Source: Massilia frigida (GTDB lineage Bacteria > Pseudomonadota > Gammaproteobacteria > Burkholderiales > Burkholderiaceae_D). From it: a DNA stretch of 64,000 nucleotides. The notes below the pieces were generated by a model. It saw nothing but the letters and a program-made list of their open reading frames with translations, was not told the DNA's origin and did no database searches. Shown in pieces: positions 1-64,000 of this stretch (positions within the stretch are counted from its first letter, which is position 1; every line of letters starts with the position of its first letter). The position numbers were made by a program, and so were the translations under genes. The DNA lies in the NCBI RefSeq assembly GCF_011682175.1, contig NZ_WHJG01000002.1, positions 273,244-337,243 on the forward strand, read 5' to 3'.

Positions 1-282
1 CACGCGCACGCGCCAGTTGTGTTCGATCGACAGCAGGTGCGAGACGGCGGCGAAACGCGCGCCATCCCAGCTGCCTTCGCCGTAGGTGGAATAATCGACG
101 CCGCACAGGTCGAGCAGTTGTTCGAATTTGAGCGCGGGATGGTCGCGCAGGGTCTGCATCGCGGCAATATAGCCGGCGGCCTTGACCACTACGGTCACTT
201 CGCCCAGCGCCACGGTAATAGCGGCGCCCTCACCCAGTGCGGTGCGCAGGGCGAGTTCAAGGGCTTCGAGTTTTGTCGTCAT
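1..282 (-). CDS. nuoC: NADH-quinone oxidoreductase subunit C (5' part only)
   Basis: N-terminal 94 codons of NuoC, a peripheral-arm subunit of respiratory complex I; the gene runs off the left edge of the window. It begins [17 protein letters not shown], and the segment [13 protein letters not shown] is the typical conserved start of the 30-kDa subunit domain. The ATG lies 15 bases after the nuoB stop, in the same direction, as in the standard nuoA-B-C order. Identification rests on this motif plus position, which together are strong. Confidence 0.93.
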
Positions 283-297
283 GGTGGAAACCGCTTC

Positions 298-774
298 TTA
301 ACGTGCGATGGTATTGGTGCGCTTGATCTTGTTCTGCAGTTGCAGAATCCCGTACAGCAGCGCTTCAGCGGTCGGCGGACAGCCCGGCACGTAGACATCG
401 ACCGGCACGATGCGGTCGCAACCACGCACCACCGAGTACGAATAGTGATAGTAGCCGCCGCCGTTGGCGCAGGAACCCATCGAGATGACCCAGCGCGGTT
501 CCGGCATCTGGTCGTAGACCTTGCGCAGGGCGGGAGCCATCTTGTTGCACAGCGTGCCGGCAACGATCATCACGTCGGACTGGCGCGGCGAGGGACGGAA
601 CACGACGCCGAAGCGGTCCATGTCGTAGCGGGCCGCGCCCGTGTGCATCATTTCGACGGCGCAGCAAGCCAGGCCGAACGTCATCGGGAACATCGACCCG
701 GTACGCGCCCAGTTGATCAGCTTGTCTGCTGTCGTGGTGATGAAACCTTCGTTTAATACGCCTTCAATTGACAT
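298..774 (-). CDS. nuoB: NADH-quinone oxidoreductase subunit B
   Basis: NuoB, the complex I subunit that carries iron-sulfur cluster N2 next to the quinone site. At 158 residues it has the usual betaproteobacterial length. The cluster ligands are visible: the adjacent cysteines in [11 protein letters not shown] (about residues 36-37), the cysteine in [14 protein letters not shown] (about 101) and the one in [16 protein letters not shown] (about 131). It starts 3 bases after the nuoA stop and ends just before nuoC, so all three are read from one transcript at the inner cytoplasmic face of the membrane. Confidence 0.97.
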
Positions 775-777
775 GGC

Positions 778-1137
778 TTATTCCCAATCAAGGGCACCTT
801 TCTTCCAGATATACCAAAAACCGACCACAAACTCGGCGATGAACACCATCATCGTCACGAAGCCGGACCAGCCCAGCTCACGCATGGAGACACCCCATGG
901 GAAGAAGAATGCCGTTTCCAGATCAAACAAAATAAACAGGATTGCCACCAGATAGTAGCGGACGTCGAACTTCATGCGCGCGTCTTCAAACGCTTCAAAG
1001 CCGCACTCGTAAGGCGACAGTTTGGCGGAATCGGGCTTGTGGGGAGAGAGCAGATATCCAAGTACCTGCGGGACGACACCGACACCGATGCCGACCAGGA
1101 TGAACATCAGGACGGGGAAATAATTATCGAGGTTCAC
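778..1137 (-). CDS. nuoA: NADH-quinone oxidoreductase subunit A
   Basis: NuoA, a small membrane subunit of complex I (119 residues, three predicted transmembrane helices: about residues 7-28, 62-84 and 90-110). The loop motif [20 protein letters not shown] is diagnostic. The start codon is GTG (product [10 protein letters not shown]); no in-frame ATG lies upstream before the operon leader. It is the first gene of the nuo operon, with 171 bases between it and tRNA-Leu. Confidence 0.96.
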
Positions 1138-1308
1138 TTGATGAGCCTATATTGAACGATCGGTTAATGAAACACTGCATGTCGCAGCGCCCTACCGCAC
1201 GAACCTGGCTTGAACCTTGCCACCAGGACCGAACGACTGATCCTCGCAAAAAAGCCAGCTTAGGCATAAACATATTCGCTTATGCAACCTTGCTGGCTTT
1301 TATATTCT

Positions 1309-1395
1309 TGGTGCCGACGGCGAGACTCGAACTCGCACAGGCTTTCGCCCACTACCCCCTCAAGATAGCGTGTCTACCAATTTCACCACGTCGGC
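1309..1395 (-). tRNA. tRNA-Leu (anticodon GAG)
   Basis: The minus-strand sequence folds as a class II tRNA. The 7-bp acceptor stem starts GCCGACG and is closed by CGTCGGC followed by ACCA; the CCA end is encoded. The D-arm contains the GGTAGACAC segment, the T-arm contains GTTCGAGTC, and there is a long variable arm. The anticodon stem CTATC/GGTAG encloses the loop TTGAGGG, giving GAG at positions 34-36, which reads CUC and CUU leucine codons. It sits between secG and nuoA, its usual place in Burkholderiales. Confidence 0.96.
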
Positions 1396-1565
1396 ATTGA
1401 GTCCGCTATTCTAACATTGTTACATCACTGTATTCAATGCAAAATTGCGCGAAAACAAGGATAAAACAGAAAAACTTTACTTCTTTTTGATACTGATCAA
1501 TATTCGATCATGCTGCCTGCGCTAACCAATACTCTGTGCGCGGGCAGTATTCTACCAGAACTCAA

Positions 1566-2036
1566 TTACTTTGGCACGGTATTCGCAGGTACTTCCGGCG
1601 CAGTGCTTGCCGGCGCCGCAGGGGCGACACGGGCGGCAGGAACCGCACCACCGGTCACTGGCGCATTCGGTGCCGCCACGGGAGCTGCCGGCGCGTTCAG
1701 CGACGGTGCGGTGGACGGGATCGCGCCCGGACCAGTCACTGGCGCTGGCGCCGTGATGGTGGCACGATCCATGACGCCGCCGCTGACCTGGCCCTTGTTT
1801 TTCGTGGCAAAGAACGCCAGGCCCAGGGTGGCACCGAAAAATACCGCAGCGGCCACGCCGGTCGACTTCGACATGAAGTTCGACGAGCCGGTGGCGCCGA
1901 ACAGGCTGCCGGAAGCGCCGGAACCGAACGCCGCTCCCATATCGGCGCCCTTGCCATGCTGCAGCAAGACCAGACCGATAATCGCCAGAGCGGAAATAAC
2001 CTGTACAACTACAACCAGATTGAACAACGTGTTCAT
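1566..2036 (-). CDS. secG: Preprotein translocase subunit SecG
   Basis: SecG, the small accessory subunit of the SecYEG protein-export channel. Two membrane segments are visible (about residues 3-24 and 52-76) around the conserved loop LLQHGKGADMGAAFG and a GASGSLFGATGSSNF segment. At 156 residues it is longer than the E. coli protein (about 110) because of a low-complexity Ala/Pro/Val-rich cytoplasmic tail from about residue 85. It starts 36 bases after the tpiA stop, as is usual in this order. Confidence 0.95.
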   Translation of the reverse strand: MNTLFNLVVVVQVISALAIIGLVLLQHGKGADMGAAFGSGASGSLFGATGSSNFMSKSTGVAAAVFFGATLGLAFFATKNKGQVSGGVMDRATITAPAPVTGPGAIPSTAPSLNAPAAPVAAPNAPVTGGAVPAARVAPAAPASTAPEVPANTVPK

Positions 2037-2072
2037 TGCTTATTCCATTCCAAGTTTAACAACAATAATATT

Positions 2073-2819
2073 TCAATTGGCTGCATGAAGGATGGCAAGG
2101 AAATCTGCCGCCTTCAATGCTGCCCCGCCGATCAAGCCGCCGTCGATATCTGGCTGAGCCATCAATTCCAGGGCGTTATCGGGCTTCATGCTGCCGCCGT
2201 ACAAAATCTGCACTGTCTCGGCCGCTACTGCATTCTTGGCCATCAGCTGCGCGCGCAGCTGGGCATGGACTTCCTGGGCCATGGCTGGGGTGGCGGTCTT
2301 GCCGGTACCGATCGCCCACACGGGTTCGTAGGCAACGACGATCTGCGCCACGCGCTCGCCCACCAGGTCGAGCACGGCGCCGAGCTGGCTCGATACCACG
2401 GCCACGGTCTGGCCGGCTTCGCGCTCGGCCAGCGTTTCGCCGACGCACACGATCGGGGTCATGCCCGCGTCGAGGACAGCGACGGTTTTCTTCGCCACCA
2501 GCTCGCTGCTTTCGCCATGGTAGGCACGCCGTTCGGAGTGGCCGACGATGACGTACTTGCAAGCAAAATCAGCCAGCATGGCCGCCGCGACTTCGCCGGT
2601 GAAGGCGCCGCCCGGCTGGGCCGAGACATCCTGGGCGCCCCAGGCGACCGGGCTGCCGCTCAAGGCATCCTGGCACTGGGTCAGATAAGGGGCCGGCGCG
2701 CACACGGCACAGGTGGCGCCGGATGCGTCCGCGCCCGCGACGATGCCCGCCAACAGACTGGCATTCGCGGCACGGTTGCCGTTCATCTTCCAATTTCCTA
2801 CGACGAGTTTGCGACGCAT
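2073..2819 (-). CDS. tpiA: Triosephosphate isomerase
   Basis: Interconverts dihydroxyacetone phosphate and glyceraldehyde 3-phosphate in glycolysis and gluconeogenesis. All catalytic elements of this TIM barrel are present in 248 residues: the Asn/Lys segment [10 protein letters not shown] near the N-terminus, the catalytic histidine in IVGHSERR (about residue 96), the catalytic glutamate in [15 protein letters not shown] (about 168) and the phosphate-binding YGGSMKPDN. It starts with ATG and lies directly upstream of secG on the same strand. Confidence 0.97.
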
Positions 2820-2902
2820 AGTAGCCCAGATTTAATTAACCCGCTATTTTAACCCCCGATCCGATGTCGGTCAAACAAAGGCCGGGAGCAGTTGCCAGCC
2901 GA

Positions 2903-3883
2903 TCACACCACCTGCAACATGATCTTCCCGATATGGGTCGAACTCTCCATCAGGGCGTGGGCCTGGGCGGCCCGTTCCAGGGGGAAGGTCTTGAAAATGA
3001 CGGGACGGATCTTGCCCGCATCAAACAGCGGCCAGACGTGTTCGCGCAGGTTCGCCGCAATGGCACCCTTGAAGGCGACCGGGCGCGGGCGCAGGGTCGA
3101 GCCGGAAATCGTCAGGCGCCGGCGCAGCACCTGGCCAAGGTCGATATGCGCCTTGGCGCCGCCCAGCAGGGCGATCAGGGCGATGCGGCCATCGTCGGCC
3201 AGGCAATCGATTTCGCGCGGCAGGTAGTCGCCGCCGACCATGTCGAGGATGACGTCGACGCCCTTGTTGTCGGTAAGCGACTTGACCACGGCGGCGAAGT
3301 CTTCGGTTTTGTAGTCGATGCCGCGTTCGGCACCGAGCGATTCGGTGGCGCGGCATTTGTCGGCGCTGCCAGCGGTGGCGAACACGCGCAGGCCGAAGGC
3401 GGCGGCGAGCTGGATGGCGGTCACGCCGATGCCGGAGGTGCCGCCCTGCACCAGCAGGGTTTCGCCGGCGGCCAGTTTGGCGCGGTCGAACACATTGCTC
3501 CACACCGTGAAGTAGTTTTCAGGCAGGGAGGCCGCTTCGAGCGGGGACAGGCCGGCGGGCACGGGCAGGCATTGCTGGAGCGGCGCGGCGCAGAATTCGG
3601 CGTAGCCGCCGCCCTGGACCAGGGCGCACACCATGTCGCCTTGCTGGAAGGTACTGCCGGCCAGGTCGCCGCCGACGATTTCACCGGCCACTTCGAGGCC
3701 AGGCAGGTCGGACGCGCCCGGCGGGACCGGGTAGTGGCCGAGGCGCTGCAGGACATCGGGACGGTTGATGCCGGCCGCGTGCACGCGGATCAGCACTTCG
3801 CCGGGTTTCAGTTCAGGGACGGGACGCTCGCACAGTTGCAGAACATCGGGAGGGCCGGGTTGCTTGATTTCGATGGCACGCAT
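2903..3883 (-). CDS. NAD(P)H-quinone oxidoreductase, PIG3/QOR type
   Basis: A zinc-free medium-chain dehydrogenase/reductase of the quinone oxidoreductase (PIG3-like) group, 326 residues. The N-terminus MRAIEIKQPGPPDVLQL and the GINRPDVLQRLG segment are typical, and the nucleotide-binding motif GGTSGIGVTAIQLA lies near the middle. The chosen ATG at 3883 gives the family's usual N-terminus; the open frame extends further upstream only through low-complexity sequence. It is co-directional with tpiA-secG-nuo. The physiological electron acceptor is not evident from sequence. Confidence 0.9.
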   Translation of the reverse strand: MRAIEIKQPGPPDVLQLCERPVPELKPGEVLIRVHAAGINRPDVLQRLGHYPVPPGASDLPGLEVAGEIVGGDLAGSTFQQGDMVCALVQGGGYAEFCAAPLQQCLPVPAGLSPLEAASLPENYFTVWSNVFDRAKLAAGETLLVQGGTSGIGVTAIQLAAAFGLRVFATAGSADKCRATESLGAERGIDYKTEDFAAVVKSLTDNKGVDVILDMVGGDYLPREIDCLADDGRIALIALLGGAKAHIDLGQVLRRRLTISGSTLRPRPVAFKGAIAANLREHVWPLFDAGKIRPVIFKTFPLERAAQAHALMESSTHIGKIMLQVV

Positions 3884-3990
3884 GGGATGGGGCTCGCTGG
3901 AAGCAAAAGGCGATTGTACGGGAAGTGGGGTTGGGCCGTCGCTCCCGCCCGCCTCCCCCCCACCACTGTCGCCTCCCACTGTCGCCCCCT

Positions 3991-4117
3991 CCCCACCGTC
4001 GTTCCCGCGCAGGGCTAGGCGCCCCCACGGCAACCCAAGTTCGTGCTGTAGTCACTGGCTTATCTACGAACTTGGGTTCCCGCCGAGTGCCGCCTTGGCG
4101 CGGGAACGACGGTGGGG
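3991..4117. repeat. Nested inverted repeat (REP/MITE-like intergenic element)
   Basis: A 127-bp intergenic palindromic element. Its outer arms are a perfect 20-bp inverted repeat (3991-4010 and 4098-4117, core ACCGTCGTTCCCGCGC). Inside sits a second perfect 13-bp inverted repeat, AACCCAAGTTCGT (4032-4044) and its complement (4066-4078). The outer core recurs near 37540 in this window, which marks it as a dispersed family. No protein is encoded. Confidence 0.8.
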
Positions 4118-4146
4118 TGGTGCGAACGACGGAAGTGGCATTACGC

Positions 4147-4761
4147 CTACCCCGCCCCTCCCCCGCTACGCGACTGCCTCGGCAATGGCGTCCCCGGACG
4201 CCATGCGCGCGACAGCGCCTGCGCCTCGTCGATCTGCTCCTGCGTCATGCGCTTGGCAATCGCCGCCCTCTGCTCGGTTGCATTCGCATTGCCGCCAGCC
4301 GCCGCCAGGTTCCACAACATATACGCCAGCACCTTATCCTGCGGCATGCCCGCCGCGTGATACCGGTACATCAGCCCCAGCGCATGCTGCGCCTCCGCGT
4401 GGCCCTGCTCGGCCGCCTTGCGGAACCACGCGATCGCTTCCTTGTGATCGAGCGGCACCGCATTGCCGGTGTAGTACATCGCCCCCACCACATACTGCGC
4501 ATCGGCCTTGCCCTGCGCGGCCGCCTTGCGGTGCCACAGCATGGCTTGCTTGTAGTCGCGCGCCACCCCGCGTCCCATGTAATACATGAGGCCGAGCAAA
4601 TGCTGGGCCTCCATATGCCCCGCCCGCGCCAGCGGCGCGACTTCTTTCAGCGCGCGCGTGTAGTCGCGCGCATTGTAGGCGTTGGCGCCTTCGGTAAAGC
4701 CGGCCAGCGCGCTGCCGTGCAGGCCAAGTGCGACGATCATCGCAACGAATAATTTTTTCAT
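4147..4761 (-). CDS. Secreted Sel1-repeat protein
   Basis: A 204-residue exported protein with Sel1-like (TPR-type) repeats. The signal peptide is MKKLFVAMIVALGLHGSALA. At least three repeats follow: the HMEAQHLLGLMYYMGRGVA unit, the KADAQYVVGAMYYTGNAVP unit and the HAEAQHALGLMYRYHAAGMP unit, each followed by a K-A-W/H-R-K-A-A type helix. Such repeats mediate protein-protein contacts; the partner is unknown. The ATG at 4761 was chosen over an upstream in-frame ATG because it gives a proper signal peptide. Confidence 0.85.
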   Translation of the reverse strand: MKKLFVAMIVALGLHGSALAGFTEGANAYNARDYTRALKEVAPLARAGHMEAQHLLGLMYYMGRGVARDYKQAMLWHRKAAAQGKADAQYVVGAMYYTGNAVPLDHKEAIAWFRKAAEQGHAEAQHALGLMYRYHAAGMPQDKVLAYMLWNLAAAGGNANATEQRAAIAKRMTQEQIDEAQALSRAWRPGTPLPRQSRSGGGAG

Positions 4762-4837
4762 GGTTCGCGTATCGCACCAAGAACGGCTTGCCCGTCCTGT
4801 TGATCCAGTCGTCCGTCTCATGTGAAAGCCATGACGG

Positions 4838-5590
4838 TTATTTCCAGCTGACTTTGCCAAGGCCGTCGACGCTGACGCTGCGGTTGGGCGGCTTGCCGTA
4901 CACCGTCACCGAACCGAGCCCGCTCAGGCGCAAGGTCGCACTCTGGCGCGCCATCACCGCCGCATTGCCCAGCCCGTTCAAGTCGAGAGTCACGCTGTCG
5001 ACCTGGAAGTGCTGCGCGTCGAGGCCGCCGAGCCCGCCCAGATTGGCCTTGAGCCACTTGGCGCCGCCGCTCAGGGTCGCATACCCCGCCCCGCGCAGCA
5101 CCAGCTCCACGCCCTCGCTGGCAACGCCCTGCAGGTTCAGGCTGCCCACCCCGCCCAGGCTGGCGCTGACGAGGCGGTAATTGCAATTGACCTTCATCGA
5201 ACCGGCCCCTTCCAGCGACAGCTCCAGCTCGTCGCCCGAAAAACCGCTGACATCGGTCCAGCCGATGCTTTCGGAGGCCACTTCACGCAAGCTCGGCAGG
5301 GTCAATTCGGCGCGCACGCTGCTGCCGCGCCCTTCGCTGCCGATGGACAGCGTGTCGCCGTCCTGCTCGGTGGTGATGGAGCGCACCAGGCGCTGGTCGC
5401 CGCTGATGACCAGGCTGGGCACGGCGCCCTGGCGCAGGCGCAGGTCGATGGCGCCGTCGAGCCTGACCCGCTGCGCCCTGGCGTCGACCATGCGCGTTTC
5501 GGTGACATTCCCGTCCGAGGCGGCGCTGGCCGGGGCAAACAGCGTGCACAAGGCTGCCGCCAGTGCTCCGGCGTGGAAAAACTGATTCAT
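4838..5590 (-). CDS. Periplasmic GIN-domain (DUF2807-type) protein
   Basis: A 250-residue exported protein: signal peptide MNQFFHAGALAAALCTLFAPASA, then a beta-helix-like GIN domain (putative auto-transporter adhesin head, DUF2807) recognisable by repeated short L-x-G-x-G-S/L strands such as LEGAGSMKVN, LGGVGSLNLQG, LGGLGGLDAQ and LNGLGNAAV. The function of the family is not established. It is followed 76 bases downstream by the Sel1 protein gene in the same direction, so the two may be cotranscribed. Confidence 0.82.
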   Translation of the reverse strand: MNQFFHAGALAAALCTLFAPASAASDGNVTETRMVDARAQRVRLDGAIDLRLRQGAVPSLVISGDQRLVRSITTEQDGDTLSIGSEGRGSSVRAELTLPSLREVASESIGWTDVSGFSGDELELSLEGAGSMKVNCNYRLVSASLGGVGSLNLQGVASEGVELVLRGAGYATLSGGAKWLKANLGGLGGLDAQHFQVDSVTLDLNGLGNAAVMARQSATLRLSGLGSVTVYGKPPNRSVSVDGLGKVSWK

Positions 5591-5671
5591 TGCGCGTCTC
5601 CAGATCTTCTTATCGGTGCCGGTCCGGCCGGCCGGTACATACACTACCAGCAAGCAGGCCGGCCTTCCAGC

Positions 5672-5878
5672 TTATTGTGGCAACTGCGCCTTTTCAGCGG
5701 CGCTCAGGCGGCGCGCACTGACGACCACCACCGGCATCGCGGCGCCGCCGGCAGCGGCAACAGCGGCCACCTCCGGCGCGCTGCGCTGGGGCGCATCACC
5801 GGCCGTGGCGAAGGTGGTGGCGCCGATCACGGCGACAACGGCAAGAAAGATGGCTTCCATGTGTTTGGCGATGTTCAT
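5672..5878 (-). CDS. Small exported hypothetical protein
   Basis: A 68-residue protein not recognised beyond its features: a hydrophobic segment at about residues 8-24 (EAIFLAVVAVIGATTFATA, signal peptide or anchor) and an Ala/Val-rich remainder ending RRLSAAEKAQLPQ. It lies 81 bases upstream of the GIN-domain gene, same strand, and could lead that operon. Small size means the call is only moderately certain. Confidence 0.5.
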   Translation of the reverse strand: MNIAKHMEAIFLAVVAVIGATTFATAGDAPQRSAPEVAAVAAAGGAAMPVVVVSARRLSAAEKAQLPQ

Positions 5879-6056
5879 GATGCGCTCCTTGGCTTGGGTT
5901 CGATGACGTGGCGGTATGGTGTAACTTTAACCACGCGCCGCGCGCGCTTCCAGCGGATTGCGACGAACTGCATTTTTCGCCACCTGTTCGCACAAATCGG
6001 CGCGATGGAACGCATTGCGATTGACGCGCCCGCCACGGCGGCCGATACTCGGGCCC

Positions 6057-7365
6057 ATGTCCGACTCCCCCCCCCTCGTCCGCCGCGCGCGGCACGCCCT
6101 CGCACGACGCGATCGTCGTCGGCAGCGGCCCCGGCGGCGCCAGCGTGGCGCGCGAACTGGCCAGCCGCGGCCTGCGCGTGCTGATCCTCGAACAAGGCAG
6201 CGCCGCCCCGCTCAGCGGCACGCTGGGCCAGATGGCGCGCATCGCCGCCATTCCGGGCAAGGGCGCCTTCATCCACCGCGACGGTTCGCTGCTGGTGCAG
6301 GGCATCAATGCCGGCGGCAGCTCCAGCATCAATTTCGCCACCGCCGCCGATCCGCCCCTGGCCCGCTTCGCCGCGCACGGCATCGACCTGGCGCCGGCCC
6401 TGCGCGCGCTGCGCGCCGAGCTGCCGATCGGGCCGCTTCCCGATGCGCTGGTCGGCCCGATGGCGACCCGCATCATGCAGGGCGCCCGCACGCTGGGCAT
6501 GGATTGGCAAAAGCTCGACAAGATGATCCGCCCGCAGCTGTGCCGCAGCGCTTGCTGGCGCTGCGTCTATGGCTGCCCGTTCGGGGCCAAGTGGAGCGCG
6601 CGCGACTTCATCGACGAGGCTTGCCGCCACGGCGCCATCTTGATCGACGCGGCGCGCGCCACGCGCGTACTGCTGATGCACGGCGAGGCGGCGGGCGTGG
6701 AGTATGTACGCGGCGGAAAACTCCAGCAAGCGCTGGCGCCGCTGGTGATCCTGGCCGGCGGCGGGGTCGGCAGCCCGCGCCTGCTGCACCAGAGCGGCTT
6801 GCGGGCGCAAACCAGCAGCCTGTTCAGCGATCCGGTGATCGCCCTGATGGGTAGCGTGGACGGCCTCGATGGCGGTGCCGAGGTGCCGATGGCGGCCGGC
6901 ATGCGCCTGGACGAGGCCGGCATTTCGCTGGCCGACATGACCTTGCCCAAGCCGATGTACCAGTGCTTCACGGCCCAGGCCGGGCGCTTCGACCGCCTGT
7001 TCGCGCATCGCCGCACGCTGTCGATCATGGTCAAGATCGGCGACCAGGCTGGCGGCGCGGTGGGGCCGCGCTGGGTCGACAAGACGCTGCACCCGGCCGA
7101 GCGCGCCAAATTCGGCCAGGGCGAAGCCATGGCGCGTGCGATCCTGGCCGCCTGCGGCGCCACCCACGTGTTCAAGAGCCGCCATTTTGCCGCGCATCCG
7201 GGCGGCAGCGTGCCCATCGGCGACGGCGTCGACGGCGAGCTGCAAGCCGGCGTACCCGGCCTGCATGTGTGCGACGCCTCGGTCATTCCGGGGCCGTGGG
7301 GCTTGCCGCCGACCTTGACCTTGCTGTGCCTGGGCAAGTGGCTGGGCCAGCGCCTGGCGCGCTGA
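6057..7365 (+). pseudogene. GMC-family FAD oxidoreductase, frameshifted at a nine-C tract
   Basis: A flavin-dependent GMC oxidoreductase. The FAD-binding motif VVGSGPGGASVARELA, the GGSSSINFATAADPP segment and the C-terminal signature VCDASVIPGPWGLPPTLT are all present. A cysteine cluster (CRSACWRCVYGCPFGAKW) occurs mid-protein, as in some alcohol-oxidising GMC relatives. The frame with the FAD motif has no usable start upstream of it. An ATG at 6057 opens the neighbouring frame and would join it (MSDSPPSSAARGTPSHD...) if the C run at 6067-6075 had eight rather than nine residues, giving about 435 residues. It is a true pseudogene, a phase-variable gene or a sequencing error. No strong ribosome binding site is visible before 6057. 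Confidence 0.75.
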
Positions 7366-7383
7366 CGCCCTCCCCGCCCGGTC

Positions 7384-8070
7384 TCAGCTGGCCAGCGCGC
7401 CGTTCAGCGCCTGGTGCACCAGATCGTCGATTTCGCCGGTGATCAAGGTCATGCTGCTGGCCACCACGGAAAACTCCTTGCCGGCCTGGCCGGCGCGCGC
7501 GGCGACGATCTGGGCGTTGAAGGCGACCATGCGGGCCTGCTTGGCGATGGTCTGGATATCGCCCATCATTACCTGGAGCTGGCGCTTTTGCAATTGCGCG
7601 TGGCGCTTCGATTGTTCCTCATACACCAGGGTCAGGCCGTTGAGCACGCTCAGCAGGGACGTGGTGCTGCGCACCAGCTCGTCGAGCAGCGCGGGTGCGC
7701 CGCGGCCTTCGCCGACGATGGCGTCGAGGGTCGATTCGGCCAGGGCAATGAAATCGCGGATCACGCGGTCGCCCTGCAGCACGCCGAAATAGGCGTCGCG
7801 CAGCTGGGCGCAGAACACGCCCGGCAGGCCGCCCTTGCCTTCGACCAGGGTGAGATGGGCGTCGCGAAACAGCGCCAGCGTCGCGCGCGCGGTGGCGGCC
7901 GCGCCCTCGTGGCCCATCGAGGCCAGCACCGCGTACAGGACCACCCGCTGCGACGTGAAGCGGCGCCGGCCCGACAGATTGATCAGCGCGCCAAAAACGT
8001 CGCCCGACAGCTTGACGCCGTCAAAGCCATCGTCGCGCGGGCGTTCCGCGATGCTCGCATCTTCCAACAT
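7384..8070 (-). CDS. Soluble methyl-accepting chemotaxis-like protein
   Basis: A 228-residue cytoplasmic protein without membrane segments or HAMP domain. The C-terminal part resembles the signalling hairpin of chemotaxis receptors: IQTIAKQARMVAFNAQIVAARAG followed by GKEFSVVASSM matches the tip region (I-x-x-I-A-x-Q-T-N-L-L-A-L-N-A-A-I-E-A-A-R-A-G). The receptor tip is degenerate and the coiled coil is short. The N-terminal 130 residues are not recognised. The ATG at 8070 is preceded by AAGGAG at good spacing, so the longer frame was not used. Confidence 0.72.
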   Translation of the reverse strand: MLEDASIAERPRDDGFDGVKLSGDVFGALINLSGRRRFTSQRVVLYAVLASMGHEGAAATARATLALFRDAHLTLVEGKGGLPGVFCAQLRDAYFGVLQGDRVIRDFIALAESTLDAIVGEGRGAPALLDELVRSTTSLLSVLNGLTLVYEEQSKRHAQLQKRQLQVMMGDIQTIAKQARMVAFNAQIVAARAGQAGKEFSVVASSMTLITGEIDDLVHQALNGALAS

Positions 8071-8587
8071 GGTGCTCTCCTTCTTCATGCCGGCGGCGAC
8101 TTCGCCATCCGGGCAAGAAAGCAGGTGCAGAATCCGTGCCAGCTGCGGGGGCCCATGTCGGCGGTCCGCCTCACCAAAGTAGCGCAATGCAGCACAGGCG
8201 CAGCACCAAGACGGCGAGTCGCACACCAGCATGATGCGAAACCTGGGTGTTAAGCCACCTTAACAGTGCGGCAACTTAGGATTTACTTAAAGCCAACCTT
8301 CCTAAATTTCTCGCCTTCTTGTAGGAATAGGACTACAAACAGAAATGATATAAACACCAATGGTGCTGTGCAGCAGACTTTAAGCGAGCTCTTCACTATG
8401 AAGATGGGTTTGTCATAGGGCATTCATATCAACTAAACGTTCTGTTTAGCAAATTGCAACGAAATGTAAAGAGGCGGCCTCATCCTTACTACTGTCACAT
8501 GCCGATGTTAGATTGGGCCCTCGCGTCCACACACGCGATTCAAGCCCCAATCCGGCCTTAACAAAAGGCAACTTTAATAGGTGTTTT
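8071..8587. other. Intergenic region between divergent genes
   Basis: 517 bases with no supportable gene. It must hold the promoters of the chemotaxis-like gene (minus) and the PEP-CTERM gene (plus). The 8280-8460 part is notably A/T-rich relative to its surroundings. A short palindrome CTAAAC-N5-GTTTAG is at 8433-8449, about 140 bases upstream of the PEP-CTERM start; I cannot name a factor for it. Confidence 0.5.
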
Positions 8588-9145
8588 ATGATGAAAAAAT
8601 CCAAAGTTTTCCTGTCGGCCATCGCGCTGGCATCCGCTGCACTCGTGTCGAGCCACGCATCCGCTGTCGAAATCGTCAATAACTCGACCCTGGAACTGGT
8701 AGACAACTTCGCTGAAGCCGATGGCTTCTTCACTGGTGGCAACAAAGGCAATACCTTTGTTGACAACTACAGCTTCACCCTGTCCCAGGCTGGCGAATTC
8801 GCCGCTGGCGTCCTGTCGATCACCGGCAACGCCAAGAATGGCCTGGACATCACCGGTTTCAACCTGATCGACAGCACTGGTACCCTGTTCGGCGGCACCC
8901 TGCTGTCGACCGGCGCGACCGACCAATGGTCGCTGTCGACCGCCAGCCTGAGCGCTGGCGCCTACACCATCCAGGTCAAAGGCAGCATCCTGTCGAACGC
9001 CGCTGGCCGCTACTCGGCAAACATCGCCCTGGCACCAGTACCTGAGCCAGAAACCTATGCCATGATGCTGGCCGGCCTCGGCCTGCTGGGCTTCACCGCA
9101 CGCCGCCGCAACAAGAAGGCAGCAGCAGCCGCACTGGCAGCGTAA
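8588..9145 (+). CDS. FxDxF-type PEP-CTERM sorted protein
   Basis: A 185-residue secreted protein of the PEP-CTERM exosortase system. The signal peptide is MMKKSKVFLSAIALASAALVSSHASA. The body is Ser/Thr/Gly-rich and contains the F-V-D-N-Y-S-F segment reminiscent of the FxDxF subgroup. The C-terminus has the full sorting tripartite signal: PVPEPETYAMMLAGLGLLGF followed by ARRRNKK. Exosortase recognises the PEP motif and the protein is probably released to the cell surface or biofilm matrix. Start chosen at the first of two adjacent ATGs; a rho-independent terminator follows. Confidence 0.93.
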   Translation: MMKKSKVFLSAIALASAALVSSHASAVEIVNNSTLELVDNFAEADGFFTGGNKGNTFVDNYSFTLSQAGEFAAGVLSITGNAKNGLDITGFNLIDSTGTLFGGTLLSTGATDQWSLSTASLSAGAYTIQVKGSILSNAAGRYSANIALAPVPEPETYAMMLAGLGLLGFTARRRNKKAAAAALAA

Positions 9146-9164
9146 GCACTCACGCGCCCTGCAT

Positions 9165-9201
9165 AAAACCGTCGTAGCTTCGCGCTACGACGGTTTTTTT
9201 T
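9165..9201 (+). terminator. Rho-independent terminator of the PEP-CTERM gene
   Basis: Perfect 14-bp stem AAAACCGTCGTAGC (9165-9178) with its complement at 9184-9197, a five-base loop, and a run of eight T. It lies 19 bases after the PEP-CTERM stop codon. Confidence 0.93.
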
Positions 9202-9300
9202 CGCATGCATATGTTTGTTTAAAAACCAACGTACGTTAAGATACTTCGCCATGCAGCGGGTCCCGCCCCTGCGGCCAAGGTCGTTTCCCAGGTTTTTATC

Positions 9301-10704
9301 ATGAGGTCTTTCATGCGCATGCGCCAACTCCCCGTTCTCATCGCCGGACTTTCCCTGTCGCTGACCGCTTTTGCGGCCGCCAGCGACAGCTGGAACATCC
9401 CCGTCAACGTCAAGAAGCTCGATAACGGCCTGACCGTGATCGTCTCGCCCGACCATACCTCGCCCACCGTCGGCGTGAGCGTGGTGTACCACGTGGGCAT
9501 GCGGCTGGAACCGAAAAACCGCACCGGCTTCGCCCACCTGTTCGAGCACCTGATGTTCCAGGGTACGCCGAACGCGCCCAAGGGCGTGTTCGACAAGGCC
9601 ATCACCGGCGGCGGCGGGCGCAACAACGGTTCGACCCGGCCCGACTTCACCAACTATATAGAGACGGCGCCGGTATCGTCGATCGAGTCGATCCTGTGGC
9701 TCGAAGCGGACCGCATGAAAACGCTCGACTTCAACGAAAAAACCCTCAAGAACCAGCAGGACGTGGTCAAGGAAGAAATCCGCGTCAACGTGAAGAACCA
9801 GCCGTACGGCGGCTTCATGTGGATCGACATCAACCAGCAGGCGTTCCAGAAATGGGAAAACAACCACGACGGCTACGGCAGCTTCCAGGACCTGGAAGGC
9901 GCCAGCCTGGACGACGTGCGCAATTTTCACCGCGATTACTACGGTCCCAACAATGCAGTGCTGGCGATCTCGGGCGACGTGACCCCGGCCCAGGGCTTCG
10001 CGCTGGCGCAAAAATACTTCGCCGCCATTCCGAAACGCCCAACGCCGCCAACGACCGACTTCAGCGAACCGCTGGGCACGGCCGAAAAACGCATCGAGCA
10101 AAGCGACGCGCTGGCCCAGGTGCCGGCCATTGCCGCCGCCTGGAAGATGCCGGCGCGCGGTAGCCGCGACCTGGCGCCGATGGCGGTGCTGGGCGAACTG
10201 CTGGCCGGCGGCGACGCCTCGGTGCTGTACCAGGGCCTGGTCAAGGGGCGCGAAGTGGCGCTCAACGTCGACTCCCTGTACGGGCTGACCAGCCCGTGGG
10301 AATTCGACGGCCCGACCTTGTTTACCGTGTTCGCGCTGTACAAGCCAACCAGCAGCGCCGACGCCATGCTCAAGGGTATCGATGACGAAGTCGCGAAGAT
10401 TGTGGCAGGCGGGGTCGATGCGGCCACGCTCAAGCGGGTCAAGACGCGCATGCTGGCCAACTGGTACAACACGCTGGAAAGCTTCATCGACCGCGCCGAC
10501 ACCCTGGCCAAGCTGCAAACCCTGTGGGGCGACGCCAACGTGGTCAACCAGATCCCGGGCTGGATCGACGGCGTGACCTCGGAAGACATCCAGCGCGTGG
10601 CCAAGACCTATCTGACGCAAGCGAACCGCACCGTCATCGACCGCAAGCCGGTCGTCAAGACCGCCGCCGCCGCGCCCGCCGCCCAACCCGCCGCCAAGAA
10701 TTAA
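9301..10704 (+). CDS. Periplasmic M16 zinc peptidase (catalytic partner)
   Basis: A 467-residue insulinase-family (M16) metallopeptidase with a signal peptide (MRSFMRMRQLPVLIAGLSLS... cut near AFAA). The inverted zinc motif HLFEH (H-x-x-E-H) lies at about residue 80, and the third ligand is expected in DVVKEEIRVN. The N- and C-terminal M16 lobes are both present (RNFHRDYYGPNNAVLAISGD is typical). It is followed 11 bases later by a second M16 protein that lacks the zinc motif, so the two probably form a heterodimeric peptidase as in other bacterial M16B pairs. Confidence 0.92.
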   Translation: MRSFMRMRQLPVLIAGLSLSLTAFAAASDSWNIPVNVKKLDNGLTVIVSPDHTSPTVGVSVVYHVGMRLEPKNRTGFAHLFEHLMFQGTPNAPKGVFDKAITGGGGRNNGSTRPDFTNYIETAPVSSIESILWLEADRMKTLDFNEKTLKNQQDVVKEEIRVNVKNQPYGGFMWIDINQQAFQKWENNHDGYGSFQDLEGASLDDVRNFHRDYYGPNNAVLAISGDVTPAQGFALAQKYFAAIPKRPTPPTTDFSEPLGTAEKRIEQSDALAQVPAIAAAWKMPARGSRDLAPMAVLGELLAGGDASVLYQGLVKGREVALNVDSLYGLTSPWEFDGPTLFTVFALYKPTSSADAMLKGIDDEVAKIVAGGVDAATLKRVKTRMLANWYNTLESFIDRADTLAKLQTLWGDANVVNQIPGWIDGVTSEDIQRVAKTYLTQANRTVIDRKPVVKTAAAAPAAQPAAKN

Positions 10705-10715
10705 GGAGAGCCACC

Positions 10716-12134
10716 ATGAAAAGACTGATGCTGGCACTGAGTATTTCCCTGCTGTTCGCGCCGGCCGCCTTTGCCGCCGACAGCGCCAAGGCCGCCACTG
10801 CCAATACCCTGCCCCCGTACGGCAAGGACAAACCGATTCCGATTCCACAGATCTTCAAGCAAACCCTGGCCAATGGCTTGCAGGTATGGGTCGTGCCGCG
10901 CCAGGGCTTGCCGCGCGTGGACTACGTGCTGGCCGTGCGCGGTGCCGGCCTGGCCGCCGACGACAGCGCGCACCCCGGCTTCGCCAACCTGCTGGCGAGC
11001 CTGCTCAATGAAGGCAGTACCAGGCGCGACTCGCGCGCCATCGCCGAAGCGGCCCAGGGCCTGGGTGGCGAAGTCGGCGCCGGCGCCAGCCACGACGGCA
11101 TCGTGGTCTCGGCCAATGCCCTGACCTCGAACGCCGGCCCGATGCTGCAACTGCTGGCCGAAGTGGCGCGCCTGCCGGCCTTCCCGCCGAAGGAAGTCGA
11201 ACTGGGCAAGGGCAATGCGCTGGAGGGCTTGAAAGTGTCCGAAACCAGTCCGGGCTTTCGCGCCGACCGCGCCCTGAACAAGGTGGTGTTCGGCCCTCAC
11301 CCGTATGGCAACACCAGCCCGACCGTGACATCGATCACCTCGGTCACGCCGGAATTGCTGCACGCCGAGCACGGCAAGCGCTTCCGCCCCGACCGCAGCC
11401 TGCTGGTGATCACCGGCCGCATCGGCAACGCCGAGGCGCTCAAGCTGGCCACGGCCGCCTTCGGCGACTGGAAGGCGGACGGCCCTGCCCTGCCCGACAC
11501 TCCGGGCGCGAGCCTGGCCGCCAAGCCGGTGCGCCTGATCCTGCAGCGCGACGGCAGCGTGCAGTCGACCATGCGCCTGGGCAGCCCCGGCATGGCCGCC
11601 AGCGCCACCGACTACGTGCCGCTGCGCCTGACCAGCACCATCCTCGGTGGCGGTTTCAGCAGCCGGGTGAACCTCAACCTGCGCGAGGAAAAGGGCTACA
11701 CCTATGGCGCCTCGGCCGGTGCGCGCATCTTCCGCAACGGCGGCAGCATCGTCGGCGGGGCCGATGTGCGCAATGAAGTGACCGGCGCGGCGCTCAAGGA
11801 ATACCTGCACGAGTACACCCGCATCGGCAGCGAGCTGGTCCCGGACGCGGAATTGAGCATGAACAAGCGCTACGTGGCCGGCGGCTACCTGATCAGCAAC
11901 CAGATGCAGCGCGCCGTGGCCGGCACCCTGGCCAACAACTGGCTGGTCGGCTTGCCGCCGGAATTCCTCGGCCAGTACGTGCCGCTGATCCAGAAAGTCA
12001 CGGCCGCACAAGTGCGCGAGATGGGCAAGAAGTATTTTGCTCCAGAGCTGCAATCGGTGATCGTGGTCGGCGATAATGCCGCCGTGGCCGAACAATTGAA
12101 GCAATACGGGGAGTTCACCGTCCAGGAGAAGTAA
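10716..12134 (+). CDS. Periplasmic M16-family protein without zinc motif (non-catalytic partner)
   Basis: A 472-residue M16-family protein with signal peptide MKRLMLALSISLLFAPAAFA. The place where H-x-x-E-H should be reads HPGFANLLASLL, so it cannot bind catalytic zinc in the usual way. The C-terminal lobe keeps the R/Y substrate-binding motif NLREEKGYTYGASAGAR. It is preceded by AAGGAGAG and directly follows the active partner. Partnering of one active and one inactive M16 chain is known in bacteria; here it is inferred from gene order. Confidence 0.9.
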   Translation: MKRLMLALSISLLFAPAAFAADSAKAATANTLPPYGKDKPIPIPQIFKQTLANGLQVWVVPRQGLPRVDYVLAVRGAGLAADDSAHPGFANLLASLLNEGSTRRDSRAIAEAAQGLGGEVGAGASHDGIVVSANALTSNAGPMLQLLAEVARLPAFPPKEVELGKGNALEGLKVSETSPGFRADRALNKVVFGPHPYGNTSPTVTSITSVTPELLHAEHGKRFRPDRSLLVITGRIGNAEALKLATAAFGDWKADGPALPDTPGASLAAKPVRLILQRDGSVQSTMRLGSPGMAASATDYVPLRLTSTILGGGFSSRVNLNLREEKGYTYGASAGARIFRNGGSIVGGADVRNEVTGAALKEYLHEYTRIGSELVPDAELSMNKRYVAGGYLISNQMQRAVAGTLANNWLVGLPPEFLGQYVPLIQKVTAAQVREMGKKYFAPELQSVIVVGDNAAVAEQLKQYGEFTVQEK

Positions 12135-12188
12135 GCCGGGGACGGCAGGACAGCCCGCCAGGGCGCCTGCACCGGATCGATTCGCCCG

Positions 12189-12225
12189 CAAGCCGCCGCT
12201 GCGCAAGCACCGGCGGCTTGTTTTT
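12189..12225 (+). terminator. Rho-independent terminator of the M16 pair
   Basis: Ten-bp stem CAAGCCGCCG (12189-12198) paired with CGGCGGCTTG (12211-12220), followed by five T, 54 bases after the second M16 stop. Confidence 0.88.
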
Positions 12226-12271
12226 GCCCGCTTTTCCAAACATTATCCGCCGGCCCAGCCGCCTATCTGAC

Positions 12272-12812
12272 ATGACCATCAAAACCTGTGCCCTGCCCGT
12301 CCTGCTGGCAGCCTTGACCGGCTGCGTTACCTACGCGCCGCCGCCCGACGGGCCGACAGCGTCCCTGGGGGACGTACTTCGACACCGATTCAGACGGCCA
12401 CATGCGTACCGGATTGGCAACAGTGTTTGCCAATCCGGCCTGCGACAGCATGCCGTCGGGCGGACGCATCGGTACCACCATGGGCATGGACGAGCGTCAC
12501 GAATTTCCGACCCAGAAAATCGCCGCAGGCCAGGAATTCACCTTCGCCCTGGCGGTGGTCGAGGTACTGAACAAATCCAATGCAGGCTGCTCCGTGACCG
12601 CCACGTTCCTGCCCGAACCCGGCGCAACGTATGAAGCGCGCTTGTATATTCGCGGCAATACGGCACGATGCGAGATGGTGATCGTCGACGGCCAGAACCT
12701 CGCTGTTCCATTCACAATGCCGAAATTTTCCTGCATGGGCGGCTTGAAAGGTAAAACCAGAAACGGCGTGGGCTGGTTCGGCTCCCTCAATATTATTGGA
12801 GGAATCCGATAG
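12272..12812 (+). pseudogene. Lipoprotein gene with single-base frameshift
   Basis: Two overlapping frames encode the halves of one small lipoprotein of unknown function. The first (ATG 12272) gives the lipoprotein signal peptide MTIKTCALPVLLAALTGC, then VTYAPPPDGPTASLG. The second, from just before 12378, gives YFDTDSDGHMRTGLATVFAN and continues to 12812. Removing one G from the run of five at 12367-12371 fuses them into about 179 residues. The second half has Cys and beta-rich segments (TFALAVVEVL, MVIVDGQNLAVPF) but no recognised domain. A terminator at 12927 follows. Confidence 0.65.
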
Positions 12813-12926
12813 TGAGGCTAAAGATCCCTCTGAAATAATCGTCGTTCAAGACATCGTTTCAGGGAAATCCCCCAAGTTGCCCGCACGGCACGCGTGCGCA
12901 GCATGCAGGCGTGCGAAAAACCCAGG

Positions 12927-12956
12927 CCGCCTGCCTCCACAGCAGGCGGTTTTATT
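12927..12956 (+). terminator. Rho-independent terminator
   Basis: Stem CCGCCTGC (12927-12934) and GCAGGCGG (12942-12949) with a seven-base loop, followed by TTTTATT. It lies downstream of the frameshifted lipoprotein gene, on the same strand. Confidence 0.82.
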
Positions 12957-13102
12957 ATGCCGCTCACCATCTGTTAAGCAAACCGTGTATGCGATCTGCA
13001 AATCGGACAGCCAGGGCACCGAAAAGGAACAAGCCATCCCGCTCAAGTAAGTGCTCGGGCAAGTGCGCCTGCGGCGCTGCATCCGGCCATGCAGGGCCGG
13101 AT

Positions 13103-13441
13103 TCAGGCGTAGACGTCGATGATATTGCCGGAGGAAGTGGCAGACGGCGCGCCGGCGGTGGGAGTCGCGGCCGTGGCGGATGGCGCGCTGGGAACGGCCG
13201 CCGCCGGCGTGGCGGCACTGCCACTTTCCTGGTCGATGCGCTGCCGCACCTGGGTGATGCGCGCAGAGATCGCCTGGATATCGGATTTGCCCTGCGGCGT
13301 GTCGGCGCTGGCGCAATTGACGCAGTCGGACAACTGCTGCTGATAGCGCTGCAATTGCGCTTGCAGGGTCACGGGCGACGGTTTCGCGGCGCCATAGGCA
13401 TACGCGGCGCTGCTGGTACTGCTGGCGATGGCTTGCGTCAT
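13103..13441 (-). CDS. FlxA-like coiled-coil protein
   Basis: A 112-residue protein resembling the FlxA-like family: a short helical region LQAQLQRYQQQLSDCVNC with a C-x-x-C pair, then KSDIQAISARITQVRQRID, followed by an Ala/Pro/Ser/Thr-rich tail. Proteins of this type are found in several Burkholderiales but have no firm function. It is 43 bases downstream of the methionine-rich peptide gene on the same strand, so it may belong to the hypochlorite-defence operon. Confidence 0.6.
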   Translation of the reverse strand: MTQAIASSTSSAAYAYGAAKPSPVTLQAQLQRYQQQLSDCVNCASADTPQGKSDIQAISARITQVRQRIDQESGSAATPAAAVPSAPSATAATPTAGAPSATSSGNIIDVYA

Positions 13442-13484
13442 ACGGCCTCCTGGAAACGCCCGGCGCTGCGGCCGGGCACCACGT

Positions 13485-13733
13485 TTACTTCTTCATCTCG
13501 TCCTTGGCCATCGCGTCTTTCTTCATTCCATCCTTGGCCATCGCATCCTTGCCCATGGCGTCTTTCTTCATGCCATCCTTAGCCATGTGATCCTTCTGCA
13601 TGGCCGGCTTGTGCATGGCATCCTTGCTCATGCCATCCTTGGCCATCTCATCCTTCTTCATGGCATCCTGAGCATACACGGAAGAGGACAGCATCAGGCA
13701 TGCGGCGATCAGGGCGGTGGTAACGTTTTTCAT
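13485..13733 (-). CDS. mrpX: Periplasmic methionine-rich MxKDx repeat peptide (MrpX-like)
   Basis: An 82-residue exported peptide: signal sequence MKNVTTALIAACLMLSSSVYA, then about 61 residues made almost only of the pentapeptide M-x-K-D-x (KKDAM, AKDGM, GKDAM and so on). Twelve of these residues are methionine. This is the pentapeptide MXKDX repeat family. In Azospira such a peptide (MrpX) scavenges hypochlorite by methionine oxidation and is then repaired by a YedY-type sulfoxide reductase; the reductase gene is immediately upstream here. No promoter of its own is evident in the 73-base gap. Confidence 0.88.
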   Translation of the reverse strand: MKNVTTALIAACLMLSSSVYAQDAMKKDEMAKDGMSKDAMHKPAMQKDHMAKDGMKKDAMGKDAMAKDGMKKDAMAKDEMKK

Positions 13734-13806
13734 GGTATTTCCTTCAAAGTGAGTGAACAGGATAAGTACTGCTTGCGGGTGGTGCGGGACAGCGATCGGA
13801 AACCGG

Positions 13807-14589
13807 TCAACTGCCGCCGAACCAGTTATACCCCTGGTTTTCCCAGTAGCCGCCAGGGTAGGTATTGGTCACGAAAATGGCCTGGATATGCTTCGGATTC
13901 TTGTAGCCGAGCTTGGTCGGCATGCGCAGCTTCATCGGAAAGCCGTAGCGCGGCGGCAAGGGCTGGTCGTCGTAGGTCAGCGCCATCAGGGTTTGCGGAT
14001 GCAGCGCCGTAGCCATGTCGATGCTCGTGAAATAATCGTCGGCGCATTGAAAGCCCACGTATTTGGCGCTCAGGTCGGCGCCCACATGGCGCAGGAAATG
14101 CCCGAACGACACCCCGCCCCATTTGCCGATCGCGCTCCAGCCTTCCACGCAGATATGGCGCGTGATCTGGTCCTGCTGCGGCAGCGCGCGCAGCCGGGCC
14201 AGGGTCCACGGCTTGCGGTCGGCCACCATGCCGCCCAGCTCCAGGCGCCAGGCCTCGCCATCGATCTCGCGCACCTCGTCCTCGCCATAAAAGGCATTGA
14301 AGGGAAACGGCCGCGTGATCATGCTGGCCGGATAAGTAGGCGCCAGACGCGCCGGATCGAACAGCAAGCCCTGGACCCGGTCGTTGAAGCGCGAGATGCC
14401 CGTCAGCGCCTGCTCGATGCTGTCCTGGTCGCTGGTGGAGCAGCCGGTTAGCAAGCTCAGGCCGCCCAGGGTCAGGCTGCGCTCCAGGAAGGCCCGGCGC
14501 GATGGCTGGGCGATGCGCTTGACGGCATCGGCCAGCATGGCGGCACCCTCGGCGGGAATGGCGATGTCGCGTGGTTTGAACAGTGTCAT
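13807..14589 (-). CDS. Molybdopterin methionine sulfoxide reductase, YedY1/MsrP-like
   Basis: A 260-residue sulfite-oxidase-fold molybdoenzyme. The export region SRRAFLERSLTLGGLSLLTGC carries a twin-arginine-like S-R-R-x-F-L motif and ends in a possible lipobox, so it may be anchored in the periplasm. The molybdenum-ligating cysteine is in RHICVEGWSAIGKWGG, and KLGYKNPKHIQAI is typical for the family. The gene lies between its putative cytochrome b partner (26 bases upstream) and the methionine-rich peptide that is its likely substrate. I chose ATG 14589 to place the Tat motif near residue 30. Confidence 0.88.
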   Translation of the reverse strand: MTLFKPRDIAIPAEGAAMLADAVKRIAQPSRRAFLERSLTLGGLSLLTGCSTSDQDSIEQALTGISRFNDRVQGLLFDPARLAPTYPASMITRPFPFNAFYGEDEVREIDGEAWRLELGGMVADRKPWTLARLRALPQQDQITRHICVEGWSAIGKWGGVSFGHFLRHVGADLSAKYVGFQCADDYFTSIDMATALHPQTLMALTYDDQPLPPRYGFPMKLRMPTKLGYKNPKHIQAIFVTNTYPGGYWENQGYNWFGGS

Positions 14590-14615
14590 GATGGAGTTTT
14601 CCTGAACGGTGATTG

Positions 14616-15212
14616 TTAGCGGCCGCGCAGCATGGCCAGCAGGGTGCGCGGCACCAGGGCCACCATCGCCACGTGCACGACGATGAAGGCGCACAGGCCG
14701 CCCATCGCAAAAAAATGCACCAGGCGCGCGCCTTCATAGCCACCCATCAGCACGCGCAGCAGGGGAAACTGCACCGATTTCCACAGCACCAGCCCGGACA
14801 GCACCAGCACGATGCTGTCGAGCATGACGAACAGGTAAGCCAGGCGCTGCACGCTGTTGTAGCGGCGCGGATCGGCATGGGCCAGCTTGCCTTTCAGCGC
14901 AGCGCCCATGTCGAGCAGCAACTGGCGTGGCGAAATCGGGAAGAACTGGCGCCGCAAGCGTCCCGACACCAGATTGAGCAGCAAATACAGGATGCCGTTG
15001 GCCAGCAGCAGCCACATCGCGGCGAAGTGCCATTGCAGTGCACCGCCCAGCCAGCCGCCCAGGGTGATTCCAGGGGGAATGGCAAAGCCGAGAAAGGCGG
15101 TCGCGTTGTAGATGCGCCAGCCGCTGGCGACCAGCAGCACCACGGCGAGCGCATTGAGCCAGTGGGTCAGGCGCAGCCAGAGCGGATGGATGGTGCGCGC
15201 ATCGCGCCTCAT
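14616..15212 (-). CDS. Cytochrome b561-type membrane partner (YedZ1-like)
   Basis: A 198-residue membrane cytochrome b. Heme-ligand-like histidines sit in LWLRLTHWLNALAVV, in ALQWHFAAMWLLL and in GARLVHFFAMGG / FIVVHVAMV, and four to five hydrophobic helices are visible. It is of the b561 type rather than the MsrQ type and would pass quinol electrons to the periplasmic reductase encoded just downstream. The ATG at 15212 (MRRDARTIHPLW) was preferred; an ATG 14 codons upstream is also in frame. Confidence 0.82.
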   Translation of the reverse strand: MRRDARTIHPLWLRLTHWLNALAVVLLVASGWRIYNATAFLGFAIPPGITLGGWLGGALQWHFAAMWLLLANGILYLLLNLVSGRLRRQFFPISPRQLLLDMGAALKGKLAHADPRRYNSVQRLAYLFVMLDSIVLVLSGLVLWKSVQFPLLRVLMGGYEGARLVHFFAMGGLCAFIVVHVAMVALVPRTLLAMLRGR

Positions 15213-15358
15213 CGCGCGCCCCCGGCGGCCGCACCCTTTTTGACTTGGCGGCAAGAAGCGGCATATGATGCCGGCGCGGCGCCGGACCTTGTCAATACGG
15301 TGAAGGTGGGAAACGGTTTCATGGACTTTGCCTGTTTATGAATGACACTGACAGGTAG

Positions 15359-15385
15359 TTCGCAACGCGCCCGGGATTGGTTACA
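15359..15385 (-). promoter_or_regulatory. Putative SigF-type ECF promoter for the hypochlorite-defence operon
   Basis: On the minus strand, TGTAACC (15379-15385) is followed after exactly 16 bases by CGAA (15359-15362). From memory this matches promoters of SigF/EcfF-type ECF factors (TGTAACC-N16-CGAA). It lies about 150 bases upstream of the cytochrome b gene in the intergenic region shared with the divergent sigF-nrsF pair. Confidence 0.65.
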
Positions 15386-15447
15386 GCCCAGGAAAAATAT
15401 GTCGCAAAATAATTTATATCGATCAAACGCTGTTACTAAAGGCCCCG

Positions 15448-16020
15448 ATGGAACGAATACCTGAGGTAAGCAGCTTGCGCAGCACGGAATTGCGCTTGCA
15501 CGCCCTGTTCTTGCAAGGACTCGACGGCGACGCCCAGGCCTACCGCGTCTTCTTGCAGGCGACGGCGTCGCATTTGCGGGCCTTCCTGCGGCGGCGCCTG
15601 AACCGCTGGCCGGACGAGGTCGAAGATCTGGTGCAGGAATCGCTGCTGGCGATCCATAACCAGCGCCTGAGTTACGATACCGGCGTGCCGCTGACGGCGT
15701 GGATGGTGGCGATTGCCCGCTACAAGCTGGTCGACTGGATGCGCCGCCATGCGCGCCGCGACGCCCTGACCGAGCCGCTGCCCGACGAAGACGCTTTCTT
15801 TTCCAGCGCCGACGCCGATGCCGGCGAGGCGCGGCGCGACCTGGGCAAGCTGCTGGCCACCCTGCCGGTCAAGCAGCGCGAGGCGATCGTCTACACCAAG
15901 CTCGACGGCCTGTCGGTGCGCGAAGCGGCCGACGCCCTGCAAATGACCGAAGCGGCGGTCAAGGTGTCCGTCCACCGCGGCTTGAAAACCCTGGCAACCC
16001 TTTTGAAGGATGCGCTATGA
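15448..16020 (+). CDS. sigF: ECF RNA polymerase sigma factor, SigF-like
   Basis: A 190-residue extracytoplasmic-function sigma factor. The region 2 helix contains EVEDLVQESLLAIHNQR and RYKLVDWMRRHARRD; region 4 contains LPVKQREAIVYTKLDGLSVREAADAL and the recognition helix TEAAVKVSVHRGLKTL. Its stop overlaps the start of an NrsF-type membrane anti-sigma factor (ATGA), and the divergent genes encode methionine-oxidation repair. In Azospira and Caulobacter such pairs respond to hypochlorite or heavy metals; the inducer here is inferred from context. Confidence 0.93.
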   Translation: MERIPEVSSLRSTELRLHALFLQGLDGDAQAYRVFLQATASHLRAFLRRRLNRWPDEVEDLVQESLLAIHNQRLSYDTGVPLTAWMVAIARYKLVDWMRRHARRDALTEPLPDEDAFFSSADADAGEARRDLGKLLATLPVKQREAIVYTKLDGLSVREAADALQMTEAAVKVSVHRGLKTLATLLKDAL

Positions 16021-16658
16021 ACACAGATGACTTGATTGACATGCTCTCCAGCGGCCCGGACGTGCGCGTGCAGGCGGCCCCGGCCCGCACCGCCCTGCTG
16101 CCGCTGGCCGCCGGCTTGCTCGCCAGCACCTTCATCGTGCTGGCCGGGCTGGGCCTGCGCGCCGACCTGGCCCAGGCCGCCACCCTGGCGCCGTTCTGGA
16201 CCAAGCTTGCCTTCTCGCTCGCCTTGGCAGCGGCCGGCGCGCTGGCGCTCAAACGCCTGGCCACGCCGGGCGCGCGCACCGCCATGCTAGCGCTGCTGCT
16301 GAGCGCGCCGGTCGTGCTGATCTGGTGTCTGGCGGCAATGATGCTGTGGCAAGCGGCGCCCGAGCTGCGCGCCGAGCTGTTCTGGGGCCGTACCTGGCGC
16401 AGCTGCCCGCTGCTGATCGCGCTGATCTCGCTGCCCCTGTTCGGCACCGCGCTGCACGTCGTGCGCAACCTGGCGCCCACCCGCCTGCGACTGGCAGGCG
16501 CGGCCGCCGGATTCGGCGCCGGCGCGGCCGCCGCCGCCGTGTACTGCCTGCATTGCCCCGAGGCAAGCGCGGTATTCGTCGGCTTCTGGTACCTGCTCGG
16601 GATGCTGATCCCGGCGGCCGTCGGGGCCCTGATCGGCCCGCGCGTGCTTGCATGGTAG
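16017..16658 (+). CDS. nrsF: NrsF-family (DUF1109) membrane anti-sigma factor
   Basis: A 213-residue integral membrane protein with about six hydrophobic segments, translationally coupled to the sigma factor by an ATGA overlap. The family's conserved cysteines are present in WRSCPLLIALISLP and in VYCLHCPEAS. In Caulobacter, NrsF holds SigF inactive and conserved cysteines are needed for release; this gives the likely redox switch here. The N-terminus MNTDDLIDMLSSGP is the cytoplasmic segment expected to contact the sigma factor. Confidence 0.92.
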   Translation: MNTDDLIDMLSSGPDVRVQAAPARTALLPLAAGLLASTFIVLAGLGLRADLAQAATLAPFWTKLAFSLALAAAGALALKRLATPGARTAMLALLLSAPVVLIWCLAAMMLWQAAPELRAELFWGRTWRSCPLLIALISLPLFGTALHVVRNLAPTRLRLAGAAAGFGAGAAAAAVYCLHCPEASAVFVGFWYLLGMLIPAAVGALIGPRVLAW

Positions 16659-16822
16659 TTTGCATTTTCCATGCCATGTCGCGAACTCGTGCGCAACAAA
16701 ATCAGTATTGAGCTAGATCAAAGTTTGTGCAGATAGGAGCACGTATAGTGATTTATATCGATCCGGGCTCAACGAACATTTGAGCCTTGTCAAACATTGT
16801 GCAACTTTCTTTGACCGGGAGA

Positions 16823-18196
16823 ATGACGCGCATGCTAGCCCGACTGGCCCTCCCACTCTGGATCCACGCGTTTGAACCGGTCAGTGCGGCAGTGCGCGCC
16901 AAGGTGGCGGCGGCGCTGGAACAGGCCGGGCTGGAGCCGCAAGCGGGCGGCGCCCTGACGGCCGGCTTCGGCCTGGTCTTGATCGATGGCGTCGATAGCG
17001 CCGTGCTGGAGCGGGTGCGGCCCCTGGCCGCCGGCGCCAGCGTGCTCGCCATCGCCGTGGGTGCGCGCGCGCCGGCCACGGCCGACATGTGGGCCCTGCT
17101 GGACGCCGGCGTCTTCGATGTGCTCAGCTGGACCGATGCCAGCGGCGACGCCGCCCAGGTGCGGGCCCGCCTGGAGCGGCGCGACGCCCTGCAGCGCCTG
17201 GCCGACTCGCCCGCCGTGAGCAATTGCCTGGTCGGGGTCAGCCCGGCCTGGCGCGCGCTGGTGCACAGCGTGGTCGAAGTGGCCGCCTTCACCGAGTCGC
17301 CGGTGCTCATCACTGGCGAAACCGGCACCGGCAAGGACCAGATTGCGCAACTGATCCACCGCCTCGGCGGGCGCGGCGAGCTTACCGTGCTCGACTGCAC
17401 CACCCTCACGCCCGAGCTGGCCGGCAGCGAGCTGTTCGGCCACGAGCGCGGCGCCTTTACCGGGGCCGCCAACGCGCGCGACGGCGCCTTCGCGCTGGCC
17501 GACGGCGGCGTGCTGTTCCTCGACGAAGTGGGCGAACTGCCGCTGCCGCTGCAAGCGCAATTGCTGCGCGTGCTGCAAGAACACACCTATAAACGGGTGG
17601 GCAGCAATACCTGGCAGCATTCGCACTTCCGGCTGGTGTGCGCCACCAACCGCAGCCTGGAAGAGGAGGTGGCCAATGGGCGCTTCCGGGCCGACCTGTA
17701 CCACCGCATCGCGGCCTGGCGCTGCCGCACCCCGCCCCTGCGCGAACGCAGCGACGACGTGCTGCCGCTGGCGCGCCATTTCCTGGCGCTGCTGGCCGGG
17801 CCGGGCGTGCCGTGCGAATTCGACGACGCCGTGCGCGAATTCCTGCTGCTGCGCCAATACCCCGGCAACGTGCGCGAGCTGCGCCAGACCGTCGCGCGCC
17901 TGTGGTACCGCCACAGCGGCCCGGGCCCGATCACCATCGGCGACCTCGCGCCCGACGAGCGGCCCGCGCGTGGCGGCATGGCGGCCTGCTGGCCCGATGT
18001 GCGCTTCGAGAGCGCGATCCGCGAGGCCATCGATTTGCGCATCGGCCTGGCGCGCATCAGCCAAGCCGCGGCCGACATCGCGATCCAGCTGGTGCTGGAA
18101 CAGGAAGGCGACAACAACCAGCGCGCCGCGCTGCGCCTGGGCGTGACCGACCGCGCGCTGCAAATCCGGCGCAAGGCGTGGGCCGATGCGCACTGA
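16823..18196 (+). CDS. Sigma-54-dependent activator with degenerate receiver-like domain
   Basis: A 457-residue bacterial enhancer-binding protein. The N-terminal 130 residues look like a receiver fold whose phosphorylation site is not conserved (GFGLVLIDGVDSAVLERV...; ALLDAGVFDVLSW). The AAA+ domain has Walker A GETGTGKDQ, the sigma-54-contact loop ELFGHERGAFTGA, Walker B GGVLFLDEVGELP and the GNVRELRQ segment. A Fis-type helix-turn-helix ends the protein (NNQRAALRLGVTDRALQIRR). A TTG 12 codons earlier is in frame but less likely. It is convergent with the eight-gene cluster, which has a sigma-54 promoter; I infer it controls that cluster. Confidence 0.9.
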   Translation: MTRMLARLALPLWIHAFEPVSAAVRAKVAAALEQAGLEPQAGGALTAGFGLVLIDGVDSAVLERVRPLAAGASVLAIAVGARAPATADMWALLDAGVFDVLSWTDASGDAAQVRARLERRDALQRLADSPAVSNCLVGVSPAWRALVHSVVEVAAFTESPVLITGETGTGKDQIAQLIHRLGGRGELTVLDCTTLTPELAGSELFGHERGAFTGAANARDGAFALADGGVLFLDEVGELPLPLQAQLLRVLQEHTYKRVGSNTWQHSHFRLVCATNRSLEEEVANGRFRADLYHRIAAWRCRTPPLRERSDDVLPLARHFLALLAGPGVPCEFDDAVREFLLLRQYPGNVRELRQTVARLWYRHSGPGPITIGDLAPDERPARGGMAACWPDVRFESAIREAIDLRIGLARISQAAADIAIQLVLEQEGDNNQRAALRLGVTDRALQIRRKAWADAH

Positions 18197-18209
18197 CGCC
18201 GGACGCGCT

Positions 18210-18935
18210 TCAATGCCCGATCAGGCGCAGCAGGTTTTGGCCCAGCACCAGCGCCTCGTCGTCCCGCGCCAGGCCCAGCATGCCGATCTTGGCCAGCTCC
18301 ACGCCCGGATGCAGCCACGGACCGTCGGAGCCGAACAGCAGCTTGTGCGCGCCGGCGCGCCGCACCGCCATCTCCAGCAGGTCGAAGCGGCGCACCCCGG
18401 CGCTGTCGGCGTAGATGTTGCGGTGGCGCGCCAGATGGTCGACCAGCGCCAGCTGCGCGCTCCAGTCGTCGGCAAAGCTGCCCAGGTGCGGCAGGATGAA
18501 GTTCACGTCGGGGAACTGGCTGGCCAGCAGTTCGGCCACCGCCACCTCGCCCGTCACGTCGTACAGCACCGGCAGGCGGAAGAAGCGCGCGGTCTCGCAC
18601 ACCTCGCGCGAAATGCGCGCGTCGTGCCGGTGCAGCTTGATGCCCACGAAGCCGTACTCCTCCACCGCCACCCGCACCATGGCGCGCACCCGCCCGCGGT
18701 CGCGCTGCGCATGCACGAAGGCGAAGCCGTAGAAGCGGCCCGGGTCGGCGGCCACGATGCGCGCCACGCTGCGGTTGGCCTGCGCATAGTCGGAGTGAAA
18801 CGCGGCCAAGAGCACCGTGCGCGCGATGCCGGCCTGGCGTGCCCGCGCCAGGTAGCGTTCGAGGCCGGCGTCGCTGTCCCACGGGCCGGAAAAGCCGTCG
18901 CCCTCGCCCGCATGGCAATGGCAGTCGATGATCAT
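18210..18935 (-). CDS. Amidohydrolase-2 family metal-dependent hydrolase
   Basis: A 241-residue TIM-barrel amidohydrolase. The metal-binding H-x-H is in IIDCHCHAG at the N-terminus; further family motifs are FVGIKLHRHDARIS, ILPHLGSFADDW and the late aspartate in LLFGSDGPWLHPG. The substrate is unknown. It is the last gene of the eight-gene cluster and its ATG overlaps the preceding stop by four bases (ATGA), which implies translational coupling to the glycine-rich protein upstream. Confidence 0.85.
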   Translation of the reverse strand: MIIDCHCHAGEGDGFSGPWDSDAGLERYLARARQAGIARTVLLAAFHSDYAQANRSVARIVAADPGRFYGFAFVHAQRDRGRVRAMVRVAVEEYGFVGIKLHRHDARISREVCETARFFRLPVLYDVTGEVAVAELLASQFPDVNFILPHLGSFADDWSAQLALVDHLARHRNIYADSAGVRRFDLLEMAVRRAGAHKLLFGSDGPWLHPGVELAKIGMLGLARDDEALVLGQNLLRLIGH

Positions 18936-19582
18936 AGATCGAGCACGATGCGGCGGCCGCCCTGGCGCCGCCATGTGCCGCTGCTGCCGCCACCGCTGCT
19001 TCTGCCCCGGAGGGCAGGCGAGGACTCGCGCAGTTGCGGCATGTGGCAGCGCAGCGCCGCATCGAGCGCCTGGCGCGCGGCGCGCTGCGGATCGGCACCC
19101 TGCCCCGCCAAGCCGGCCTGCTGCGCCGCCGTGCCGGCGATGCGCACGAAGCGGCGCGCCATTTCCAGCTCGCGCTCTTCGCCTTCCAGGCCGACCGTTT
19201 CCATCTCCAGCGCCTTGGCCAGGGCGCCGCCAAGCGCGCCGCCGATGGCCGTGCCCACGCCAGGAATCGGAATGAAGGACCCGAGCGCGCTGCCCACGAA
19301 CGGCAGCGCGGTCTTGGCCAGGCCCTTGAGCATGCCGCCGAGCGGCTTGGCGACCTTGCCGATGAAGGAGCCGACCTTTTTGACGCCCTTCCAGATCCCC
19401 TTGAACATATTGCCGAGGAACTGTTCGAGTTCTTCCTCGCTGGCGACCGACATCAGTTCCATCGCCAGCGCGATTTCTTCCTGCTCCCCGAAGGGACCGG
19501 GCACTTCGAATTCGAGCATTTCCAGTTCGCCCATCTCGGCCTGCTGGCGGCATTTGGCACAAGCACATCCTGACCCTTGCAT
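18932..19582 (-). CDS. Glycine-rich cluster protein, paralogue 1
   Basis: A 216-residue protein of no family I can name. In order: a C-x-C-x-x-C start (GCACAKC), an acidic/aromatic stretch (ELEMLEFE), a helical segment ALAMELMSVASEEELEQFLG, a hydrophobic Gly-rich core (ALPFVGSALGSFIPIPG, then GTAIGGALGGALAKALE) that could enter a membrane, the motif ARRFVRIAG, a low-complexity SGGGSSG linker and the C-terminal motif W-R-R-Q-G...I-V-L. The same order occurs in the proteins at 24829-25548 and, without the Gly core, at 25607-26218. No signal peptide is seen. Confidence 0.75.
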   Translation of the reverse strand: MQGSGCACAKCRQQAEMGELEMLEFEVPGPFGEQEEIALAMELMSVASEEELEQFLGNMFKGIWKGVKKVGSFIGKVAKPLGGMLKGLAKTALPFVGSALGSFIPIPGVGTAIGGALGGALAKALEMETVGLEGEERELEMARRFVRIAGTAAQQAGLAGQGADPQRAARQALDAALRCHMPQLRESSPALRGRSSGGGSSGTWRRQGGRRIVLDL

Positions 19583-19618
19583 GATATTCTCCTTCAGTTG
19601 ATGAAGCGTTGGCGAACG

Positions 19619-20266
19619 TTAGCGCCAGGATTCGCCGAACAGCTCGGCCTCCAGCTCGGTGCGCGTGTTGGTCAGCGTCGGGTTTTTCGTGGCGTTCGGT
19701 CCCGACTTGACACCCATATTCTTGTGCAGATCCTTTTCCACGGCGCGGCGCTGGTCGTCCGTCAGGGCGGTTTTGGCGACGAAGACCGTATGCTTGGCCA
19801 CGTCCAGTCCCAGCATGGTGGCGCACAGGAGATGCTGCTGGAGCCGGCGCTTCACGCTATCGCTCTGGCCGCTGTAGGCGCGCTTGCCTGTCGGACCATC
19901 GAACTCGATCAGGTAGAGGCCCGCCACATTGGCGTCCGGCGAGCGCACCGCATCGCGCAGCGAGCCAATGCGTTTGTACTGTGGCGCGCCGCCCCCCATC
20001 TTGTCGAGTGCCGGTTTGATGGTCTTGGGTGTTTCATCCTGCGGCTCGTCGGCGTCGGCGTCGGGCGCAGGGCCGTACCCATACGGTTCCGGCCAGGGAG
20101 CCAGCACCGGGTAACGCCAGCCGCCCCACGCCGGCCCGCGTGGCGCTGGCGGCCTGGCCGGCCAGGTGCGCCCCATCGGGGGCCGTGGCGCGCGCGCCGG
20201 CGCCCCACGGCGCGCGCCGCGCTCTTGTTCCATCCCGAATTCCAGCATTTCAAATTCCGTATTCAT
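19619..20266 (-). CDS. GIY-YIG-type protein with Pro-rich N-terminus
   Basis: A 215-residue protein. Residues 1-14 repeat the acidic/aromatic stretch of its neighbour (TEFEMLEFGMEQE); residues 15-75 are Pro/Arg/Gly-rich and probably unstructured. The C-terminal half looks like a GIY-YIG nuclease domain: AGLYLIEFDG then AYSGQSDSVKRRLQQHL, with R in the expected helix and a possible metal-binding Glu in VEKDLHKNMG. Nuclease activity is therefore plausible but the canonical GIY and YIG triads are altered to GLY and YSG. The start overlaps the upstream PLP enzyme gene by 17 bases. Confidence 0.7.
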   Translation of the reverse strand: MNTEFEMLEFGMEQERGARRGAPARAPRPPMGRTWPARPPAPRGPAWGGWRYPVLAPWPEPYGYGPAPDADADEPQDETPKTIKPALDKMGGGAPQYKRIGSLRDAVRSPDANVAGLYLIEFDGPTGKRAYSGQSDSVKRRLQQHLLCATMLGLDVAKHTVFVAKTALTDDQRRAVEKDLHKNMGVKSGPNATKNPTLTNTRTELEAELFGESWR

Positions 20267-21323
20267 ACTCCCTCCTTGTGTGTTCGACTGAACCTGTCTG
20301 CGCGCGCAGGCAGGCCGCCAGCAGCGCCAGTGCGCGTTCGATGTCGCCCGGCGCATGGCGCGCCGTGACGATGAAACTGAGCGTGGCCTGCGTGCCCGCC
20401 CGCTGCAGAACCGCATCGACGCCGGCGCTGCGCAGGCAGGCGTGCAGCGCCACGCCGTCGGTGCGGCTATCGAGCGCCAGCGTCTGCACCGGAAAGGCGC
20501 TGGCGCGCAATGCGATGCCGTGCCTGGCCGCGCCGGCGCGCCACTGCGCCACGCGGCACCACAAACGCCGCCGCAACTGGTCGCCGTGGACGCGGTTGAT
20601 GCGCAGCGCCGCCAGCGCGGCCCGGATCGAGGCCACCGATGGCGGGCTGGAATGCACGCGCGCCTGGCTCGATTGGCCGAAGCGCCGCACCAGGTCCGCG
20701 CTGGCGCACAGCACCGCCAGCGGCGCGCCGAAGGCCTTCGACAGCGAACTGCCGACCACCACGTGCGGCCCGTTGACGCCGTGCCGGCGCAGCGAACCGC
20801 CACCGCCGCTGCCAAACAGTCCGATGACCTGGGTGTCGTCCAGCACCAGCCAGCCGCCCGCCTCGCGCGCCAGCGCCGCGTATGCGGCCAGCGGCGGCGC
20901 CTGGGCCGCGCCGGGCGAGTAGCCGTCGGCCAGGATCAGCGGACGCCTGCCCTGGCGCCGCGCCGCGGCGGCCAGTTGCCTCAGCGCGCCCAGGTCGGCA
21001 TGGGCGAACACCGTGAGCGGCGTGCCCCTGGCCGCCGCGCGTTCGGCCCCGGCCCGCGCAATCGGGTAGCTGGCGCCGTCGACCAGGATCGCCACCCGGG
21101 CCTGCGCCATCAGCTCGAACAGATCGCAGAACAGGTGCAGGGTCGATGGCAGCAGGGTCGCCGCCTCGCAGCCGCACAGCAGCGCCAGCGCGGCCGCCAG
21201 CTGCGCCGCGCCCGGCGGCTCGCTGCTGGCCGCCGGCCGTCCCAGGGTCAGCGCATCCCACTCGCCCAGCGCCGTGCTGGGATGGCGCAGGCCCAGGTAC
21301 AGGGCGTTGGCGAAGTCCAGCAT
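20250..21323 (-). CDS. PLP-dependent alpha-oxoamine-synthase-like enzyme
   Basis: A 357-residue fold-type I PLP enzyme resembling 8-amino-7-oxononanoate synthase. The cofactor aspartate is in WLVLDDTQVIGLFG, and the Schiff-base lysine is in VVGSSLSKAFGAPLAVLC. It is somewhat shorter than BioF (about 385). No biotin genes are nearby, so a role in condensing an amino acid with an acyl donor is possible but unproven. It lies 13 bases after the large cluster protein and is cotranscribed with it. Confidence 0.78.
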   Translation of the reverse strand: MLDFANALYLGLRHPSTALGEWDALTLGRPAASSEPPGAAQLAAALALLCGCEAATLLPSTLHLFCDLFELMAQARVAILVDGASYPIARAGAERAAARGTPLTVFAHADLGALRQLAAAARRQGRRPLILADGYSPGAAQAPPLAAYAALAREAGGWLVLDDTQVIGLFGSGGGGSLRRHGVNGPHVVVGSSLSKAFGAPLAVLCASADLVRRFGQSSQARVHSSPPSVASIRAALAALRINRVHGDQLRRRLWCRVAQWRAGAARHGIALRASAFPVQTLALDSRTDGVALHACLRSAGVDAVLQRAGTQATLSFIVTARHAPGDIERALALLAACLRAQTGSVEHTRREYEYGI

Positions 21324-21336
21324 GCCGCGCGCTTGC

Positions 21337-23493
21337 TCACGCCATCCGCGCCTGCTGGTCCAGGCGCTGGCGCAGCAGGATCGAGGGCAAGGTGCCTTCC
21401 GCCTTGGGATCGCGCGCGTCGACCGTCAGGTCGACCCCGGTGGCGGCGCGGTAGGCGTGGATGTAGCCCTGGATCTGCGGACGCCAGAAGCGCGCCCAGT
21501 TGAAGGCCTGGGTCGGTTCGTAGATATCGCTCCAGGCGCCGTAGCGCACCGACAGCAGCACCTGTTCGCCGAACATGGCCAGGCTGCGGAAGTGCATCAC
21601 GCTGGTGTCCGACCATCCCTGCAGCTTCTTCATGGCGTCCACCCGGTCCATCCACGGTTCCGGATAGGCGACCATGATGCGGGTCGGGAGAAACTCGCGG
21701 AACTCGGGCCGCGCCAGCATCCACTGCTGCATCAGCATTTCGATGCGCGCCGTCGACGGCAGGTCGCCGAACTGGTTGTGCGCGCCCTGCGACAGGATCA
21801 GGTGCACTTCCTTGAGGCCGTTCAAGACCGGGAAGGCGTCGGCCTTGACGGTGGTGTCGTCGTCCTGGCGGTAGAAGGAGGTGCACAGGCGCAGCAGGTA
21901 GTGGAAGGCTTCCAGGAATTTCGAGCGCGTGTCGGCCGGGCGGAAATGCTGGACCGCCTTGCCGTCGAGCCGCACGCCGTAATGATGGTCGTACTCGTAA
22001 TTGCGGCGGACCACGGTGAGGCGATGTTGTTCGTCCTGCGTGTACCCCCAGATCAGGTTATTCAGTGGGCGCAGGGGATCGATTTCAAGGTTCGCCAGCG
22101 GGTCGGCGCGGCCCAGCGCGCGCACGTTCTGGAAGCGCTGGGTGATCGCATTCATGGTCTGCACCAGCATCCCCTCTTCGTGCCAGTAAGACCAGATCAG
22201 CTCCAGCAGGCACGGGTTGGCCAGTTTTTGCTGGACGATGCCGAAGCACATATCGGCCTCGCCCTCCTGCCCGCGCAGGAGGTGGATCGGCACGTCGGGC
22301 AGCTTGCGCCGGATGATCGCCAGGTAAGGCAGCACCTTGGTGCCGTCGACCGTCTCTTCGAGGTAGTCGGTATTGAAAGTCCGTTCCAGGTCGCGCGTGG
22401 CGGGAATGTCGCGCCGGTCCAGGTAAGCCTGGTCCTCGACCGGATTGAAATGCGTCGGCTGGCTGAGCACCCCGCAGTTGACCATCACGAACGCCTCGGT
22501 GGCGACCTTGAGCACGCGGTAGGCTTCCGAATCGTTGAAGGGCAGCGCGCGGCGCTGGCGCAGCTGCTCGAACAGCGCGCTCTTGGCCTCGAAACCGGGG
22601 CCGCGGTTGCCGGGGGTGCAGAACAGCGCATCCATGAAGTTCAGGTAGTTCGTAAACGACATCGCGTCGGTGCTGTTGCGGATCAGGGTCCACAGCGGCA
22701 GGTCGTCGGTCGGCTCGGTCTCGGTGCGCGTCATCGACACGCCGATGTTGCCCGAGATCGGGCTTGGGGTGCGTTCGTCGGCGACAAAACCCTGGCGGAT
22801 GCCGATCAGGGCCGGCGGCGCCAGCGCCAGGTCCATTTCCGCTGCCGGTACGGCCACCGCACCGGCAGCGGCGACTGCGGCGACCGCCCCGGGAGCGTGC
22901 ATAGCGAGGGAGCGCCGCGCCAACCCCAGCACCGCCTCGAACTGCTGCGGGCCGGCGTAGTTCACCACGCGCGAGAATTCGTACGGGTCTTTCTCGCTCA
23001 CGTTCCACCCGGACGAGGACACCACCCGCACGTACGGCTTGAGAGCCTTGTTTTCATTGTTGCTGAAGCAGATCTTCGCCACCGCCCGGTCCGACACGCG
23101 CGCCGCGTTGCAAGGGGTGAAATGGCAGTCGACCGCCTCGAATCTGAGTTCGGCCTTCAGCTCCAGCGCCAGCTGGAAGCAGACCACGGCGCGGCAGCCG
23201 CCATCGACCTGCACCAGGCGCGGCGCGACCACCGGGTGGTGTTCGTACGCCACCACGTAGCTGCCTGGCGCCAGGTTGGCGACCGTGACCGCGCCGGCGC
23301 TGCCGGTGACGGCAAGCGCCTCCAGCTGGGGCGGCGACGTCGGCCAGTTGGACGCATCGAAACCTTTTTCGCCGGGCGTAAATCGGTAAATGCCGACCGT
23401 CGCATTCGACACCGGCGCGCCGCTCTGGGCCTCGTGCACGGTCACCTCGAGCGACCCCGCGCGGGCTTCCTTCACATTGTTCTTGCTGCTCAT
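21337..23493 (-). CDS. Large cluster protein with N-terminal carboxypeptidase-regulatory-like fold
   Basis: A 718-residue protein. Residues about 13-110 look like an Ig-fold carboxypeptidase regulatory or prealbumin-like domain (SLEVTVHEAQSGAPVSNATV; LAPGSYVVAYEHHPVV). The remaining 600 residues are not recognised. They are rich in aromatic and acidic residues, with features such as LLELIWSYWHEEGMLVQTM and YEYDHHYGVRLDGKAVQHF. No signal peptide is visible. As the largest product of the cluster, just downstream of the metallopeptidase, it could be a structural or scaffold component; that is speculation. Confidence 0.7.
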   Translation of the reverse strand: MSSKNNVKEARAGSLEVTVHEAQSGAPVSNATVGIYRFTPGEKGFDASNWPTSPPQLEALAVTGSAGAVTVANLAPGSYVVAYEHHPVVAPRLVQVDGGCRAVVCFQLALELKAELRFEAVDCHFTPCNAARVSDRAVAKICFSNNENKALKPYVRVVSSSGWNVSEKDPYEFSRVVNYAGPQQFEAVLGLARRSLAMHAPGAVAAVAAAGAVAVPAAEMDLALAPPALIGIRQGFVADERTPSPISGNIGVSMTRTETEPTDDLPLWTLIRNSTDAMSFTNYLNFMDALFCTPGNRGPGFEAKSALFEQLRQRRALPFNDSEAYRVLKVATEAFVMVNCGVLSQPTHFNPVEDQAYLDRRDIPATRDLERTFNTDYLEETVDGTKVLPYLAIIRRKLPDVPIHLLRGQEGEADMCFGIVQQKLANPCLLELIWSYWHEEGMLVQTMNAITQRFQNVRALGRADPLANLEIDPLRPLNNLIWGYTQDEQHRLTVVRRNYEYDHHYGVRLDGKAVQHFRPADTRSKFLEAFHYLLRLCTSFYRQDDDTTVKADAFPVLNGLKEVHLILSQGAHNQFGDLPSTARIEMLMQQWMLARPEFREFLPTRIMVAYPEPWMDRVDAMKKLQGWSDTSVMHFRSLAMFGEQVLLSVRYGAWSDIYEPTQAFNWARFWRPQIQGYIHAYRAATGVDLTVDARDPKAEGTLPSILLRQRLDQQARMA

Positions 23494-23503
23494 GTCAATC
23501 TCC

Positions 23504-24823
23504 TTAGTGGAAAGTCAAAGGTGCCCGGGGAAGCGCCGGCGCTCGCGCGTCCAGCGAGGCGCACAGGAAGCTGGTATCGAGTGTGCTGCGCAGCGCCCAG
23601 TGCGTCAGCAGTTTGGCCAGCAGGACGTTTTCGTCCTCCGGCCCGACCAGGCCATCGGCGCGCGCCTGGCCCAGCACCGCGAACACCAGCGACGGCGGGG
23701 CGCGGTACATCTGCGCGGGCGCGCCCTCCCAGCGCCGGTACAGGGCCGAGAGCGCGGCCGGCTGGCGCCGCGCCACATCGAGCACCTCGGGCAGGGTCTT
23801 GCCGCGCAGCGCGGCCGGCCGGTGCCGCACCAGGAGCGCGACAAAGTCGCGCATGCCGCGCCGCAGCCGTCCCAACAGGTCGACCGTTTCCGGCGCCAGG
23901 GTGGCGCTCGGGTAGTAGTCGTGCCACACATTGGCCAGGCGCTCCCACTGCGGATGCGGATACAGGGCCTGCCCCATCGCGCAACTGAGCATCACGCGGA
24001 TCCACGGGATCGGATGGGGATCGTCGGGACTGAGGCGAAACACGAACACGCGCGGCAGGCTGACCACCCCGATCAGGCCCAGGGTCGAGACCACGCCGAC
24101 CCGCGCCACCGACCAGAAATCGGCCACGATCTCGGAAATCCAGCGTTCCCACCACTGCCATACCTCGCGCTGGGCCGGGTCGCTTTGCTGCATCGCCTGC
24201 AGTTCGGGGCGCAGCGAATTGACCAGGTCGAGCAGGGCCGCGCCCTGGTGTCCGACCTCGTGGATCAGCGACGAGGCGATGCCGCTGCCGATCATGCGTT
24301 CGCGCGGCACCCGCACCACCGCCACCGGGTTCTCGCCGCCGCCCGGCAGGCGGGTGCGCGCGCGCCGGATCGCCGCGCCCGGCCCGCGGTCGAGATAACA
24401 GACCACCGGCGGCAGGCGGTAATAGTCGCCCGGCAGGGTCAGGGCGTCGGCCGCGACCGCGTCCAGGCCGGACAGCCAGACCCCGTTTTCGTGCTCGCTG
24501 CGCTGGGTGATGACATCGTTGAACAGGTCGAACTGGGTCAGCGTGGCATTGAACTTGAGGCGCAAGAAGGTGAAGCGGCGCTGCGCCTCGGACGCGCTGG
24601 CGGTGTCGCGCGCGCCGGCCAGCCAGTGCTGGAAGGCCGCGACCAGCGCCTGCAGCTCGCGCCGCCCCGTGACCAGATAGCGCTCGAGCGCCGCCTGGGC
24701 CGACGGCAGCAGCGCGGCCGCCGGAACCATGGGCTCGATCAGGGCAAAGGGGCGGACCCGCGCCAGCCTGGTTTGCAGGGAGCGCGCTTCCTGTTCGAGC
24801 AGCGACGAGGCATACGGGCTCAT
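23504..24823 (-). CDS. Putative zinc metallopeptidase (HEVGH) of the cluster
   Basis: A 439-residue protein with a zincin-type motif at about residue 205: SSLIHEVGHQGAALLDLV, followed some 40 residues later by WISEIVADFWSVARVG, whose glutamate could be the third ligand (gluzincin pattern H-E-x-x-H...E). Nothing else matches a family I know. There is no signal peptide. It starts six codons' width or less from its neighbours (10 bases to the large protein, 5 bases from paralogue 2), so it is firmly within the operon. Confidence 0.72.
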   Translation of the reverse strand: MSPYASSLLEQEARSLQTRLARVRPFALIEPMVPAAALLPSAQAALERYLVTGRRELQALVAAFQHWLAGARDTASASEAQRRFTFLRLKFNATLTQFDLFNDVITQRSEHENGVWLSGLDAVAADALTLPGDYYRLPPVVCYLDRGPGAAIRRARTRLPGGGENPVAVVRVPRERMIGSGIASSLIHEVGHQGAALLDLVNSLRPELQAMQQSDPAQREVWQWWERWISEIVADFWSVARVGVVSTLGLIGVVSLPRVFVFRLSPDDPHPIPWIRVMLSCAMGQALYPHPQWERLANVWHDYYPSATLAPETVDLLGRLRRGMRDFVALLVRHRPAALRGKTLPEVLDVARRQPAALSALYRRWEGAPAQMYRAPPSLVFAVLGQARADGLVGPEDENVLLAKLLTHWALRSTLDTSFLCASLDARAPALPRAPLTFH

Positions 24824-24828
24824 GACAG

Positions 24829-25548
24829 TCAGGCGCCGTAGAGGACGATCTTGTTGCCCTGACGGCTCCAGCGGCCGCTGGCGCCACGTCCGCCGCCGCT
24901 GCCCATGCCGCCACCGGAGGACATGCTGGCGCCGCCCAGTCCCGCACCAGCGCCGCCACAGCTCCCGCAGCCGCCGCCGGCCGCGCCGCGTCCGAGCAAA
25001 CCTGGCGCATGCTGGCGCGCGGCGGCCGTTGCCGCATTCTGGGCGATGGAGCGCGGGTCGCCCGAGGCCGGCGCCTGCGATGCTTTCTGCACCGTGTCGG
25101 CGGCCAGGCGCACGAACTGGCGGGCGCCTTCGAACTCGCGGTCTTCGCCGCTCATTTCCCCTTCCAGCCCGAGCGCGCCGCCGGCGGCCGAGGCCAGGCC
25201 GCTGCCGATCTTGGCGCCCAGCGGGCCGCCGAAATAGCCGCCGATGGCGCCACCGGCGAGCGGCAGGGCTTTCTTGGCCACGCCTTTGAGCACGCCGCCG
25301 ACGGCCTGCCCGATCGGCGAGCGGATCACGCGGCCGGCCGTGGCGCCGACCTTGCGAATGAAGTCGCCCAGGAAGCGGTCAAGCTCCGCTTCGTTGTTCA
25401 CGTTGAGCAGCTCTTGTGCGAATTCGGCTTCCTGCTGTTCGTTCAAGCCCGATTCGCCGCTCCACTCTCCCTGGCCGAATTCGAACTGTTCGCCCTCGTA
25501 GCTGGTTTCCTGGCCATATTCCATTGTCGTGCGGTCGATGTCATGCAT
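24829..25548 (-). CDS. Glycine-rich cluster protein, paralogue 2
   Basis: A 239-residue protein. The acidic/aromatic N-terminus (TMEYGQETSYEGEQFEFGQ) is followed by FAQELLNVNNEAELDRFLG, a basic helix (IRKVGATAGRVIRSPIG), a glycine-zipper-like hydrophobic core (ALPLAGGAIGGYFGGPLG), the motif ARQFVRLAA, RQHAPGLLGRG, a very Gly-rich linker with C-G-S-C, and W-S-R-Q-G-N-K-I-V-L. Its motif order matches paralogues 1 and 3. The ATG at 25548 is preceded by GGGAG. Function unknown; the core suggests membrane interaction. Confidence 0.75.
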   Translation of the reverse strand: MHDIDRTTMEYGQETSYEGEQFEFGQGEWSGESGLNEQQEAEFAQELLNVNNEAELDRFLGDFIRKVGATAGRVIRSPIGQAVGGVLKGVAKKALPLAGGAIGGYFGGPLGAKIGSGLASAAGGALGLEGEMSGEDREFEGARQFVRLAADTVQKASQAPASGDPRSIAQNAATAAARQHAPGLLGRGAAGGGCGSCGGAGAGLGGASMSSGGGMGSGGGRGASGRWSRQGNKIVLYGA

Positions 25549-25606
25549 GATGCGCTCCCAAAGAAGAGTGAAACAACAAAATGCCCGGATGGACGATCCG
25601 TCCGGA

Positions 25607-26218
25607 TCAGCAATCGTGAACAATCAGCTGGCCCGCCTGGCGGGTCCAGCGTCCGTGCGTGGCCGGCGGCAGCGCGATGCGCGGCAGCAGGCCAGGTGCG
25701 TGTTGACGCGCGGCGGCTTGCACGGCGGCGCGCGCGTTCTGCGGCGATGGATGACCACCCTCGCCGGCCTTGCCGGCGTGGCGCGCGGCTTCGTCGGCAA
25801 GGCGTACCAGCTGGCGCGCCAGGATGAATTCCTTGTCCTCGGGGCTGAGGCCTTCGAGTTCGAGGCCGAGCATGCGTGCACCGAGGTTGATGCGCACGCT
25901 CTTGCCGTGCGCGCTTGCCAGGCCGGGGCGCAGCGGCGTCAGGATCGGCTGCAAGGCGCGCACAAGTTCGGCGACCAGCAGCGGTCCCATTGGCGAACGC
26001 GCCACGCGCGCACCGAGCACGCCGGCGCCGGCGATGGCGCGGCCCAGCACGCGCCGCAGGTCGGCCGGCTGGTCCGCTTCGAGCAGTTCGGCGGCCAGCG
26101 CCAGGTCGGCGCTGTCGTCGGAGAGCGGGCCGGCCTCGGATTCCTGCGCCTCGGCGCGCGGCGTGGCGTTGGTGAAGATGTCGAAGACCGGACTGTATTC
26201 AAGCAGGCGACGGTTCAC
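25607..26218 (-). CDS. Cluster protein, paralogue 3 (first gene of the operon)
   Basis: A 203-residue protein starting with GTG (VNRRLLEYSPVFDIF), preceded by AGAGAGG at good spacing; there is no suitable ATG in frame. It keeps the paralogue layout: LALAAELLEADQPADLRRVLG, ARSPMGPLLVAELV, ARQLVRLAD, RQHAPGLLPR and W-T-R-Q-G-x-L-I-V. The glycine-rich hydrophobic core and Gly linker of paralogues 1 and 2 are missing, replaced by a Pro-containing segment (LQPILTPLRPGLASAHG). It is the first gene after the sigma-54 promoter. Function unknown. Confidence 0.74.
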   Translation of the reverse strand: MNRRLLEYSPVFDIFTNATPRAEAQESEAGPLSDDSADLALAAELLEADQPADLRRVLGRAIAGAGVLGARVARSPMGPLLVAELVRALQPILTPLRPGLASAHGKSVRINLGARMLGLELEGLSPEDKEFILARQLVRLADEAARHAGKAGEGGHPSPQNARAAVQAAARQHAPGLLPRIALPPATHGRWTRQAGQLIVHDC

Positions 26219-26292
26219 GGGCGACCTCTCTGTGTAGTGGCGGATGCGCGTGGAAGAAAGGTTGATGCTGCTGCGCGTCCTGATCCATCTAT

Positions 26293-26308
26293 TGCAAGGG
26301 CTGTGCCA
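26293..26308 (-). promoter_or_regulatory. Consensus sigma-54 (-24/-12) promoter
   Basis: The minus strand reads TGGCAC-AGCCC-TTGCA, a perfect match to the RpoN consensus TGGCAC-N5-TTGC. The predicted start of transcription is near 26282, 64 bases upstream of the GTG of the first cluster gene. Confidence 0.9.
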
Positions 26309-26350
26309 GCGCGCGCAAGGGGCAAACGGCCAGGCGGGCGGCAGTGGCGG

Positions 26351-26406
26351 CGAAATGCGTTTCGTACAAGCCGCCGTTAGGGGCCGGCGTGGCGAAAAGC
26401 GTTTCG
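26351..26406. promoter_or_regulatory. Two palindromic enhancer-like sites
   Basis: CGAAATGCGTTTCG (26351-26364) and CGAAAAGCGTTTCG (26393-26406) share the arms CGAAA-N4-TTTCG and differ at one base. Their centres are 42 bp apart (four helical turns) and lie about 75 and 117 bases upstream of the predicted sigma-54 start site, the normal place for enhancer-binding-protein sites. Confidence 0.75.
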
Positions 26407-26540
26407 CATGCGCCGCATGCACCCATTCCTGCGAGGGGCCTGCCGGACGTATTTGCGTGGAACGGGTATAGTGATATCAATAGCGCAACAAGCGTTTGGT
26501 GATTGCGCCGGCCCGGTTTGACATCCACAAAGGAGAAATG

Positions 26541-27338
26541 ATGCAAGTCAGTAAAGACATTCTGTTCCACGCACTGCACGCCGATGGCTTGCTGATGCTG
26601 CCCAATTGCGCTGACGCGGGCAGCGCGCGCATCGCCGCGGCGGCAGGCTCGAAGGCGCTGGCCACGAGCAGCGCAGCGGTCGCCTGGTCGCATGGCTTCG
26701 CCGATGGCAGCACCTTGCCGCGCGAGCTGCTGATGGCGTCCGTCAAGGCGATCCTGCGGGTCAGTTCCCTGCCGCTGACGGTCGATGCGGAGGATGGCTA
26801 TAGCGCCGATCCCGCGCAGGTCGCCGGGCTGATTGGCGAGTTGATCGATGCTGGTGTGGTCGGCATCAATATTGAAGATGGCACCGGCGCGCCAGCGCTG
26901 CTGGCGGAAAAGATCAGGGCGATCCGGGCAGTTGCCGACGCGCGCGGCGTGAACCTGTTCATCAATGCCCGCACCGATGTCTATTTGCACGACCAGACCA
27001 CCGAGCGCGTGCGTGAGACCATCCGGCGCGCCGCCATGTACCAGGAAGCCGGCGCCAGCGGCCTGTTCGTGCCCTGCATTACCACCGAGGATGACATCGC
27101 GGCCGTGGCCAAGGCAACGCCCCTGCCGCTCAATGTGATGGCGTGCGATGGCGTGCCGGCGCCGGCCCGCCTGGTGCAACTGGGCGCGCGGCGCCGGAGC
27201 GCCGGGTCGGCCCTCTCGGCGGCGATGTTCGGCTGCGTCGATACCCTGGCCCGCCCAGTCCTCGCCAGCGGCACGGTCGCTGTCGCGCCATATGCGCCGA
27301 TGGACTATTCAGCGCTGAACCGGCTGATGACGCAGTAA
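26541..27338 (+). CDS. Isocitrate lyase / PEP mutase family protein
   Basis: A 265-residue TIM-barrel enzyme of the ICL/PEPM superfamily: substrate and Mg2+ site motifs LTVDAEDGYS and GINIEDGTG, the catalytic-loop region and INARTDVYL. It lacks the length of isocitrate lyase and resembles PEP phosphonomutase or carboxyvinyl-carboxyphosphonate mutase relatives, whose true substrates are often C-C lyase ones. AAGGAGA precedes the start; the second of two adjacent ATGs has the better spacing. It is divergent from the sigma-54 cluster. Confidence 0.85.
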   Translation: MQVSKDILFHALHADGLLMLPNCADAGSARIAAAAGSKALATSSAAVAWSHGFADGSTLPRELLMASVKAILRVSSLPLTVDAEDGYSADPAQVAGLIGELIDAGVVGINIEDGTGAPALLAEKIRAIRAVADARGVNLFINARTDVYLHDQTTERVRETIRRAAMYQEAGASGLFVPCITTEDDIAAVAKATPLPLNVMACDGVPAPARLVQLGARRRSAGSALSAAMFGCVDTLARPVLASGTVAVAPYAPMDYSALNRLMTQ

Positions 27339-27345
27339 GGCCAGC

Positions 27346-27741
27346 CTAGAACGCCGACTTGCCGAAGCGCGCCACGCCCTGGTTCAGGCCGGGCGGGTCC
27401 AGGGTTTCCAGCTTGAGCGGCAGCGGTTCGCCGATCCAGTGCGCCAGGGTGGTGTGGTCGGCCAGGTCGTCGTCGGTCAGCGGGTGCACCAGGGCGCGCA
27501 GGCCGGACGCGTCGAGCAGCGCAATGACCGCCGGCAGTATGGCGGCGCTGTAGTGGATCTCGTATTCGGGCAGCGGATGCGGGCCGGCCGCGTGGTCGCT
27601 TAGTTCGCCGACAAAAAACAGCTGGGCAATAGCGCCGGACTGTTTGGCGTCGAGCAACCGCTGGCGCAAGGCCAGTGCCTGCGGGCGGCTTGCGGCGTCG
27701 TAGTAAATGTGGGCGTGGTAGGGGGCGTTGAGGTCATCCAT
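27346..27741 (-). CDS. DOPA 4,5-dioxygenase family protein
   Basis: A 131-residue protein of the DOPA 4,5-dioxygenase family, recognised by the N-terminal PYHAHIYYDAASRPQALALR and the histidine motif LPEYEIHYS. Bacterial members are small cupin-like proteins of uncertain substrate. ATG 27741 (MDDLNAPYHAH) has AAAAAGG nine bases upstream and was preferred to the ATG three codons earlier. It is convergent with the PEP mutase-like gene. Confidence 0.82.
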   Translation of the reverse strand: MDDLNAPYHAHIYYDAASRPQALALRQRLLDAKQSGAIAQLFFVGELSDHAAGPHPLPEYEIHYSAAILPAVIALLDASGLRALVHPLTDDDLADHTTLAHWIGEPLPLKLETLDPPGLNQGVARFGKSAF

Positions 27742-27771
27742 GTGCTTCATCCTTTTTCATGTGGCAGCGTG

Positions 27772-27806
27772 AAAAAAACCGCCAGGGCTTGCGCGCTGGC
27801 GGTTTT
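27772..27806 (-). terminator. Rho-independent terminator of pnp
   Basis: On the minus strand, an 11-bp stem AAAACCGCCAG with its complement CTGGCGGTTTT and a short loop, followed by a T run (complement of the A run at 27772-27778), 22 bases after the pnp stop. Confidence 0.88.
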
Positions 27807-27828
27807 CAAAGGCGTTACTTGACAACGA

Positions 27829-29946
27829 TTACTGAGCAGCCGCTTCCGCGCCTTCAGCAGCTTTCATCGACAGCTTGAGGCGGCCGCGGTCGTCGGTTTC
27901 GAGAACCTTGACGCGCACTTGCTGGCCTTCTTTCAGGTAGTCGGCAACCGCGTTCACACGCTCGTTGGCGATCTGCGAGATGTGCAGCAGGCCATCCTTG
28001 CCTGGCATGACCTGGACGATCGCGCCGAAGTCGAGCAGCTTGAGCACGACGCCGTCGTAGGTCTTGCCCACTTCGACCGAGGCGGTCAGTTCTTCGATGC
28101 GACGCTTGGCTTCCTGGCCGGCGGCGGCGTCCACCGACGCGATGGTGACGATACCTTCATCGCTGATGTCGATCTGGGTGCCGGTTTCTTCGGTCAGCGC
28201 GCGAATGACTGCACCGCCCTTGCCGATGACGTCACGGATTTTCTCAGGATTGATCTTGATGGTGATCAGGCGCGGTGCGAAATCCGACAGTTCGGTTTTC
28301 ACGTGCGGCATGGCCTTCTGCATTTCGCCGAGGATGTGCTGGCGGCCTTCTTTGGCTTGCGCCAGTGCCACTTGCATGATTTCCTTGGTGATGCCCATGA
28401 TCTTGATGTCCATCTGCAGCGCGGTAATGCCATTGGCGGTACCGGCTACCTTGAAGTCCATGTCGCCCAGGTGATCTTCGTCGCCCAGAATGTCGGACAG
28501 GACGGCGAACTTGCCGCCTTCCTTGATCAGGCCCATGGCGATACCGGCCACGTGCGCTTTCATCGGCACGCCCGCATCCATCAGCGCCAGGCAGCCGCCG
28601 CAGACGGAAGCCATCGACGAGGAACCGTTCGATTCGGTGATTTCCGATACCAGGCGCACCGAGTAGCTGAAGTCTTCCGGGTTGGGCAAGGCGGCGATCA
28701 GCGCGCGCTTGGCCAGGCGGCCGTGGCCGATTTCGCGGCGCTTTGGCGTACCGACACGGCCGGTTTCGCCGGTGGCGAACGGAGGCATGTTGTAGTGCAT
28801 CATGAAGTCATCGGTGTACTCGCCCATCAGCGCATCGATCTTCTGGCTGTCGCGCGCGGTGCCGAGGGTGGCCACGACCAGCGCTTGCGTTTCGCCGCGG
28901 GTGAACAGGGCCGAACCGTGGGTGCGTGGCAGGATGCTGGTGCGGATCGCGATCGGACGCACGGTGCGGGTGTCGCGGCCGTCGATGCGTGGCTCGCCGT
29001 TGAGGATCTGCGAACGCACGACCTTGGCTTCGATGTCGAACAGGACGTTGCCGACGTCGACATTGTCGGGCTGAGGTATGCCGGTGGCGGCAGCGTCAGC
29101 GGCCAGGGCGGCGTAGACTTCCTGGAACGAGGCTTTCAGCTTGGCGGTACGGGCAACCTTGTCCTTGATCTGGTAGGTGTCGTTGATGTTCGTTTCAGCC
29201 AGTTCCTTGACGCGGGCGATCAGCGCTTCGTTCTTGGCCGGGGCGGTCCATTCCACTTCCGGCTTGCCGCCGTCGCGCACCAATTCGTGGATCGCATCGA
29301 TCACGACTTTCATCTGGTCATGGCCGTAGACGACGGCGCCGAGCATGATTTCTTCGGACAGTTGCTTGGCTTCCGATTCGACCATCAGCACGGCCGTTTC
29401 GGTACCGGCGACGACCAGGTCCATCTCGGATGTTTTCAGTTGTGTCGTGGTCGGGTTCAGGATGAACTGGCCGTTGGCGTAGCCGACGCGCGCGGCGCCG
29501 ATCGGGCCGCTGAACGGGATGCCGGAGACGCACAGGGCAGCCGAAGCGCCGATCATGGCGGCGATGTCCGGATCGATCTCAGGATTAACCGACAGCACGT
29601 GGATGATGATCTGAACTTCGTTCAGGTAGCCTTCCGGGAACAGCGGGCGGATCGGACGGTCGATCAGGCGGCTGGTCAGGGTTTCTTTTTCGGAAGGACG
29701 GCCTTCGCGCTTGAAGAAACCGCCTGGGATTTTACCGGCTGCGTACGTTTTCTCGACGTAGTCGACCGTCAGCGGGAAGAAATCCTGGCCTGGCTTGGCG
29801 TCTTTGCGCGCAACCACGGTAGCCAGGACGACGGTGTCTTCGATCGACACCATGACGGCGCCGGAGGCTTGACGGGCGATTTCGCCGGTTTCCAGGGTAA
29901 CTTGGTGTTGGCCGTACTGGAAGGTTTTCGTAACTTTATTAAACAT
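27829..29946 (-). CDS. pnp: Polyribonucleotide nucleotidyltransferase
   Basis: PNPase, the phosphorolytic 3'-5' exoribonuclease of the RNA degradosome (705 residues). The two RNase PH-like domains are present ([18 protein letters not shown] at the start; [19 protein letters not shown] in the second), followed by a KH domain ([20 protein letters not shown]) and an S1 domain ([20 protein letters not shown]). The ATG at 29946 gives the standard N-terminus [12 protein letters not shown]; the longer frame has no support. It follows rpsO, the usual arrangement that permits joint transcription. Confidence 0.98.
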
Positions 29947-30052
29947 GGGTAATCCCTTTCTATTTGCCGACAGATTTTCAGGCGCTGTCGTCCACCTCAC
30001 CACAGGCAACATTGCTTGTTGCCTTTACTACTTTTTCGGGACTAGAAATGCA

Positions 30053-30083
30053 AAATGCCCGCAACAGCAAGCTGTGCAGGCAT
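30053..30083 (-). terminator. Terminator/hairpin between rpsO and pnp
   Basis: On the minus strand AAATGCCTGCACAGC pairs, with one bulge, with GCTGTTGCGGGCATTT, followed by TTGC. It lies just after rpsO, where an rpsO terminator is known in other bacteria; partial readthrough to pnp is typical. Confidence 0.78.
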
Positions 30084-30110
30084 TTCTTGATCAACTTGAA
30101 TCGGCAAAAA

Positions 30111-30380
30111 TTACTTGCGCAGGCCGAGTTTAGCGATCAGATCGCGATAACGGGTTGCGTCTTTGCTTTTCAGGTAGGACAGCAGGCTCTTACGACGGTT
30201 GACCATCATGATCAGACCACGGCGCGAGTGGTGATCTTTAGCGTGAGCTTTGAAGTGGCCGTTCAGTTCGTTGATGCGTGCGGTCAGCAGAGCGACCTGA
30301 ACTTCAGGGGAGCCGGTGTCGTTTTGCGCACGGGCGTTGTCCGCGATGATCGCGGCTTTGTTGATGTTTTCTACGGTCAT
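30111..30380 (-). CDS. rpsO: 30S ribosomal protein S15
   Basis: S15, 89 residues, a primary binder of the 16S rRNA central domain. The sequence has the family signatures [17 protein letters not shown] and [20 protein letters not shown] and ends [12 protein letters not shown]. The ATG at 30380 gives the standard length; the upstream extension is not expected. Located immediately upstream of pnp. Confidence 0.98.
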
Positions 30381-30557
30381 GATGATACCTTTCACATGCG
30401 GTGCACGAGTCGCAACCCGACACACCGTGAACTTCGATTGATGAACCGGCCAAAACGGCCAGACCCGCAAGTATATGCGAAAACCCGGCGTGCTGCCAGT
30501 GATGCTTGCCTGCGACTGGTGCATGATGGCGTTTTGGTCCTTTCCATGGTGGTTTTT

Positions 30558-31061
30558 ATGCAAAAACTAGTCAAAGTAACAATCCTGAGCGCGCTGCTGG
30601 CCTTGGGCGGCTGCGCCGCGATGATGCGCACCCCGCCGCTGCCGGGCGACACGCTGGAGGTGGTGCGCGCCAAGTTCGGCGAGCCGACCGCGGTGCATCC
30701 GCTGCCAGCGGGCCAGGTGCTGGAATATGCGACCGGGCCGTTCGGCCAGTTCACCTGGATGGCGCGCATGGGGCCGGATGGCAAGTTGATCGCGTTGGAG
30801 CAGGTGCTGGGCGATGTGGGGTTCGGGCGCATCAAGATCGACAAGGCGAGCAAGGCCGATGTGATGGCGACCGTGGGCCGCCCGGCCGAGCGCTCCTACC
30901 TTTCGCTGTCGGACCTGGAAGTGTGGTCGTACCGCTATAAGGAGAGCGGCGTATGGAATTCGATGATGCACGTGCATTTCGACCGCAGCGGCATCGTCAG
31001 GAAGATGATCAGCGGGCCAGACCCGATGTACGAAGAGAGGCGCGGGTTTTTCAGGGATTGA
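30558..31061 (+). CDS. BamE/SmpA-like small lipoprotein
   Basis: A 167-residue lipoprotein: signal peptide with lipobox in [14 protein letters not shown], then a domain with two SmpA/OmlA-like repeats ([16 protein letters not shown] and [19 protein letters not shown]), each followed by a W/Y-rich strand ([20 protein letters not shown]). It is not the canonical BamE (which is shorter); its role at the outer membrane is inferred only from the fold. The ATG at 30558 was chosen as it gives the signal peptide. Confidence 0.8.
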
Positions 31062-31143
31062 GAACGGCGTAGCGAGGCGCTGGCAGCGCCGCTGCCCGGA
31101 ATGCGGACGCCGGTCCGGAAAGCTTGCGGCCCGGCGCTGCGCC

Positions 31144-31395
31144 TCATGGCGTCAGGTGGAATTCAAACCGACGCATTCCCCCGACCGGGTCTTGCACCGA
31201 AAGAATTCCGGCAAGGTCCTTGCCGGTGGACATGCGCTCCCAATCCGGATCACGCTGCGCAACGCCCCAGTCGTGGTAATGCTCGACCCGCAAGATTGCG
31301 GACTCGGCGGACAAGTCGACGACCTTGTCGTAAGCATTCCTGTCCGCCCAGGCAGGCGGGCTTCCGAACGCCAGGAAAATAACAAGGGCAGCCAT
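31144..31395 (-). CDS. Small periplasmic hypothetical protein
   Basis: An 83-residue exported protein, unrecognised: MAALVIFLAFGSPPAWA is a short signal peptide, followed by a domain with ILRVEHYHDWGVAQRDPDWE and a C-terminus RRFEFHLTP. The frame can be extended upstream via a TTG, which would add basic residues to the signal peptide. Convergent with the lipoprotein gene. Confidence 0.5.
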   Translation of the reverse strand: MAALVIFLAFGSPPAWADRNAYDKVVDLSAESAILRVEHYHDWGVAQRDPDWERMSTGKDLAGILSVQDPVGGMRRFEFHLTP

Positions 31396-31516
31396 GAGCT
31401 GCCTGCGATGGCCACGATATGTCGTCAACGATCCTCCCGTCAAGTCAGTTTCCCGCCGCGAATTTACATTGAACCCGGTCCTGGCCGCATCGCGGCGAGC
31501 ACCGGCGGCCTCGCAC

Positions 31517-32296
31517 CTACTTGCCGGCCGTCGCCGGCGCGTGCTTGTCCGTCACACGTGGATGCGGCACCAGCCAGGTCCGGTCGCGCCTTAGCGCTTC
31601 GAGCGCGCCCTGCAGGAAGCGGTACAACTCGGGTTTGTCGAGCGGCACCAGCATGCTGCGCTCGTACGATGCCGTCCTGGGCCGGCTGGCCACATGCAGC
31701 AGCGCCGCATCCATGAAGGGATCGTTCCTGAGCGCTTCCAGGGCGGAACGGTCGACAATGGTAAAGTCCAGGCGCCGGTTCGAGACGAGCATGTGCAGCG
31801 CATTCTTGATCTGCGGCACATCGACGCGCGTGAGGCCGCCTGCGGCAATGAGCGGCTCCAGATCGGGAAAGCGATGGCCGCTCGGGGCGCCGAAGCGCTT
31901 GCCGCGCAGGGAGTCCGGCCCGTCGTACTCCAGCGGCGCCGCGCGTGACGACACCACCAGCGACTCATCGTCCATCAGGGCGCCGGTCCAGAGATAGCGC
32001 GTGCGTCCGGGATCGTCGAAAAAGCGCGGATGCACCCACGGCACGACCAGCGTGACTTTTCCGTTCTGCAAAAGCACGTCGAGCCGCCGGCGCGGAATGT
32101 AGACCGATTCAAAACGGTAGCGCCCCCCGGCCAAGCTGTTGAGCTTGCTGGCCAGCCGCGCGTTGAGACCGGCTGAAGGCTGGCCCGGCACGAACCAGGG
32201 CACGTAGTCGTAGTAAGTGGCCAACTGCACGGTTTCGGCGCCCTGCGCGAAGCGCAGCACCAGCGCCGGCAACAGCAGCAGATATTTCAACCGCAT
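31517..32296 (-). CDS. Periplasmic solute-binding protein, family 3 type
   Basis: A 259-residue exported protein resembling bacterial extracellular solute-binding proteins family 3 (type II periplasmic fold): signal peptide MRLKYLLLLPALVLRFAQGAE, then LATYYDYVPWFVPGQPSAGLNARL, DVLLQNGKVTLVVPWVHPRFF, and SLRGKRFGAPSGHRFPDLEPL. No permease genes lie near, so it may act as an orphan sensor protein, as often seen in this group. A GTG two codons upstream is also in frame. Confidence 0.75.
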   Translation of the reverse strand: MRLKYLLLLPALVLRFAQGAETVQLATYYDYVPWFVPGQPSAGLNARLASKLNSLAGGRYRFESVYIPRRRLDVLLQNGKVTLVVPWVHPRFFDDPGRTRYLWTGALMDDESLVVSSRAAPLEYDGPDSLRGKRFGAPSGHRFPDLEPLIAAGGLTRVDVPQIKNALHMLVSNRRLDFTIVDRSALEALRNDPFMDAALLHVASRPRTASYERSMLVPLDKPELYRFLQGALEALRRDRTWLVPHPRVTDKHAPATAGK

Positions 32297-32573
32297 GAGC
32301 ACGCCGTTATCGACATCGTCATCCGCTCGCCACTCCCCAAGCCGCGTTCAAGGGACAGAAATTCACCGCCCTATTTAACCACGGTTATGCGGCAAGCCGA
32401 TTACCATCTTTTGCGTCCGAGTCATCCAGTGCTGTCGGCATGATGCAGCGCTCACCACAGGGCAGTTCGCCAGGCGGCCCACTCGGTACCGCCAGACGCG
32501 TCTTTCGCGAAGAAATGAAAGCAGGAAAGCACAGTTCTATTGCTCCTGCAAAACCTTGTCTATACTTGCGGCC

Positions 32574-33296
32574 ATGGTCCTCGCCTTCCCGCCACCGCCA
32601 GACAAACGCCACTCCGGCGCATTCGCGCTGACCTTGCTCGTGCACGCTTTGCTGATCGTGGGCTGGCAATATGCGCGCCGCATTCCGCCTGCCGAGCACG
32701 GTCCGGTCCGCACCATCCAGTGGGTCACGATCGCGCCACCAGCGCGCAAGATCGACGCGCCGGCACCAGCGCCGCTGCCGCCGGAAATGAAAAAGACGGT
32801 CAGCGCGGCCGGCGCGGCGCCACGCCCGGCCCCGGCGGCGGCACCACAGCAAGCTCCAGCCCGCCCTGCGGCCGAACCGACGGCCGAGGTGGTGGCAGCG
32901 GACGCGCCATCCACGCCAACCCCGAGCGCGGCCGAGATCATGCGGCAGGCCAGAAGCAGCATCGGAAAAATCGATCAGGATTTACGCAAGGCCCATCCCG
33001 GCCAGCCCATCACTGCGCCCGTGAGTAACGGGGCAAGCCGGCTGGCCCAGGGTTTGCAGGCGGCGGCCGACGCCGCCCCCAAGCGCTGGTACGAGGCACC
33101 CAAGGTCACCGAGATCATCGATCCCGGCCCGTACAGCAGGCGGCGCTACCGCGTGGTCGGCGCCAACGGCACCTATTGCATCACGGTCGAATCGAACCAC
33201 GCGCCCGATGGTCTGGACATCATGAAAAACGGCATCCAGCACAAGAAGACCAACTGCGAAAAAAGCGAACAGGCGGCCACCGAGCAAAAATGGTAA
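32574..33296 (+). CDS. TonB-like N-terminally anchored protein
   Basis: A 240-residue protein with the architecture of a TonB-type energy transducer: a basic N-terminus, one membrane helix (GAFALTLLVHALLIVGWQY), a Pro/Ala-rich linker of about 60 residues and a C-terminal domain with KRWYEAPKVTEIIDPGPYSRRRYRVV and YCITVESNHAPDG. The terminal domain does not match TonB itself, so partner and role are unknown. ATG 32574 is chosen; the longer frame starts with TTG. Confidence 0.68.
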   Translation: MVLAFPPPPDKRHSGAFALTLLVHALLIVGWQYARRIPPAEHGPVRTIQWVTIAPPARKIDAPAPAPLPPEMKKTVSAAGAAPRPAPAAAPQQAPARPAAEPTAEVVAADAPSTPTPSAAEIMRQARSSIGKIDQDLRKAHPGQPITAPVSNGASRLAQGLQAAADAAPKRWYEAPKVTEIIDPGPYSRRRYRVVGANGTYCITVESNHAPDGLDIMKNGIQHKKTNCEKSEQAATEQKW

Positions 33297-33371
33297 CGCG
33301 CCTCAGTCCAGGTGCGCGAGCAGCGCCGTCCGCGCAGCCTGGCCCGTGCCGGCCAGCGTGCGCGTGCGAAG

Positions 33372-34052
33372 TCACGACGTCGGTTTGTAGCACATGGTCC
33401 AGGGCAGCTTGGTCAGGGACTGGCCTTCGATCGTGGTCCAGCCGGCGCCTGCGGCAAAGCTGACCCAGAGCCTGTTGGGTCCGGCGTACGCCATGCTGCC
33501 GTCGTCGCCGATGAAGAAAGCGCGCGCGCCTTGCGTCACTGCCTCGTCCAGGTCGACCAGCTTCTCGGCGCGGCCGGCGCTGGCGCGGTACAAGGCGCTT
33601 GGGCGCACGGGCCAGGCTTGCGCATCGGCGCCGCCGATGAAGTACAGGGTGCCTTGTTGACCGCCTACCAGCACGGCGTTGTACGGGGCGGGAGTGCCGG
33701 CGTAATCGAGTTCGAGCGGTAACCAGGGCGCGCCCGCAGCGGCCTGGCGCACCAGACGGCGGCGGTGATCGGTGCTGCGGGTGGCGTACTGCGCGCCGTC
33801 GCTGCCGGTGTACGCGAACGATTCACCGGCACCTGCGGGGGCCGTATCGCGGCGATCCGCAAGCGGGCCGGTCACGTCGCGCCATGTCTTTCCACGATCA
33901 AGGCTGCGCACGGTGCCGAAGCTCGCGCGCACCAGGATCTCGCCCGTGGCGCTGGTGCGGGCCCAGTGGATTTTCTGGAAGGTGCAGGAACTGGCCTGTA
34001 CGCCGCCGGCGGCGGTGCACAAACCAGCGACCAACAGTGCGGACAAGCGCAT
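33372..34052 (-). CDS. Exported protein, possible beta-propeller
   Basis: A 226-residue exported protein: signal peptide MRLSALLVAGLCTAAGGVQAS, then strands such as GEILVRASFGTVRSLDRGKTWRDV and GSDGAQYATRSTDHRRRLVR, similar to sialidase/BNR-type repeats (R-S-x-D-x-G-x-T-W). Too short for a full propeller. It sits 5 bases downstream of leuA on the same strand but is probably unrelated in function. Confidence 0.62.
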   Translation of the reverse strand: MRLSALLVAGLCTAAGGVQASSCTFQKIHWARTSATGEILVRASFGTVRSLDRGKTWRDVTGPLADRRDTAPAGAGESFAYTGSDGAQYATRSTDHRRRLVRQAAAGAPWLPLELDYAGTPAPYNAVLVGGQQGTLYFIGGADAQAWPVRPSALYRASAGRAEKLVDLDEAVTQGARAFFIGDDGSMAYAGPNRLWVSFAAGAGWTTIEGQSLTKLPWTMCYKPTS

Positions 34053-34057
34053 GCCGG

Positions 34058-35602
34058 CTACTGCTGCGGGTTGACGCGCTCGATCTTCGAGTGCAGCTTG
34101 TTCAGCCCTGACAGATACGCCTTGGCCGAGGCGACGATGATGTCCGGATCGGAGCCCACGCCGTTCACAATCCGCCCCGCGCGCGACAGGCGCATCGTGA
34201 CCTCGCCCTGCGACTGGGTGCCGTTGCTGATCGCGTTGATCGAAAACAGCACCAGTTCGGCGCCGCTGGCCGCTTCCTTTTCGATGGCGTTGACGGTGGC
34301 GTCGACCGGGCCATCGCCCTCGCCTTCGCACGCGAACTCCTTGCCGCCGATGGCGAACACCACTTTGGCGGTCGGGATTTCACCGGTTTCGGAGCGCTGC
34401 GCGAGCGACACGAAGCGGTAATGCTCGTCTTCCTGCGCGTGTTCCTCGTCCGAGACCAGGGCCATGATGTCTTCGTCGAAGATCTCGGACTTGCGGTCGG
34501 CCAGTTCCTTGAAACGGGCAAAGGCGGCATTGACTTCGGCTTCGGATTCGAGTTCGATGCCCAGTTCGCGCAGGCGTTCCTTGAAGGCGTTGCGGCCCGA
34601 CAGTTTGCCCAGCACGATCTTGTTGGCGGCCCAGCCCACGTCTTCGGCGCGCATGATCTCGTAGGTTTCGCGCGCTTTCAGAATGCCGTCCTGATGGATG
34701 CCGGATGCGTGCGCAAACGCGTTGGCGCCCACCACGGCCTTATTCGGCTGCACGGCGAAGCCGGTGATCTGCGACACCATCTTCGAGGCCGCCACGATCT
34801 GGGTGGTGTCGATGCCGAGTTCCAGGCCGAAGTGGTCGCTGCGGGTGCGCAGCGCCATCACGACTTCTTCGAGCGCGGTATTGCCGGCCCGTTCGCCCAG
34901 GCCGTTGATGGTGCATTCGATCTGGCGCGCGCCGCCGATCATCACGCCGGCCAGCGAGTTGGCGACCGCCAGCCCAAGGTCGTTGTGGCAGTGGACCGAC
35001 CAGATGGCCTTGTCGGAGTTGGGGATGCGTTCGCGCAGGCGGCGGATGGTGGCGCCGAACACTTCGGGCACCGCATAGCCGACCGTGTCGGGGAAGTTGA
35101 TGGTGGTGGCGCCTTCGGCGATCACCGCTTCGAGCACGCGGCACAGGAAGTCTTCGTCGGAGCGGCTGCCGTCTTCGGGCGAGAACTCGATATCGTCGGT
35201 GTACTGGCGCGCGCAGCGGATGGCGATTTTCGCCTGTTCGAGCACCTGCTCCGGCTCCATGCGCAGCTTCATCTGCATGTGCAGCGGTGAAGTGGCGATA
35301 AAGGTGTGGATGCGTTTGCGTTCGGCCGGCGCCAGCGCTTCGGCGGCGCGCGCGATGTCGCGGTCGTTGGCGCGCGAGAGCGAGCAGATGGTCGATTCGC
35401 GCACCGCGCTGGCGATGGCGCGGATGGCTTCGAAGTCGCCCGGCGAGGCGGCCGCGAAGCCGGCTTCGATGACGTCGACGCGCATGCGCTCGAGCTGACG
35501 CGCAATGCGGACCTTTTCATCCTTGGTCATCGAGGCGCCGGGCGATTGCTCGCCGTCGCGCAGGGTGGTGTCAAAAATGATCAGGCGATTCGAATTCGTC
35601 AT
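34058..35602 (-). CDS. leuA: 2-isopropylmalate synthase
   Basis: First committed enzyme of leucine synthesis: condenses acetyl-CoA with 2-ketoisovalerate. At 514 residues it is the long LeuA type. The N-terminal catalytic TIM barrel has [15 protein letters not shown] and the metal site [16 protein letters not shown]; the C-terminal part is the leucine-sensing regulatory domain, ending [20 protein letters not shown]. It lies downstream of pssA and the ilv genes on the same strand, the standard branched-chain cluster of Burkholderiales. Confidence 0.97.
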
Positions 35603-35662
35603 GGCGGCTCCATTGGGCTAGTGTAAGGGCGTGCGCCGGCCGCCATCGAATCGCATCGATGG

Positions 35663-36529
35663 TCAGCGGCGTTCGCTCGGGTCGGCAGGGTCGTCGTCGG
35701 TCTGCACGATGCTCACGGGCTTGCCTTTGGCAAGGCGCCACGCGTACACGGCATAGCCGGACAAACCATAAATAACAAACAGTGGCATCAGTACTTTTGG
35801 CGGGTCGATCGAGACCAGCGCCAGCGCCAGCGCGATCAGGAACACCACGATGAACGGTACCGATTTGCGGAAGTTGACGTCCTTGAAGCTGTAGAACGGG
35901 ACGTTGGTGACCATGGTCAGGCCGGCGAACAGCGCGATGCCCCACGAGATCCAGGGCAGCTCGGCGCCGGAAAATCCCAGGTCGGTCATCATCAGCACGA
36001 AGCCGGCCACCATGGCGGCGGCGGCCGGGCTGGGCAAGCCCTGGAAGAAACGCTTGTCGACCACTTCGATATTGGTGTTGAAGCGCGCCAGGCGCAGGGC
36101 GGCGCCGGCGCAATAGACGAAGGCGGCCAGCCAGCCGAATTTGCCGAGGCCGCGCAGCGACCATTCGTAGATCACCAGCGCCGGCGCTGCGCCGAAGGAG
36201 ACCATGTCGGCCAGGCTGTCGTACTGGGCGCCGAATTCGGATTGGGTGTTGGTCAGGCGGGCGATGCGCCCGTCCAGGCCATCGAGGATCATGGCGATGA
36301 AAATGGCCCAGCCGGCGTGCTCGAAACGCTGGTTCATGGCCATGACGATGGCGTAAAAGCCGCAAAACAGGGCGGCGGTGGTGAAGGCATTCGGTAACAG
36401 GTAGATTCCACGGCGCCGCATCGGGTTGCCGTCGGCATCGACCCGGCGGCCAATCTTGCTGAAGCGGGACAGCTTGCCACCCTTCGCTTTCGGGACTGAG
36501 GGCTTTCTGCGGCGTGGGAATGTGGCCAT
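35663..36529 (-). CDS. pssA: CDP-diacylglycerol-serine O-phosphatidyltransferase
   Basis: Makes phosphatidylserine, precursor of phosphatidylethanolamine, in the inner membrane. The CDP-alcohol phosphatidyltransferase motif is complete: DGLDGRIAR followed by GAQYDSLADMVSFG. At 288 residues with about seven membrane helices it is the integral type II (Bacillus-like) enzyme. The ATG at 36529 is used; an upstream TTG is possible. The partner decarboxylase gene psd, usually next to it, is not in this window. Confidence 0.95.
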   Translation of the reverse strand: MATFPRRRKPSVPKAKGGKLSRFSKIGRRVDADGNPMRRRGIYLLPNAFTTAALFCGFYAIVMAMNQRFEHAGWAIFIAMILDGLDGRIARLTNTQSEFGAQYDSLADMVSFGAAPALVIYEWSLRGLGKFGWLAAFVYCAGAALRLARFNTNIEVVDKRFFQGLPSPAAAAMVAGFVLMMTDLGFSGAELPWISWGIALFAGLTMVTNVPFYSFKDVNFRKSVPFIVVFLIALALALVSIDPPKVLMPLFVIYGLSGYAVYAWRLAKGKPVSIVQTDDDPADPSERR

Positions 36530-36642
36530 ATGTTTCCGTTTCAAGTAATTGGATCGCTTCGTGCGGCCGCGTCCGAAAGTGGACGCGGCGGGTTTGCCAC
36601 TTATTATAGTGGGAGCACCGTCAACTTAGCGATCAGATACTT

Positions 36643-37392
36643 TTACCTGAACTTCACCTTTCCAACAAGACGCATTTGCAGCGTGGTTTCGCCAGGCTCG
36701 AAGCTCGGTTCGGCCACTTCGACCGATTCCGCCTTGGCGGCGCGCATGAACTGCGGCGCAGCATCTTGCTGGCCAGCATAGTTACCGGAACCTTCAAAGT
36801 CCACCGTATCGACCACCGCTTCGGCCAAGGTACGGCCCATGGCGCTGGCGATCGCGGCGACGCGTTCGTTCAGGTTCTTGTAGGTGGCAATGAGGCGCTG
36901 GGCGTCGAGCTTGCGGGTGGTGTCGGGCGAGAGGCCGAAATTGAGGCCGTTCAGGGCCAGGATCTTTTGCACGGCGGCCGTCATCTTCGGCAGGTTGGCC
37001 AGGTTGGTGGTTTTCACTTCCAGATACTGGCCCACGCGCCAGCCGGTCGGCACGAGCGGACGAGGCTGCGGTTGGCCATCCGGACGCGGCACCACTTCCG
37101 GATAGATCGGGTAGGTATAGTAGCCGACCGTTTTGAGGATCGCTTTCGGATCTTCGCGGCGCACGATCTCGGTGCCCTGCTTCATCTTCTGGTTCACGCG
37201 CGAGGCGGCGGCGGCCTTGTCCTTGTCCTGCTCTTCGATAAAGAAGGTGGCGACGACCTGGTCGTTCGGATGGGTGACTTCACCGTAGGCGGGAACAATC
37301 ACCATCGCGCCGGCGGTCGCAAGCTGCGTTTGGGCGTGCGCTTGGGTGGCGAGGGTCAGGGCGGCGATTAATGCAATTTTTTTGAGGGACAT
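36643..37392 (-). CDS. Periplasmic SIMPL-domain protein
   Basis: A 249-residue exported protein of the SIMPL (DUF541) family: signal peptide MSLKKIALIAALTLATQAHA, then GEVTHPNDQVVATFFIEEQDKDKAAAASRVNQKM, GYYTYPIYPEV and WRVGQYLEVKTTNLANLPKM in the family's order. Family members occur in the cell envelope of many bacteria; no enzyme activity is known. It stands between pssA and ilvC but probably has its own transcript. Confidence 0.85.
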   Translation of the reverse strand: MSLKKIALIAALTLATQAHAQTQLATAGAMVIVPAYGEVTHPNDQVVATFFIEEQDKDKAAAASRVNQKMKQGTEIVRREDPKAILKTVGYYTYPIYPEVVPRPDGQPQPRPLVPTGWRVGQYLEVKTTNLANLPKMTAAVQKILALNGLNFGLSPDTTRKLDAQRLIATYKNLNERVAAIASAMGRTLAEAVVDTVDFEGSGNYAGQQDAAPQFMRAAKAESVEVAEPSFEPGETTLQMRLVGKVKFR

Positions 37393-37538
37393 GATTTTCT
37401 CCAGGTGAATGACAAGCACATGAGGCATTTCTACCTCATCAGCTTGGTTAACCCGGACGATACCCGGAATCGGACGGACCACGTACCGTTGTAATCAAAA
37501 TTTGCAAATTTGAGAAGGTTGATTACATCTATTCATTC

Positions 37539-37574
37539 GTCGTTCCCGCGCAGGGCCATGCGCGGGAAAGACGG
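37539..37574. repeat. REP-like palindrome
   Basis: CGTCGTTCCCGCG (37539-37551) pairs with CGCGGGAAAGACG (37561/2-37574) with one mismatch. The core CGTCGTTCCCGCGCAGGG is shared with the outer arm of the element at 3991-4117, so both belong to one dispersed repeat family. Confidence 0.75.
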
Positions 37575-37582
37575 TCTGAAGT

Positions 37583-37611
37583 GTAACGGTACGATCCACG
37601 TGTACCGTTAC
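37583..37611. repeat. Inverted repeat downstream of ilvC
   Basis: Perfect 10-bp inverted repeat GTAACGGTAC (37583-37592) and GTACCGTTAC (37602-37611), starting 9 bases after the ilvC stop. There is no T run, so it is a weak or factor-dependent transcription stop, or an mRNA-stabilising hairpin. Confidence 0.5.
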
Positions 37612-37619
37612 GCCAACAA

Positions 37620-39174
<1,555 letters not shown>

Positions 39175-39175
<1 letters not shown>

Positions 39176-40902
39176 TACAAGTCCTCCGAGCCGAGCAGCA
39201 TTTCGGACAAGCCCTTGCCGGCCTTGACCATCGGCCAGACATTTTCGGACTGGTCAGTAATGAAGTTCATGAACACGAGGCGGTCTTTCATGCCGAAGGC
39301 TTCTTTCAGTGCACCGTCGACGTCGCCCGGCTTTTCGATCTTCATGCCGACGTGGCCGAACGATTCGGCCAGCATCGAGAAGTCCGGCAGCGAATCCATG
39401 TAGGACTCGGAATAGCGCGAACCGTAATCGATCTGCTGCCACTGGCGCACCATGCCGAGGAAGCGGTTGTTGAGCAAAATGATTTTCGGCGTCAGGTGAT
39501 ATTGCTTGCAGGTAGCCAGTTCCTGGATGCACATCTGGATCGAACCTTCGCCGGTGATGCAGGCGACCGTGGCATCGGGATTGGCCATCTGCACGCCCAT
39601 GGCGTACGGCAAGCCCACACCCATCGTGCCCAGGCCGCCGGAATTGATCCAGCGGCGCGGCTTGTCGAACGGGTAGTACTGGGCCGCCCACATCTGGTGC
39701 TGGCCGACGTCGGAGGTGATAAAAGCGTCGCCCTTGGTGATTTCCCAGACCTTCTGGACCACCGATTGCGGCTTGATGACCAGGTCGGAATCGGCGAATT
39801 TCAGGCAGTCGCGCCCGCGCCATTCGCCGATCTGCTTCCACCAGTCTTTCAAGGGGGCGGCATTGACCTTGGCGTCGGCGGCGTCGAGCTGCGCCAGGAA
39901 TTCGATCAGCACGTCCTTGACGTTGCCGACGATGGGAATATCGACCTTGACGCGCTTGGAAATCGACGATGGATCGATGTCCACGTGGATGATCTTGCGC
40001 GGATTGGAGGCGAAGTGTTTCGGGTTGCCGATCACGCGGTCGTCGAAGCGCGCGCCGATGGCGATCAGGACGTCGCAGTGCTGCATCGCCATGTTCGCTT
40101 CGTAGGTGCCGTGCATGCCGGGCATGCCGACGAAGTTGTCGCTCGACGCGCGGTAGCCGCCCAGGCCCATCAGGGTGTTGGTGACCGGGAAGCCGAGTTT
40201 GTCGACCAGCTTGTTCAGCTCGGGCGAGGCATTGGCCAGGATCACGCCGCCGCCGGTGTAGATCATCGGACGTTCAGCCTGCAGCAGCAATTGCACGGCC
40301 TTGCGGATCTGGCCCGAATGGCCCTTGTCGATCGGCTTGTACGAGCGCATCTCGATATCCTTCGGATAGTCGTAGACGCATTTGTGCATGCTGATGTCTT
40401 TGGGGATATCGACCAGGACCGGACCGGGACGGCCGGTGCGCGCAATGAAGAACGCTTTCTTGATCGTGGCGGCCAGGTCTTTCACATCCTTCACGAGGAA
40501 GTTGTGCTTGACGCAGGGTCGCGTGATGCCGACGGTATCGCATTCCTGGAAGGCATCCTGGCCGATCGCAGTGCTGGGCACCTGGCCGGAAATGACGACC
40601 ATCGGAATCGAATCCATGTACGCCGTCGCCAGGCCGGTGACGGCATTGGTGACGCCCGGACCGGAGGTGACCAGGGCCACGCCGACGGTGTTCGAGCTGC
40701 GCGAATAGGCATCTGCCGCATGCACGGCGGCCTGCTCATGGCGTACCAGGACGTGTTGGAATTTGTCTTGCTTGAAGATGGCGTCGTAGATATACAGTAC
40801 GGCGCCGCCTGGATAACCGAAAACGTGTTTAACGCCTTCTTCCGCCAGACAACGGACAAGTATTTCGGACCCCGTGATGGTGGCCGATGATTCGTTGTTC
40901 AT
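39175..40902 (-). CDS. ilvI: Acetolactate synthase large (catalytic) subunit
   Basis: A ThDP-dependent enzyme, 575 residues, that starts valine, leucine and isoleucine synthesis from pyruvate. Catalytic glutamate is in HVLVRHEQAAVHAADAYSR; the ThDP motif is GEGSIQMCIQELATCKQY...NNRFLG; FAD-binding and Mg2+ regions are intact. It heads the ilvIHC transcript; the 511-base leader upstream has no recognised attenuator peptide. Confidence 0.97.
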
Positions 40903-41413
40903 GATACATTCCTTTCAAGACCCATTGGGAGGTGATCGGATGCTCTTTCCTAACGAGATACACGTGTCGCGACAGTGCTCAGGCTTCCCTTCTTTCTGCG
41001 GTCACGTCGATCTTTCACGTACCCATAGATACGTTACGAACCGGCGCTAAACGCAACTCGTTTGGCGTGAGTTTCTGTAGCGATTACTGCGAACCTCTCG
41101 CGCTTGTGGCGCGGGTTAGAGCAAACTGCCTACATATGAAAGCGCGTCACGTCGATGTTGGCCTTGTGTGGCGTTTTCGACTTGACCATACAGCTTCGGG
41201 GTTGCAAAGCGTCATATACCTTACTGCGTTGCACCATTGCGGTCAAGTTAAATCGGCCCGGCACGGCTGCTTTCGTGGCATTCCGCAGGGCAATCACAGT
41301 AAATACCATGCAAAAAGGCGCATTCTTTGCTAGCATGCGTCAGTTTTCTCCAATGCCCACAGGCTATGTACCTGAGGTGCTTCAAGGTTCCGTCACATCC
41401 CACCCCTGTTCGC
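40903..41413. other. Intergenic region upstream of ilvI and the sigma-factor operon
   Basis: 511 bases between divergent operons. It must hold the promoters of ilvIHC (minus) and of the sigma factor operon (plus). I found no leucine- or valine-rich leader peptide, no T-box or riboswitch-like fold, and no clear terminator. Confidence 0.5.
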
Positions 41414-41983
41414 ATGGCCACAGACAAAGAGTTATCCGATTTTCTTGAGAATGTCGAGCGGCGCGCTTTCAAGCAAGCCGTGTACGCCGTCCGCAAGGAT
41501 GAAGCGGCGCTGGATATCGTGCAGGACGCGATGATCAAGCTCGCCGAAAAATACGGAGACAAGCCGGCCGCCGAGCTGCCGATGCTGTTCCAGCGCATTC
41601 TCCAAAACACCATCCTCGATTACTTCCGGCGTGAAAAGGTGCGTAATACCTGGGTCAGCCTCTTCTCCGGCATGGGTAAACGCGAGGGAGAAGACGAAGA
41701 ATTTGATATACTGGAATCGCTGGAGGCGGAACAGGGTTCGGCCTCGGCGGAATCGAGCGCCGACCAGGTCGAGCGCCAGCAGACACTCAGTCTGATCGAT
41801 GCCGAAGTACAAAAACTGCCAGCGCGTCAACGGGAAGCCTTCCTCATGCGTTACTGGCAGGACATGGACGTGGCTGAAACAGCCGAAGCGATGGGGTGTT
41901 CGGAGGGAAGCGTCAAAACGCACTGCTCGCGAGCCACCCATACCCTCGCTGAATCGCTGAAAGCCAAGGGAATAAAATTATGA
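41414..41983 (+). CDS. RNA polymerase ECF sigma factor, RpoE-like
   Basis: A 189-residue ECF sigma factor. Region 2: DEAALDIVQDAMIKLAEKYGD and RILQNTILDYFRREKVRNTWVS; region 4: LPARQREAFLMRYWQDMDVAETAEAMGCSEGSVKTHCSRA. Its stop overlaps the next gene's ATG (ATGA). The order sigma-DUF3619-DUF3106-RDD is a standard Burkholderiales operon; DUF3619 is the likely membrane-bound partner of the sigma factor. The first ATG giving the family's N-terminus (MATDKELSDFLENVERRAF) was used. Confidence 0.92.
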   Translation: MATDKELSDFLENVERRAFKQAVYAVRKDEAALDIVQDAMIKLAEKYGDKPAAELPMLFQRILQNTILDYFRREKVRNTWVSLFSGMGKREGEDEEFDILESLEAEQGSASAESSADQVERQQTLSLIDAEVQKLPARQREAFLMRYWQDMDVAETAEAMGCSEGSVKTHCSRATHTLAESLKAKGIKL

Positions 41984-42372
41984 ACACCGACGATCTGAAC
42001 TTTGCGTACAAGGTACGCCATGCCCTGAACGAGCACCTCGACGACCTGCCGGCGTCGACCAGCGAGCGCCTGGCCGCCGCGCGCGCCGCCGCGATGGCGC
42101 GCAAGAAGCCGCACGCGCCCGTCAAGGCCGCGCAAACCCAGCTGGTCGGCAATATCGGCGCCCTGTTTTCATTTTCCTCGCTCGGCCGCATGGGCGTGGC
42201 GCTTCCCCTGATGGCGCTGGTGGCGGGCCTGGCCGGCGTGTATCAGTACGAAGAGCAGCAGCGCATCGCTGAAATCGCCGAGCTGGACGCGGCGGTCCTG
42301 TCCGACGAGTTGCCGCTGACGGCGTATCTGGACCAGGGTTTCAACGCCTACCTCGCGCAGCGCGGCCAATAA
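41980..42372 (+). CDS. DUF3619 family membrane protein
   Basis: A 130-residue protein with a single membrane helix (GVALPLMALVAGLAGVYQY) between a cytoplasmic N-terminal domain (MNTDDLNFAYKVRHALNEHLDDLP; TSERLAAARAAAM) and a short C-terminal part. The topology and coupling to a sigma factor fit a membrane anti-sigma factor, but this has not been shown for the family as far as I know. Confidence 0.85.
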   Translation: MNTDDLNFAYKVRHALNEHLDDLPASTSERLAAARAAAMARKKPHAPVKAAQTQLVGNIGALFSFSSLGRMGVALPLMALVAGLAGVYQYEEQQRIAEIAELDAAVLSDELPLTAYLDQGFNAYLAQRGQ

Positions 42373-42374
42373 GG

Positions 42375-43205
42375 ATGACGCGCGCGATTCCATCGTCGAC
42401 ATCCCTGGCGCTCGCCCTTGCCTTGTTGGCAACAACCGGCGCGGCGGGCATCGCCACAGCCCAGACCGGTGCACCGCCACCCGCAGGCCCGCCCTTGCAA
42501 GCGCCGGCAGTCGTTCCGGGGCAGATTGTAGCGCCCGTCACCGCCCCCATTTCCAAGCCCGCACCGACACTGACGCCGGTCGTCAAGCCGGCGCCAGCCA
42601 TGGCCGCGCCCGTGGCGATCAAGCCGGCGCCGATGGGCGACAAACTCCTGTGGAAAGACCTGTCGCGCCCGCAGCAGGTCGCGCTCGACCCGCTCAAGGC
42701 CGAATGGGACCACATGGAAACGGTGCGCAAGCAAAAGTGGCTCGATATCGCCAACCGCTATTCCTCAATGAAACCCGATGAGCAGTTGCGGGTGCAGGAA
42801 CGCATGCGCGACTGGATCAAGCTCACCCCCGAAGAGCGGCGCCTGGCGCGCGAAAACTATACCCTGAGCAAAAAGATCGACAAGAGCAAGAAGTCGGTCG
42901 AATGGGAGAAATATCAGCAGTTACCCGAAGAAGAAAAGAAAAAGCTGGCACTTGACGCCGCCGTCGCCAAAAAGCAGGTCACCAACCTGCCGCCGACCAC
43001 GCAGACCAAGCCGCTGGCACCGACCAAGCCGCCTGCCGCTTGTCCGCCAGGCACGATCCGCAACGCCCCGGCTGCCGTGCCGCGCTGCATCGTCAGCTCG
43101 TCCGCAGGCGCGCCGCTGGCCGTGCCGGCCACGCCGCCGGCCGTTACCACTCCACCCATGACACCGCCGGGCAATCCGGCCGCTCCCGTATCCAATGCAA
43201 AATAG
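42375..43205 (+). CDS. DUF3106 family exported protein
   Basis: A 276-residue exported protein: N-terminal signal (SLALALALLATTGAAGIATA), a long Pro/Ala-rich segment, then a compact helical DUF3106 domain (LWKDLSRPQQVALDPLKAEWDHM; KWLDIANRYSSMKPDEQLRVQERM; WIKLTPEERRLARENY), and another Pro-rich tail. Function unknown. It begins 2 bases after the DUF3619 stop with AAGG overlapping the junction. Confidence 0.85.
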   Translation: MTRAIPSSTSLALALALLATTGAAGIATAQTGAPPPAGPPLQAPAVVPGQIVAPVTAPISKPAPTLTPVVKPAPAMAAPVAIKPAPMGDKLLWKDLSRPQQVALDPLKAEWDHMETVRKQKWLDIANRYSSMKPDEQLRVQERMRDWIKLTPEERRLARENYTLSKKIDKSKKSVEWEKYQQLPEEEKKKLALDAAVAKKQVTNLPPTTQTKPLAPTKPPAACPPGTIRNAPAAVPRCIVSSSAGAPLAVPATPPAVTTPPMTPPGNPAAPVSNAK

Positions 43206-43734
43206 CAAGACCCTGGTTGCCACGCCTACCCTGAAACGTCGTTTGATCTGCCTGGTGTACGAGCTGTTCCTGCTGACCGCCGTTGTCATGTTCGGCCTGC
43301 TCATCTTCCTGCTGGTGACCCAGAAAATGAGCCACAGCGTGATCGAGCATGGCCGCACGGTCGTGCTGTTCCTGGTTCCAGGCGCCTATTTCATCTATTC
43401 GTGGACCGGTAGCGGGCATACGCTGGCCATGAAAACCTGGCGCATCAAGCTGGTCAAGGTCGGGCACGCCAGCGTGCCGCTCAAGGCCGCTGTCTTGCGT
43501 TACCTGCTGGCCTGGGGCTGGGTGTTGCCGGCCCTGGTGATTTGCTGGCGTTTTCATTTGACCAGCAAGACCGAGGTGGCGAGCGCGCTGGCGATCAACG
43601 TCGTGGCGTGGGCGATGACCGCGTTTATCTACGAGGACCGGCAATTCCTGCACGACAGGCTGGCCGGCACCCGGCTTATTTCCTTGCCCAAGCCGGTCAA
43701 GGCCGGCAAGGCAGCCAAGCCGGCAGAGGCCTGA
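43195..43734 (+). CDS. RDD family membrane protein
   Basis: A 179-residue membrane protein of the RDD family. R-R-L-I-C-L-V-Y-E-L at the N-terminus takes the place of the R-D-D motif, and GHTLAMKTWRIKLV matches the G-x-T-x-G-K-x-x-x-x-I/L-x-V family signature. Three to four helices are visible. It overlaps the DUF3106 gene by 11 bases, as the third follower of the sigma factor gene. Confidence 0.87.
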   Translation: MQNSKTLVATPTLKRRLICLVYELFLLTAVVMFGLLIFLLVTQKMSHSVIEHGRTVVLFLVPGAYFIYSWTGSGHTLAMKTWRIKLVKVGHASVPLKAAVLRYLLAWGWVLPALVICWRFHLTSKTEVASALAINVVAWAMTAFIYEDRQFLHDRLAGTRLISLPKPVKAGKAAKPAEA

Positions 43735-43745
43735 GCACGGAGCGG

Positions 43746-44036
43746 ATGAGCGACGCCGCATGCCCCCTGTGCGGCCGTGCGCTCGGCAAGGCCCACGTCG
43801 ACCGCCATCACCTGATTCCCAAGACCTACAAGGGACGCGAGCAGTTCGACATTCACAAGATCTGCCACCAGAAAATCCATTCGACCTTCACCGAACATGA
43901 ATTGTTCAAATCCTTCCATACCTGGGAGGCATTGCGGCAGCATGAGGATATTCGCGCGTTTATCGCCTGGGTCGCAAAAAAGGATCCCGCTTATTTCTCG
44001 CGCAACGTGCGCTCGAACAGCAAACGCAAGCGATAA
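43746..44036 (+). CDS. HNH endonuclease-type protein
   Basis: A 96-residue protein with a zinc-binding C-P-L-C-G at the N-terminus and an HNH-like core VDRHHLIPKTYKGRE...IHKICHQKIHSTFTEHEL. Such small HNH proteins occur widely without a demonstrated target. It starts 11 bases after the RDD gene, so it is probably the last gene of the sigma-factor operon. Confidence 0.82.
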   Translation: MSDAACPLCGRALGKAHVDRHHLIPKTYKGREQFDIHKICHQKIHSTFTEHELFKSFHTWEALRQHEDIRAFIAWVAKKDPAYFSRNVRSNSKRKR

Positions 44037-44046
44037 ACCGCGCGTA

Positions 44047-44075
44047 TTGAGTAATCCATAATAATCGGTTAGTAT
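44047..44075 (+). promoter_or_regulatory. Possible sigma-70 promoter of the RING-domain gene
   Basis: TTGAGT (44047-44052), a 17-base spacer and TAGTAT (44070-44075) fit a sigma-70 promoter with four of six matches in each box. Transcription would start near 44083 and include the hairpin at 44148-44185 in a leader of about 120 bases. Confidence 0.4.
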
Positions 44076-44147
44076 TTGCTTGAGAAGGCTCAGGCCGGGC
44101 TTCCTTCTACCCCTGATTCAGTCTGGCCGATTCCCTTCTCACCTTTC

Positions 44148-44185
44148 AAAAACGGATCATGGCGCGTGCCTGCATCCGTTTTTTT
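44148..44185 (+). terminator. Rho-independent terminator or leader attenuator
   Basis: Stem AAAAACGGAT (44148-44157) and ATCCGTTTTT (44174-44183) with a 16-base loop and a T-rich tail. It lies 16 bases before the RING gene start and 111 bases after the HNH gene. It ends the sigma-factor operon or, if the promoter at 44047 is used, acts as an attenuator for the RING gene. Confidence 0.75.
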
Positions 44186-44201
44186 GTTTTGGGGACCCAC
44201 T

Positions 44202-46793
44202 ATGTCTGTCGATTTTAAAGAAACCCGGGCGCTGCTGCTGCGCCGCCATGCCGCTGTATTCGCCCCGGACCGGACCGCCCAGCAGCCCGACGCCTGCATG
44301 CAGCTGTTCGATATCGACCTGGCCAAGCTCGGCTACGCGCTATCGCAGCGCCTGCGCGCGCGCCTGCAAACGCTCGATTCTGCTTTGCTGAGCGCCATGC
44401 AAGAGCACATCTGGGAGACACTGGCGGCGCAGCTCGGCGGCAATCGCCAGCACACGCCGCTGTTCCGGCGCTTCCCCAACAATATCCCGTCCAACACCGA
44501 GGCGCTGTGGATGGACCGGGTTTTGACCCACTTCATGCAGGCACCCGACCAGCCCTGCCTGCACTGCGCCCGCACTGGCACCACCCATGTGCTCAAGCCG
44601 TGCCGGCACGTCGTGTGCGATGCCTGCTTCGACGGCGGCAATTACAGCGCCTGCCCGATCTGCAACCGCCACGCCGACCGCGACTCGCCGTTCTTCCTGC
44701 CCGACCCGGGGCAGAAGCAAAAGGCGGCGGTACACATGCCGCTCAAGCTGCTCGACCTCGGCGCCAGCATGGACGACGCGGCGCAGGTGCTGGTAAGCGC
44801 CCTGTGCGCGCGCAAGCAGGCCATGTCGCCGGTCGACACGGACGACTTCAAGACGCTCGCTGGCGAGTACCGCCTGCGCCTGCTGGCCTGGATTCCCGAA
44901 CAGATCCCGGTGCGCGAAAATATCGCGCTGCTGTTCGGCACCCTGCTCAAGCACTGCGAGCCGGCCGCCGTGCTGGCCGCCGCCGCTGCGCATATCGGCA
45001 CCGCGACCGACGTCATTCGCCTCGTCGCCGTCTACTCCGGTGCCGACCCGTCGCTGCAAGGACAAGTCGTGTATCGCCAGGTGCCGATCGCGAAGGCGCG
45101 TGGCATGGCGCGCTTCAAGACCTTGTTCACGCCGGGATCGTACTGGAACAAGCAAGCGAGCCTGCCGCTTCCCGTGACCATCAAGCGCTTCAAGATGGCC
45201 AAACTGGGGCGCCCGCTACGCCGTGCGCTGCTCGCCCTGCTGGAGAGTTTTCATCCCGACTCGCTGACCGAAGACATGCTGCGCCACCGCGCGTACTGGG
45301 TCTGGCTGGGCGAATTCCTGCATCCGCACGAATACCACAAGCGCTATCCGAAGGTGGCGTTTGCGTTCGGCGTGGTGCGCAAGAAGGGCCCGGACGGCAC
45401 CCCGGGACCGCAGTTCGAGACCTTTTACGCGGGGCTGGAAAAGGCCGTCATGCGCAAGGATGCCGTCGCCATGGTCGCGCTGCTGCGCCAGCGGCCGGGG
45501 GAACTGGCACGCCGCTTCGACCACGCCCTGCGCGTGGCAGATGGCGACAGCACCGCCAGCAGCGCGGTGCTGGACGCGTTTGCAAGCTGCGCGCCGCAGT
45601 TTGCCACCCCGGTACTACTGACCTTGCTCGCCCTGCTGCCAAACCGCCTGCACGCCGGAGAGACGCGCCTCTACTGGCCCAAAGGGTCCGTGGCGACCGG
45701 ATTCATGGCGCCCGACCAGCGCGCCCCCCTGCCGCGGCAGACGGTGGACCAGGCAGTGGCCCTGGTCGAGCGCGAGCTGCTGGCGCGCTTTTCAAGCAAG
45801 CCGCCCGTGGGCGAGTGCTTGATCGATACCGCGCTGGCCGACATCATGGTACCGTTCAACGAACGCACCGCAAGCCGCTCGGCCATCCAGCTGCCGCGCG
45901 GCTCGGTGCTGCCGGTCCCGCCGGGCAAAAAGGCGCGCCTGTTCCTGCACTGGTGCCAGCCGGAGAACGGCGGGCGCAGCGACCTGGATCTCTCGGTCGC
46001 GTTCTACGACGAACAGTGGCATTTCCGGGGAGTCTGTTCCTACTATCAGCTAACGTGCAAGGGAAGCGATGGCAGCATCATCGCCACCAGTGCGGGCGAC
46101 CTGACGGACGCGCCCTTCCCCGACGGCGCCAGCGAATTCATCGACCTGGACTGCGACCTGGCGCGCCAGAACGGCGTGCGCTATGCGGTCGCGGTGCTGA
46201 ACAATTACTCGGGGATGCCTTTCGAAGACCTGGAACATGCGTTCGCCGGCCTGATGTTCCGCGACGACGTGCAAGGTGCCCACTTCGATCCGCGCACGGT
46301 GGCGCTGCGCTTCGACCTGGCCGGAACCAACGGCGTATTCCTGCCGATGGTGTTCGACCTTCAGGAAAACCAGCTGCACTGGCTGGACCTGTATGCACCG
46401 GGCGGATTTGAATTCAATAACGTGGAAACGTCGACTGCGACGATCAGTGCCGTTTGCCCGGCCATGATTGCCTACTTCGCCAGCAGCATCCGCATGTCGA
46501 TGTACCATCTGGTCTTGCTGCATGGGGCGGCGCGGGCGCAACGGGTGATCTTGCGGGGTGATGGCACGCTGCGAGCGCTGTCGCGCCAGGAGGGCGAAGA
46601 TAACGCCAGCTTCCTGGCACGTCTGCGCAGGTGGAATCCGCAGGACGTCGACAACGCGCCCGTCATGCACGAAGCGCCGCTGTTCGCGGCCTTGCTCGAC
46701 GCCGATATCGCGCTGCCGGAGAACAGCATCGTGTATGCGCTGCGGCCCGGCGTGAGCGCGGCGACCATCGCCGCCAGCGACCTGATTTCGTAA
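44202..46793 (+). CDS. RING-finger protein with TerD-like C-terminal domain (MXAN_6230/SCO0854 type)
   Basis: An 863-residue protein. A RING-type zinc finger lies at about residues 111-155: CLHCARTG, HVLKPCRHVVCDACF and CPICNRH give the C-x2-C...C-x-H-x2-C-x2-C...C-x2-C pattern of eukaryotic E3 ligases. The C-terminal third contains a TerD/stress-type domain (DLDLSVAFYDEQWHF; ASEFIDLDCDLARQNGVRYAVAVLNNYSG). I recognise the layout as the MXAN_6230/SCO0854 RING family, whose function is not established. No ubiquitin-like partner is seen nearby. Confidence 0.85.
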   Translation: MSVDFKETRALLLRRHAAVFAPDRTAQQPDACMQLFDIDLAKLGYALSQRLRARLQTLDSALLSAMQEHIWETLAAQLGGNRQHTPLFRRFPNNIPSNTEALWMDRVLTHFMQAPDQPCLHCARTGTTHVLKPCRHVVCDACFDGGNYSACPICNRHADRDSPFFLPDPGQKQKAAVHMPLKLLDLGASMDDAAQVLVSALCARKQAMSPVDTDDFKTLAGEYRLRLLAWIPEQIPVRENIALLFGTLLKHCEPAAVLAAAAAHIGTATDVIRLVAVYSGADPSLQGQVVYRQVPIAKARGMARFKTLFTPGSYWNKQASLPLPVTIKRFKMAKLGRPLRRALLALLESFHPDSLTEDMLRHRAYWVWLGEFLHPHEYHKRYPKVAFAFGVVRKKGPDGTPGPQFETFYAGLEKAVMRKDAVAMVALLRQRPGELARRFDHALRVADGDSTASSAVLDAFASCAPQFATPVLLTLLALLPNRLHAGETRLYWPKGSVATGFMAPDQRAPLPRQTVDQAVALVERELLARFSSKPPVGECLIDTALADIMVPFNERTASRSAIQLPRGSVLPVPPGKKARLFLHWCQPENGGRSDLDLSVAFYDEQWHFRGVCSYYQLTCKGSDGSIIATSAGDLTDAPFPDGASEFIDLDCDLARQNGVRYAVAVLNNYSGMPFEDLEHAFAGLMFRDDVQGAHFDPRTVALRFDLAGTNGVFLPMVFDLQENQLHWLDLYAPGGFEFNNVETSTATISAVCPAMIAYFASSIRMSMYHLVLLHGAARAQRVILRGDGTLRALSRQEGEDNASFLARLRRWNPQDVDNAPVMHEAPLFAALLDADIALPENSIVYALRPGVSAATIAASDLIS

Positions 46794-46809
46794 CCCTGGC
46801 GGCGCCGGG

Positions 46810-47540
46810 TCAGAAGCGCTCGTAGTCGTGCAGATAGCGCCACTGCCCTGGCGCCAGGCTGGCCATCGGCACGCGGCCGATGCGCAGGCGCTTGGTGCTG
46901 ACGATGCTCAGGCCCACCAGGCGGCACATGTGCATCAGCTGGCCGGGCTTGACGCCCTTGAGCGCAAAGCGCAGGCGCGTTTCGTTCTGCCAGCTCACCT
47001 TCATCGGCGGGATTTCCTTGCCGTTGAAGGTCAGGCCGTGATTGAGCAGCGCCAGGCCGCCTTCGCGGATCGTGCCTTTGACTTCCACCACGAACTCCTG
47101 CTCGACGCGCGCGCCTTCGTCGACCAGCTTGCGCGCCACGCGGAAGTCCTGGGTGAACACTACCAGGCCGCTGGCCTTGGCCTCTAACGGCGATGTCAGC
47201 GTCAGGTTGGCCAGGTGGCGCTTGAGGAAGCGCTGCTTGCCATGTTCCGCCAGCAGCAGGTTCTCTTGCGTGAGCAGGTTCAGGGCCGGTTCGGCATCGG
47301 CGTCCGCACCGGCGCTGTAGCCGGCCGGCTTGTGGAACAGGATGGTGACGGGCGTCAGTTCGACCAGTGTGGCCTCGGGATGGATGACGACGTCCTGCTC
47401 GTCGGCCACGCGGGCGCCGGCTTCCTCGACGACGACGCCGTCAACGCTGATCCATCCTCCCGCGATGTACTTGTCGGCTTCCGCGCGCGAGCACGGCATC
47501 ATTTCGGAGACGCGCTTGGCGAGGCGGATGGTGGAATCGT

Positions 47541-47544
<4 letters not shown>
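46810..47544 (-). CDS. RluF/RsuA-family pseudouridine synthase-like protein with altered catalytic motif
   Basis: A 244-residue protein with an N-terminal S4 RNA-binding domain (RLAKRVSEMMPCSRAEADKYI) and an RsuA/RluF-type pseudouridine synthase domain (VTILFHKPAGYSAG; VEVKGTIREGGLALLNHGL). The invariant catalytic segment G-R-L-D is replaced by S-P-L-E-A-K-A-S-G-L-V-V-F-T, so the catalytic aspartate appears to be missing. It may only bind RNA. The gene overlaps the threonine aldolase gene by four bases. Confidence 0.82.
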
Positions 47545-48577
<1,033 letters not shown>

Positions 48578-48581
<4 letters not shown>

Positions 48582-49474
48582 GTCGTCGATTCGGCTTCCG
48601 CTAAATGTTGAGTGTAGAAACGCTCGCCCATTTCTTCCAGGCCGAGCGTGGCGAGGACTTCCTGCAAGCGGTCGGTCGGACGCTTGCGCGGCAGGTTCTT
48701 GTAGCTGGCGATGATCAGTTCATTTTTCATCGAATGCTCCCAGCCCACCAGCTCCGTCACGCTGACCTGGTAGCCGTGCGCTTCAAGCTGCAGGCAGCGC
48801 AGCACGTTGGTGACCTGGCTGCCGAATTCGCGCGTGTGCAGCGGGTGGCGCCAGATTTCGGTCAGCGCGCTCTTGCCCAGGTCCTTGCCCTTGTTCTTCT
48901 TGAGGACCGTGGCCACTTCGGCCTGGCAGCACGGCACCAGCACCATGAACTTGGCGCGCTTCTTGAGCGCGAAATCGATGGCGTCGTCGGTGGCAGTGTT
49001 GCAGGCGTGGAGCGCGGTGACGATATCGATTTGGTCCGGCAGCTTGTCGGAGCGGGTCGATTCGGCCACCGACAGGTTCAGGAACGACATGCCCGGAAAG
49101 CCCAGCTTGTGCGCCAGCGCGGTCGACTTTTGCACCAGTTCTTCGCGCGTTTCGATGCCGTAGATGCGCGAACCGTCGTCCAGGCCCTTGAAGAACAGGT
49201 CGTACAGGATGAAGCCGAGGTAGGACTTGCCGGCGCCATGGTCGACCAGCGAAATGGCGGCGTGGTCCTGCTGGATTTCCTTGAGCAGCGGTTCGATGAA
49301 CTGATACAGGTGATACACCTGCTTGAGTTTGCGGCGGCTGTCCTGATTGAGTTTGCCGTCGCGCGTGAGGATGTGCAGCTCCTGCAGCAGCGCGATCGAC
49401 TGGCCCGGACGGATTTCGGGCGCCAGCGTTTCAGCCGGCTTGGCCTTGTCGGCGGTGGTATCAGCGCGCTTCAT
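48578..49474 (-). CDS. SAM-dependent methyltransferase (METTL25/MRR-like)
   Basis: A 298-residue class I methyltransferase-like protein. Motif I is [36 protein letters not shown] and [10 protein letters not shown] are typical of the group that includes eukaryotic METTL25-type proteins. Target unknown, probably a protein or RNA. The ATG at 49474 overlaps iscX by 14 bases, so it rides on the isc transcript. Confidence 0.8.
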
Positions 49475-49655
49475 CGATCCACGCCGCCTGAATCGCTTCC
49501 AGTACCTTCTCGCCGCCGCGGGTGCGGTCGTCGTCGAAGCCGTCGAGTTCAATCACCCAGTTGTGCAGGTCGACGAAACGCAGCGTGGCCGGATCGACCT
49601 CGGGGTGTTTGTCGAACAGCGCCTCGGCGATGGCCGTGATGTCGCTCCATTTCAT
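49461..49655 (-). CDS. iscX: Fe-S assembly protein IscX
   Basis: IscX, 64 residues, an acidic regulator that binds IscS and iron in the ISC machinery. The sequence MKWSDITAIAEALFDKHPEVDP...RFVDLHNWVIELDGFDDD is diagnostic. It follows fdx by 13 bases, as in E. coli. Confidence 0.96.
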   Translation of the reverse strand: MKWSDITAIAEALFDKHPEVDPATLRFVDLHNWVIELDGFDDDRTRGGEKVLEAIQAAWIDEAR

Positions 49656-49668
49656 GGCGCTCTCCTGA

Positions 49669-50010
49669 TCAATGGTTCTTTTCGGCCGCATGATTGATCG
49701 TGTACTTCGGAATCTCGACCACCAGGTCTTCGGTTCCCACGATCGCCTGGCACGACAGGCGCGAGACCGGTTCAAGGCCCCAGGCGCGGTCGAGCAGGTC
49801 TTCTTCTTTTTCTTCCGGCTCGTTGAGCGAGGCGTAGCCTTCGCGCACCAGCACGTGGCAGGTGGTGCAGGCACAAACGCGGTCGCAGGCGTGCTCGATT
49901 TCGATATCGTTTTCGAGCATGACGTCGCACACCGACTTGCCGGCGGGCGCCTCGATGACGGCGCCTTCAGGGCAGAACACGGGATGGGGAAGGAATACGA
50001 TTTGTGGCAC
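49669..50010 (-). CDS. fdx: ISC-type [2Fe-2S] ferredoxin
   Basis: A 113-residue adrenodoxin-type ferredoxin supplying electrons for Fe-S cluster assembly. Cluster ligands appear in EHACDRVCACTTCHVLVREG (C-x5-C-x2-C-type spacing) with the last cysteine in RLSCQAIVG. The start codon is GTG. It lies between hscA and iscX in the canonical order. Confidence 0.95.
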   Translation of the reverse strand: MPQIVFLPHPVFCPEGAVIEAPAGKSVCDVMLENDIEIEHACDRVCACTTCHVLVREGYASLNEPEEKEEDLLDRAWGLEPVSRLSCQAIVGTEDLVVEIPKYTINHAAEKNH

Positions 50011-50033
50011 GGTGATTGTCCTGGTAGTGTTTC

Positions 50034-51923
50034 TTAAATTTCGTCGAGCGTTTTTCCGGCCAGCGCCGAGCGCACGCTCTGGTCCATGCGGCGCGACGCG
50101 AATTCTTCGGTGCCGTGGGCCAGCGCATCGACCGCTGCGTGCAATGCTGCCTGCTTCGGTGCGGGCTCGCCGTCCTCGACGTTCGATGCCGCCAGCGCGG
50201 CGCGCACGCCGTCCATCAGCGCATCGACCGAGGCGCGTTCCTCGCTTGAGAGCAGGCGGGCGTCTCCATCGAGCGCAGATTGCGTGGCCAGCAGGATGCG
50301 CTCGGCCTCGACCTGTTCTTCGCGCAGCGCGCGCCGCACCATGTCGCCTTGCGCCGAGGTGTACGAATCCTGCAGCATGCGCGCCACTTCATCGTCGGCC
50401 AGGCCGTAGGATGGCTTGACGGTGATCGACGCTTCGACGCCGGAACGCGTTTCGCGCGCCGACACCGACAGCAAGCCATCGGCATCGACCTGATAGGTGA
50501 TGCGGATGCGGGCGGCGCCGGCGACCATCGGTGGAATGCCGCGCAGCTCGAAGCGCGCCAGCGAACGGCAGTCCGATACCAGTTCGCGCTCGCCCTGCAG
50601 CACGTGCACCGCCAGCGCGGTCTGGCCATCCTTGAAGGTGGTGAATTCCTGCGCGCGGGCGCATGGAATGGTCGAATTGCGGGGGATGATTTTTTCGACC
50701 AGGCCGCCCATCGTCTCGATACCGAGCGAGAGCGGAATCACGTCGAGCAGCAGCCAGTCGTCGCCAGCGGCGCGGTTACCGGCCAGCAGATTGGCCTGGA
50801 TGGCGGCGCCCAGCGCCACCACTTTGTCCGGATCGATGTTCGCGTGCGGGATGGTCTTGAAAAATTCGGTGACCGCGCGCCGCACGTGCGGCATGCGGGT
50901 GGCGCCGCCGACCATCACCACACCGTCGACATCATCGACCGACACCGAGGCGTCGCGCATGGCTTTTTTGATCGCGGTCATGGTCTTGTTGACCAGGTGC
51001 CTGGTGATGTCGGCAAAGACTTCGGCGCTGATTTTCACGTGCACGATCTCGCCGGAGTTCAGCATGGCGTCGATGGTGGTGTCGGCGTTGGTCGAGAGCA
51101 GTTCCTTGGCCTGGCGCGCCTTGACCATCAGGATCGCGGTGTCTTCGTCGGACAAGGGGGCCAGCTTGGCCTGCTCGCACACCCAGCAGAACAGGCGGTG
51201 GTCGAAGTCGTCGCCGCCTAGCGCGGAATCGCCGCCCGTGGACAGCACCTCGAACACGCCCTTGGACAATTTGAGGATGGAGATGTCGAAGGTGCCGCCG
51301 CCAAGGTCGTAGACGGCGAACACGCCTTCGGAACCGTGATCGAGACCGTAGGCGATGGCCGCGGCAGTCGGCTCGCTCAAGAGGCGCAGCACGTTCAGGC
51401 CGGCCAGCTGGGCCGCATCCTTGGTGGCCTGGCGCTGGGCATCGTCGAAGTAGGCGGGCACGGTGATGACGGCGCCGACCAGCTCGTCGCCGAGCGAGTC
51501 TTCGGCGCGCTGGCGCAGCGTGGCCAGGATCTGGGCCGAGATTTCAACCGGGCTTTTGATGCCAGCCACGGTTTTCAGTTGCACCATGCCGGGCGAGTCC
51601 TGGAAATCGTAGGGCAGGTTTTCAGCGTAGGCGATGTCGGCCAGGCCGCGTCCCATGAAGCGCTTGACCGAGACGATGGTGTTCTTCGGATCGGTGGTCT
51701 GGTGGGCCTGGGCCTTGTAGCCGATGTTGGCGTGGCCGTTCGGCAGGTAGCGCACGATGGACGGCAGCAGCGGCCGGCCCTCTTCGTCGCTCAATACTTC
51801 GGGACTGCCGCTGCGCACGGTGGCGACCAGCGAATTGGTGGTGCCCAGGTCGATGCCGATGGCCAGCCGATGCTGGTGCGGCGCGGTCGACATGCCGGGT
51901 TCTGAAATTTGCAAAAGTGCCAT
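50034..51923 (-). CDS. hscA: Fe-S protein assembly chaperone HscA
   Basis: HscA, a 629-residue Hsp70 homologue dedicated to transfer of clusters from IscU. The ATPase domain has [32 protein letters not shown] and [17 protein letters not shown]; the peptide-binding domain contains [22 protein letters not shown]. Its client motif LPPVK is present in IscU of this operon. It works with HscB encoded 97 bases upstream, from which it is separated by a REP-like palindrome. Confidence 0.97.
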
Positions 51924-51951
51924 GTAAGTACCGATTTCTTTTTATATGCGA

Positions 51952-51994
51952 GTGCCCGCGTCGTTCCAGCCATTGGCAGGAACGACGCGGGCAC
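51952..51994. repeat. REP-like palindrome between hscB and hscA
   Basis: Perfect 16-bp inverted repeat GTGCCCGCGTCGTTCC (51952-51967) and its complement (51979-51994) with an 11-base loop. It shares the CGTCGTTCC core with the repeats at 3991 and 37539. Within the isc transcript it would fold as a strong hairpin and may affect the HscB/HscA ratio. Confidence 0.78.
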
Positions 51995-52020
51995 GCCTGG
52001 CGCAAGCGTCCAGACCGTTC

Positions 52021-52536
52021 TTATTGTTCGAGCGCGTCGAAGGCGAAGCTAAGTTCTTCACCGAATTTTTCCAGAAACATCAGCGCCCTCACCCCTTGCG
52101 CGGCCTGTTCGTAATCGCCCGCGTCAAGCTGCCCGCCGATCTGCACCAGGCGCGAGGTGCGTTCCTGCTTGACCTGCTCGTCGAGCGCTTCCAGCGCGTC
52201 CAGATCCTTGGCCGCGCGCGCGTCGCCGAGCGCTTCGCGCCACGCCATCTGCTGCATCAGGAATGCCATCGGCATGGCCGTGTTCGACTCGGTTTGCAAG
52301 TCGACGCCATTCTGCTCGCACAAATACTGGGCGCGCTTCTGCGGGTTTTTCAGGGTCTGGTAGGCTTCGTTGGCGCGTGTCGCCCATTGCATGGCGACCC
52401 GTTTTTCGGCGTCGGTGGCGTTGACGAAGCGGTCGGGATGCACCTGCCCCTGGACGTCGCGGTAAGCGGCGTCGAGGGCGCCCGTGTCGAGCGTGAAACG
52501 GGGCGGCAGGTTGAAGAGATCGAAGTGATTCTGCAT
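52021..52536 (-). CDS. hscB: Fe-S protein assembly co-chaperone HscB
   Basis: HscB, a 171-residue J-domain protein that recruits IscU to HscA. The J-domain HPD motif is in GQVHPDRFVNATDAEKRVAMQW, followed by the helical C-terminal IscU-binding domain. It starts 22 bases after iscA. Confidence 0.96.
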   Translation of the reverse strand: MQNHFDLFNLPPRFTLDTGALDAAYRDVQGQVHPDRFVNATDAEKRVAMQWATRANEAYQTLKNPQKRAQYLCEQNGVDLQTESNTAMPMAFLMQQMAWREALGDARAAKDLDALEALDEQVKQERTSRLVQIGGQLDAGDYEQAAQGVRALMFLEKFGEELSFAFDALEQ

Positions 52537-52558
52537 GGGTGCGGCTATCCGACCGAGG

Positions 52559-52882
52559 TCAGATGCGGAAGCTTTCGCCGCAACCGCACTCGTCCTTGAC
52601 GTGCGGATTGTTGAAGCGGAAGCCTTCGTTCAAGCCCTCGCGCGTGAAGTCGAGCTCGGTGCCATCGATGTACGGCAGGCTTTTCGGGTCGACAAAGACC
52701 TTCACGCCGTGCGACTCGAAGACATTGTCTTCGGCCGCCGCTTCATCGACATATTCGAGCTTGTAGGCCAGGCCCGAGCAGCCCGTGGTGCGCACGCCAA
52801 AACGCAAGCCGACACCCTTGCCGCGACGTTCGATGAAGCGGTTGATGTGCTTGGCTGCTTTTTCGGTCAGTGTGATTGCCAT
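52559..52882 (-). CDS. iscA: A-type Fe-S carrier IscA
   Basis: IscA, 107 residues. The three conserved cysteines occur in [13 protein letters not shown] and in the C-terminal [10 protein letters not shown]. It carries clusters or iron to apo-proteins. Position between iscU and hscB is standard. Confidence 0.97.
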
Positions 52883-52916
52883 GTTTCCCTCCGCGTTTAC
52901 TACGCTTATTTCAACT

Positions 52917-53306
52917 TCAGGCGACGGCCGGATGCTTGGTCTTGTAGTCCAACACGGCCGCCTTGATCGCGTCTTCCGCCAGGATCGAGCAGTGAATCTT
53001 GACCGGTGGCAGGGCCAGTTCTTCGGCGATCTGGGTGTTCTTGATCGACAGCGCCTGGTCCAGCGTCTTGCCCTTGACCCATTCGGTCACCAGCGACGAC
53101 GAGGCAATCGCCGAGCCGCAGCCGTAGGTCTTGAATTTTGCGTCTTCGATCAGGCCATCGGCGCCAACCTTGATTTGCAGCTTCATCACGTCGCCGCAGG
53201 CCGGCGCGCCGACCATGCCGGTGCCGATGGTTTCGTCGCCCTTGTCGAAGGCGCCGACGTTACGTGGATTTTCGTAGTGGTCCAACACTTTGTCCGAGTA
53301 TGCCAT
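52917..53306 (-). CDS. iscU: Fe-S scaffold IscU
   Basis: IscU, 129 residues, the scaffold on which [2Fe-2S] and [4Fe-4S] clusters are built. Ligand cysteines appear in [26 protein letters not shown] and [17 protein letters not shown], the HscA recognition motif, just precedes the last. The aspartate next to the first cysteine is conserved. Confidence 0.98.
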
Positions 53307-53333
53307 GGTAAAACTCCTGAATATTCAATACGG

Positions 53334-54590
53334 TTAGTGGGCTGCCCATTGGATCGAACTGATGTCGATGCCTTCTTTGAACATGTCCCACAGCGGCGAC
53401 AGTTCGCGCAGCTTGTGGACTTTCGACTTGAGCAGGTCCACTGCGAAGTCGATGTCGGCTTCGGTCGAAAAACGGCCGATGGTAAAGCGGATCGAGCTGT
53501 GCGCCAGCTCATCGCTGCGGCCCAGGGCGCGCAGCACATACGATGGCTCCAGGCTGGCCGAAGTACAGGCCGAACCGGACGACACGGCGATATCCTTGAT
53601 CGCCATGATCAGCGACTCGCCTTCGACGTAGTTGAAGCTCACGTTCAGGTTGTGCGGCACGCGGTGTTCCATGTCGCCATTGATATAGACTTCCTCGATC
53701 TCTTGCAAGCCCTTGGCCAGACGGTCGCGCAGCGCGGTGATGCGCGTGATTTCGCTGTCCATCTCTTCCTTGGCGATGCGGAAAGCCTCGCCCATGCCGA
53801 CGATCTGGTGGGTTGGCAGGGTGCCCGAGCGCAAGCCGCGCTCGTGACCGCCGCCGTGCATCTGCGCTTCGAGGCGCACGCGCGGCTTGCGGCGCACGTA
53901 CAGGGCGCCGATGCCTTTCGGGCCGTAGGTCTTGTGCGCGGTGAAGGTCATCAGGTCGACCTTGCTGTTGGCCAAGTCGATATGCACCTTGCCGGTCGCT
54001 TGCGCCGCGTCGCAATGGAAAATGATGCCTTTCGAGCGGCACAGCGCGGCCAATTCTTCGATCGGCTGGATCACGCCGATTTCGTTGTTGACCAGCATGA
54101 CCGACACCAAAATCGTGTCCGGGCGAATCGCCGCTTCGAGCTGGGCGACCGTGATCAGGCCGTTATCTTGCGGCTCGAGGTAGGTAGCGTCGAAACCGAC
54201 GCGTTCGAGTTCGCGCACGGTGTCGAGCACGGCTTTATGCTCGGTCTTGACGGTGATGATGTGCTTGCCCTTGGTCTTGTAGAACTGGGCAGCGCCCTTG
54301 AGCGCGAGGTTGTTGCTTTCGGTCGCGCCGGAAGTCCAGATGATCTCGCGTGGATCGGCGCCGACCAGGGCGGCCACGTGGGCGCGCGCTTCCTCGACTG
54401 CCGCTTCGGCGGTCCAGCCGTACATATGGCTGCGCGATGCCGGATTGCCGAACTGCTCGCGCAGGTAAGGAATCATTTTGTCCGCCACACGCGGATCGAT
54501 CGGCGTCGTCGCCGAGTAATCCATGTAGATCGGGAAATGCGGGGCAGTCACGAAAGTCTGCTCGAGGTTTTTGTCCAAAGGCGCGTTCAT
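53334..54590 (-). CDS. iscS: Cysteine desulfurase IscS
   Basis: IscS, 418 residues, supplies sulfur for clusters and tRNA thiolation. PLP lysine in [18 protein letters not shown]; active-site cysteine loop [22 protein letters not shown]-terminal [16 protein letters not shown] 54590 is the true start; the frame also contains a TTG one codon earlier. It is preceded by iscR. Confidence 0.98.
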
Positions 54591-54609
54591 CAAATCACTC
54601 CAATATGCT

Positions 54610-55092
54610 TCAATTTTGTCCGACGGCGGCGTGCGGGCGGTGTACGTGCACGACGTTTTGTTCAGAATTCTTTTGCTTTTGCTGGTCGACCAGGTCTTGC
54701 AGCGAGACCGAATCGAGATAGTCGACCATCTTTTCGTTCAGCGTGGCCCACAGTTCATGCGTCATGCAGCGGGTACCGGTGGCCGCATCGGCGCCGTGGC
54801 AATTTTCCTTGCCGCCGCACTGGGTCGCGTCGAGCGGTTCATCGACGGCGATGATGATGTCGGCCACGGTGACCTTGTCGGCGCGGCGCGCCAGACTGTA
54901 GCCGCCGCCGGGGCCGCGGATCGACTCGACGATTTCATGGCGGCGCAGCTTGCCGAACAATTGCTCCAGGTACGAGAGCGAAATGGCCTGGCGCTGGCTG
55001 ATGCCCGACAGCGTGACAGGGCCCTTGCCCTGTCGCAGGGCAAGATCGATCATCGCAGTTACAGCAAAACGGCCTTTTGTGGTCAGACGCAT
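54610..55092 (-). CDS. iscR: Fe-S cluster-sensing regulator IscR
   Basis: IscR, 160 residues, an Rrf2-family repressor that controls the isc operon when holding a [2Fe-2S] cluster. Helix-turn-helix region: [19 protein letters not shown] and [33 protein letters not shown]. Cysteines lie in CGGKENC and, ten residues later, [10 protein letters not shown]; the last spacing is wider than in E. coli. ATG 55092 gives the family's standard N-terminus. Confidence 0.96.
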
Positions 55093-55174
55093 CACAATCC
55101 CGGTCACAGTGGTAAAATATTGCCTCAATTCAATCAACGAGGTCGATGCATCCTGCCATCAAAGACCGTATTAG

Positions 55175-55191
55175 TTGATCGAATTAGTCAA
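55175..55191 (-). promoter_or_regulatory. Possible IscR operator upstream of iscR
   Basis: The minus strand reads ATACTTGACTAATTCGATCAA, containing TTGA-N9-TCAA (55175-55191), about 85 bases upstream of the iscR start. It resembles type 1 IscR sites (A/T-rich, with TTGACT). Position and resemblance support autoregulation, but the match is by eye only. Confidence 0.45.
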
Positions 55192-55200
55192 GTATATCAA

Positions 55201-55560
55201 ATACGGGGCATCTTGTCTTGGGAGCCCCTGTTTTCCCCCAGGGCTGCCAAGCCCGACTTCAGGGCACGAGCCCGGCATTGCACCGGGCTGCGGCAGCATC
55301 CGCTCATCCGGCATGCATGGAACGGTACTGCCAAGATAGTCGGGCTGCCGGCCCTTGCCGCATGATGCGTCCCTGGCCGACACTGCGCAGGCGCACATCC
55401 AGGTTCGAGAGCGCCTGCGCTCCGGCGGCTATTGCCATCGGCTCATCATCCTGGGCGGCGCTGGCAAGCCGGCATTGTCGATACTCAACAAACCAAGCGC
55501 GAGTCATACCCTGACCATGCCAGACATCCATTTTTCGCGGGCTTGATCAAGCCCGGCCGG
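55201..55560. other. Intergenic region, no supportable gene
   Basis: 360 bases between the isc operon and the uracil-DNA-glycosylase-like gene. Short open frames on both strands show no start signals or domain. A palindrome CGGGCTTGATCAAGCCCG is at 55543-55560, at the stop of the glycosylase-like gene, and may terminate it. Confidence 0.5.
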
Positions 55561-56337
55561 TCAAAGTCCTGCGGCGCGCAGCAAGTGCATCGGCCCGAAC
55601 AGGGCTTGCATTCCGGCATGCTGGATAAACGACAAATTATACGGATGCTCGGAGCTCAGCTGCGGAAAACTCTTAGTTTCCGGCAATTTTTGTAATTGTT
55701 CCGCAATTTTCCCCCACAGCACCAGCGTGGGAGCCTGTTGCCGGGCAGCCAGCGCGGCCATCACCGTTTGCAGGAATGGCAGCCAGGCACGCGCATCGAT
55801 CACAGGCGCCACATGGGAACGGAACACCAGCGAGGCGTTGAGCAGCAGAAACCCTTGCTGCGTCAGCTTGTGCTGCAACTCGGCCAGGGTCTGGATGCTG
55901 CCGTTGCTCGCCGCAGCGGCCGCTACCGGCGCCAAGGCCGCGCCGCCGGTATCGCCGGCTTGCAACTGCCCATCGGCCACCAGCAGCATTTTCATGAAGT
56001 TGCGCAGCGAGGTCGCCTTGTTGACCGGCTTGGACAGCCCGCTCTCGCACCATAGCTTGCCCACAGCCCCATCCATGAAGCAGACGCCGGTGGCACTCTC
56101 GGCGCGCGGATACGGCCCCTCGCCCACCAGCACATAGCGCACCTGGTCGAGCGGCAAGGCAAAGGCGGCGAACAGGCGCTGTTCGGTGGGCAGGTAGTTA
56201 TCGGCGGCCAGGGTCGGCAGGTAGAGGGGCTCGGCGCGCATGACCGCGTCCAGTCCCTGGCGCAGGATCGGCTGCCAGGATGGGTCGGCACGCGAGACGG
56301 CGTCGAGAATGGCGGGAGGAATGGGTTGGACGGACAT
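55561..56337 (-). CDS. Uracil-DNA glycosylase-like protein with altered active site
   Basis: A 258-residue protein with the family 1 uracil-DNA glycosylase fold. The water-activating motif G-Q-D-P-Y-H reads G-E-G-P-Y-P (YVLVGEGPYPRAESATGVCF), so the catalytic aspartate is a glycine. LLLNASLVFR keeps the uracil-reading asparagine, and SSEHPYNLSFIQH keeps the catalytic histidine position (H-P-S-P-L-S becomes H-P-Y-N-L-S). It may have lost glycosylase activity or act on another base. A canonical ung would be expected elsewhere in the genome. Confidence 0.8.
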   Translation of the reverse strand: MSVQPIPPAILDAVSRADPSWQPILRQGLDAVMRAEPLYLPTLAADNYLPTEQRLFAAFALPLDQVRYVLVGEGPYPRAESATGVCFMDGAVGKLWCESGLSKPVNKATSLRNFMKMLLVADGQLQAGDTGGAALAPVAAAAASNGSIQTLAELQHKLTQQGFLLLNASLVFRSHVAPVIDARAWLPFLQTVMAALAARQQAPTLVLWGKIAEQLQKLPETKSFPQLSSEHPYNLSFIQHAGMQALFGPMHLLRAAGL

Positions 56338-56507
56338 CGGGACCTGCCGGTGAAAAAGGGAGGATTGTAGCCGACCGGGCTTGCCGCCAGCACGCCGGAT
56401 GATGCAATTTCAACCACGCGGCGCTTTTTTTGGAATCCGTGCATGATGCTGCCAACCCGATTGGGATGACGTAGCAACAACTAACCTATTCAGCTTTGGA
56501 GACTTAT

Positions 56508-56948
56508 ATGCAAACCATTCAAAATGTCATGACCCGCGACGTGCAACGTGTTTCGCCGGAAGACAGCGTTCACCGCGCCGCGCAGATCATGAAAGAATTC
56601 AATATCGGCTCCGTTCCTGTCGTTGACGGCGAGAAGCTGGTCGGCATGATCACCGACCGCGACATCACCGTGCGCTCCACCGCTGCCGGCAAGGCCCCGG
56701 AAAGCCACCGCGTCGGCGACGTGATGAGCACCGAAGTGCGCACCTGCTTCGCGACCCAGTCGGTCGATGAAGTCCTGACCCAGATGGGCGACGTGCAGAT
56801 CCGCCGCGTGCCGGTTGTTGACCAGCAATCGCACTCATTGGTCGGCATCGTGTCGCTGGGCGACATGGCGACCAAGCAAACCACCGGCGTCGGCGAGGCC
56901 TTGCAAGAGATTTCGTCGCCAACCGATGGTGCGGCAAAAGCGAACTAA
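56508..56948 (+). CDS. CBS-domain pair protein
   Basis: A 146-residue stand-alone protein with two CBS domains forming a Bateman module (QNVMTRDVQRVSPEDSVHRAAQIM...GMITDRDITVR; VGDVMSTEVRTCFATQSVDEVL...GIVSLGDMATK). Such proteins bind adenine nucleotides or similar ligands and regulate other proteins. GGAG lies seven bases before the ATG. Confidence 0.92.
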   Translation: MQTIQNVMTRDVQRVSPEDSVHRAAQIMKEFNIGSVPVVDGEKLVGMITDRDITVRSTAAGKAPESHRVGDVMSTEVRTCFATQSVDEVLTQMGDVQIRRVPVVDQQSHSLVGIVSLGDMATKQTTGVGEALQEISSPTDGAAKAN

Positions 56949-57050
56949 GCACAGCAGACGATCACCGCAGGCGGGGCCACGTGCCTCGCCTGCAAACATG
57001 CGGGGCCGCCTGGCCCCGTAGCAAAGCCAGCCCTTCTCACCGCTGCGACC

Positions 57051-57110
57051 CCATTGCAGAACATCAAGCCGCACTGCGCCCCATCGCAGAACATCAATCC
57101 GCACTGCGCC
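57051..57110. repeat. 30-bp direct repeat spanning a stop codon
   Basis: Two copies of a 30-base unit (57051-57080 and 57081-57110), 28 of 30 identical, plus a partial third unit at 57111. The copy in frame with the flavodoxin-fold gene holds its last codons and stop; the other copy repeats them beyond the stop. Confidence 0.8.
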
Positions 57111-57681
57111 CCATCGCTTCGAGCGCGCCAACCCATTTGTCCAGCGCCAGCCGTTCCGGATCGCCGACCATGCCGATCAGGGTATCGCGCACCGGCGCCA
57201 CGCCAACAAACCCCAGGATATTGCGCTTGAGCGACTTGACGCTGTGCGCCCGGAAATACCAGCGATACAGCAGCGCCGGCATGCCCATCGTGACCACCAC
57301 GCGCGCCGAGCGTCCGGACAAGCCCTTCTTGGCCAGCGGATGCATGCGGTCGCCCGGAAAGGCAAAACCCGGCCGCGCCACCTGCTCCAGAAAGCCTTTT
57401 AGCAAGGCCGGCATGTCTCCCAGCCAGAGCGGGAAGAAAAACACCATGTGCTGGGCCCAGCGGATATCTTCTTGCGCCTGCTGCAAGCCGGGCGGCAACG
57501 GACCGTGCTCCCACTCATCCTGGCTGCGGAGGATAGGAAAGTCGAGCGCGGCGACCTGCGTTTGCCGCACCTCGTGCCCCGCTTTGGCCGCCCCAGCGCC
57601 GTAGGCGGCCGCGAGCGCGTGACACAAATGCCCCTGCGCCGCATCGGGATGACCCTGGATTAACAGAATGCGCTTATGCAT
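57094..57681 (-). CDS. NAD(P)H oxidoreductase of the flavodoxin-like fold
   Basis: A 195-residue flavoprotein of the NQO/MdaB-like group: RILLIQGHPDAAQGHLCHALAAAYGAGA at the flavin phosphate site, then HMVFFFPLWLGDMPALLKGFLEQV and the R-V-V-V-T-M-G-M-P segment. It probably reduces quinones or related electrophiles with NAD(P)H. The 3' end lies in a 30-bp direct repeat. Confidence 0.88.
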   Translation of the reverse strand: MHKRILLIQGHPDAAQGHLCHALAAAYGAGAAKAGHEVRQTQVAALDFPILRSQDEWEHGPLPPGLQQAQEDIRWAQHMVFFFPLWLGDMPALLKGFLEQVARPGFAFPGDRMHPLAKKGLSGRSARVVVTMGMPALLYRWYFRAHSVKSLKRNILGFVGVAPVRDTLIGMVGDPERLALDKWVGALEAMGRSAD

Positions 57682-57900
57682 GGCATGCCTTCCGACAGAA
57701 TCGCATTGTCATACGCCCCCTCGGCACGGCGAGCGCACATGGCTTACCTGTTTATTTATATGACAGGCCAGCGCCGGCTTGGTTCCCCATCTTGATATGG
57801 TATTGCGCATGGGTCTGCTCCTGTTTTGTGCGAACCAGGGCAGCTATGCTCAGGGGAATCGGGGCGTGCGCCCTGCCGGACTGATCGAAAGAGGAACAGC

Positions 57901-58113
57901 ATGTCGGACACGAATCTTACGCAAGGCACTCAACGGTCGTTTTTTTCGACCCTGGCGGCGATCGCCTGGTCGTTTGTCGGCCTGCGCCGCAAATCCGACT
58001 TCGACCGCGACGTCACGGCCCTCAATCCCGCGTACGTGATCATGGCCGGGCTGATCGGCGTGGCGCTGCTGATCGCCACCCTGCTCGGCGTGGTGGCGTT
58101 CGCTACCCGCTAA
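57901..58113 (+). CDS. DUF2970 family membrane protein
   Basis: A 70-residue protein: FFSTLAAIAWSFVGLRRKSDFDRDV followed by a single membrane helix IMAGLIGVALLIATLLGVVAF. This is the DUF2970 layout, frequent and of unknown function in betaproteobacteria. GAAAGAGGAAC precedes the ATG. Confidence 0.88.
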   Translation: MSDTNLTQGTQRSFFSTLAAIAWSFVGLRRKSDFDRDVTALNPAYVIMAGLIGVALLIATLLGVVAFATR

Positions 58114-58149
58114 GGACCTGTTCCATCGAGGAGCAGGCCCAGGGCACGC

Positions 58150-58794
58150 TTATTCGGCGTCGGGCTGGCGCGATGGATGCGCCTCGGCAAAAGCCGGCAG
58201 CGCGGCGCACACGGCGTCGATGCGGGCAATGGTTGGATACGGCGCCAGGTCCACGTGAAAGCGGCGCGCATTGAATACCTGCGGCACCAGGCAGCAATCC
58301 GCCATGGTCGGCATGTCGCCGTGGCAAAAACGGCCTGTGTCACGCGAATGCGCCAGGTGCGCTTCCAGGGCGGCCATTCCTTCGCGCAGCCAGTGCACAT
58401 ACCAGCCGGTTTTGGCTTCTTCCGACAAACCGACCTCATTCACCAGATGGCGCAGCACGCGCAGATTGGTCAGCGGATGGGTATCGCAAGCCACCATCAG
58501 CGCCAGCGAGCGCACCCGGGCGCGCCCGAGCGCATCGCGCGGCAGCAAGGCCACCTGTGGATGCACCTCTTCCAGGTATTCCAGGATGGCCATCGACTGC
58601 GTCAGCGTGGCACCCTTGTCCTGCAGGCTGGGCACCAGGGCGCTGGGGTTGATCGCCAGATACTCGGGCGCCAGCTGCTCGCCGCCATTGCGCAGCAAAT
58701 GCACGGGCACCGATTCGTAACCCACCCCTTTCAGGTTGAGCGCGATACGCACCCGGTACGCGGCGGAACTGCGGAAGTAGGTGTACAGCTTCAT
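58150..58794 (-). CDS. maiA: Maleylacetoacetate isomerase
   Basis: A 214-residue glutathione-S-transferase zeta-class enzyme. The active-site motif YTYFRSSAAYRVRIALNLKG (S-S-C-like variant S-S-A) and NPSALVPSLQD and GDMPTMADCCLVPQ are typical. It converts maleylacetoacetate (or maleylpyruvate) to the fumaryl isomer. Its start overlaps the end of the fumarylacetoacetase gene by four bases. Confidence 0.93.
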   Translation of the reverse strand: MKLYTYFRSSAAYRVRIALNLKGVGYESVPVHLLRNGGEQLAPEYLAINPSALVPSLQDKGATLTQSMAILEYLEEVHPQVALLPRDALGRARVRSLALMVACDTHPLTNLRVLRHLVNEVGLSEEAKTGWYVHWLREGMAALEAHLAHSRDTGRFCHGDMPTMADCCLVPQVFNARRFHVDLAPYPTIARIDAVCAALPAFAEAHPSRQPDAE

Positions 58795-59816
58795 GGGCGA
58801 CGCTCCTCATAGACGGCTACGGTCTGGTCGATGGCGCCGAAGATGCTGGCCCCGGCGGCATCGAACATCTCGATGCGCACGCTGTCGCCGAATTTCAGGA
58901 AAGACGTTGTCGGCGCGCCATGCTCGATCGTTTCGTACATGCGCACTTCGGCCAGGCAGCAATAGCCGACGCCGCCGTTATCGATGCTCGACCCGTGCAA
59001 GTTGCCCTGCTTGTTCGACACCGTGCCGGAACCGATGATGGTGCCCGCCGCGAGTTCGCGCGTTTTGGCCGCATGCGCGACCAGTTGCGCGAAGTTGAAG
59101 GTCATGTCGTCGCCCGCGTTCGGCTTGCCGAACGGCCGCGCGTTGATCTGCACGTTCAGCGGCAGGCGCAGCTTGCTATCCTGCCATGCGTCGCCCAGTT
59201 CGTCCGGCGTGACGCAGACCGGCGAAAACGCGCTGGCCGCCTTCGACTGGAAGAAACCGAAGCCCTTGAGCAGCTCGTTCGGAATCAGGTTGCGCAGCGA
59301 AACGTCGTTGACCAGCATGACCAGGCGCACGGCCGCGGCGCTGCGCTCGACACTGGCGCCCATCGGCACGTCGCCGGTGATGACCGCCACTTCCGCTTCG
59401 AGGTCGATGCCCCACTCTTCCGACAGTGCGTAGATCGGATCGCGCGGACCGATGAAGGAATCCGAGCCGCCCTGGTACATCAGCGGATCGGTGTAGAACG
59501 ACGCAGGAACCTCGGCGTTGCGTGCTTTTCGCACCAGTTCGACGTGGTTGATATAGGCCGAGCCGTCGGCCCACTGATACGCGCGCGGCAGCGGCGAATG
59601 ACACAGTTCTTGGTCGAAGGGCTGCGCATCCCACGTGCCATTCTGGTTCAGGGCGATGTAGACGGCCTGCAAGCGTTCGACCACATCGTCCCAGTTGTCG
59701 AGCGCGAACTGCAAGGTCGCGGCAATCTTGGGAACCTTCTGGTAACGCGACAAGTCGCGGCTGACCACGACCAGCGAGCCGTCACGCCCGCCTGATTTCA
59801 ATGTTGCAAGTTTCAT
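58791..59816 (-). CDS. fahA: Fumarylacetoacetate hydrolase family protein
   Basis: A 341-residue FAH-family hydrolase. The N-terminal domain (MKLATLKSGGRDGSLVVVSRD) and catalytic domain (GIDLEAEVAVITGDVP; AAGTIIGSGTVSNKQG; RIEMFDAAGASIFGAIDQTV) are present, with metal ligands among the E/D residues in those segments. It hydrolyses fumarylacetoacetate to fumarate and acetoacetate in tyrosine breakdown, or a related compound. It shares the operon with maiA and a VOC protein. Confidence 0.93.
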   Translation of the reverse strand: MKLATLKSGGRDGSLVVVSRDLSRYQKVPKIAATLQFALDNWDDVVERLQAVYIALNQNGTWDAQPFDQELCHSPLPRAYQWADGSAYINHVELVRKARNAEVPASFYTDPLMYQGGSDSFIGPRDPIYALSEEWGIDLEAEVAVITGDVPMGASVERSAAAVRLVMLVNDVSLRNLIPNELLKGFGFFQSKAASAFSPVCVTPDELGDAWQDSKLRLPLNVQINARPFGKPNAGDDMTFNFAQLVAHAAKTRELAAGTIIGSGTVSNKQGNLHGSSIDNGGVGYCCLAEVRMYETIEHGAPTTSFLKFGDSVRIEMFDAAGASIFGAIDQTVAVYEERRP

Positions 59817-59823
59817 GTGTGCC

Positions 59824-60366
59824 TTATTGTTGGTCCGCTCGGGGGTTTTCGTGCATCCAGGCCGCGTGTTTCGGCGCCTTGCGCGTCTCGGACCACTCGT
59901 TGAGCATGTCCCATTTGACGGCGTCGAGCTTCTGTTTCATCTCTGGCGTGGCCGTGTTGACGGCCAGCTCCAGGCGGTGACCGTTAGGATCGAAGAAATA
60001 GATCGACTTGAAGATGGTGTGGTTGGTCGGACCGATGACCTCGATACCGTCCGCTTCCAGGCGCGCCTTGGCGGCCAGCAGCTCGTCCATGGAGCCGACT
60101 TCCAGCGCCAGATGCTGCACCCAGGCCGGGGTATTCTCGTCGCGGCCCATCGGCGCCTGGCTCGGCAGCTCGAAGAATGCCAGCACATTGCCCATGCCGG
60201 CATCGAGAAAAACGTGCATGTACGGGTCGGGCGCGCCGGTCGACGGCACTTGGTCTTCGGCGATGGCCAGCACGAAGTCCATATTGAGGTAGTTGACGTA
60301 CCACTCGACTGTCTCTTTGGCATCCTTGCAGCGATAGGCTACGTGGTGAATCCTGGTAATTTTCAT
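59824..60366 (-). CDS. Vicinal-oxygen-chelate (glyoxalase/dioxygenase) family protein
   Basis: A 180-residue VOC protein. Candidate metal ligands: His in RIHHVAYRC, His in VQHLALEVG and Glu in GHRLELAV. The fold and ligand positions fit an extradiol dioxygenase or glyoxalase-like enzyme. It is the first gene of the operon with fahA and maiA, 7 bases upstream of fahA. No homogentisate dioxygenase gene lies here, so this protein may carry out the ring-opening step; that is inference. ATG 60366 gives the standard N-terminus. Confidence 0.82.
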   Translation of the reverse strand: MKITRIHHVAYRCKDAKETVEWYVNYLNMDFVLAIAEDQVPSTGAPDPYMHVFLDAGMGNVLAFFELPSQAPMGRDENTPAWVQHLALEVGSMDELLAAKARLEADGIEVIGPTNHTIFKSIYFFDPNGHRLELAVNTATPEMKQKLDAVKWDMLNEWSETRKAPKHAAWMHENPRADQQ

Positions 60367-60454
60367 GCTGTGCTCCCCTGTTGATTCCCCTATTAGAGTG
60401 CAAAACGAACTATCATTCAAACAATATTTTCAACGCGACTTATCAGATTAAGCT

Positions 60455-61393
60455 ATGAATCCCACCCTGCGCCAGATGCGCGCCCTCGTCGCGCTTGCCA
60501 AGACCGGCAGTTTTACCCTGGCGGCCGAGTATCTCCACGTGACCCAGGCGGCGCTATCGGGGCTGATCAAGGAGCTCGAACTGACCCTGGGCGTGCGCGT
60601 GGTCGACCGCAGCACGCGCCGGATCGCCCTGACCGAGGTCGGGCGTGAGCTGACGCCCCTGTTTTCCAAGATGATAGATGACCTCGACGGCGCGCTGCTC
60701 GACATCGCCAGCCAGACACGGCTGAAAAAAGGCGTGGTCCGGATCGCGGCCCCGCAGTTGATGTCGTGCACCTTGCTGCCGCAGGTCATCGCCGCCTACC
60801 GTAAGGTGTATCCGGAAATCCAGGTGCGCCTGGTCGATTGCGCGGTCGAAAACGTGACGGCGCGCGTGTTCAGCGGCGAGGTCGACTGCGGCATCGGACC
60901 GGAACGCGATCCCACCGCGCAGATCGAGGCGGTGGTGCTGTTCGAGATGCCCTTCGTGCTGGTGTTTCCGCAGCAGCACCCGCTCGAGCAGCGCGAGCGC
61001 GTGACATGGTCGGACCTGGCAGCCTACCCGTTCATCTCGCTGCAAGGGCAGTTCACCGAGCGCCTGCTGAGCGACATGCACCATTCGCTGCGCGATGTGC
61101 CGCTCAATCCGGTCAATGAAGTCACGTTCATGACGACCGCGCTGGCCATGGTCAGCGCCGGACTGGGCGTGACCGTCTGCCTGCCGTATGCCGAGCCGCT
61201 GGTACGCTTGCATCAGTTGCACATGCGCCAGTTGCACGAACCGGAACTGACGCGGCGTTTTTTCGTGTACACGCGCGACAAGCGCTCGCTGTCGCCGGCG
61301 GCGGAAAGCTTTATGGCCTTCCTGTTCAAGTTCGTCGAGTCGCATGACTGGAACATTCCCATCGCGGTAGGTCAGGAGCCTGCGCAGTCTTGA
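60455..61393 (+). CDS. LysR-family transcriptional regulator
   Basis: A 312-residue LysR regulator: helix-turn-helix MRALVALAKTGSFTLAAEYLHVTQAALSGLIKELE, then a co-inducer-binding domain starting VRIAAPQLMSCTLLPQVIAAY. It is divergent from the VOC-fahA-maiA operon across an 88-base gap, the standard arrangement for a regulator of that operon. A palindromic CTTA-N6-TAAG lies at 60439-60452, directly before its start. Confidence 0.92.
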   Translation: MNPTLRQMRALVALAKTGSFTLAAEYLHVTQAALSGLIKELELTLGVRVVDRSTRRIALTEVGRELTPLFSKMIDDLDGALLDIASQTRLKKGVVRIAAPQLMSCTLLPQVIAAYRKVYPEIQVRLVDCAVENVTARVFSGEVDCGIGPERDPTAQIEAVVLFEMPFVLVFPQQHPLEQRERVTWSDLAAYPFISLQGQFTERLLSDMHHSLRDVPLNPVNEVTFMTTALAMVSAGLGVTVCLPYAEPLVRLHQLHMRQLHEPELTRRFFVYTRDKRSLSPAAESFMAFLFKFVESHDWNIPIAVGQEPAQS

Positions 61394-61442
61394 GCCGATC
61401 ACATGGCGCCATAGCTTGCGCGCATAGCGCCATGTGATCGGC
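61394..61442. repeat. Inverted repeat following the LysR gene
   Basis: Perfect 16-bp inverted repeat, GCCGATCACATGGCGC (61394-61409) and its complement (61427-61442), beginning at the base after the LysR stop codon. It may terminate transcription (no T run) or be a mobile repeat. Confidence 0.7.
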
Positions 61443-61459
61443 TGCGGACGGTCGCAATA

Positions 61460-61566
61460 CGCCATCGACCGCGGACGCGCCAAGGCGCCATCGATCACCG
61501 ACGTGCAGACGACGCCATCGATCGTGAATGCACAAACGACGCTATCGATCGTGGAGGCTCAACACC
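61460..61566. repeat. 27-bp imperfect tandem repeat
   Basis: Four head-to-tail units beginning CGCCATCGA (61460-61485, 61486-61512, 61513-61539, 61540-61566) with variable ends. They would encode nine-residue repeats (PSIVNAQTT-like) in frame with the downstream ChaC gene, but no start signal supports such an extension, so they are treated as intergenic. Confidence 0.65.
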
Positions 61567-61703
61567 CGCAGCAGGCCACGGACGCTGCGAGCCGCCATCT
61601 GCCGGGCGCGCTCACGAAGCGTCATGGACAGCGCGCCTTGCCGCCGCTGCGCCGGTGGCGCGCCGCCTCTATAATTGATGCTCGCCTCCAACGGATACTA
61701 CCC

Positions 61704-62270
61704 ATGTCACACAACACCATCGCCATCAACCAGCGCATGGATCAATTCGACGGCCACCATCGCGTGTGGCTGTTCGGCTATGGCTCGCTGATCTTCAAGG
61801 CGGACTTTCCGTACATCGAGCGCAAACCGGCGACGATCAGCAATTGGACCAGGCGCTTCTGGCAAGGTTCACACGATCACCGCGGCACGGAGACTGCCCC
61901 GGGCCGCGTGGCCACGCTGATTGCGCAGTCCGGCGCCGTCACCGCCGGCATGGCTTACCTGATCACCCCCGAAGTGTTTGCCCATCTGGACCACCGCGAA
62001 AAGAACGGCTATCTGCGTCTGGCAACCGACATCCGCTTCGAGGACGGCGGCAGCGAACTCGGGCTGGTGTACATCGCGACCGAAGACAATGCCGCCTTCC
62101 TCGGCGAGGCGAGCGAGCGTGATATTGCCCGTCAAATCGCGCGCTCGCACGGCCCGAGCGGCGCCAACCGCGATTATCTGATCGACCTTGCCCACGCGCT
62201 GCGCGAACTGGGCATGGAAGACGCGCACGTGTTTGAAATCGAGCGGTATTTAACTGACCTGCGTGAATAA
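61704..62270 (+). CDS. ChaC-type gamma-glutamylcyclotransferase
   Basis: A 188-residue ChaC-family protein. The signature VWLFGYGSLIFKADFPYIERK and RRFWQGSHDHRGTETAPGRVATL with GMAYLITPEVFAHLDHREKNGY (containing the catalytic Glu) are complete. It degrades glutathione to 5-oxoproline and Cys-Gly. ATG 61704 gives the family's N-terminus; the open frame extends upstream through repeats. Confidence 0.93.
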   Translation: MSHNTIAINQRMDQFDGHHRVWLFGYGSLIFKADFPYIERKPATISNWTRRFWQGSHDHRGTETAPGRVATLIAQSGAVTAGMAYLITPEVFAHLDHREKNGYLRLATDIRFEDGGSELGLVYIATEDNAAFLGEASERDIARQIARSHGPSGANRDYLIDLAHALRELGMEDAHVFEIERYLTDLRE

Positions 62271-62312
62271 GCACGGCTAGCGAGCCGCGAAAAATGTTTT
62301 ATCGAGCGCCTC

Positions 62313-62894
62313 CTATCCAAACAAATCCAGCTGCCCTGTCGCGTTGCCGCATTGCTTGGCGGGCGCTGTCGGCACCACCAGCGGCCGCTTGAACCGTGCG
62401 GCATCGAGTTGCGCAAAGCGCCCGCTGGTCGCGTTCATGCCCAGCCGCTCCACCGCCTTGACGAAACGCTGGCGTATCAAATCCGCCCAAACGCCCTCCC
62501 CGTGCATGCGCTTGCTGAAGTCGCTGTCATAGTCCTTGCCGCCACGCAGCTCGCGCACCCGGTTCATCACGCGCTGCGCCCGCTCGGGAAAGTGCGCTTG
62601 CAACCATTCCTGGAACAGCGGATTGACCTCCCACGGCAGGCGCAGCACGACGTAGTGCGCGCTCACTGCACCGGCATCGCGCGCGGCTTCCAGCACCCGC
62701 TCGAGCTCGGGCTCGCTGATGAAGGGAATCACCGGCGCGACGCTGACCCGCACCGGGATGCCCGCGTCCGTCAGCCGCCTAATCGTGCGCAGGCGCCGCG
62801 CCGGTGCCGCCGCGCGCGGTTCCAGCGTGCGCGAGATTTCCGGGTCGAGCGTGGTGATGGTAACCGCCGCAATCGCCTGGTTCTTGGCCGCCAT
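62313..62894 (-). pseudogene. PA0069-family radical SAM protein, C-terminal part only
   Basis: About 193 residues matching the C-terminal part of PA0069-family radical SAM proteins (TITTLDPEISRTLEPRA; APVIPFISEPELERVLEAARDAG; RGGKDYDSDFSKRMHGEGVWADLIRQRF). The N-terminal half with the C-x3-C-x2-C cluster is absent. Upstream the sequence runs into an inverted partial copy of the same gene, so it appears truncated by a rearrangement. Confidence 0.8.
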
Positions 62895-62919
62895 GGCCGA
62901 AATGCTACCGGTGTCGGTG

Positions 62920-63485
62920 GAGGCGGCGCGCGACGCCGGCGCCGTCAGCGCGCATTACGTCGTGCTGCGCTTGCCATGGGAAGTCAATCCCCTGTTCCAG
63001 CAATGGCTGGAGGTGCATTTCCCCGAGCGCGATATGCGCGGCGGCAAGGAGTACGACAGCGACTTCAGCAAGCGCATGTCGGGCGAGGGCGTGTGGGCCA
63101 CCTTATTCGACAGCGTTTCGTCAAGGCGGTGCAGCGGCTGGGCATGAACCCATGTCGTTATACACATCTTTTTTTATAATAAAATCAACGACTTGCGCCT
63201 GACATCGCTAGGGCGCCGTCGACATGAAACGACAGAGAATCAGTGCGGTTGATCTTAAAATACCCGCATTTCGCTTAATTTTTAGGCAAAACCTCATGGA
63301 AATCGCCGCCCCGGGCTGAAATGACGTTGCGCGGAAAAAGATGTGTATAACGATATGGCATGAACCTGAGCAGCGGGCGCTTTGCCGAGCTTGATACATC
63401 GCGTTTCAAGCGGCCGCTGGTGGTGCCGCCGTTGAAGGCCCAGCAATTCGGCAAGGCGGCGGGACAGTTGGATTTGTTTTCGTAG
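62920..63485 (+). pseudogene. Second, inverted fragment of the PA0069-family gene, interrupted
   Basis: Plus-strand codons from EAARDAGAVSAHYVV to the terminal GQLDLFS are nearly identical to the minus-strand copy at 62313-62894. It lacks about nine codons after HFPER, has a one-base deletion after GEGVWA, and is split between GMN and LSSGRFAELD by the 207-bp element at 63151-63357. It is non-functional. Confidence 0.82.
63151..63357. mobile_element. 207-bp MITE-like element with 23-bp terminal inverted repeats
   Basis: Ends CATGTCGTTATACACATC... (63151-63173) and ...GATGTGTATAACGATATG (63335-63357) are inverted repeats of 23 bp with one mismatch. The flanking 9-bp GCATGAACC (63142-63150 and 63358-63366) is a target-site duplication. 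The interior is AT-rich and has no transposase, so it is non-autonomous; the related element is not in this window. Confidence 0.85.
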
Positions 63486-64000
63486 GTCCCCCTGACGGGG
63501 TTTGCCACTGCGAGGTTTTTGCCCTTCATTGACCGCGCCATGCGGGGTGCATAGTCACGAAATATTTTAGAGGATGCACACAAAACATGATCACTTACAT
63601 GAGATATTATTTGCTAATATTGCAAAAAACATTAAAACGAAACGTTTTGATGTGGGCAGTATCCAGATCGAAAAACGGGGGAAGCAAGTGTATATATGGT
63701 TACGCATGCTGTACGTGTTTATCGTTGCCCGGTTCCTCAAACCGCTGGAACGCAGGAATTCAACCTCCGGGTTGAAGCTGTTCTGTAACGGCTGCTGCCT
63801 CGCCAAGGCCGACTCAATCAGCCTCGACCTGTTTCTGCGCACTGGGCTGTTCTTTCACGCCCGCGCAAATTTTGGCTCTATGACGTTTTCGGTGAAACTT
63901 GACGACCGCCACGGTATCGCCTAATTGAAACCGACCGCTTCGCGGCGGCCTGCAAGGGATTGACGGGTAAATGAGCGAGTTTGGACATGCGCAGATAGGC
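63486..64000. other. Terminal region, no supportable gene
   Basis: 515 bases at the right edge. The longest frame (63574-63924) has no ribosome binding site, low codon bias and no recognised domain. The AT content is higher than elsewhere up to about 63720, suggesting foreign or degraded sequence. Confidence 0.5.

Follow-up and report, generated by a model that had tools for sequence, protein, structure and literature searches.

What do the eight closely packed genes at positions 18210-26218 of the window, the 64,000-nucleotide stretch of the Massilia frigida genome analysed here, make together, and do they form one system? A sequence-only reading had described them as co-directional genes that overlap or nearly abut, and all eight open reading frames (ORFs), designated g1 to g8, are confirmed on the minus strand, with an intergenic spacing of -17 to +58 bp, two overlapping pairs and nearly abutting genes otherwise. 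They are predicted to constitute a single sigma-54-dependent operon. Upstream of g1 lies a predicted sigma-54 promoter (TGGCACAGCCCTTGCA; 26293-26308, minus strand) and, farther upstream, two putative enhancer-like dyads of the form CGAA-N6-TTCG, a promoter-proximal one at 26351-26364 and a promoter-distal one at 26393-26406, 42 bp apart and without strand assignment. At the other end a sigma-54 activator (bEBP) is encoded convergently with the operon (16787-18196, plus strand; start codon uncertain, first TTG listed). This activator, the promoter with the dyads to which it presumably binds, and the slot for exchangeable cargo discussed below were absent from the sequence-only reading.

The activator (Pfam Sigma54_activat, E 7e-55) comprises an AAA+ domain with the GAFTGA motif and a Fis-type helix-turn-helix, while its N-terminus contains no recognised receiver domain; in the family alignment the AAA+ domain and GAFTGA are present in 23 of 23 sequences and an HTH_8 match at E 0.01 in 12 of 23. 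A promoter site scoring at least 10 occurs in 57 of 65 upstream regions where about five are expected, under a rule that was relaxed, in the light of the first promoter scan, to admit either C or T as the sixth base; the original rule gave a score of at least 9 in 65 of 68 regions versus 18 expected from shuffles. The dyad pair with its 42 bp spacing, whose pattern was first derived on the window and part of the loci and then counted in them, is found in 52 of 63 loci versus one of 1353 control stretches. Both counts refer to regions (65 and 63, window included) with an upstream T gene, as the g1/g2/g7 paralogues are termed here, and enough sequence. Thirty of 36 carrier genomes hold exactly one dyad pair, three hold two and three none, so that a second target of the activator was rejected. 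In the order as a whole the pair matches in 14 of 399 genomes, versus one genome for a reversed-pattern control; one of the 14 is the window's own genome, in G246 the match lies at the operon, and in G328 the operon is on a different contig from the match. In G427 one of two dyad sites (L153) is located inside an ORF with no system gene nearby. Because of these matches away from the operon (G427, G328) the pattern is not perfectly specific; on the megaplasmids of Ensifer and Paraburkholderia the pair was not detected. It is useful for locating the operon in raw sequence. As the first step of the mechanism we propose, the neighbouring activator would bind the two dyads and fire the sigma-54 promoter.

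Among 80 GTDB loci collected via g4, with neighbours counted only where the contig was long enough, g4 is accompanied by g3 in 73 of 74 testable loci, by T genes in 69 of 70, by g5 in 70 of 73 (missing from three), by g8 in 57 of 63 and by the convergent activator in 61 of 63, and the gene order is constant across the 80. The sequence-only reading had pointed to the gene neighbourhoods as the place to look, and T, g3 and g5 do recur together there. It had also allowed that the genes might occur independently elsewhere, which they do not: a search starting from g3 retrieved 39 genomes, and g4 adjoins g3 in all 30 of the loci fetched, the window's own included. Three divergent relatives keep the gene order, with g5 not called there. 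The eight genes and the activator are parts of a real, recurring system. Genomes assigned by their labels to five phyla show the set in the same order and under the same DNA switch; in the phylum survey five of 398 genomes carry relatives, one of them (G294) recognised solely by weak similarity to the N-terminal part. The protein database contains up to 3,223 relatives of g4, some possibly sharing just the CnaB part, and 965 of T; a number of the g4 relatives go under the name 8-amino-7-oxononanoate synthase. Named carriers include ammonia oxidisers, Nitrospira, methanotrophs, Massilia and Janthinobacterium (the tree comprises 68 rows, with Janthinobacterium thinned and short rows dropped).

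Neither g3, g4 nor T reaches the cut-off of any Pfam, NCBIfam or PADLOC family, and no account of the cluster was found in open-access papers. Together with the fixed, recurring order this upholds the earlier description of the system as undescribed; no described counterpart turned up in the open-access papers and named families searched. A phage origin was rejected: g4 relatives are absent from 50,697 phage records, none of 32 pattern matches in IMG/VR was confirmed, and the only PHROGs matches, three weak ones, all involve g7, with tape-measure proteins in two cases. Known anti-phage defence was likewise set aside: the PADLOC matches were confined to g6, which resembles PDC-S14 weakly (best E 1e-4).

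Four genes form a conserved enzyme core. The g3 product (23504-24823, minus strand; 439 aa), noted previously as an HEVGH protein, retains H188, E189, H192 and the downstream E231 invariantly in 30 aligned sequences and is a putative HExxH...E zinc peptidase with a gluzincin-type motif; its fold is unassigned, since Foldseek returned nothing at E 0.001 or better for the structural model (pLDDT 83), and in VIA-align the rows are mostly helical bundles. The large g4 protein (21337-23493, minus strand; 718 aa) had been credited with an Ig-like N-terminus, which proves to be a CnaB/transthyretin-like fold, followed by a conserved, mostly helical domain of about 470 aa; numerous His, Glu and Trp residues are invariant. 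The oxoamine-synthase-like PLP enzyme recognised earlier, g5 (20250-21323, minus strand; 357 aa), is Aminotran_1_2/BioF-like by Pfam and NCBIfam, its best NCBIfam match being bioF (E 1e-22, far below that family's cut-off). It resembles BioF, KBL and ALAS in overall family and in the PLP-binding lysine, K196, present in 51 of 51 sequences (50 of the 79 g5 matches plus the window). The histidine of the DxxH motif is catalytic in alpha-oxoamine synthases; g5 differs in reading DDTQ in 51 of 51 sequences, with a glutamine (Gln165 in the window) at that position. The amidohydrolase, g8 (18210-18935, minus strand; 241 aa), also stands as first read (Pfam Amidohydro_2, E 3e-17), with H6, H8, H102, H150 and D204 kept in at least 97% of 44 sequences. 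With their cofactor and metal residues kept, g5 and g8 would make or modify some component of the product. The product of the cluster may also be a small molecule, as the sequence-only reading had suggested.

The three paralogues proposed in that reading are confirmed by BLASTP (g7-g2, E 9e-23; g2-g1, E 3e-10): T1 (g1; 25607-26218, minus strand; 203 aa, GTG start) is the most divergent, T2 (g2; 24829-25548, minus strand; 239 aa) a glycine-zipper protein, and T3 (g7; 18932-19582, minus strand; 216 aa) carries an N-terminal CxCxxC, an acidic stretch and a cationic glycine-zipper part. A profile containing these three found no fourth copy in the genome. Across the 87 of 100 T proteins that have the anchor motif, which itself includes acidic residues, the mean charge is -12.4 over 45 aa and +7.8 over the following 45, while the window's T1 is without the motif and weakly charged (-6/+2 by position). 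GxxxG motifs average 10.7 per T protein versus 0.7-1.9 per 220 aa in g3-g5. In L066 and L067 a T domain is placed between a peptidoglycan-binding domain and an amidase, and in L050, L054, L060, L063, L065 and L069 behind a peptidoglycan-binding domain. With the strongly acidic stretch placed ahead of the cationic glycine-zipper segment, T probably stays inactive as long as the acidic part is attached, and g3 would be the simplest candidate for cutting it off. The earlier idea of a membrane-active product cut by the peptidase fits this acidic-then-cationic sequence; the processing itself we infer.

Behind g5 come slots whose occupants are interchangeable, namely peptidoglycan binders, amidases, a muramidase, VanY, proteases and GIY-YIG proteins. 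Among 91 of 107 slot ORFs scanned (ten ORFs judged by eye to be artefacts, the ORFs of L085 and L087, and four fragments or T proteins being left out), domains comprise PG_binding_1 (28), Amidase_2 (11), Trypsin_2 (8), M20 (8), GIY-YIG (5, at E 1e-3 or better, best 5e-5), OmpA (3), VanY (2), muramidase (1) and papain (1), and L058 combines wall-binding, amidase and GIY-YIG domains in one chain. No cargo family occurs among the 19 families matched by at least two of 77 flanking ORFs (of 90 drawn; single-match families are covered in part), some slot and flanking ORFs being mechanical calls that may not be genes. In the window the slot is occupied by g6 (19619-20266, minus strand; 215 aa), and no peptidoglycan hydrolase such as those in some relatives' loci was found by Pfam in its operon. 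The GIY-YIG assignment made earlier for g6 is retained, with a Pfam match that is weak and under the cut-off (E 0.044); Y118, Y131, R140, H145, E177 and N200 are kept in at least 90% of 24 relatives and are presumably the catalytic residues of this predicted nuclease.

Ahead of a proline/arginine-rich linker g6 carries FEMLEF (residues 5-10; 20237-20254, minus strand), a variant of the FExxPF tag shared at the N-terminus of cargo with different enzyme domains in other loci; F5, E6 and F10 are kept in at least 90% of the 24 GIY-YIG relatives. Excluding L001 and L082, the FE..PF tag lies near the N-terminus of 32 of 107 slot ORFs and three of 31 mid-operon T proteins versus none of 738 flanking ORFs, with at most one match in each of g3, g4, g5, g8 and the activator; a relaxed form also matches nine of 79 g3 proteins, and the strict form is found in none of ten M20-type slot ORFs. 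T3-type proteins and cargo have a similar N-terminal motif. Tagged cargo elsewhere in the genome was searched for and discounted: the exact FExxPFE occurs at 29 places in 12 of 16 genomes; in seven it lies near the N-terminus of operon slot ORFs, and the remainder fall within other ORFs or in short ones, or have no start. The tag probably singles out cargo for the conserved core, where g4 is its likeliest partner. By hydropathy, none of 35 tagged cargo proteins has a Sec-like hydrophobic start.

The CnaB-like domain of g4 and the PG_binding_1 and OmpA slot proteins would suit an envelope-remodelling function, in which g4, the binding cargo and T build or anchor a surface layer while the hydrolases make room; tagged cargo without a Sec-like start, nuclease, trypsin and papain cargo unsuited to such a layer, and a T composition better fitted to membrane attack render this very improbable. 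The N-terminal motif common to T3-type proteins and cargo, the invariant His, Glu and Trp residues of g4 and the conservation of the PLP enzyme and amidohydrolase with the cluster recall instead a protein-sized RiPP-like pathway, with the acidic part and tag as leaders, g4, g5 and g8 modifying T and cargo, g3 cutting the leader, modified T as product and cargo as accessory. We regard it as unlikely, as T and cargo span about 180-800 aa, no RiPP recognition or modification family was found by Pfam and NCBIfam among the window's products, and g5 is lacking in the few loci and divergent relatives noted above. Known RiPP precursor peptides are far shorter.

Tentatively, and with somewhat under even confidence, we favour an inducible lytic-effector system, in which T would disrupt membranes and the tagged cargo would cleave wall, protein or nucleic acid, because of the fixed gene order, sigma-54 switch, cargo domains, tag, charge and GxxxG content of T, T-wall fusions and missing Sec-like starts. 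T, standalone or fused, would take the catalytic parts into or through a bacterial envelope, most likely that of neighbours, and the conserved core would mature the effectors. Counting against a weapon are g5 and g8, which have no natural role in a simple one, g5 moreover not being called in some relatives, the weak hydropathy of T (of 87 T proteins just one lies above the classical threshold for a transmembrane segment), the strict tag in a minority of slot ORFs and the mere FEMLEF of the window's g6. The untagged M20-type slot ORFs, the relaxed-tag matches in g3, the weakly charged T1 and the megaplasmids lacking the dyad pair weigh on the same side. Producers that direct a nuclease or wall hydrolase against neighbours normally require an immunity gene, and the window's operon, with gaps of at most 58 bp, leaves no room for a cargo-specific one; Pfam recognises no transporter family among the eight products, and the locus map, where flanking clusters carry no individual identification, displays no transporter cluster common to the loci.

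A regulated device for self-lysis or release, with T forming holin-like pores from inside while cargo dismantles the producer or a subpopulation, or frees proteins in the manner of type 10 secretion, would make an immunity gene unnecessary. The missing immunity gene and exporter, the want of signal peptides by hydropathy, a logic of holin plus hydrolase, given the amidase, muramidase and VanY among the slot proteins, nuclease and protease cargo equally suited to taking a cell apart, and tight sigma-54 control through a dedicated activator all speak for it. We consider it rather unlikely nonetheless, since the window's slot holds a GIY-YIG protein rather than a wall hydrolase, the enzyme core exceeds the needs of a lysis cassette, nothing resembling a spanin gene came to notice, and T proteins are unlike integral membrane proteins; no holin family match was obtained for the window's products. 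Type 10 secretion (the topic of PMC10847048, PMC10109510 and PMC9527704, among others) similarly pairs a membrane-active protein with wall hydrolases, which here some of the relatives' loci carry, and with cargo lacking signal peptides, whereas the present system has no recognised holin, optional and often tagged hydrolases and an unrelated conserved core. The Cdz bacteriocins of Caulobacter, in the excerpts of PMC5380434 used, are likewise small sets of presumed membrane-active glycine-zipper proteins with a contact/lysis logic, but of 84-86 aa versus 203-239 aa for T, and with type I secretion genes, of which none was found here, and immunity genes, for which the window's operon has no room; the peptidase/PLP/amidohydrolase core and exchangeable enzyme cargo are found here, unlike in Cdz. 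Polymorphic toxins (the topic of PMC3482391) also join a conserved N-terminal part to exchangeable enzymes including GIY-YIG, proteases and wall hydrolases; here, by contrast, there is no immunity gene or known trafficking module, and in the window the carrier-like T stands as a protein of its own. The gene following the would-be toxin, 36 bp past g6, is g7, a T gene and not an immunity gene, and many mapped loci likewise have T behind the GIY-YIG gene.

A more general proposition, that the lytic-effector operon represents a protein-effector system of several phyla, in which the tag marks cargo, the core handles it and T moves it through membranes under one sigma-54 switch, is conjectural and somewhat unlikely. 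If true, it would constitute a protein-delivery route unrelated to any numbered secretion system, many 'hypothetical' or misnamed proteins would unite in a single system whose switch, tag and cargo slot are open to immediate testing, and the tag would provide a handle on a possibly new way of moving folded enzymes into or out of cells.

The operon occupies the minus strand of the window between positions 18210 and 26218 and comprises eight co-directional genes with intergenic gaps of -17 to +58 bp. In transcription order these encode two glycine-zipper proteins, T1 (g1; 203 aa) and T2 (g2; 239 aa), a putative zinc peptidase with an HEVGH motif (g3; 439 aa), a protein with CnaB-like N-terminal and helical domains (g4; 718 aa), a BioF-like PLP enzyme (g5; 357 aa), a GIY-YIG protein (g6; 215 aa), a third glycine-zipper protein, T3 (g7; 216 aa), and an amidohydrolase (g8; 241 aa). 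A sigma-54 activator gene (16787-18196) is localised on the opposite strand, its 3' end 13 bases past the end of g8. The three T proteins form one family, as the sequence-only reading had proposed, with g7 sharing 40% identity with g2 (E 9e-23) and g2 32% with g1 (E 3e-10). No fourth member was found in this genome with a T-family profile, and g3 is present as a single copy. Two ORFs past the promoter end of the operon (27829-30563), one long and PNPase-like and one short and rpsO-like, were recognised by eye from their translations. At 13807-16020, recognised in the same way, are ORFs resembling an MsrP/MsrQ-type pair, followed by an ECF-sigma-like ORF (15448-16020).

Eighty loci were fetched from GTDB genomes via g4 homologues, and neighbours were counted only on contigs that were long enough. 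Among the testable loci, g3 adjoins g4 in 73 of 74, an upstream T gene is found in 69 of 70 and g5 in 70 of 73, the recurrent co-occurrence of T proteins, peptidase and PLP enzyme that the sequence-only reading had named as support for a system; g8 is present in 57/63 and the convergent activator in 61/63. In the reciprocal search, g3 was detected in 39 of the 294 genomes of the family, including that of the window; g4 lies beside g3 in all 30 loci fetched from these (30 of the 39 genomes), so that the genes do not occur independently, and T is also visible in 27, the remaining three loci being shorter than 3 kb. These neighbourhoods argue that the eight-gene cluster and its activator are a real system. 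Several g4 relatives, P0002 and P0003 among them, are named '8-amino-7-oxononanoate synthase' in public records, a label expected for the adjoining g5 and probably a propagated annotation error.

A sigma-54 promoter, TGGCACAGCCCTTGCA, is found upstream of T1 (26293-26308, minus strand). Under a scoring rule that was loosened once, sites scoring at least 10 occur in 57/65 regions versus about 5 predicted from other stretches of the same loci, and at least 11 in 43/65 versus about 1. Farther upstream lie two CGAA-N6-TTCG dyads, spaced by exactly 42 bp in 52 of 63 regions and by 41 bp in five more pairs; a 42-bp pair occurs in only one of 1353 control stretches. The window contains one match to the pair and 100 shuffles of it none, and the pair is present in 33 of 36 carrier genomes, in exactly one place in 30 of these 36. 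Two pairs about 1.1 kb apart occur on the operon-bearing contig of one genome (L072, G407), whereas most carriers have a single pair. All 23 activator sequences keep the GAFTGA motif, and none of them yielded a receiver domain. Read most directly, these data point to an activator dedicated to a single operon and predicted to bind the dyads.

The T proteins average 10.7 GxxxG motifs each, compared to 0.7-1.9 per 220 aa in g3-g5. In the 87 of 100 bearing the anchor motif, mean charge is -12.4 over the 45 residues ending at the end of this motif and +7.8 over the next 45, and only one of the 87 passes the classical transmembrane threshold. This sequence pattern is that of a putative membrane-active segment, cationic and amphipathic, that follows an acidic stretch; T2 (-11/+6) and T3 (-13/+8) fit it, T1 much less. 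A T domain also follows a peptidoglycan-binding domain in larger proteins encoded between g5 and g8 (loci L050, L054, L060, L063, L065 and L069), and in L066 and L067 the order is peptidoglycan-binding domain, T domain, then amidase.

The proteins encoded in this slot between g5 and g8, hereafter cargo, vary from locus to locus. Domains in the 91 scanned include PG_binding_1 (28), Amidase_2 (11), trypsin-like (8), M20 (8), GIY-YIG (5), OmpA (3) and VanY (2), with single muramidase, papain-like, Beta-lactamase2, Extensin-like and PT-VENN domains; none of the slot families is among the 19 matched at least twice in 77 flanking ORFs. In L058, wall-binding, amidase and GIY-YIG domains share one chain, which connects wall attack with the nuclease-like cargo protein encoded in the window. 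A strict N-terminal tag, FExxPF, is found in 32 of 107 slot ORFs (in 30 of these 32 it falls within the 25 leading residues of the ORF as called), 3/31 mid-operon and 0/101 upstream T proteins, 0/738 flanking ORFs, 0/79 g3, 1/84 g4, 0/70 g5, 0/62 g8 and 0/53 activators. Its relaxed form occurs in 56/107 slot ORFs, 18/31 mid-operon T and 20/101 upstream T proteins, and outside these in 9/738 flanking ORFs, 9/79 g3, one g4, one g8 and one activator; g6 of the window carries the variant FEMLEF. By a hydropathy test (not SignalP), no tagged protein out of 35 starts with a Sec-like hydrophobic segment, and 7 of 143 T proteins do. A Nitrospira bin (L074/L155) has an operon without recognisable g5 and with several successive slot proteins, three of them tagged FEAEPF (one VanY, one trypsin-like, one unassigned), and in one Janthinobacterium locus a papain-family protein replaces the usual T3 (L023:13912-14925).

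The system is patchily distributed: it occurs in about 1% of the 398 phylum genomes, and among the same-genus relatives listed it is present in seven and absent from ten. An Ensifer megaplasmid encodes T, g3, g4, g5, T, g8 and activator; Rhizobium and Paraburkholderia megaplasmids share this plan, with g8 and g5, respectively, not called, and of the three the dyad pair was detected in the Rhizobium one alone. Three divergent proteobacterial relatives retain T, g3, g4, g8, activator and more loosely spaced dyads, with g5 not called. The rows of a tree built from the C-terminal region of g4 carry the labels Pseudomonadota, Nitrospirota, Acidobacteriota, Planctomycetota and Bacteroidota, and under midpoint rooting four of the six Nitrospirota rows fall inside a large, otherwise proteobacterial group; single phylum labels may be wrong, since all ten non-proteobacterial rows are, by their titles, metagenome bins.

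Searches of the open-access literature for the parts list turned up no account of the cluster, in keeping with the sequence-only reading, which knew of no such published system. Glycine zippers are common to the T proteins and the Cdz bacteriocins, but size, secretion genes and immunity differ (PMC5380434). Type 10 secretion systems and polymorphic toxin systems share logic with the cluster, but not parts. That the operon leaves no room for an immunity gene speaks most strongly against a classical weapon; it favours regulated self-lysis or release, a rival reading that we consider rather unlikely. Our preferred, still tentative, reading is an inducible lytic-effector system. The sequences show its gene set, the switch elements, the tag, the domains of the cargo and the composition of T; protein interactions, processing, export and target are all presumed. 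The switch would induce the T proteins and tagged cargo, and the core would recognise the tag and mature the products; T would then act on membranes, and the cargo would cut whatever lies behind them.
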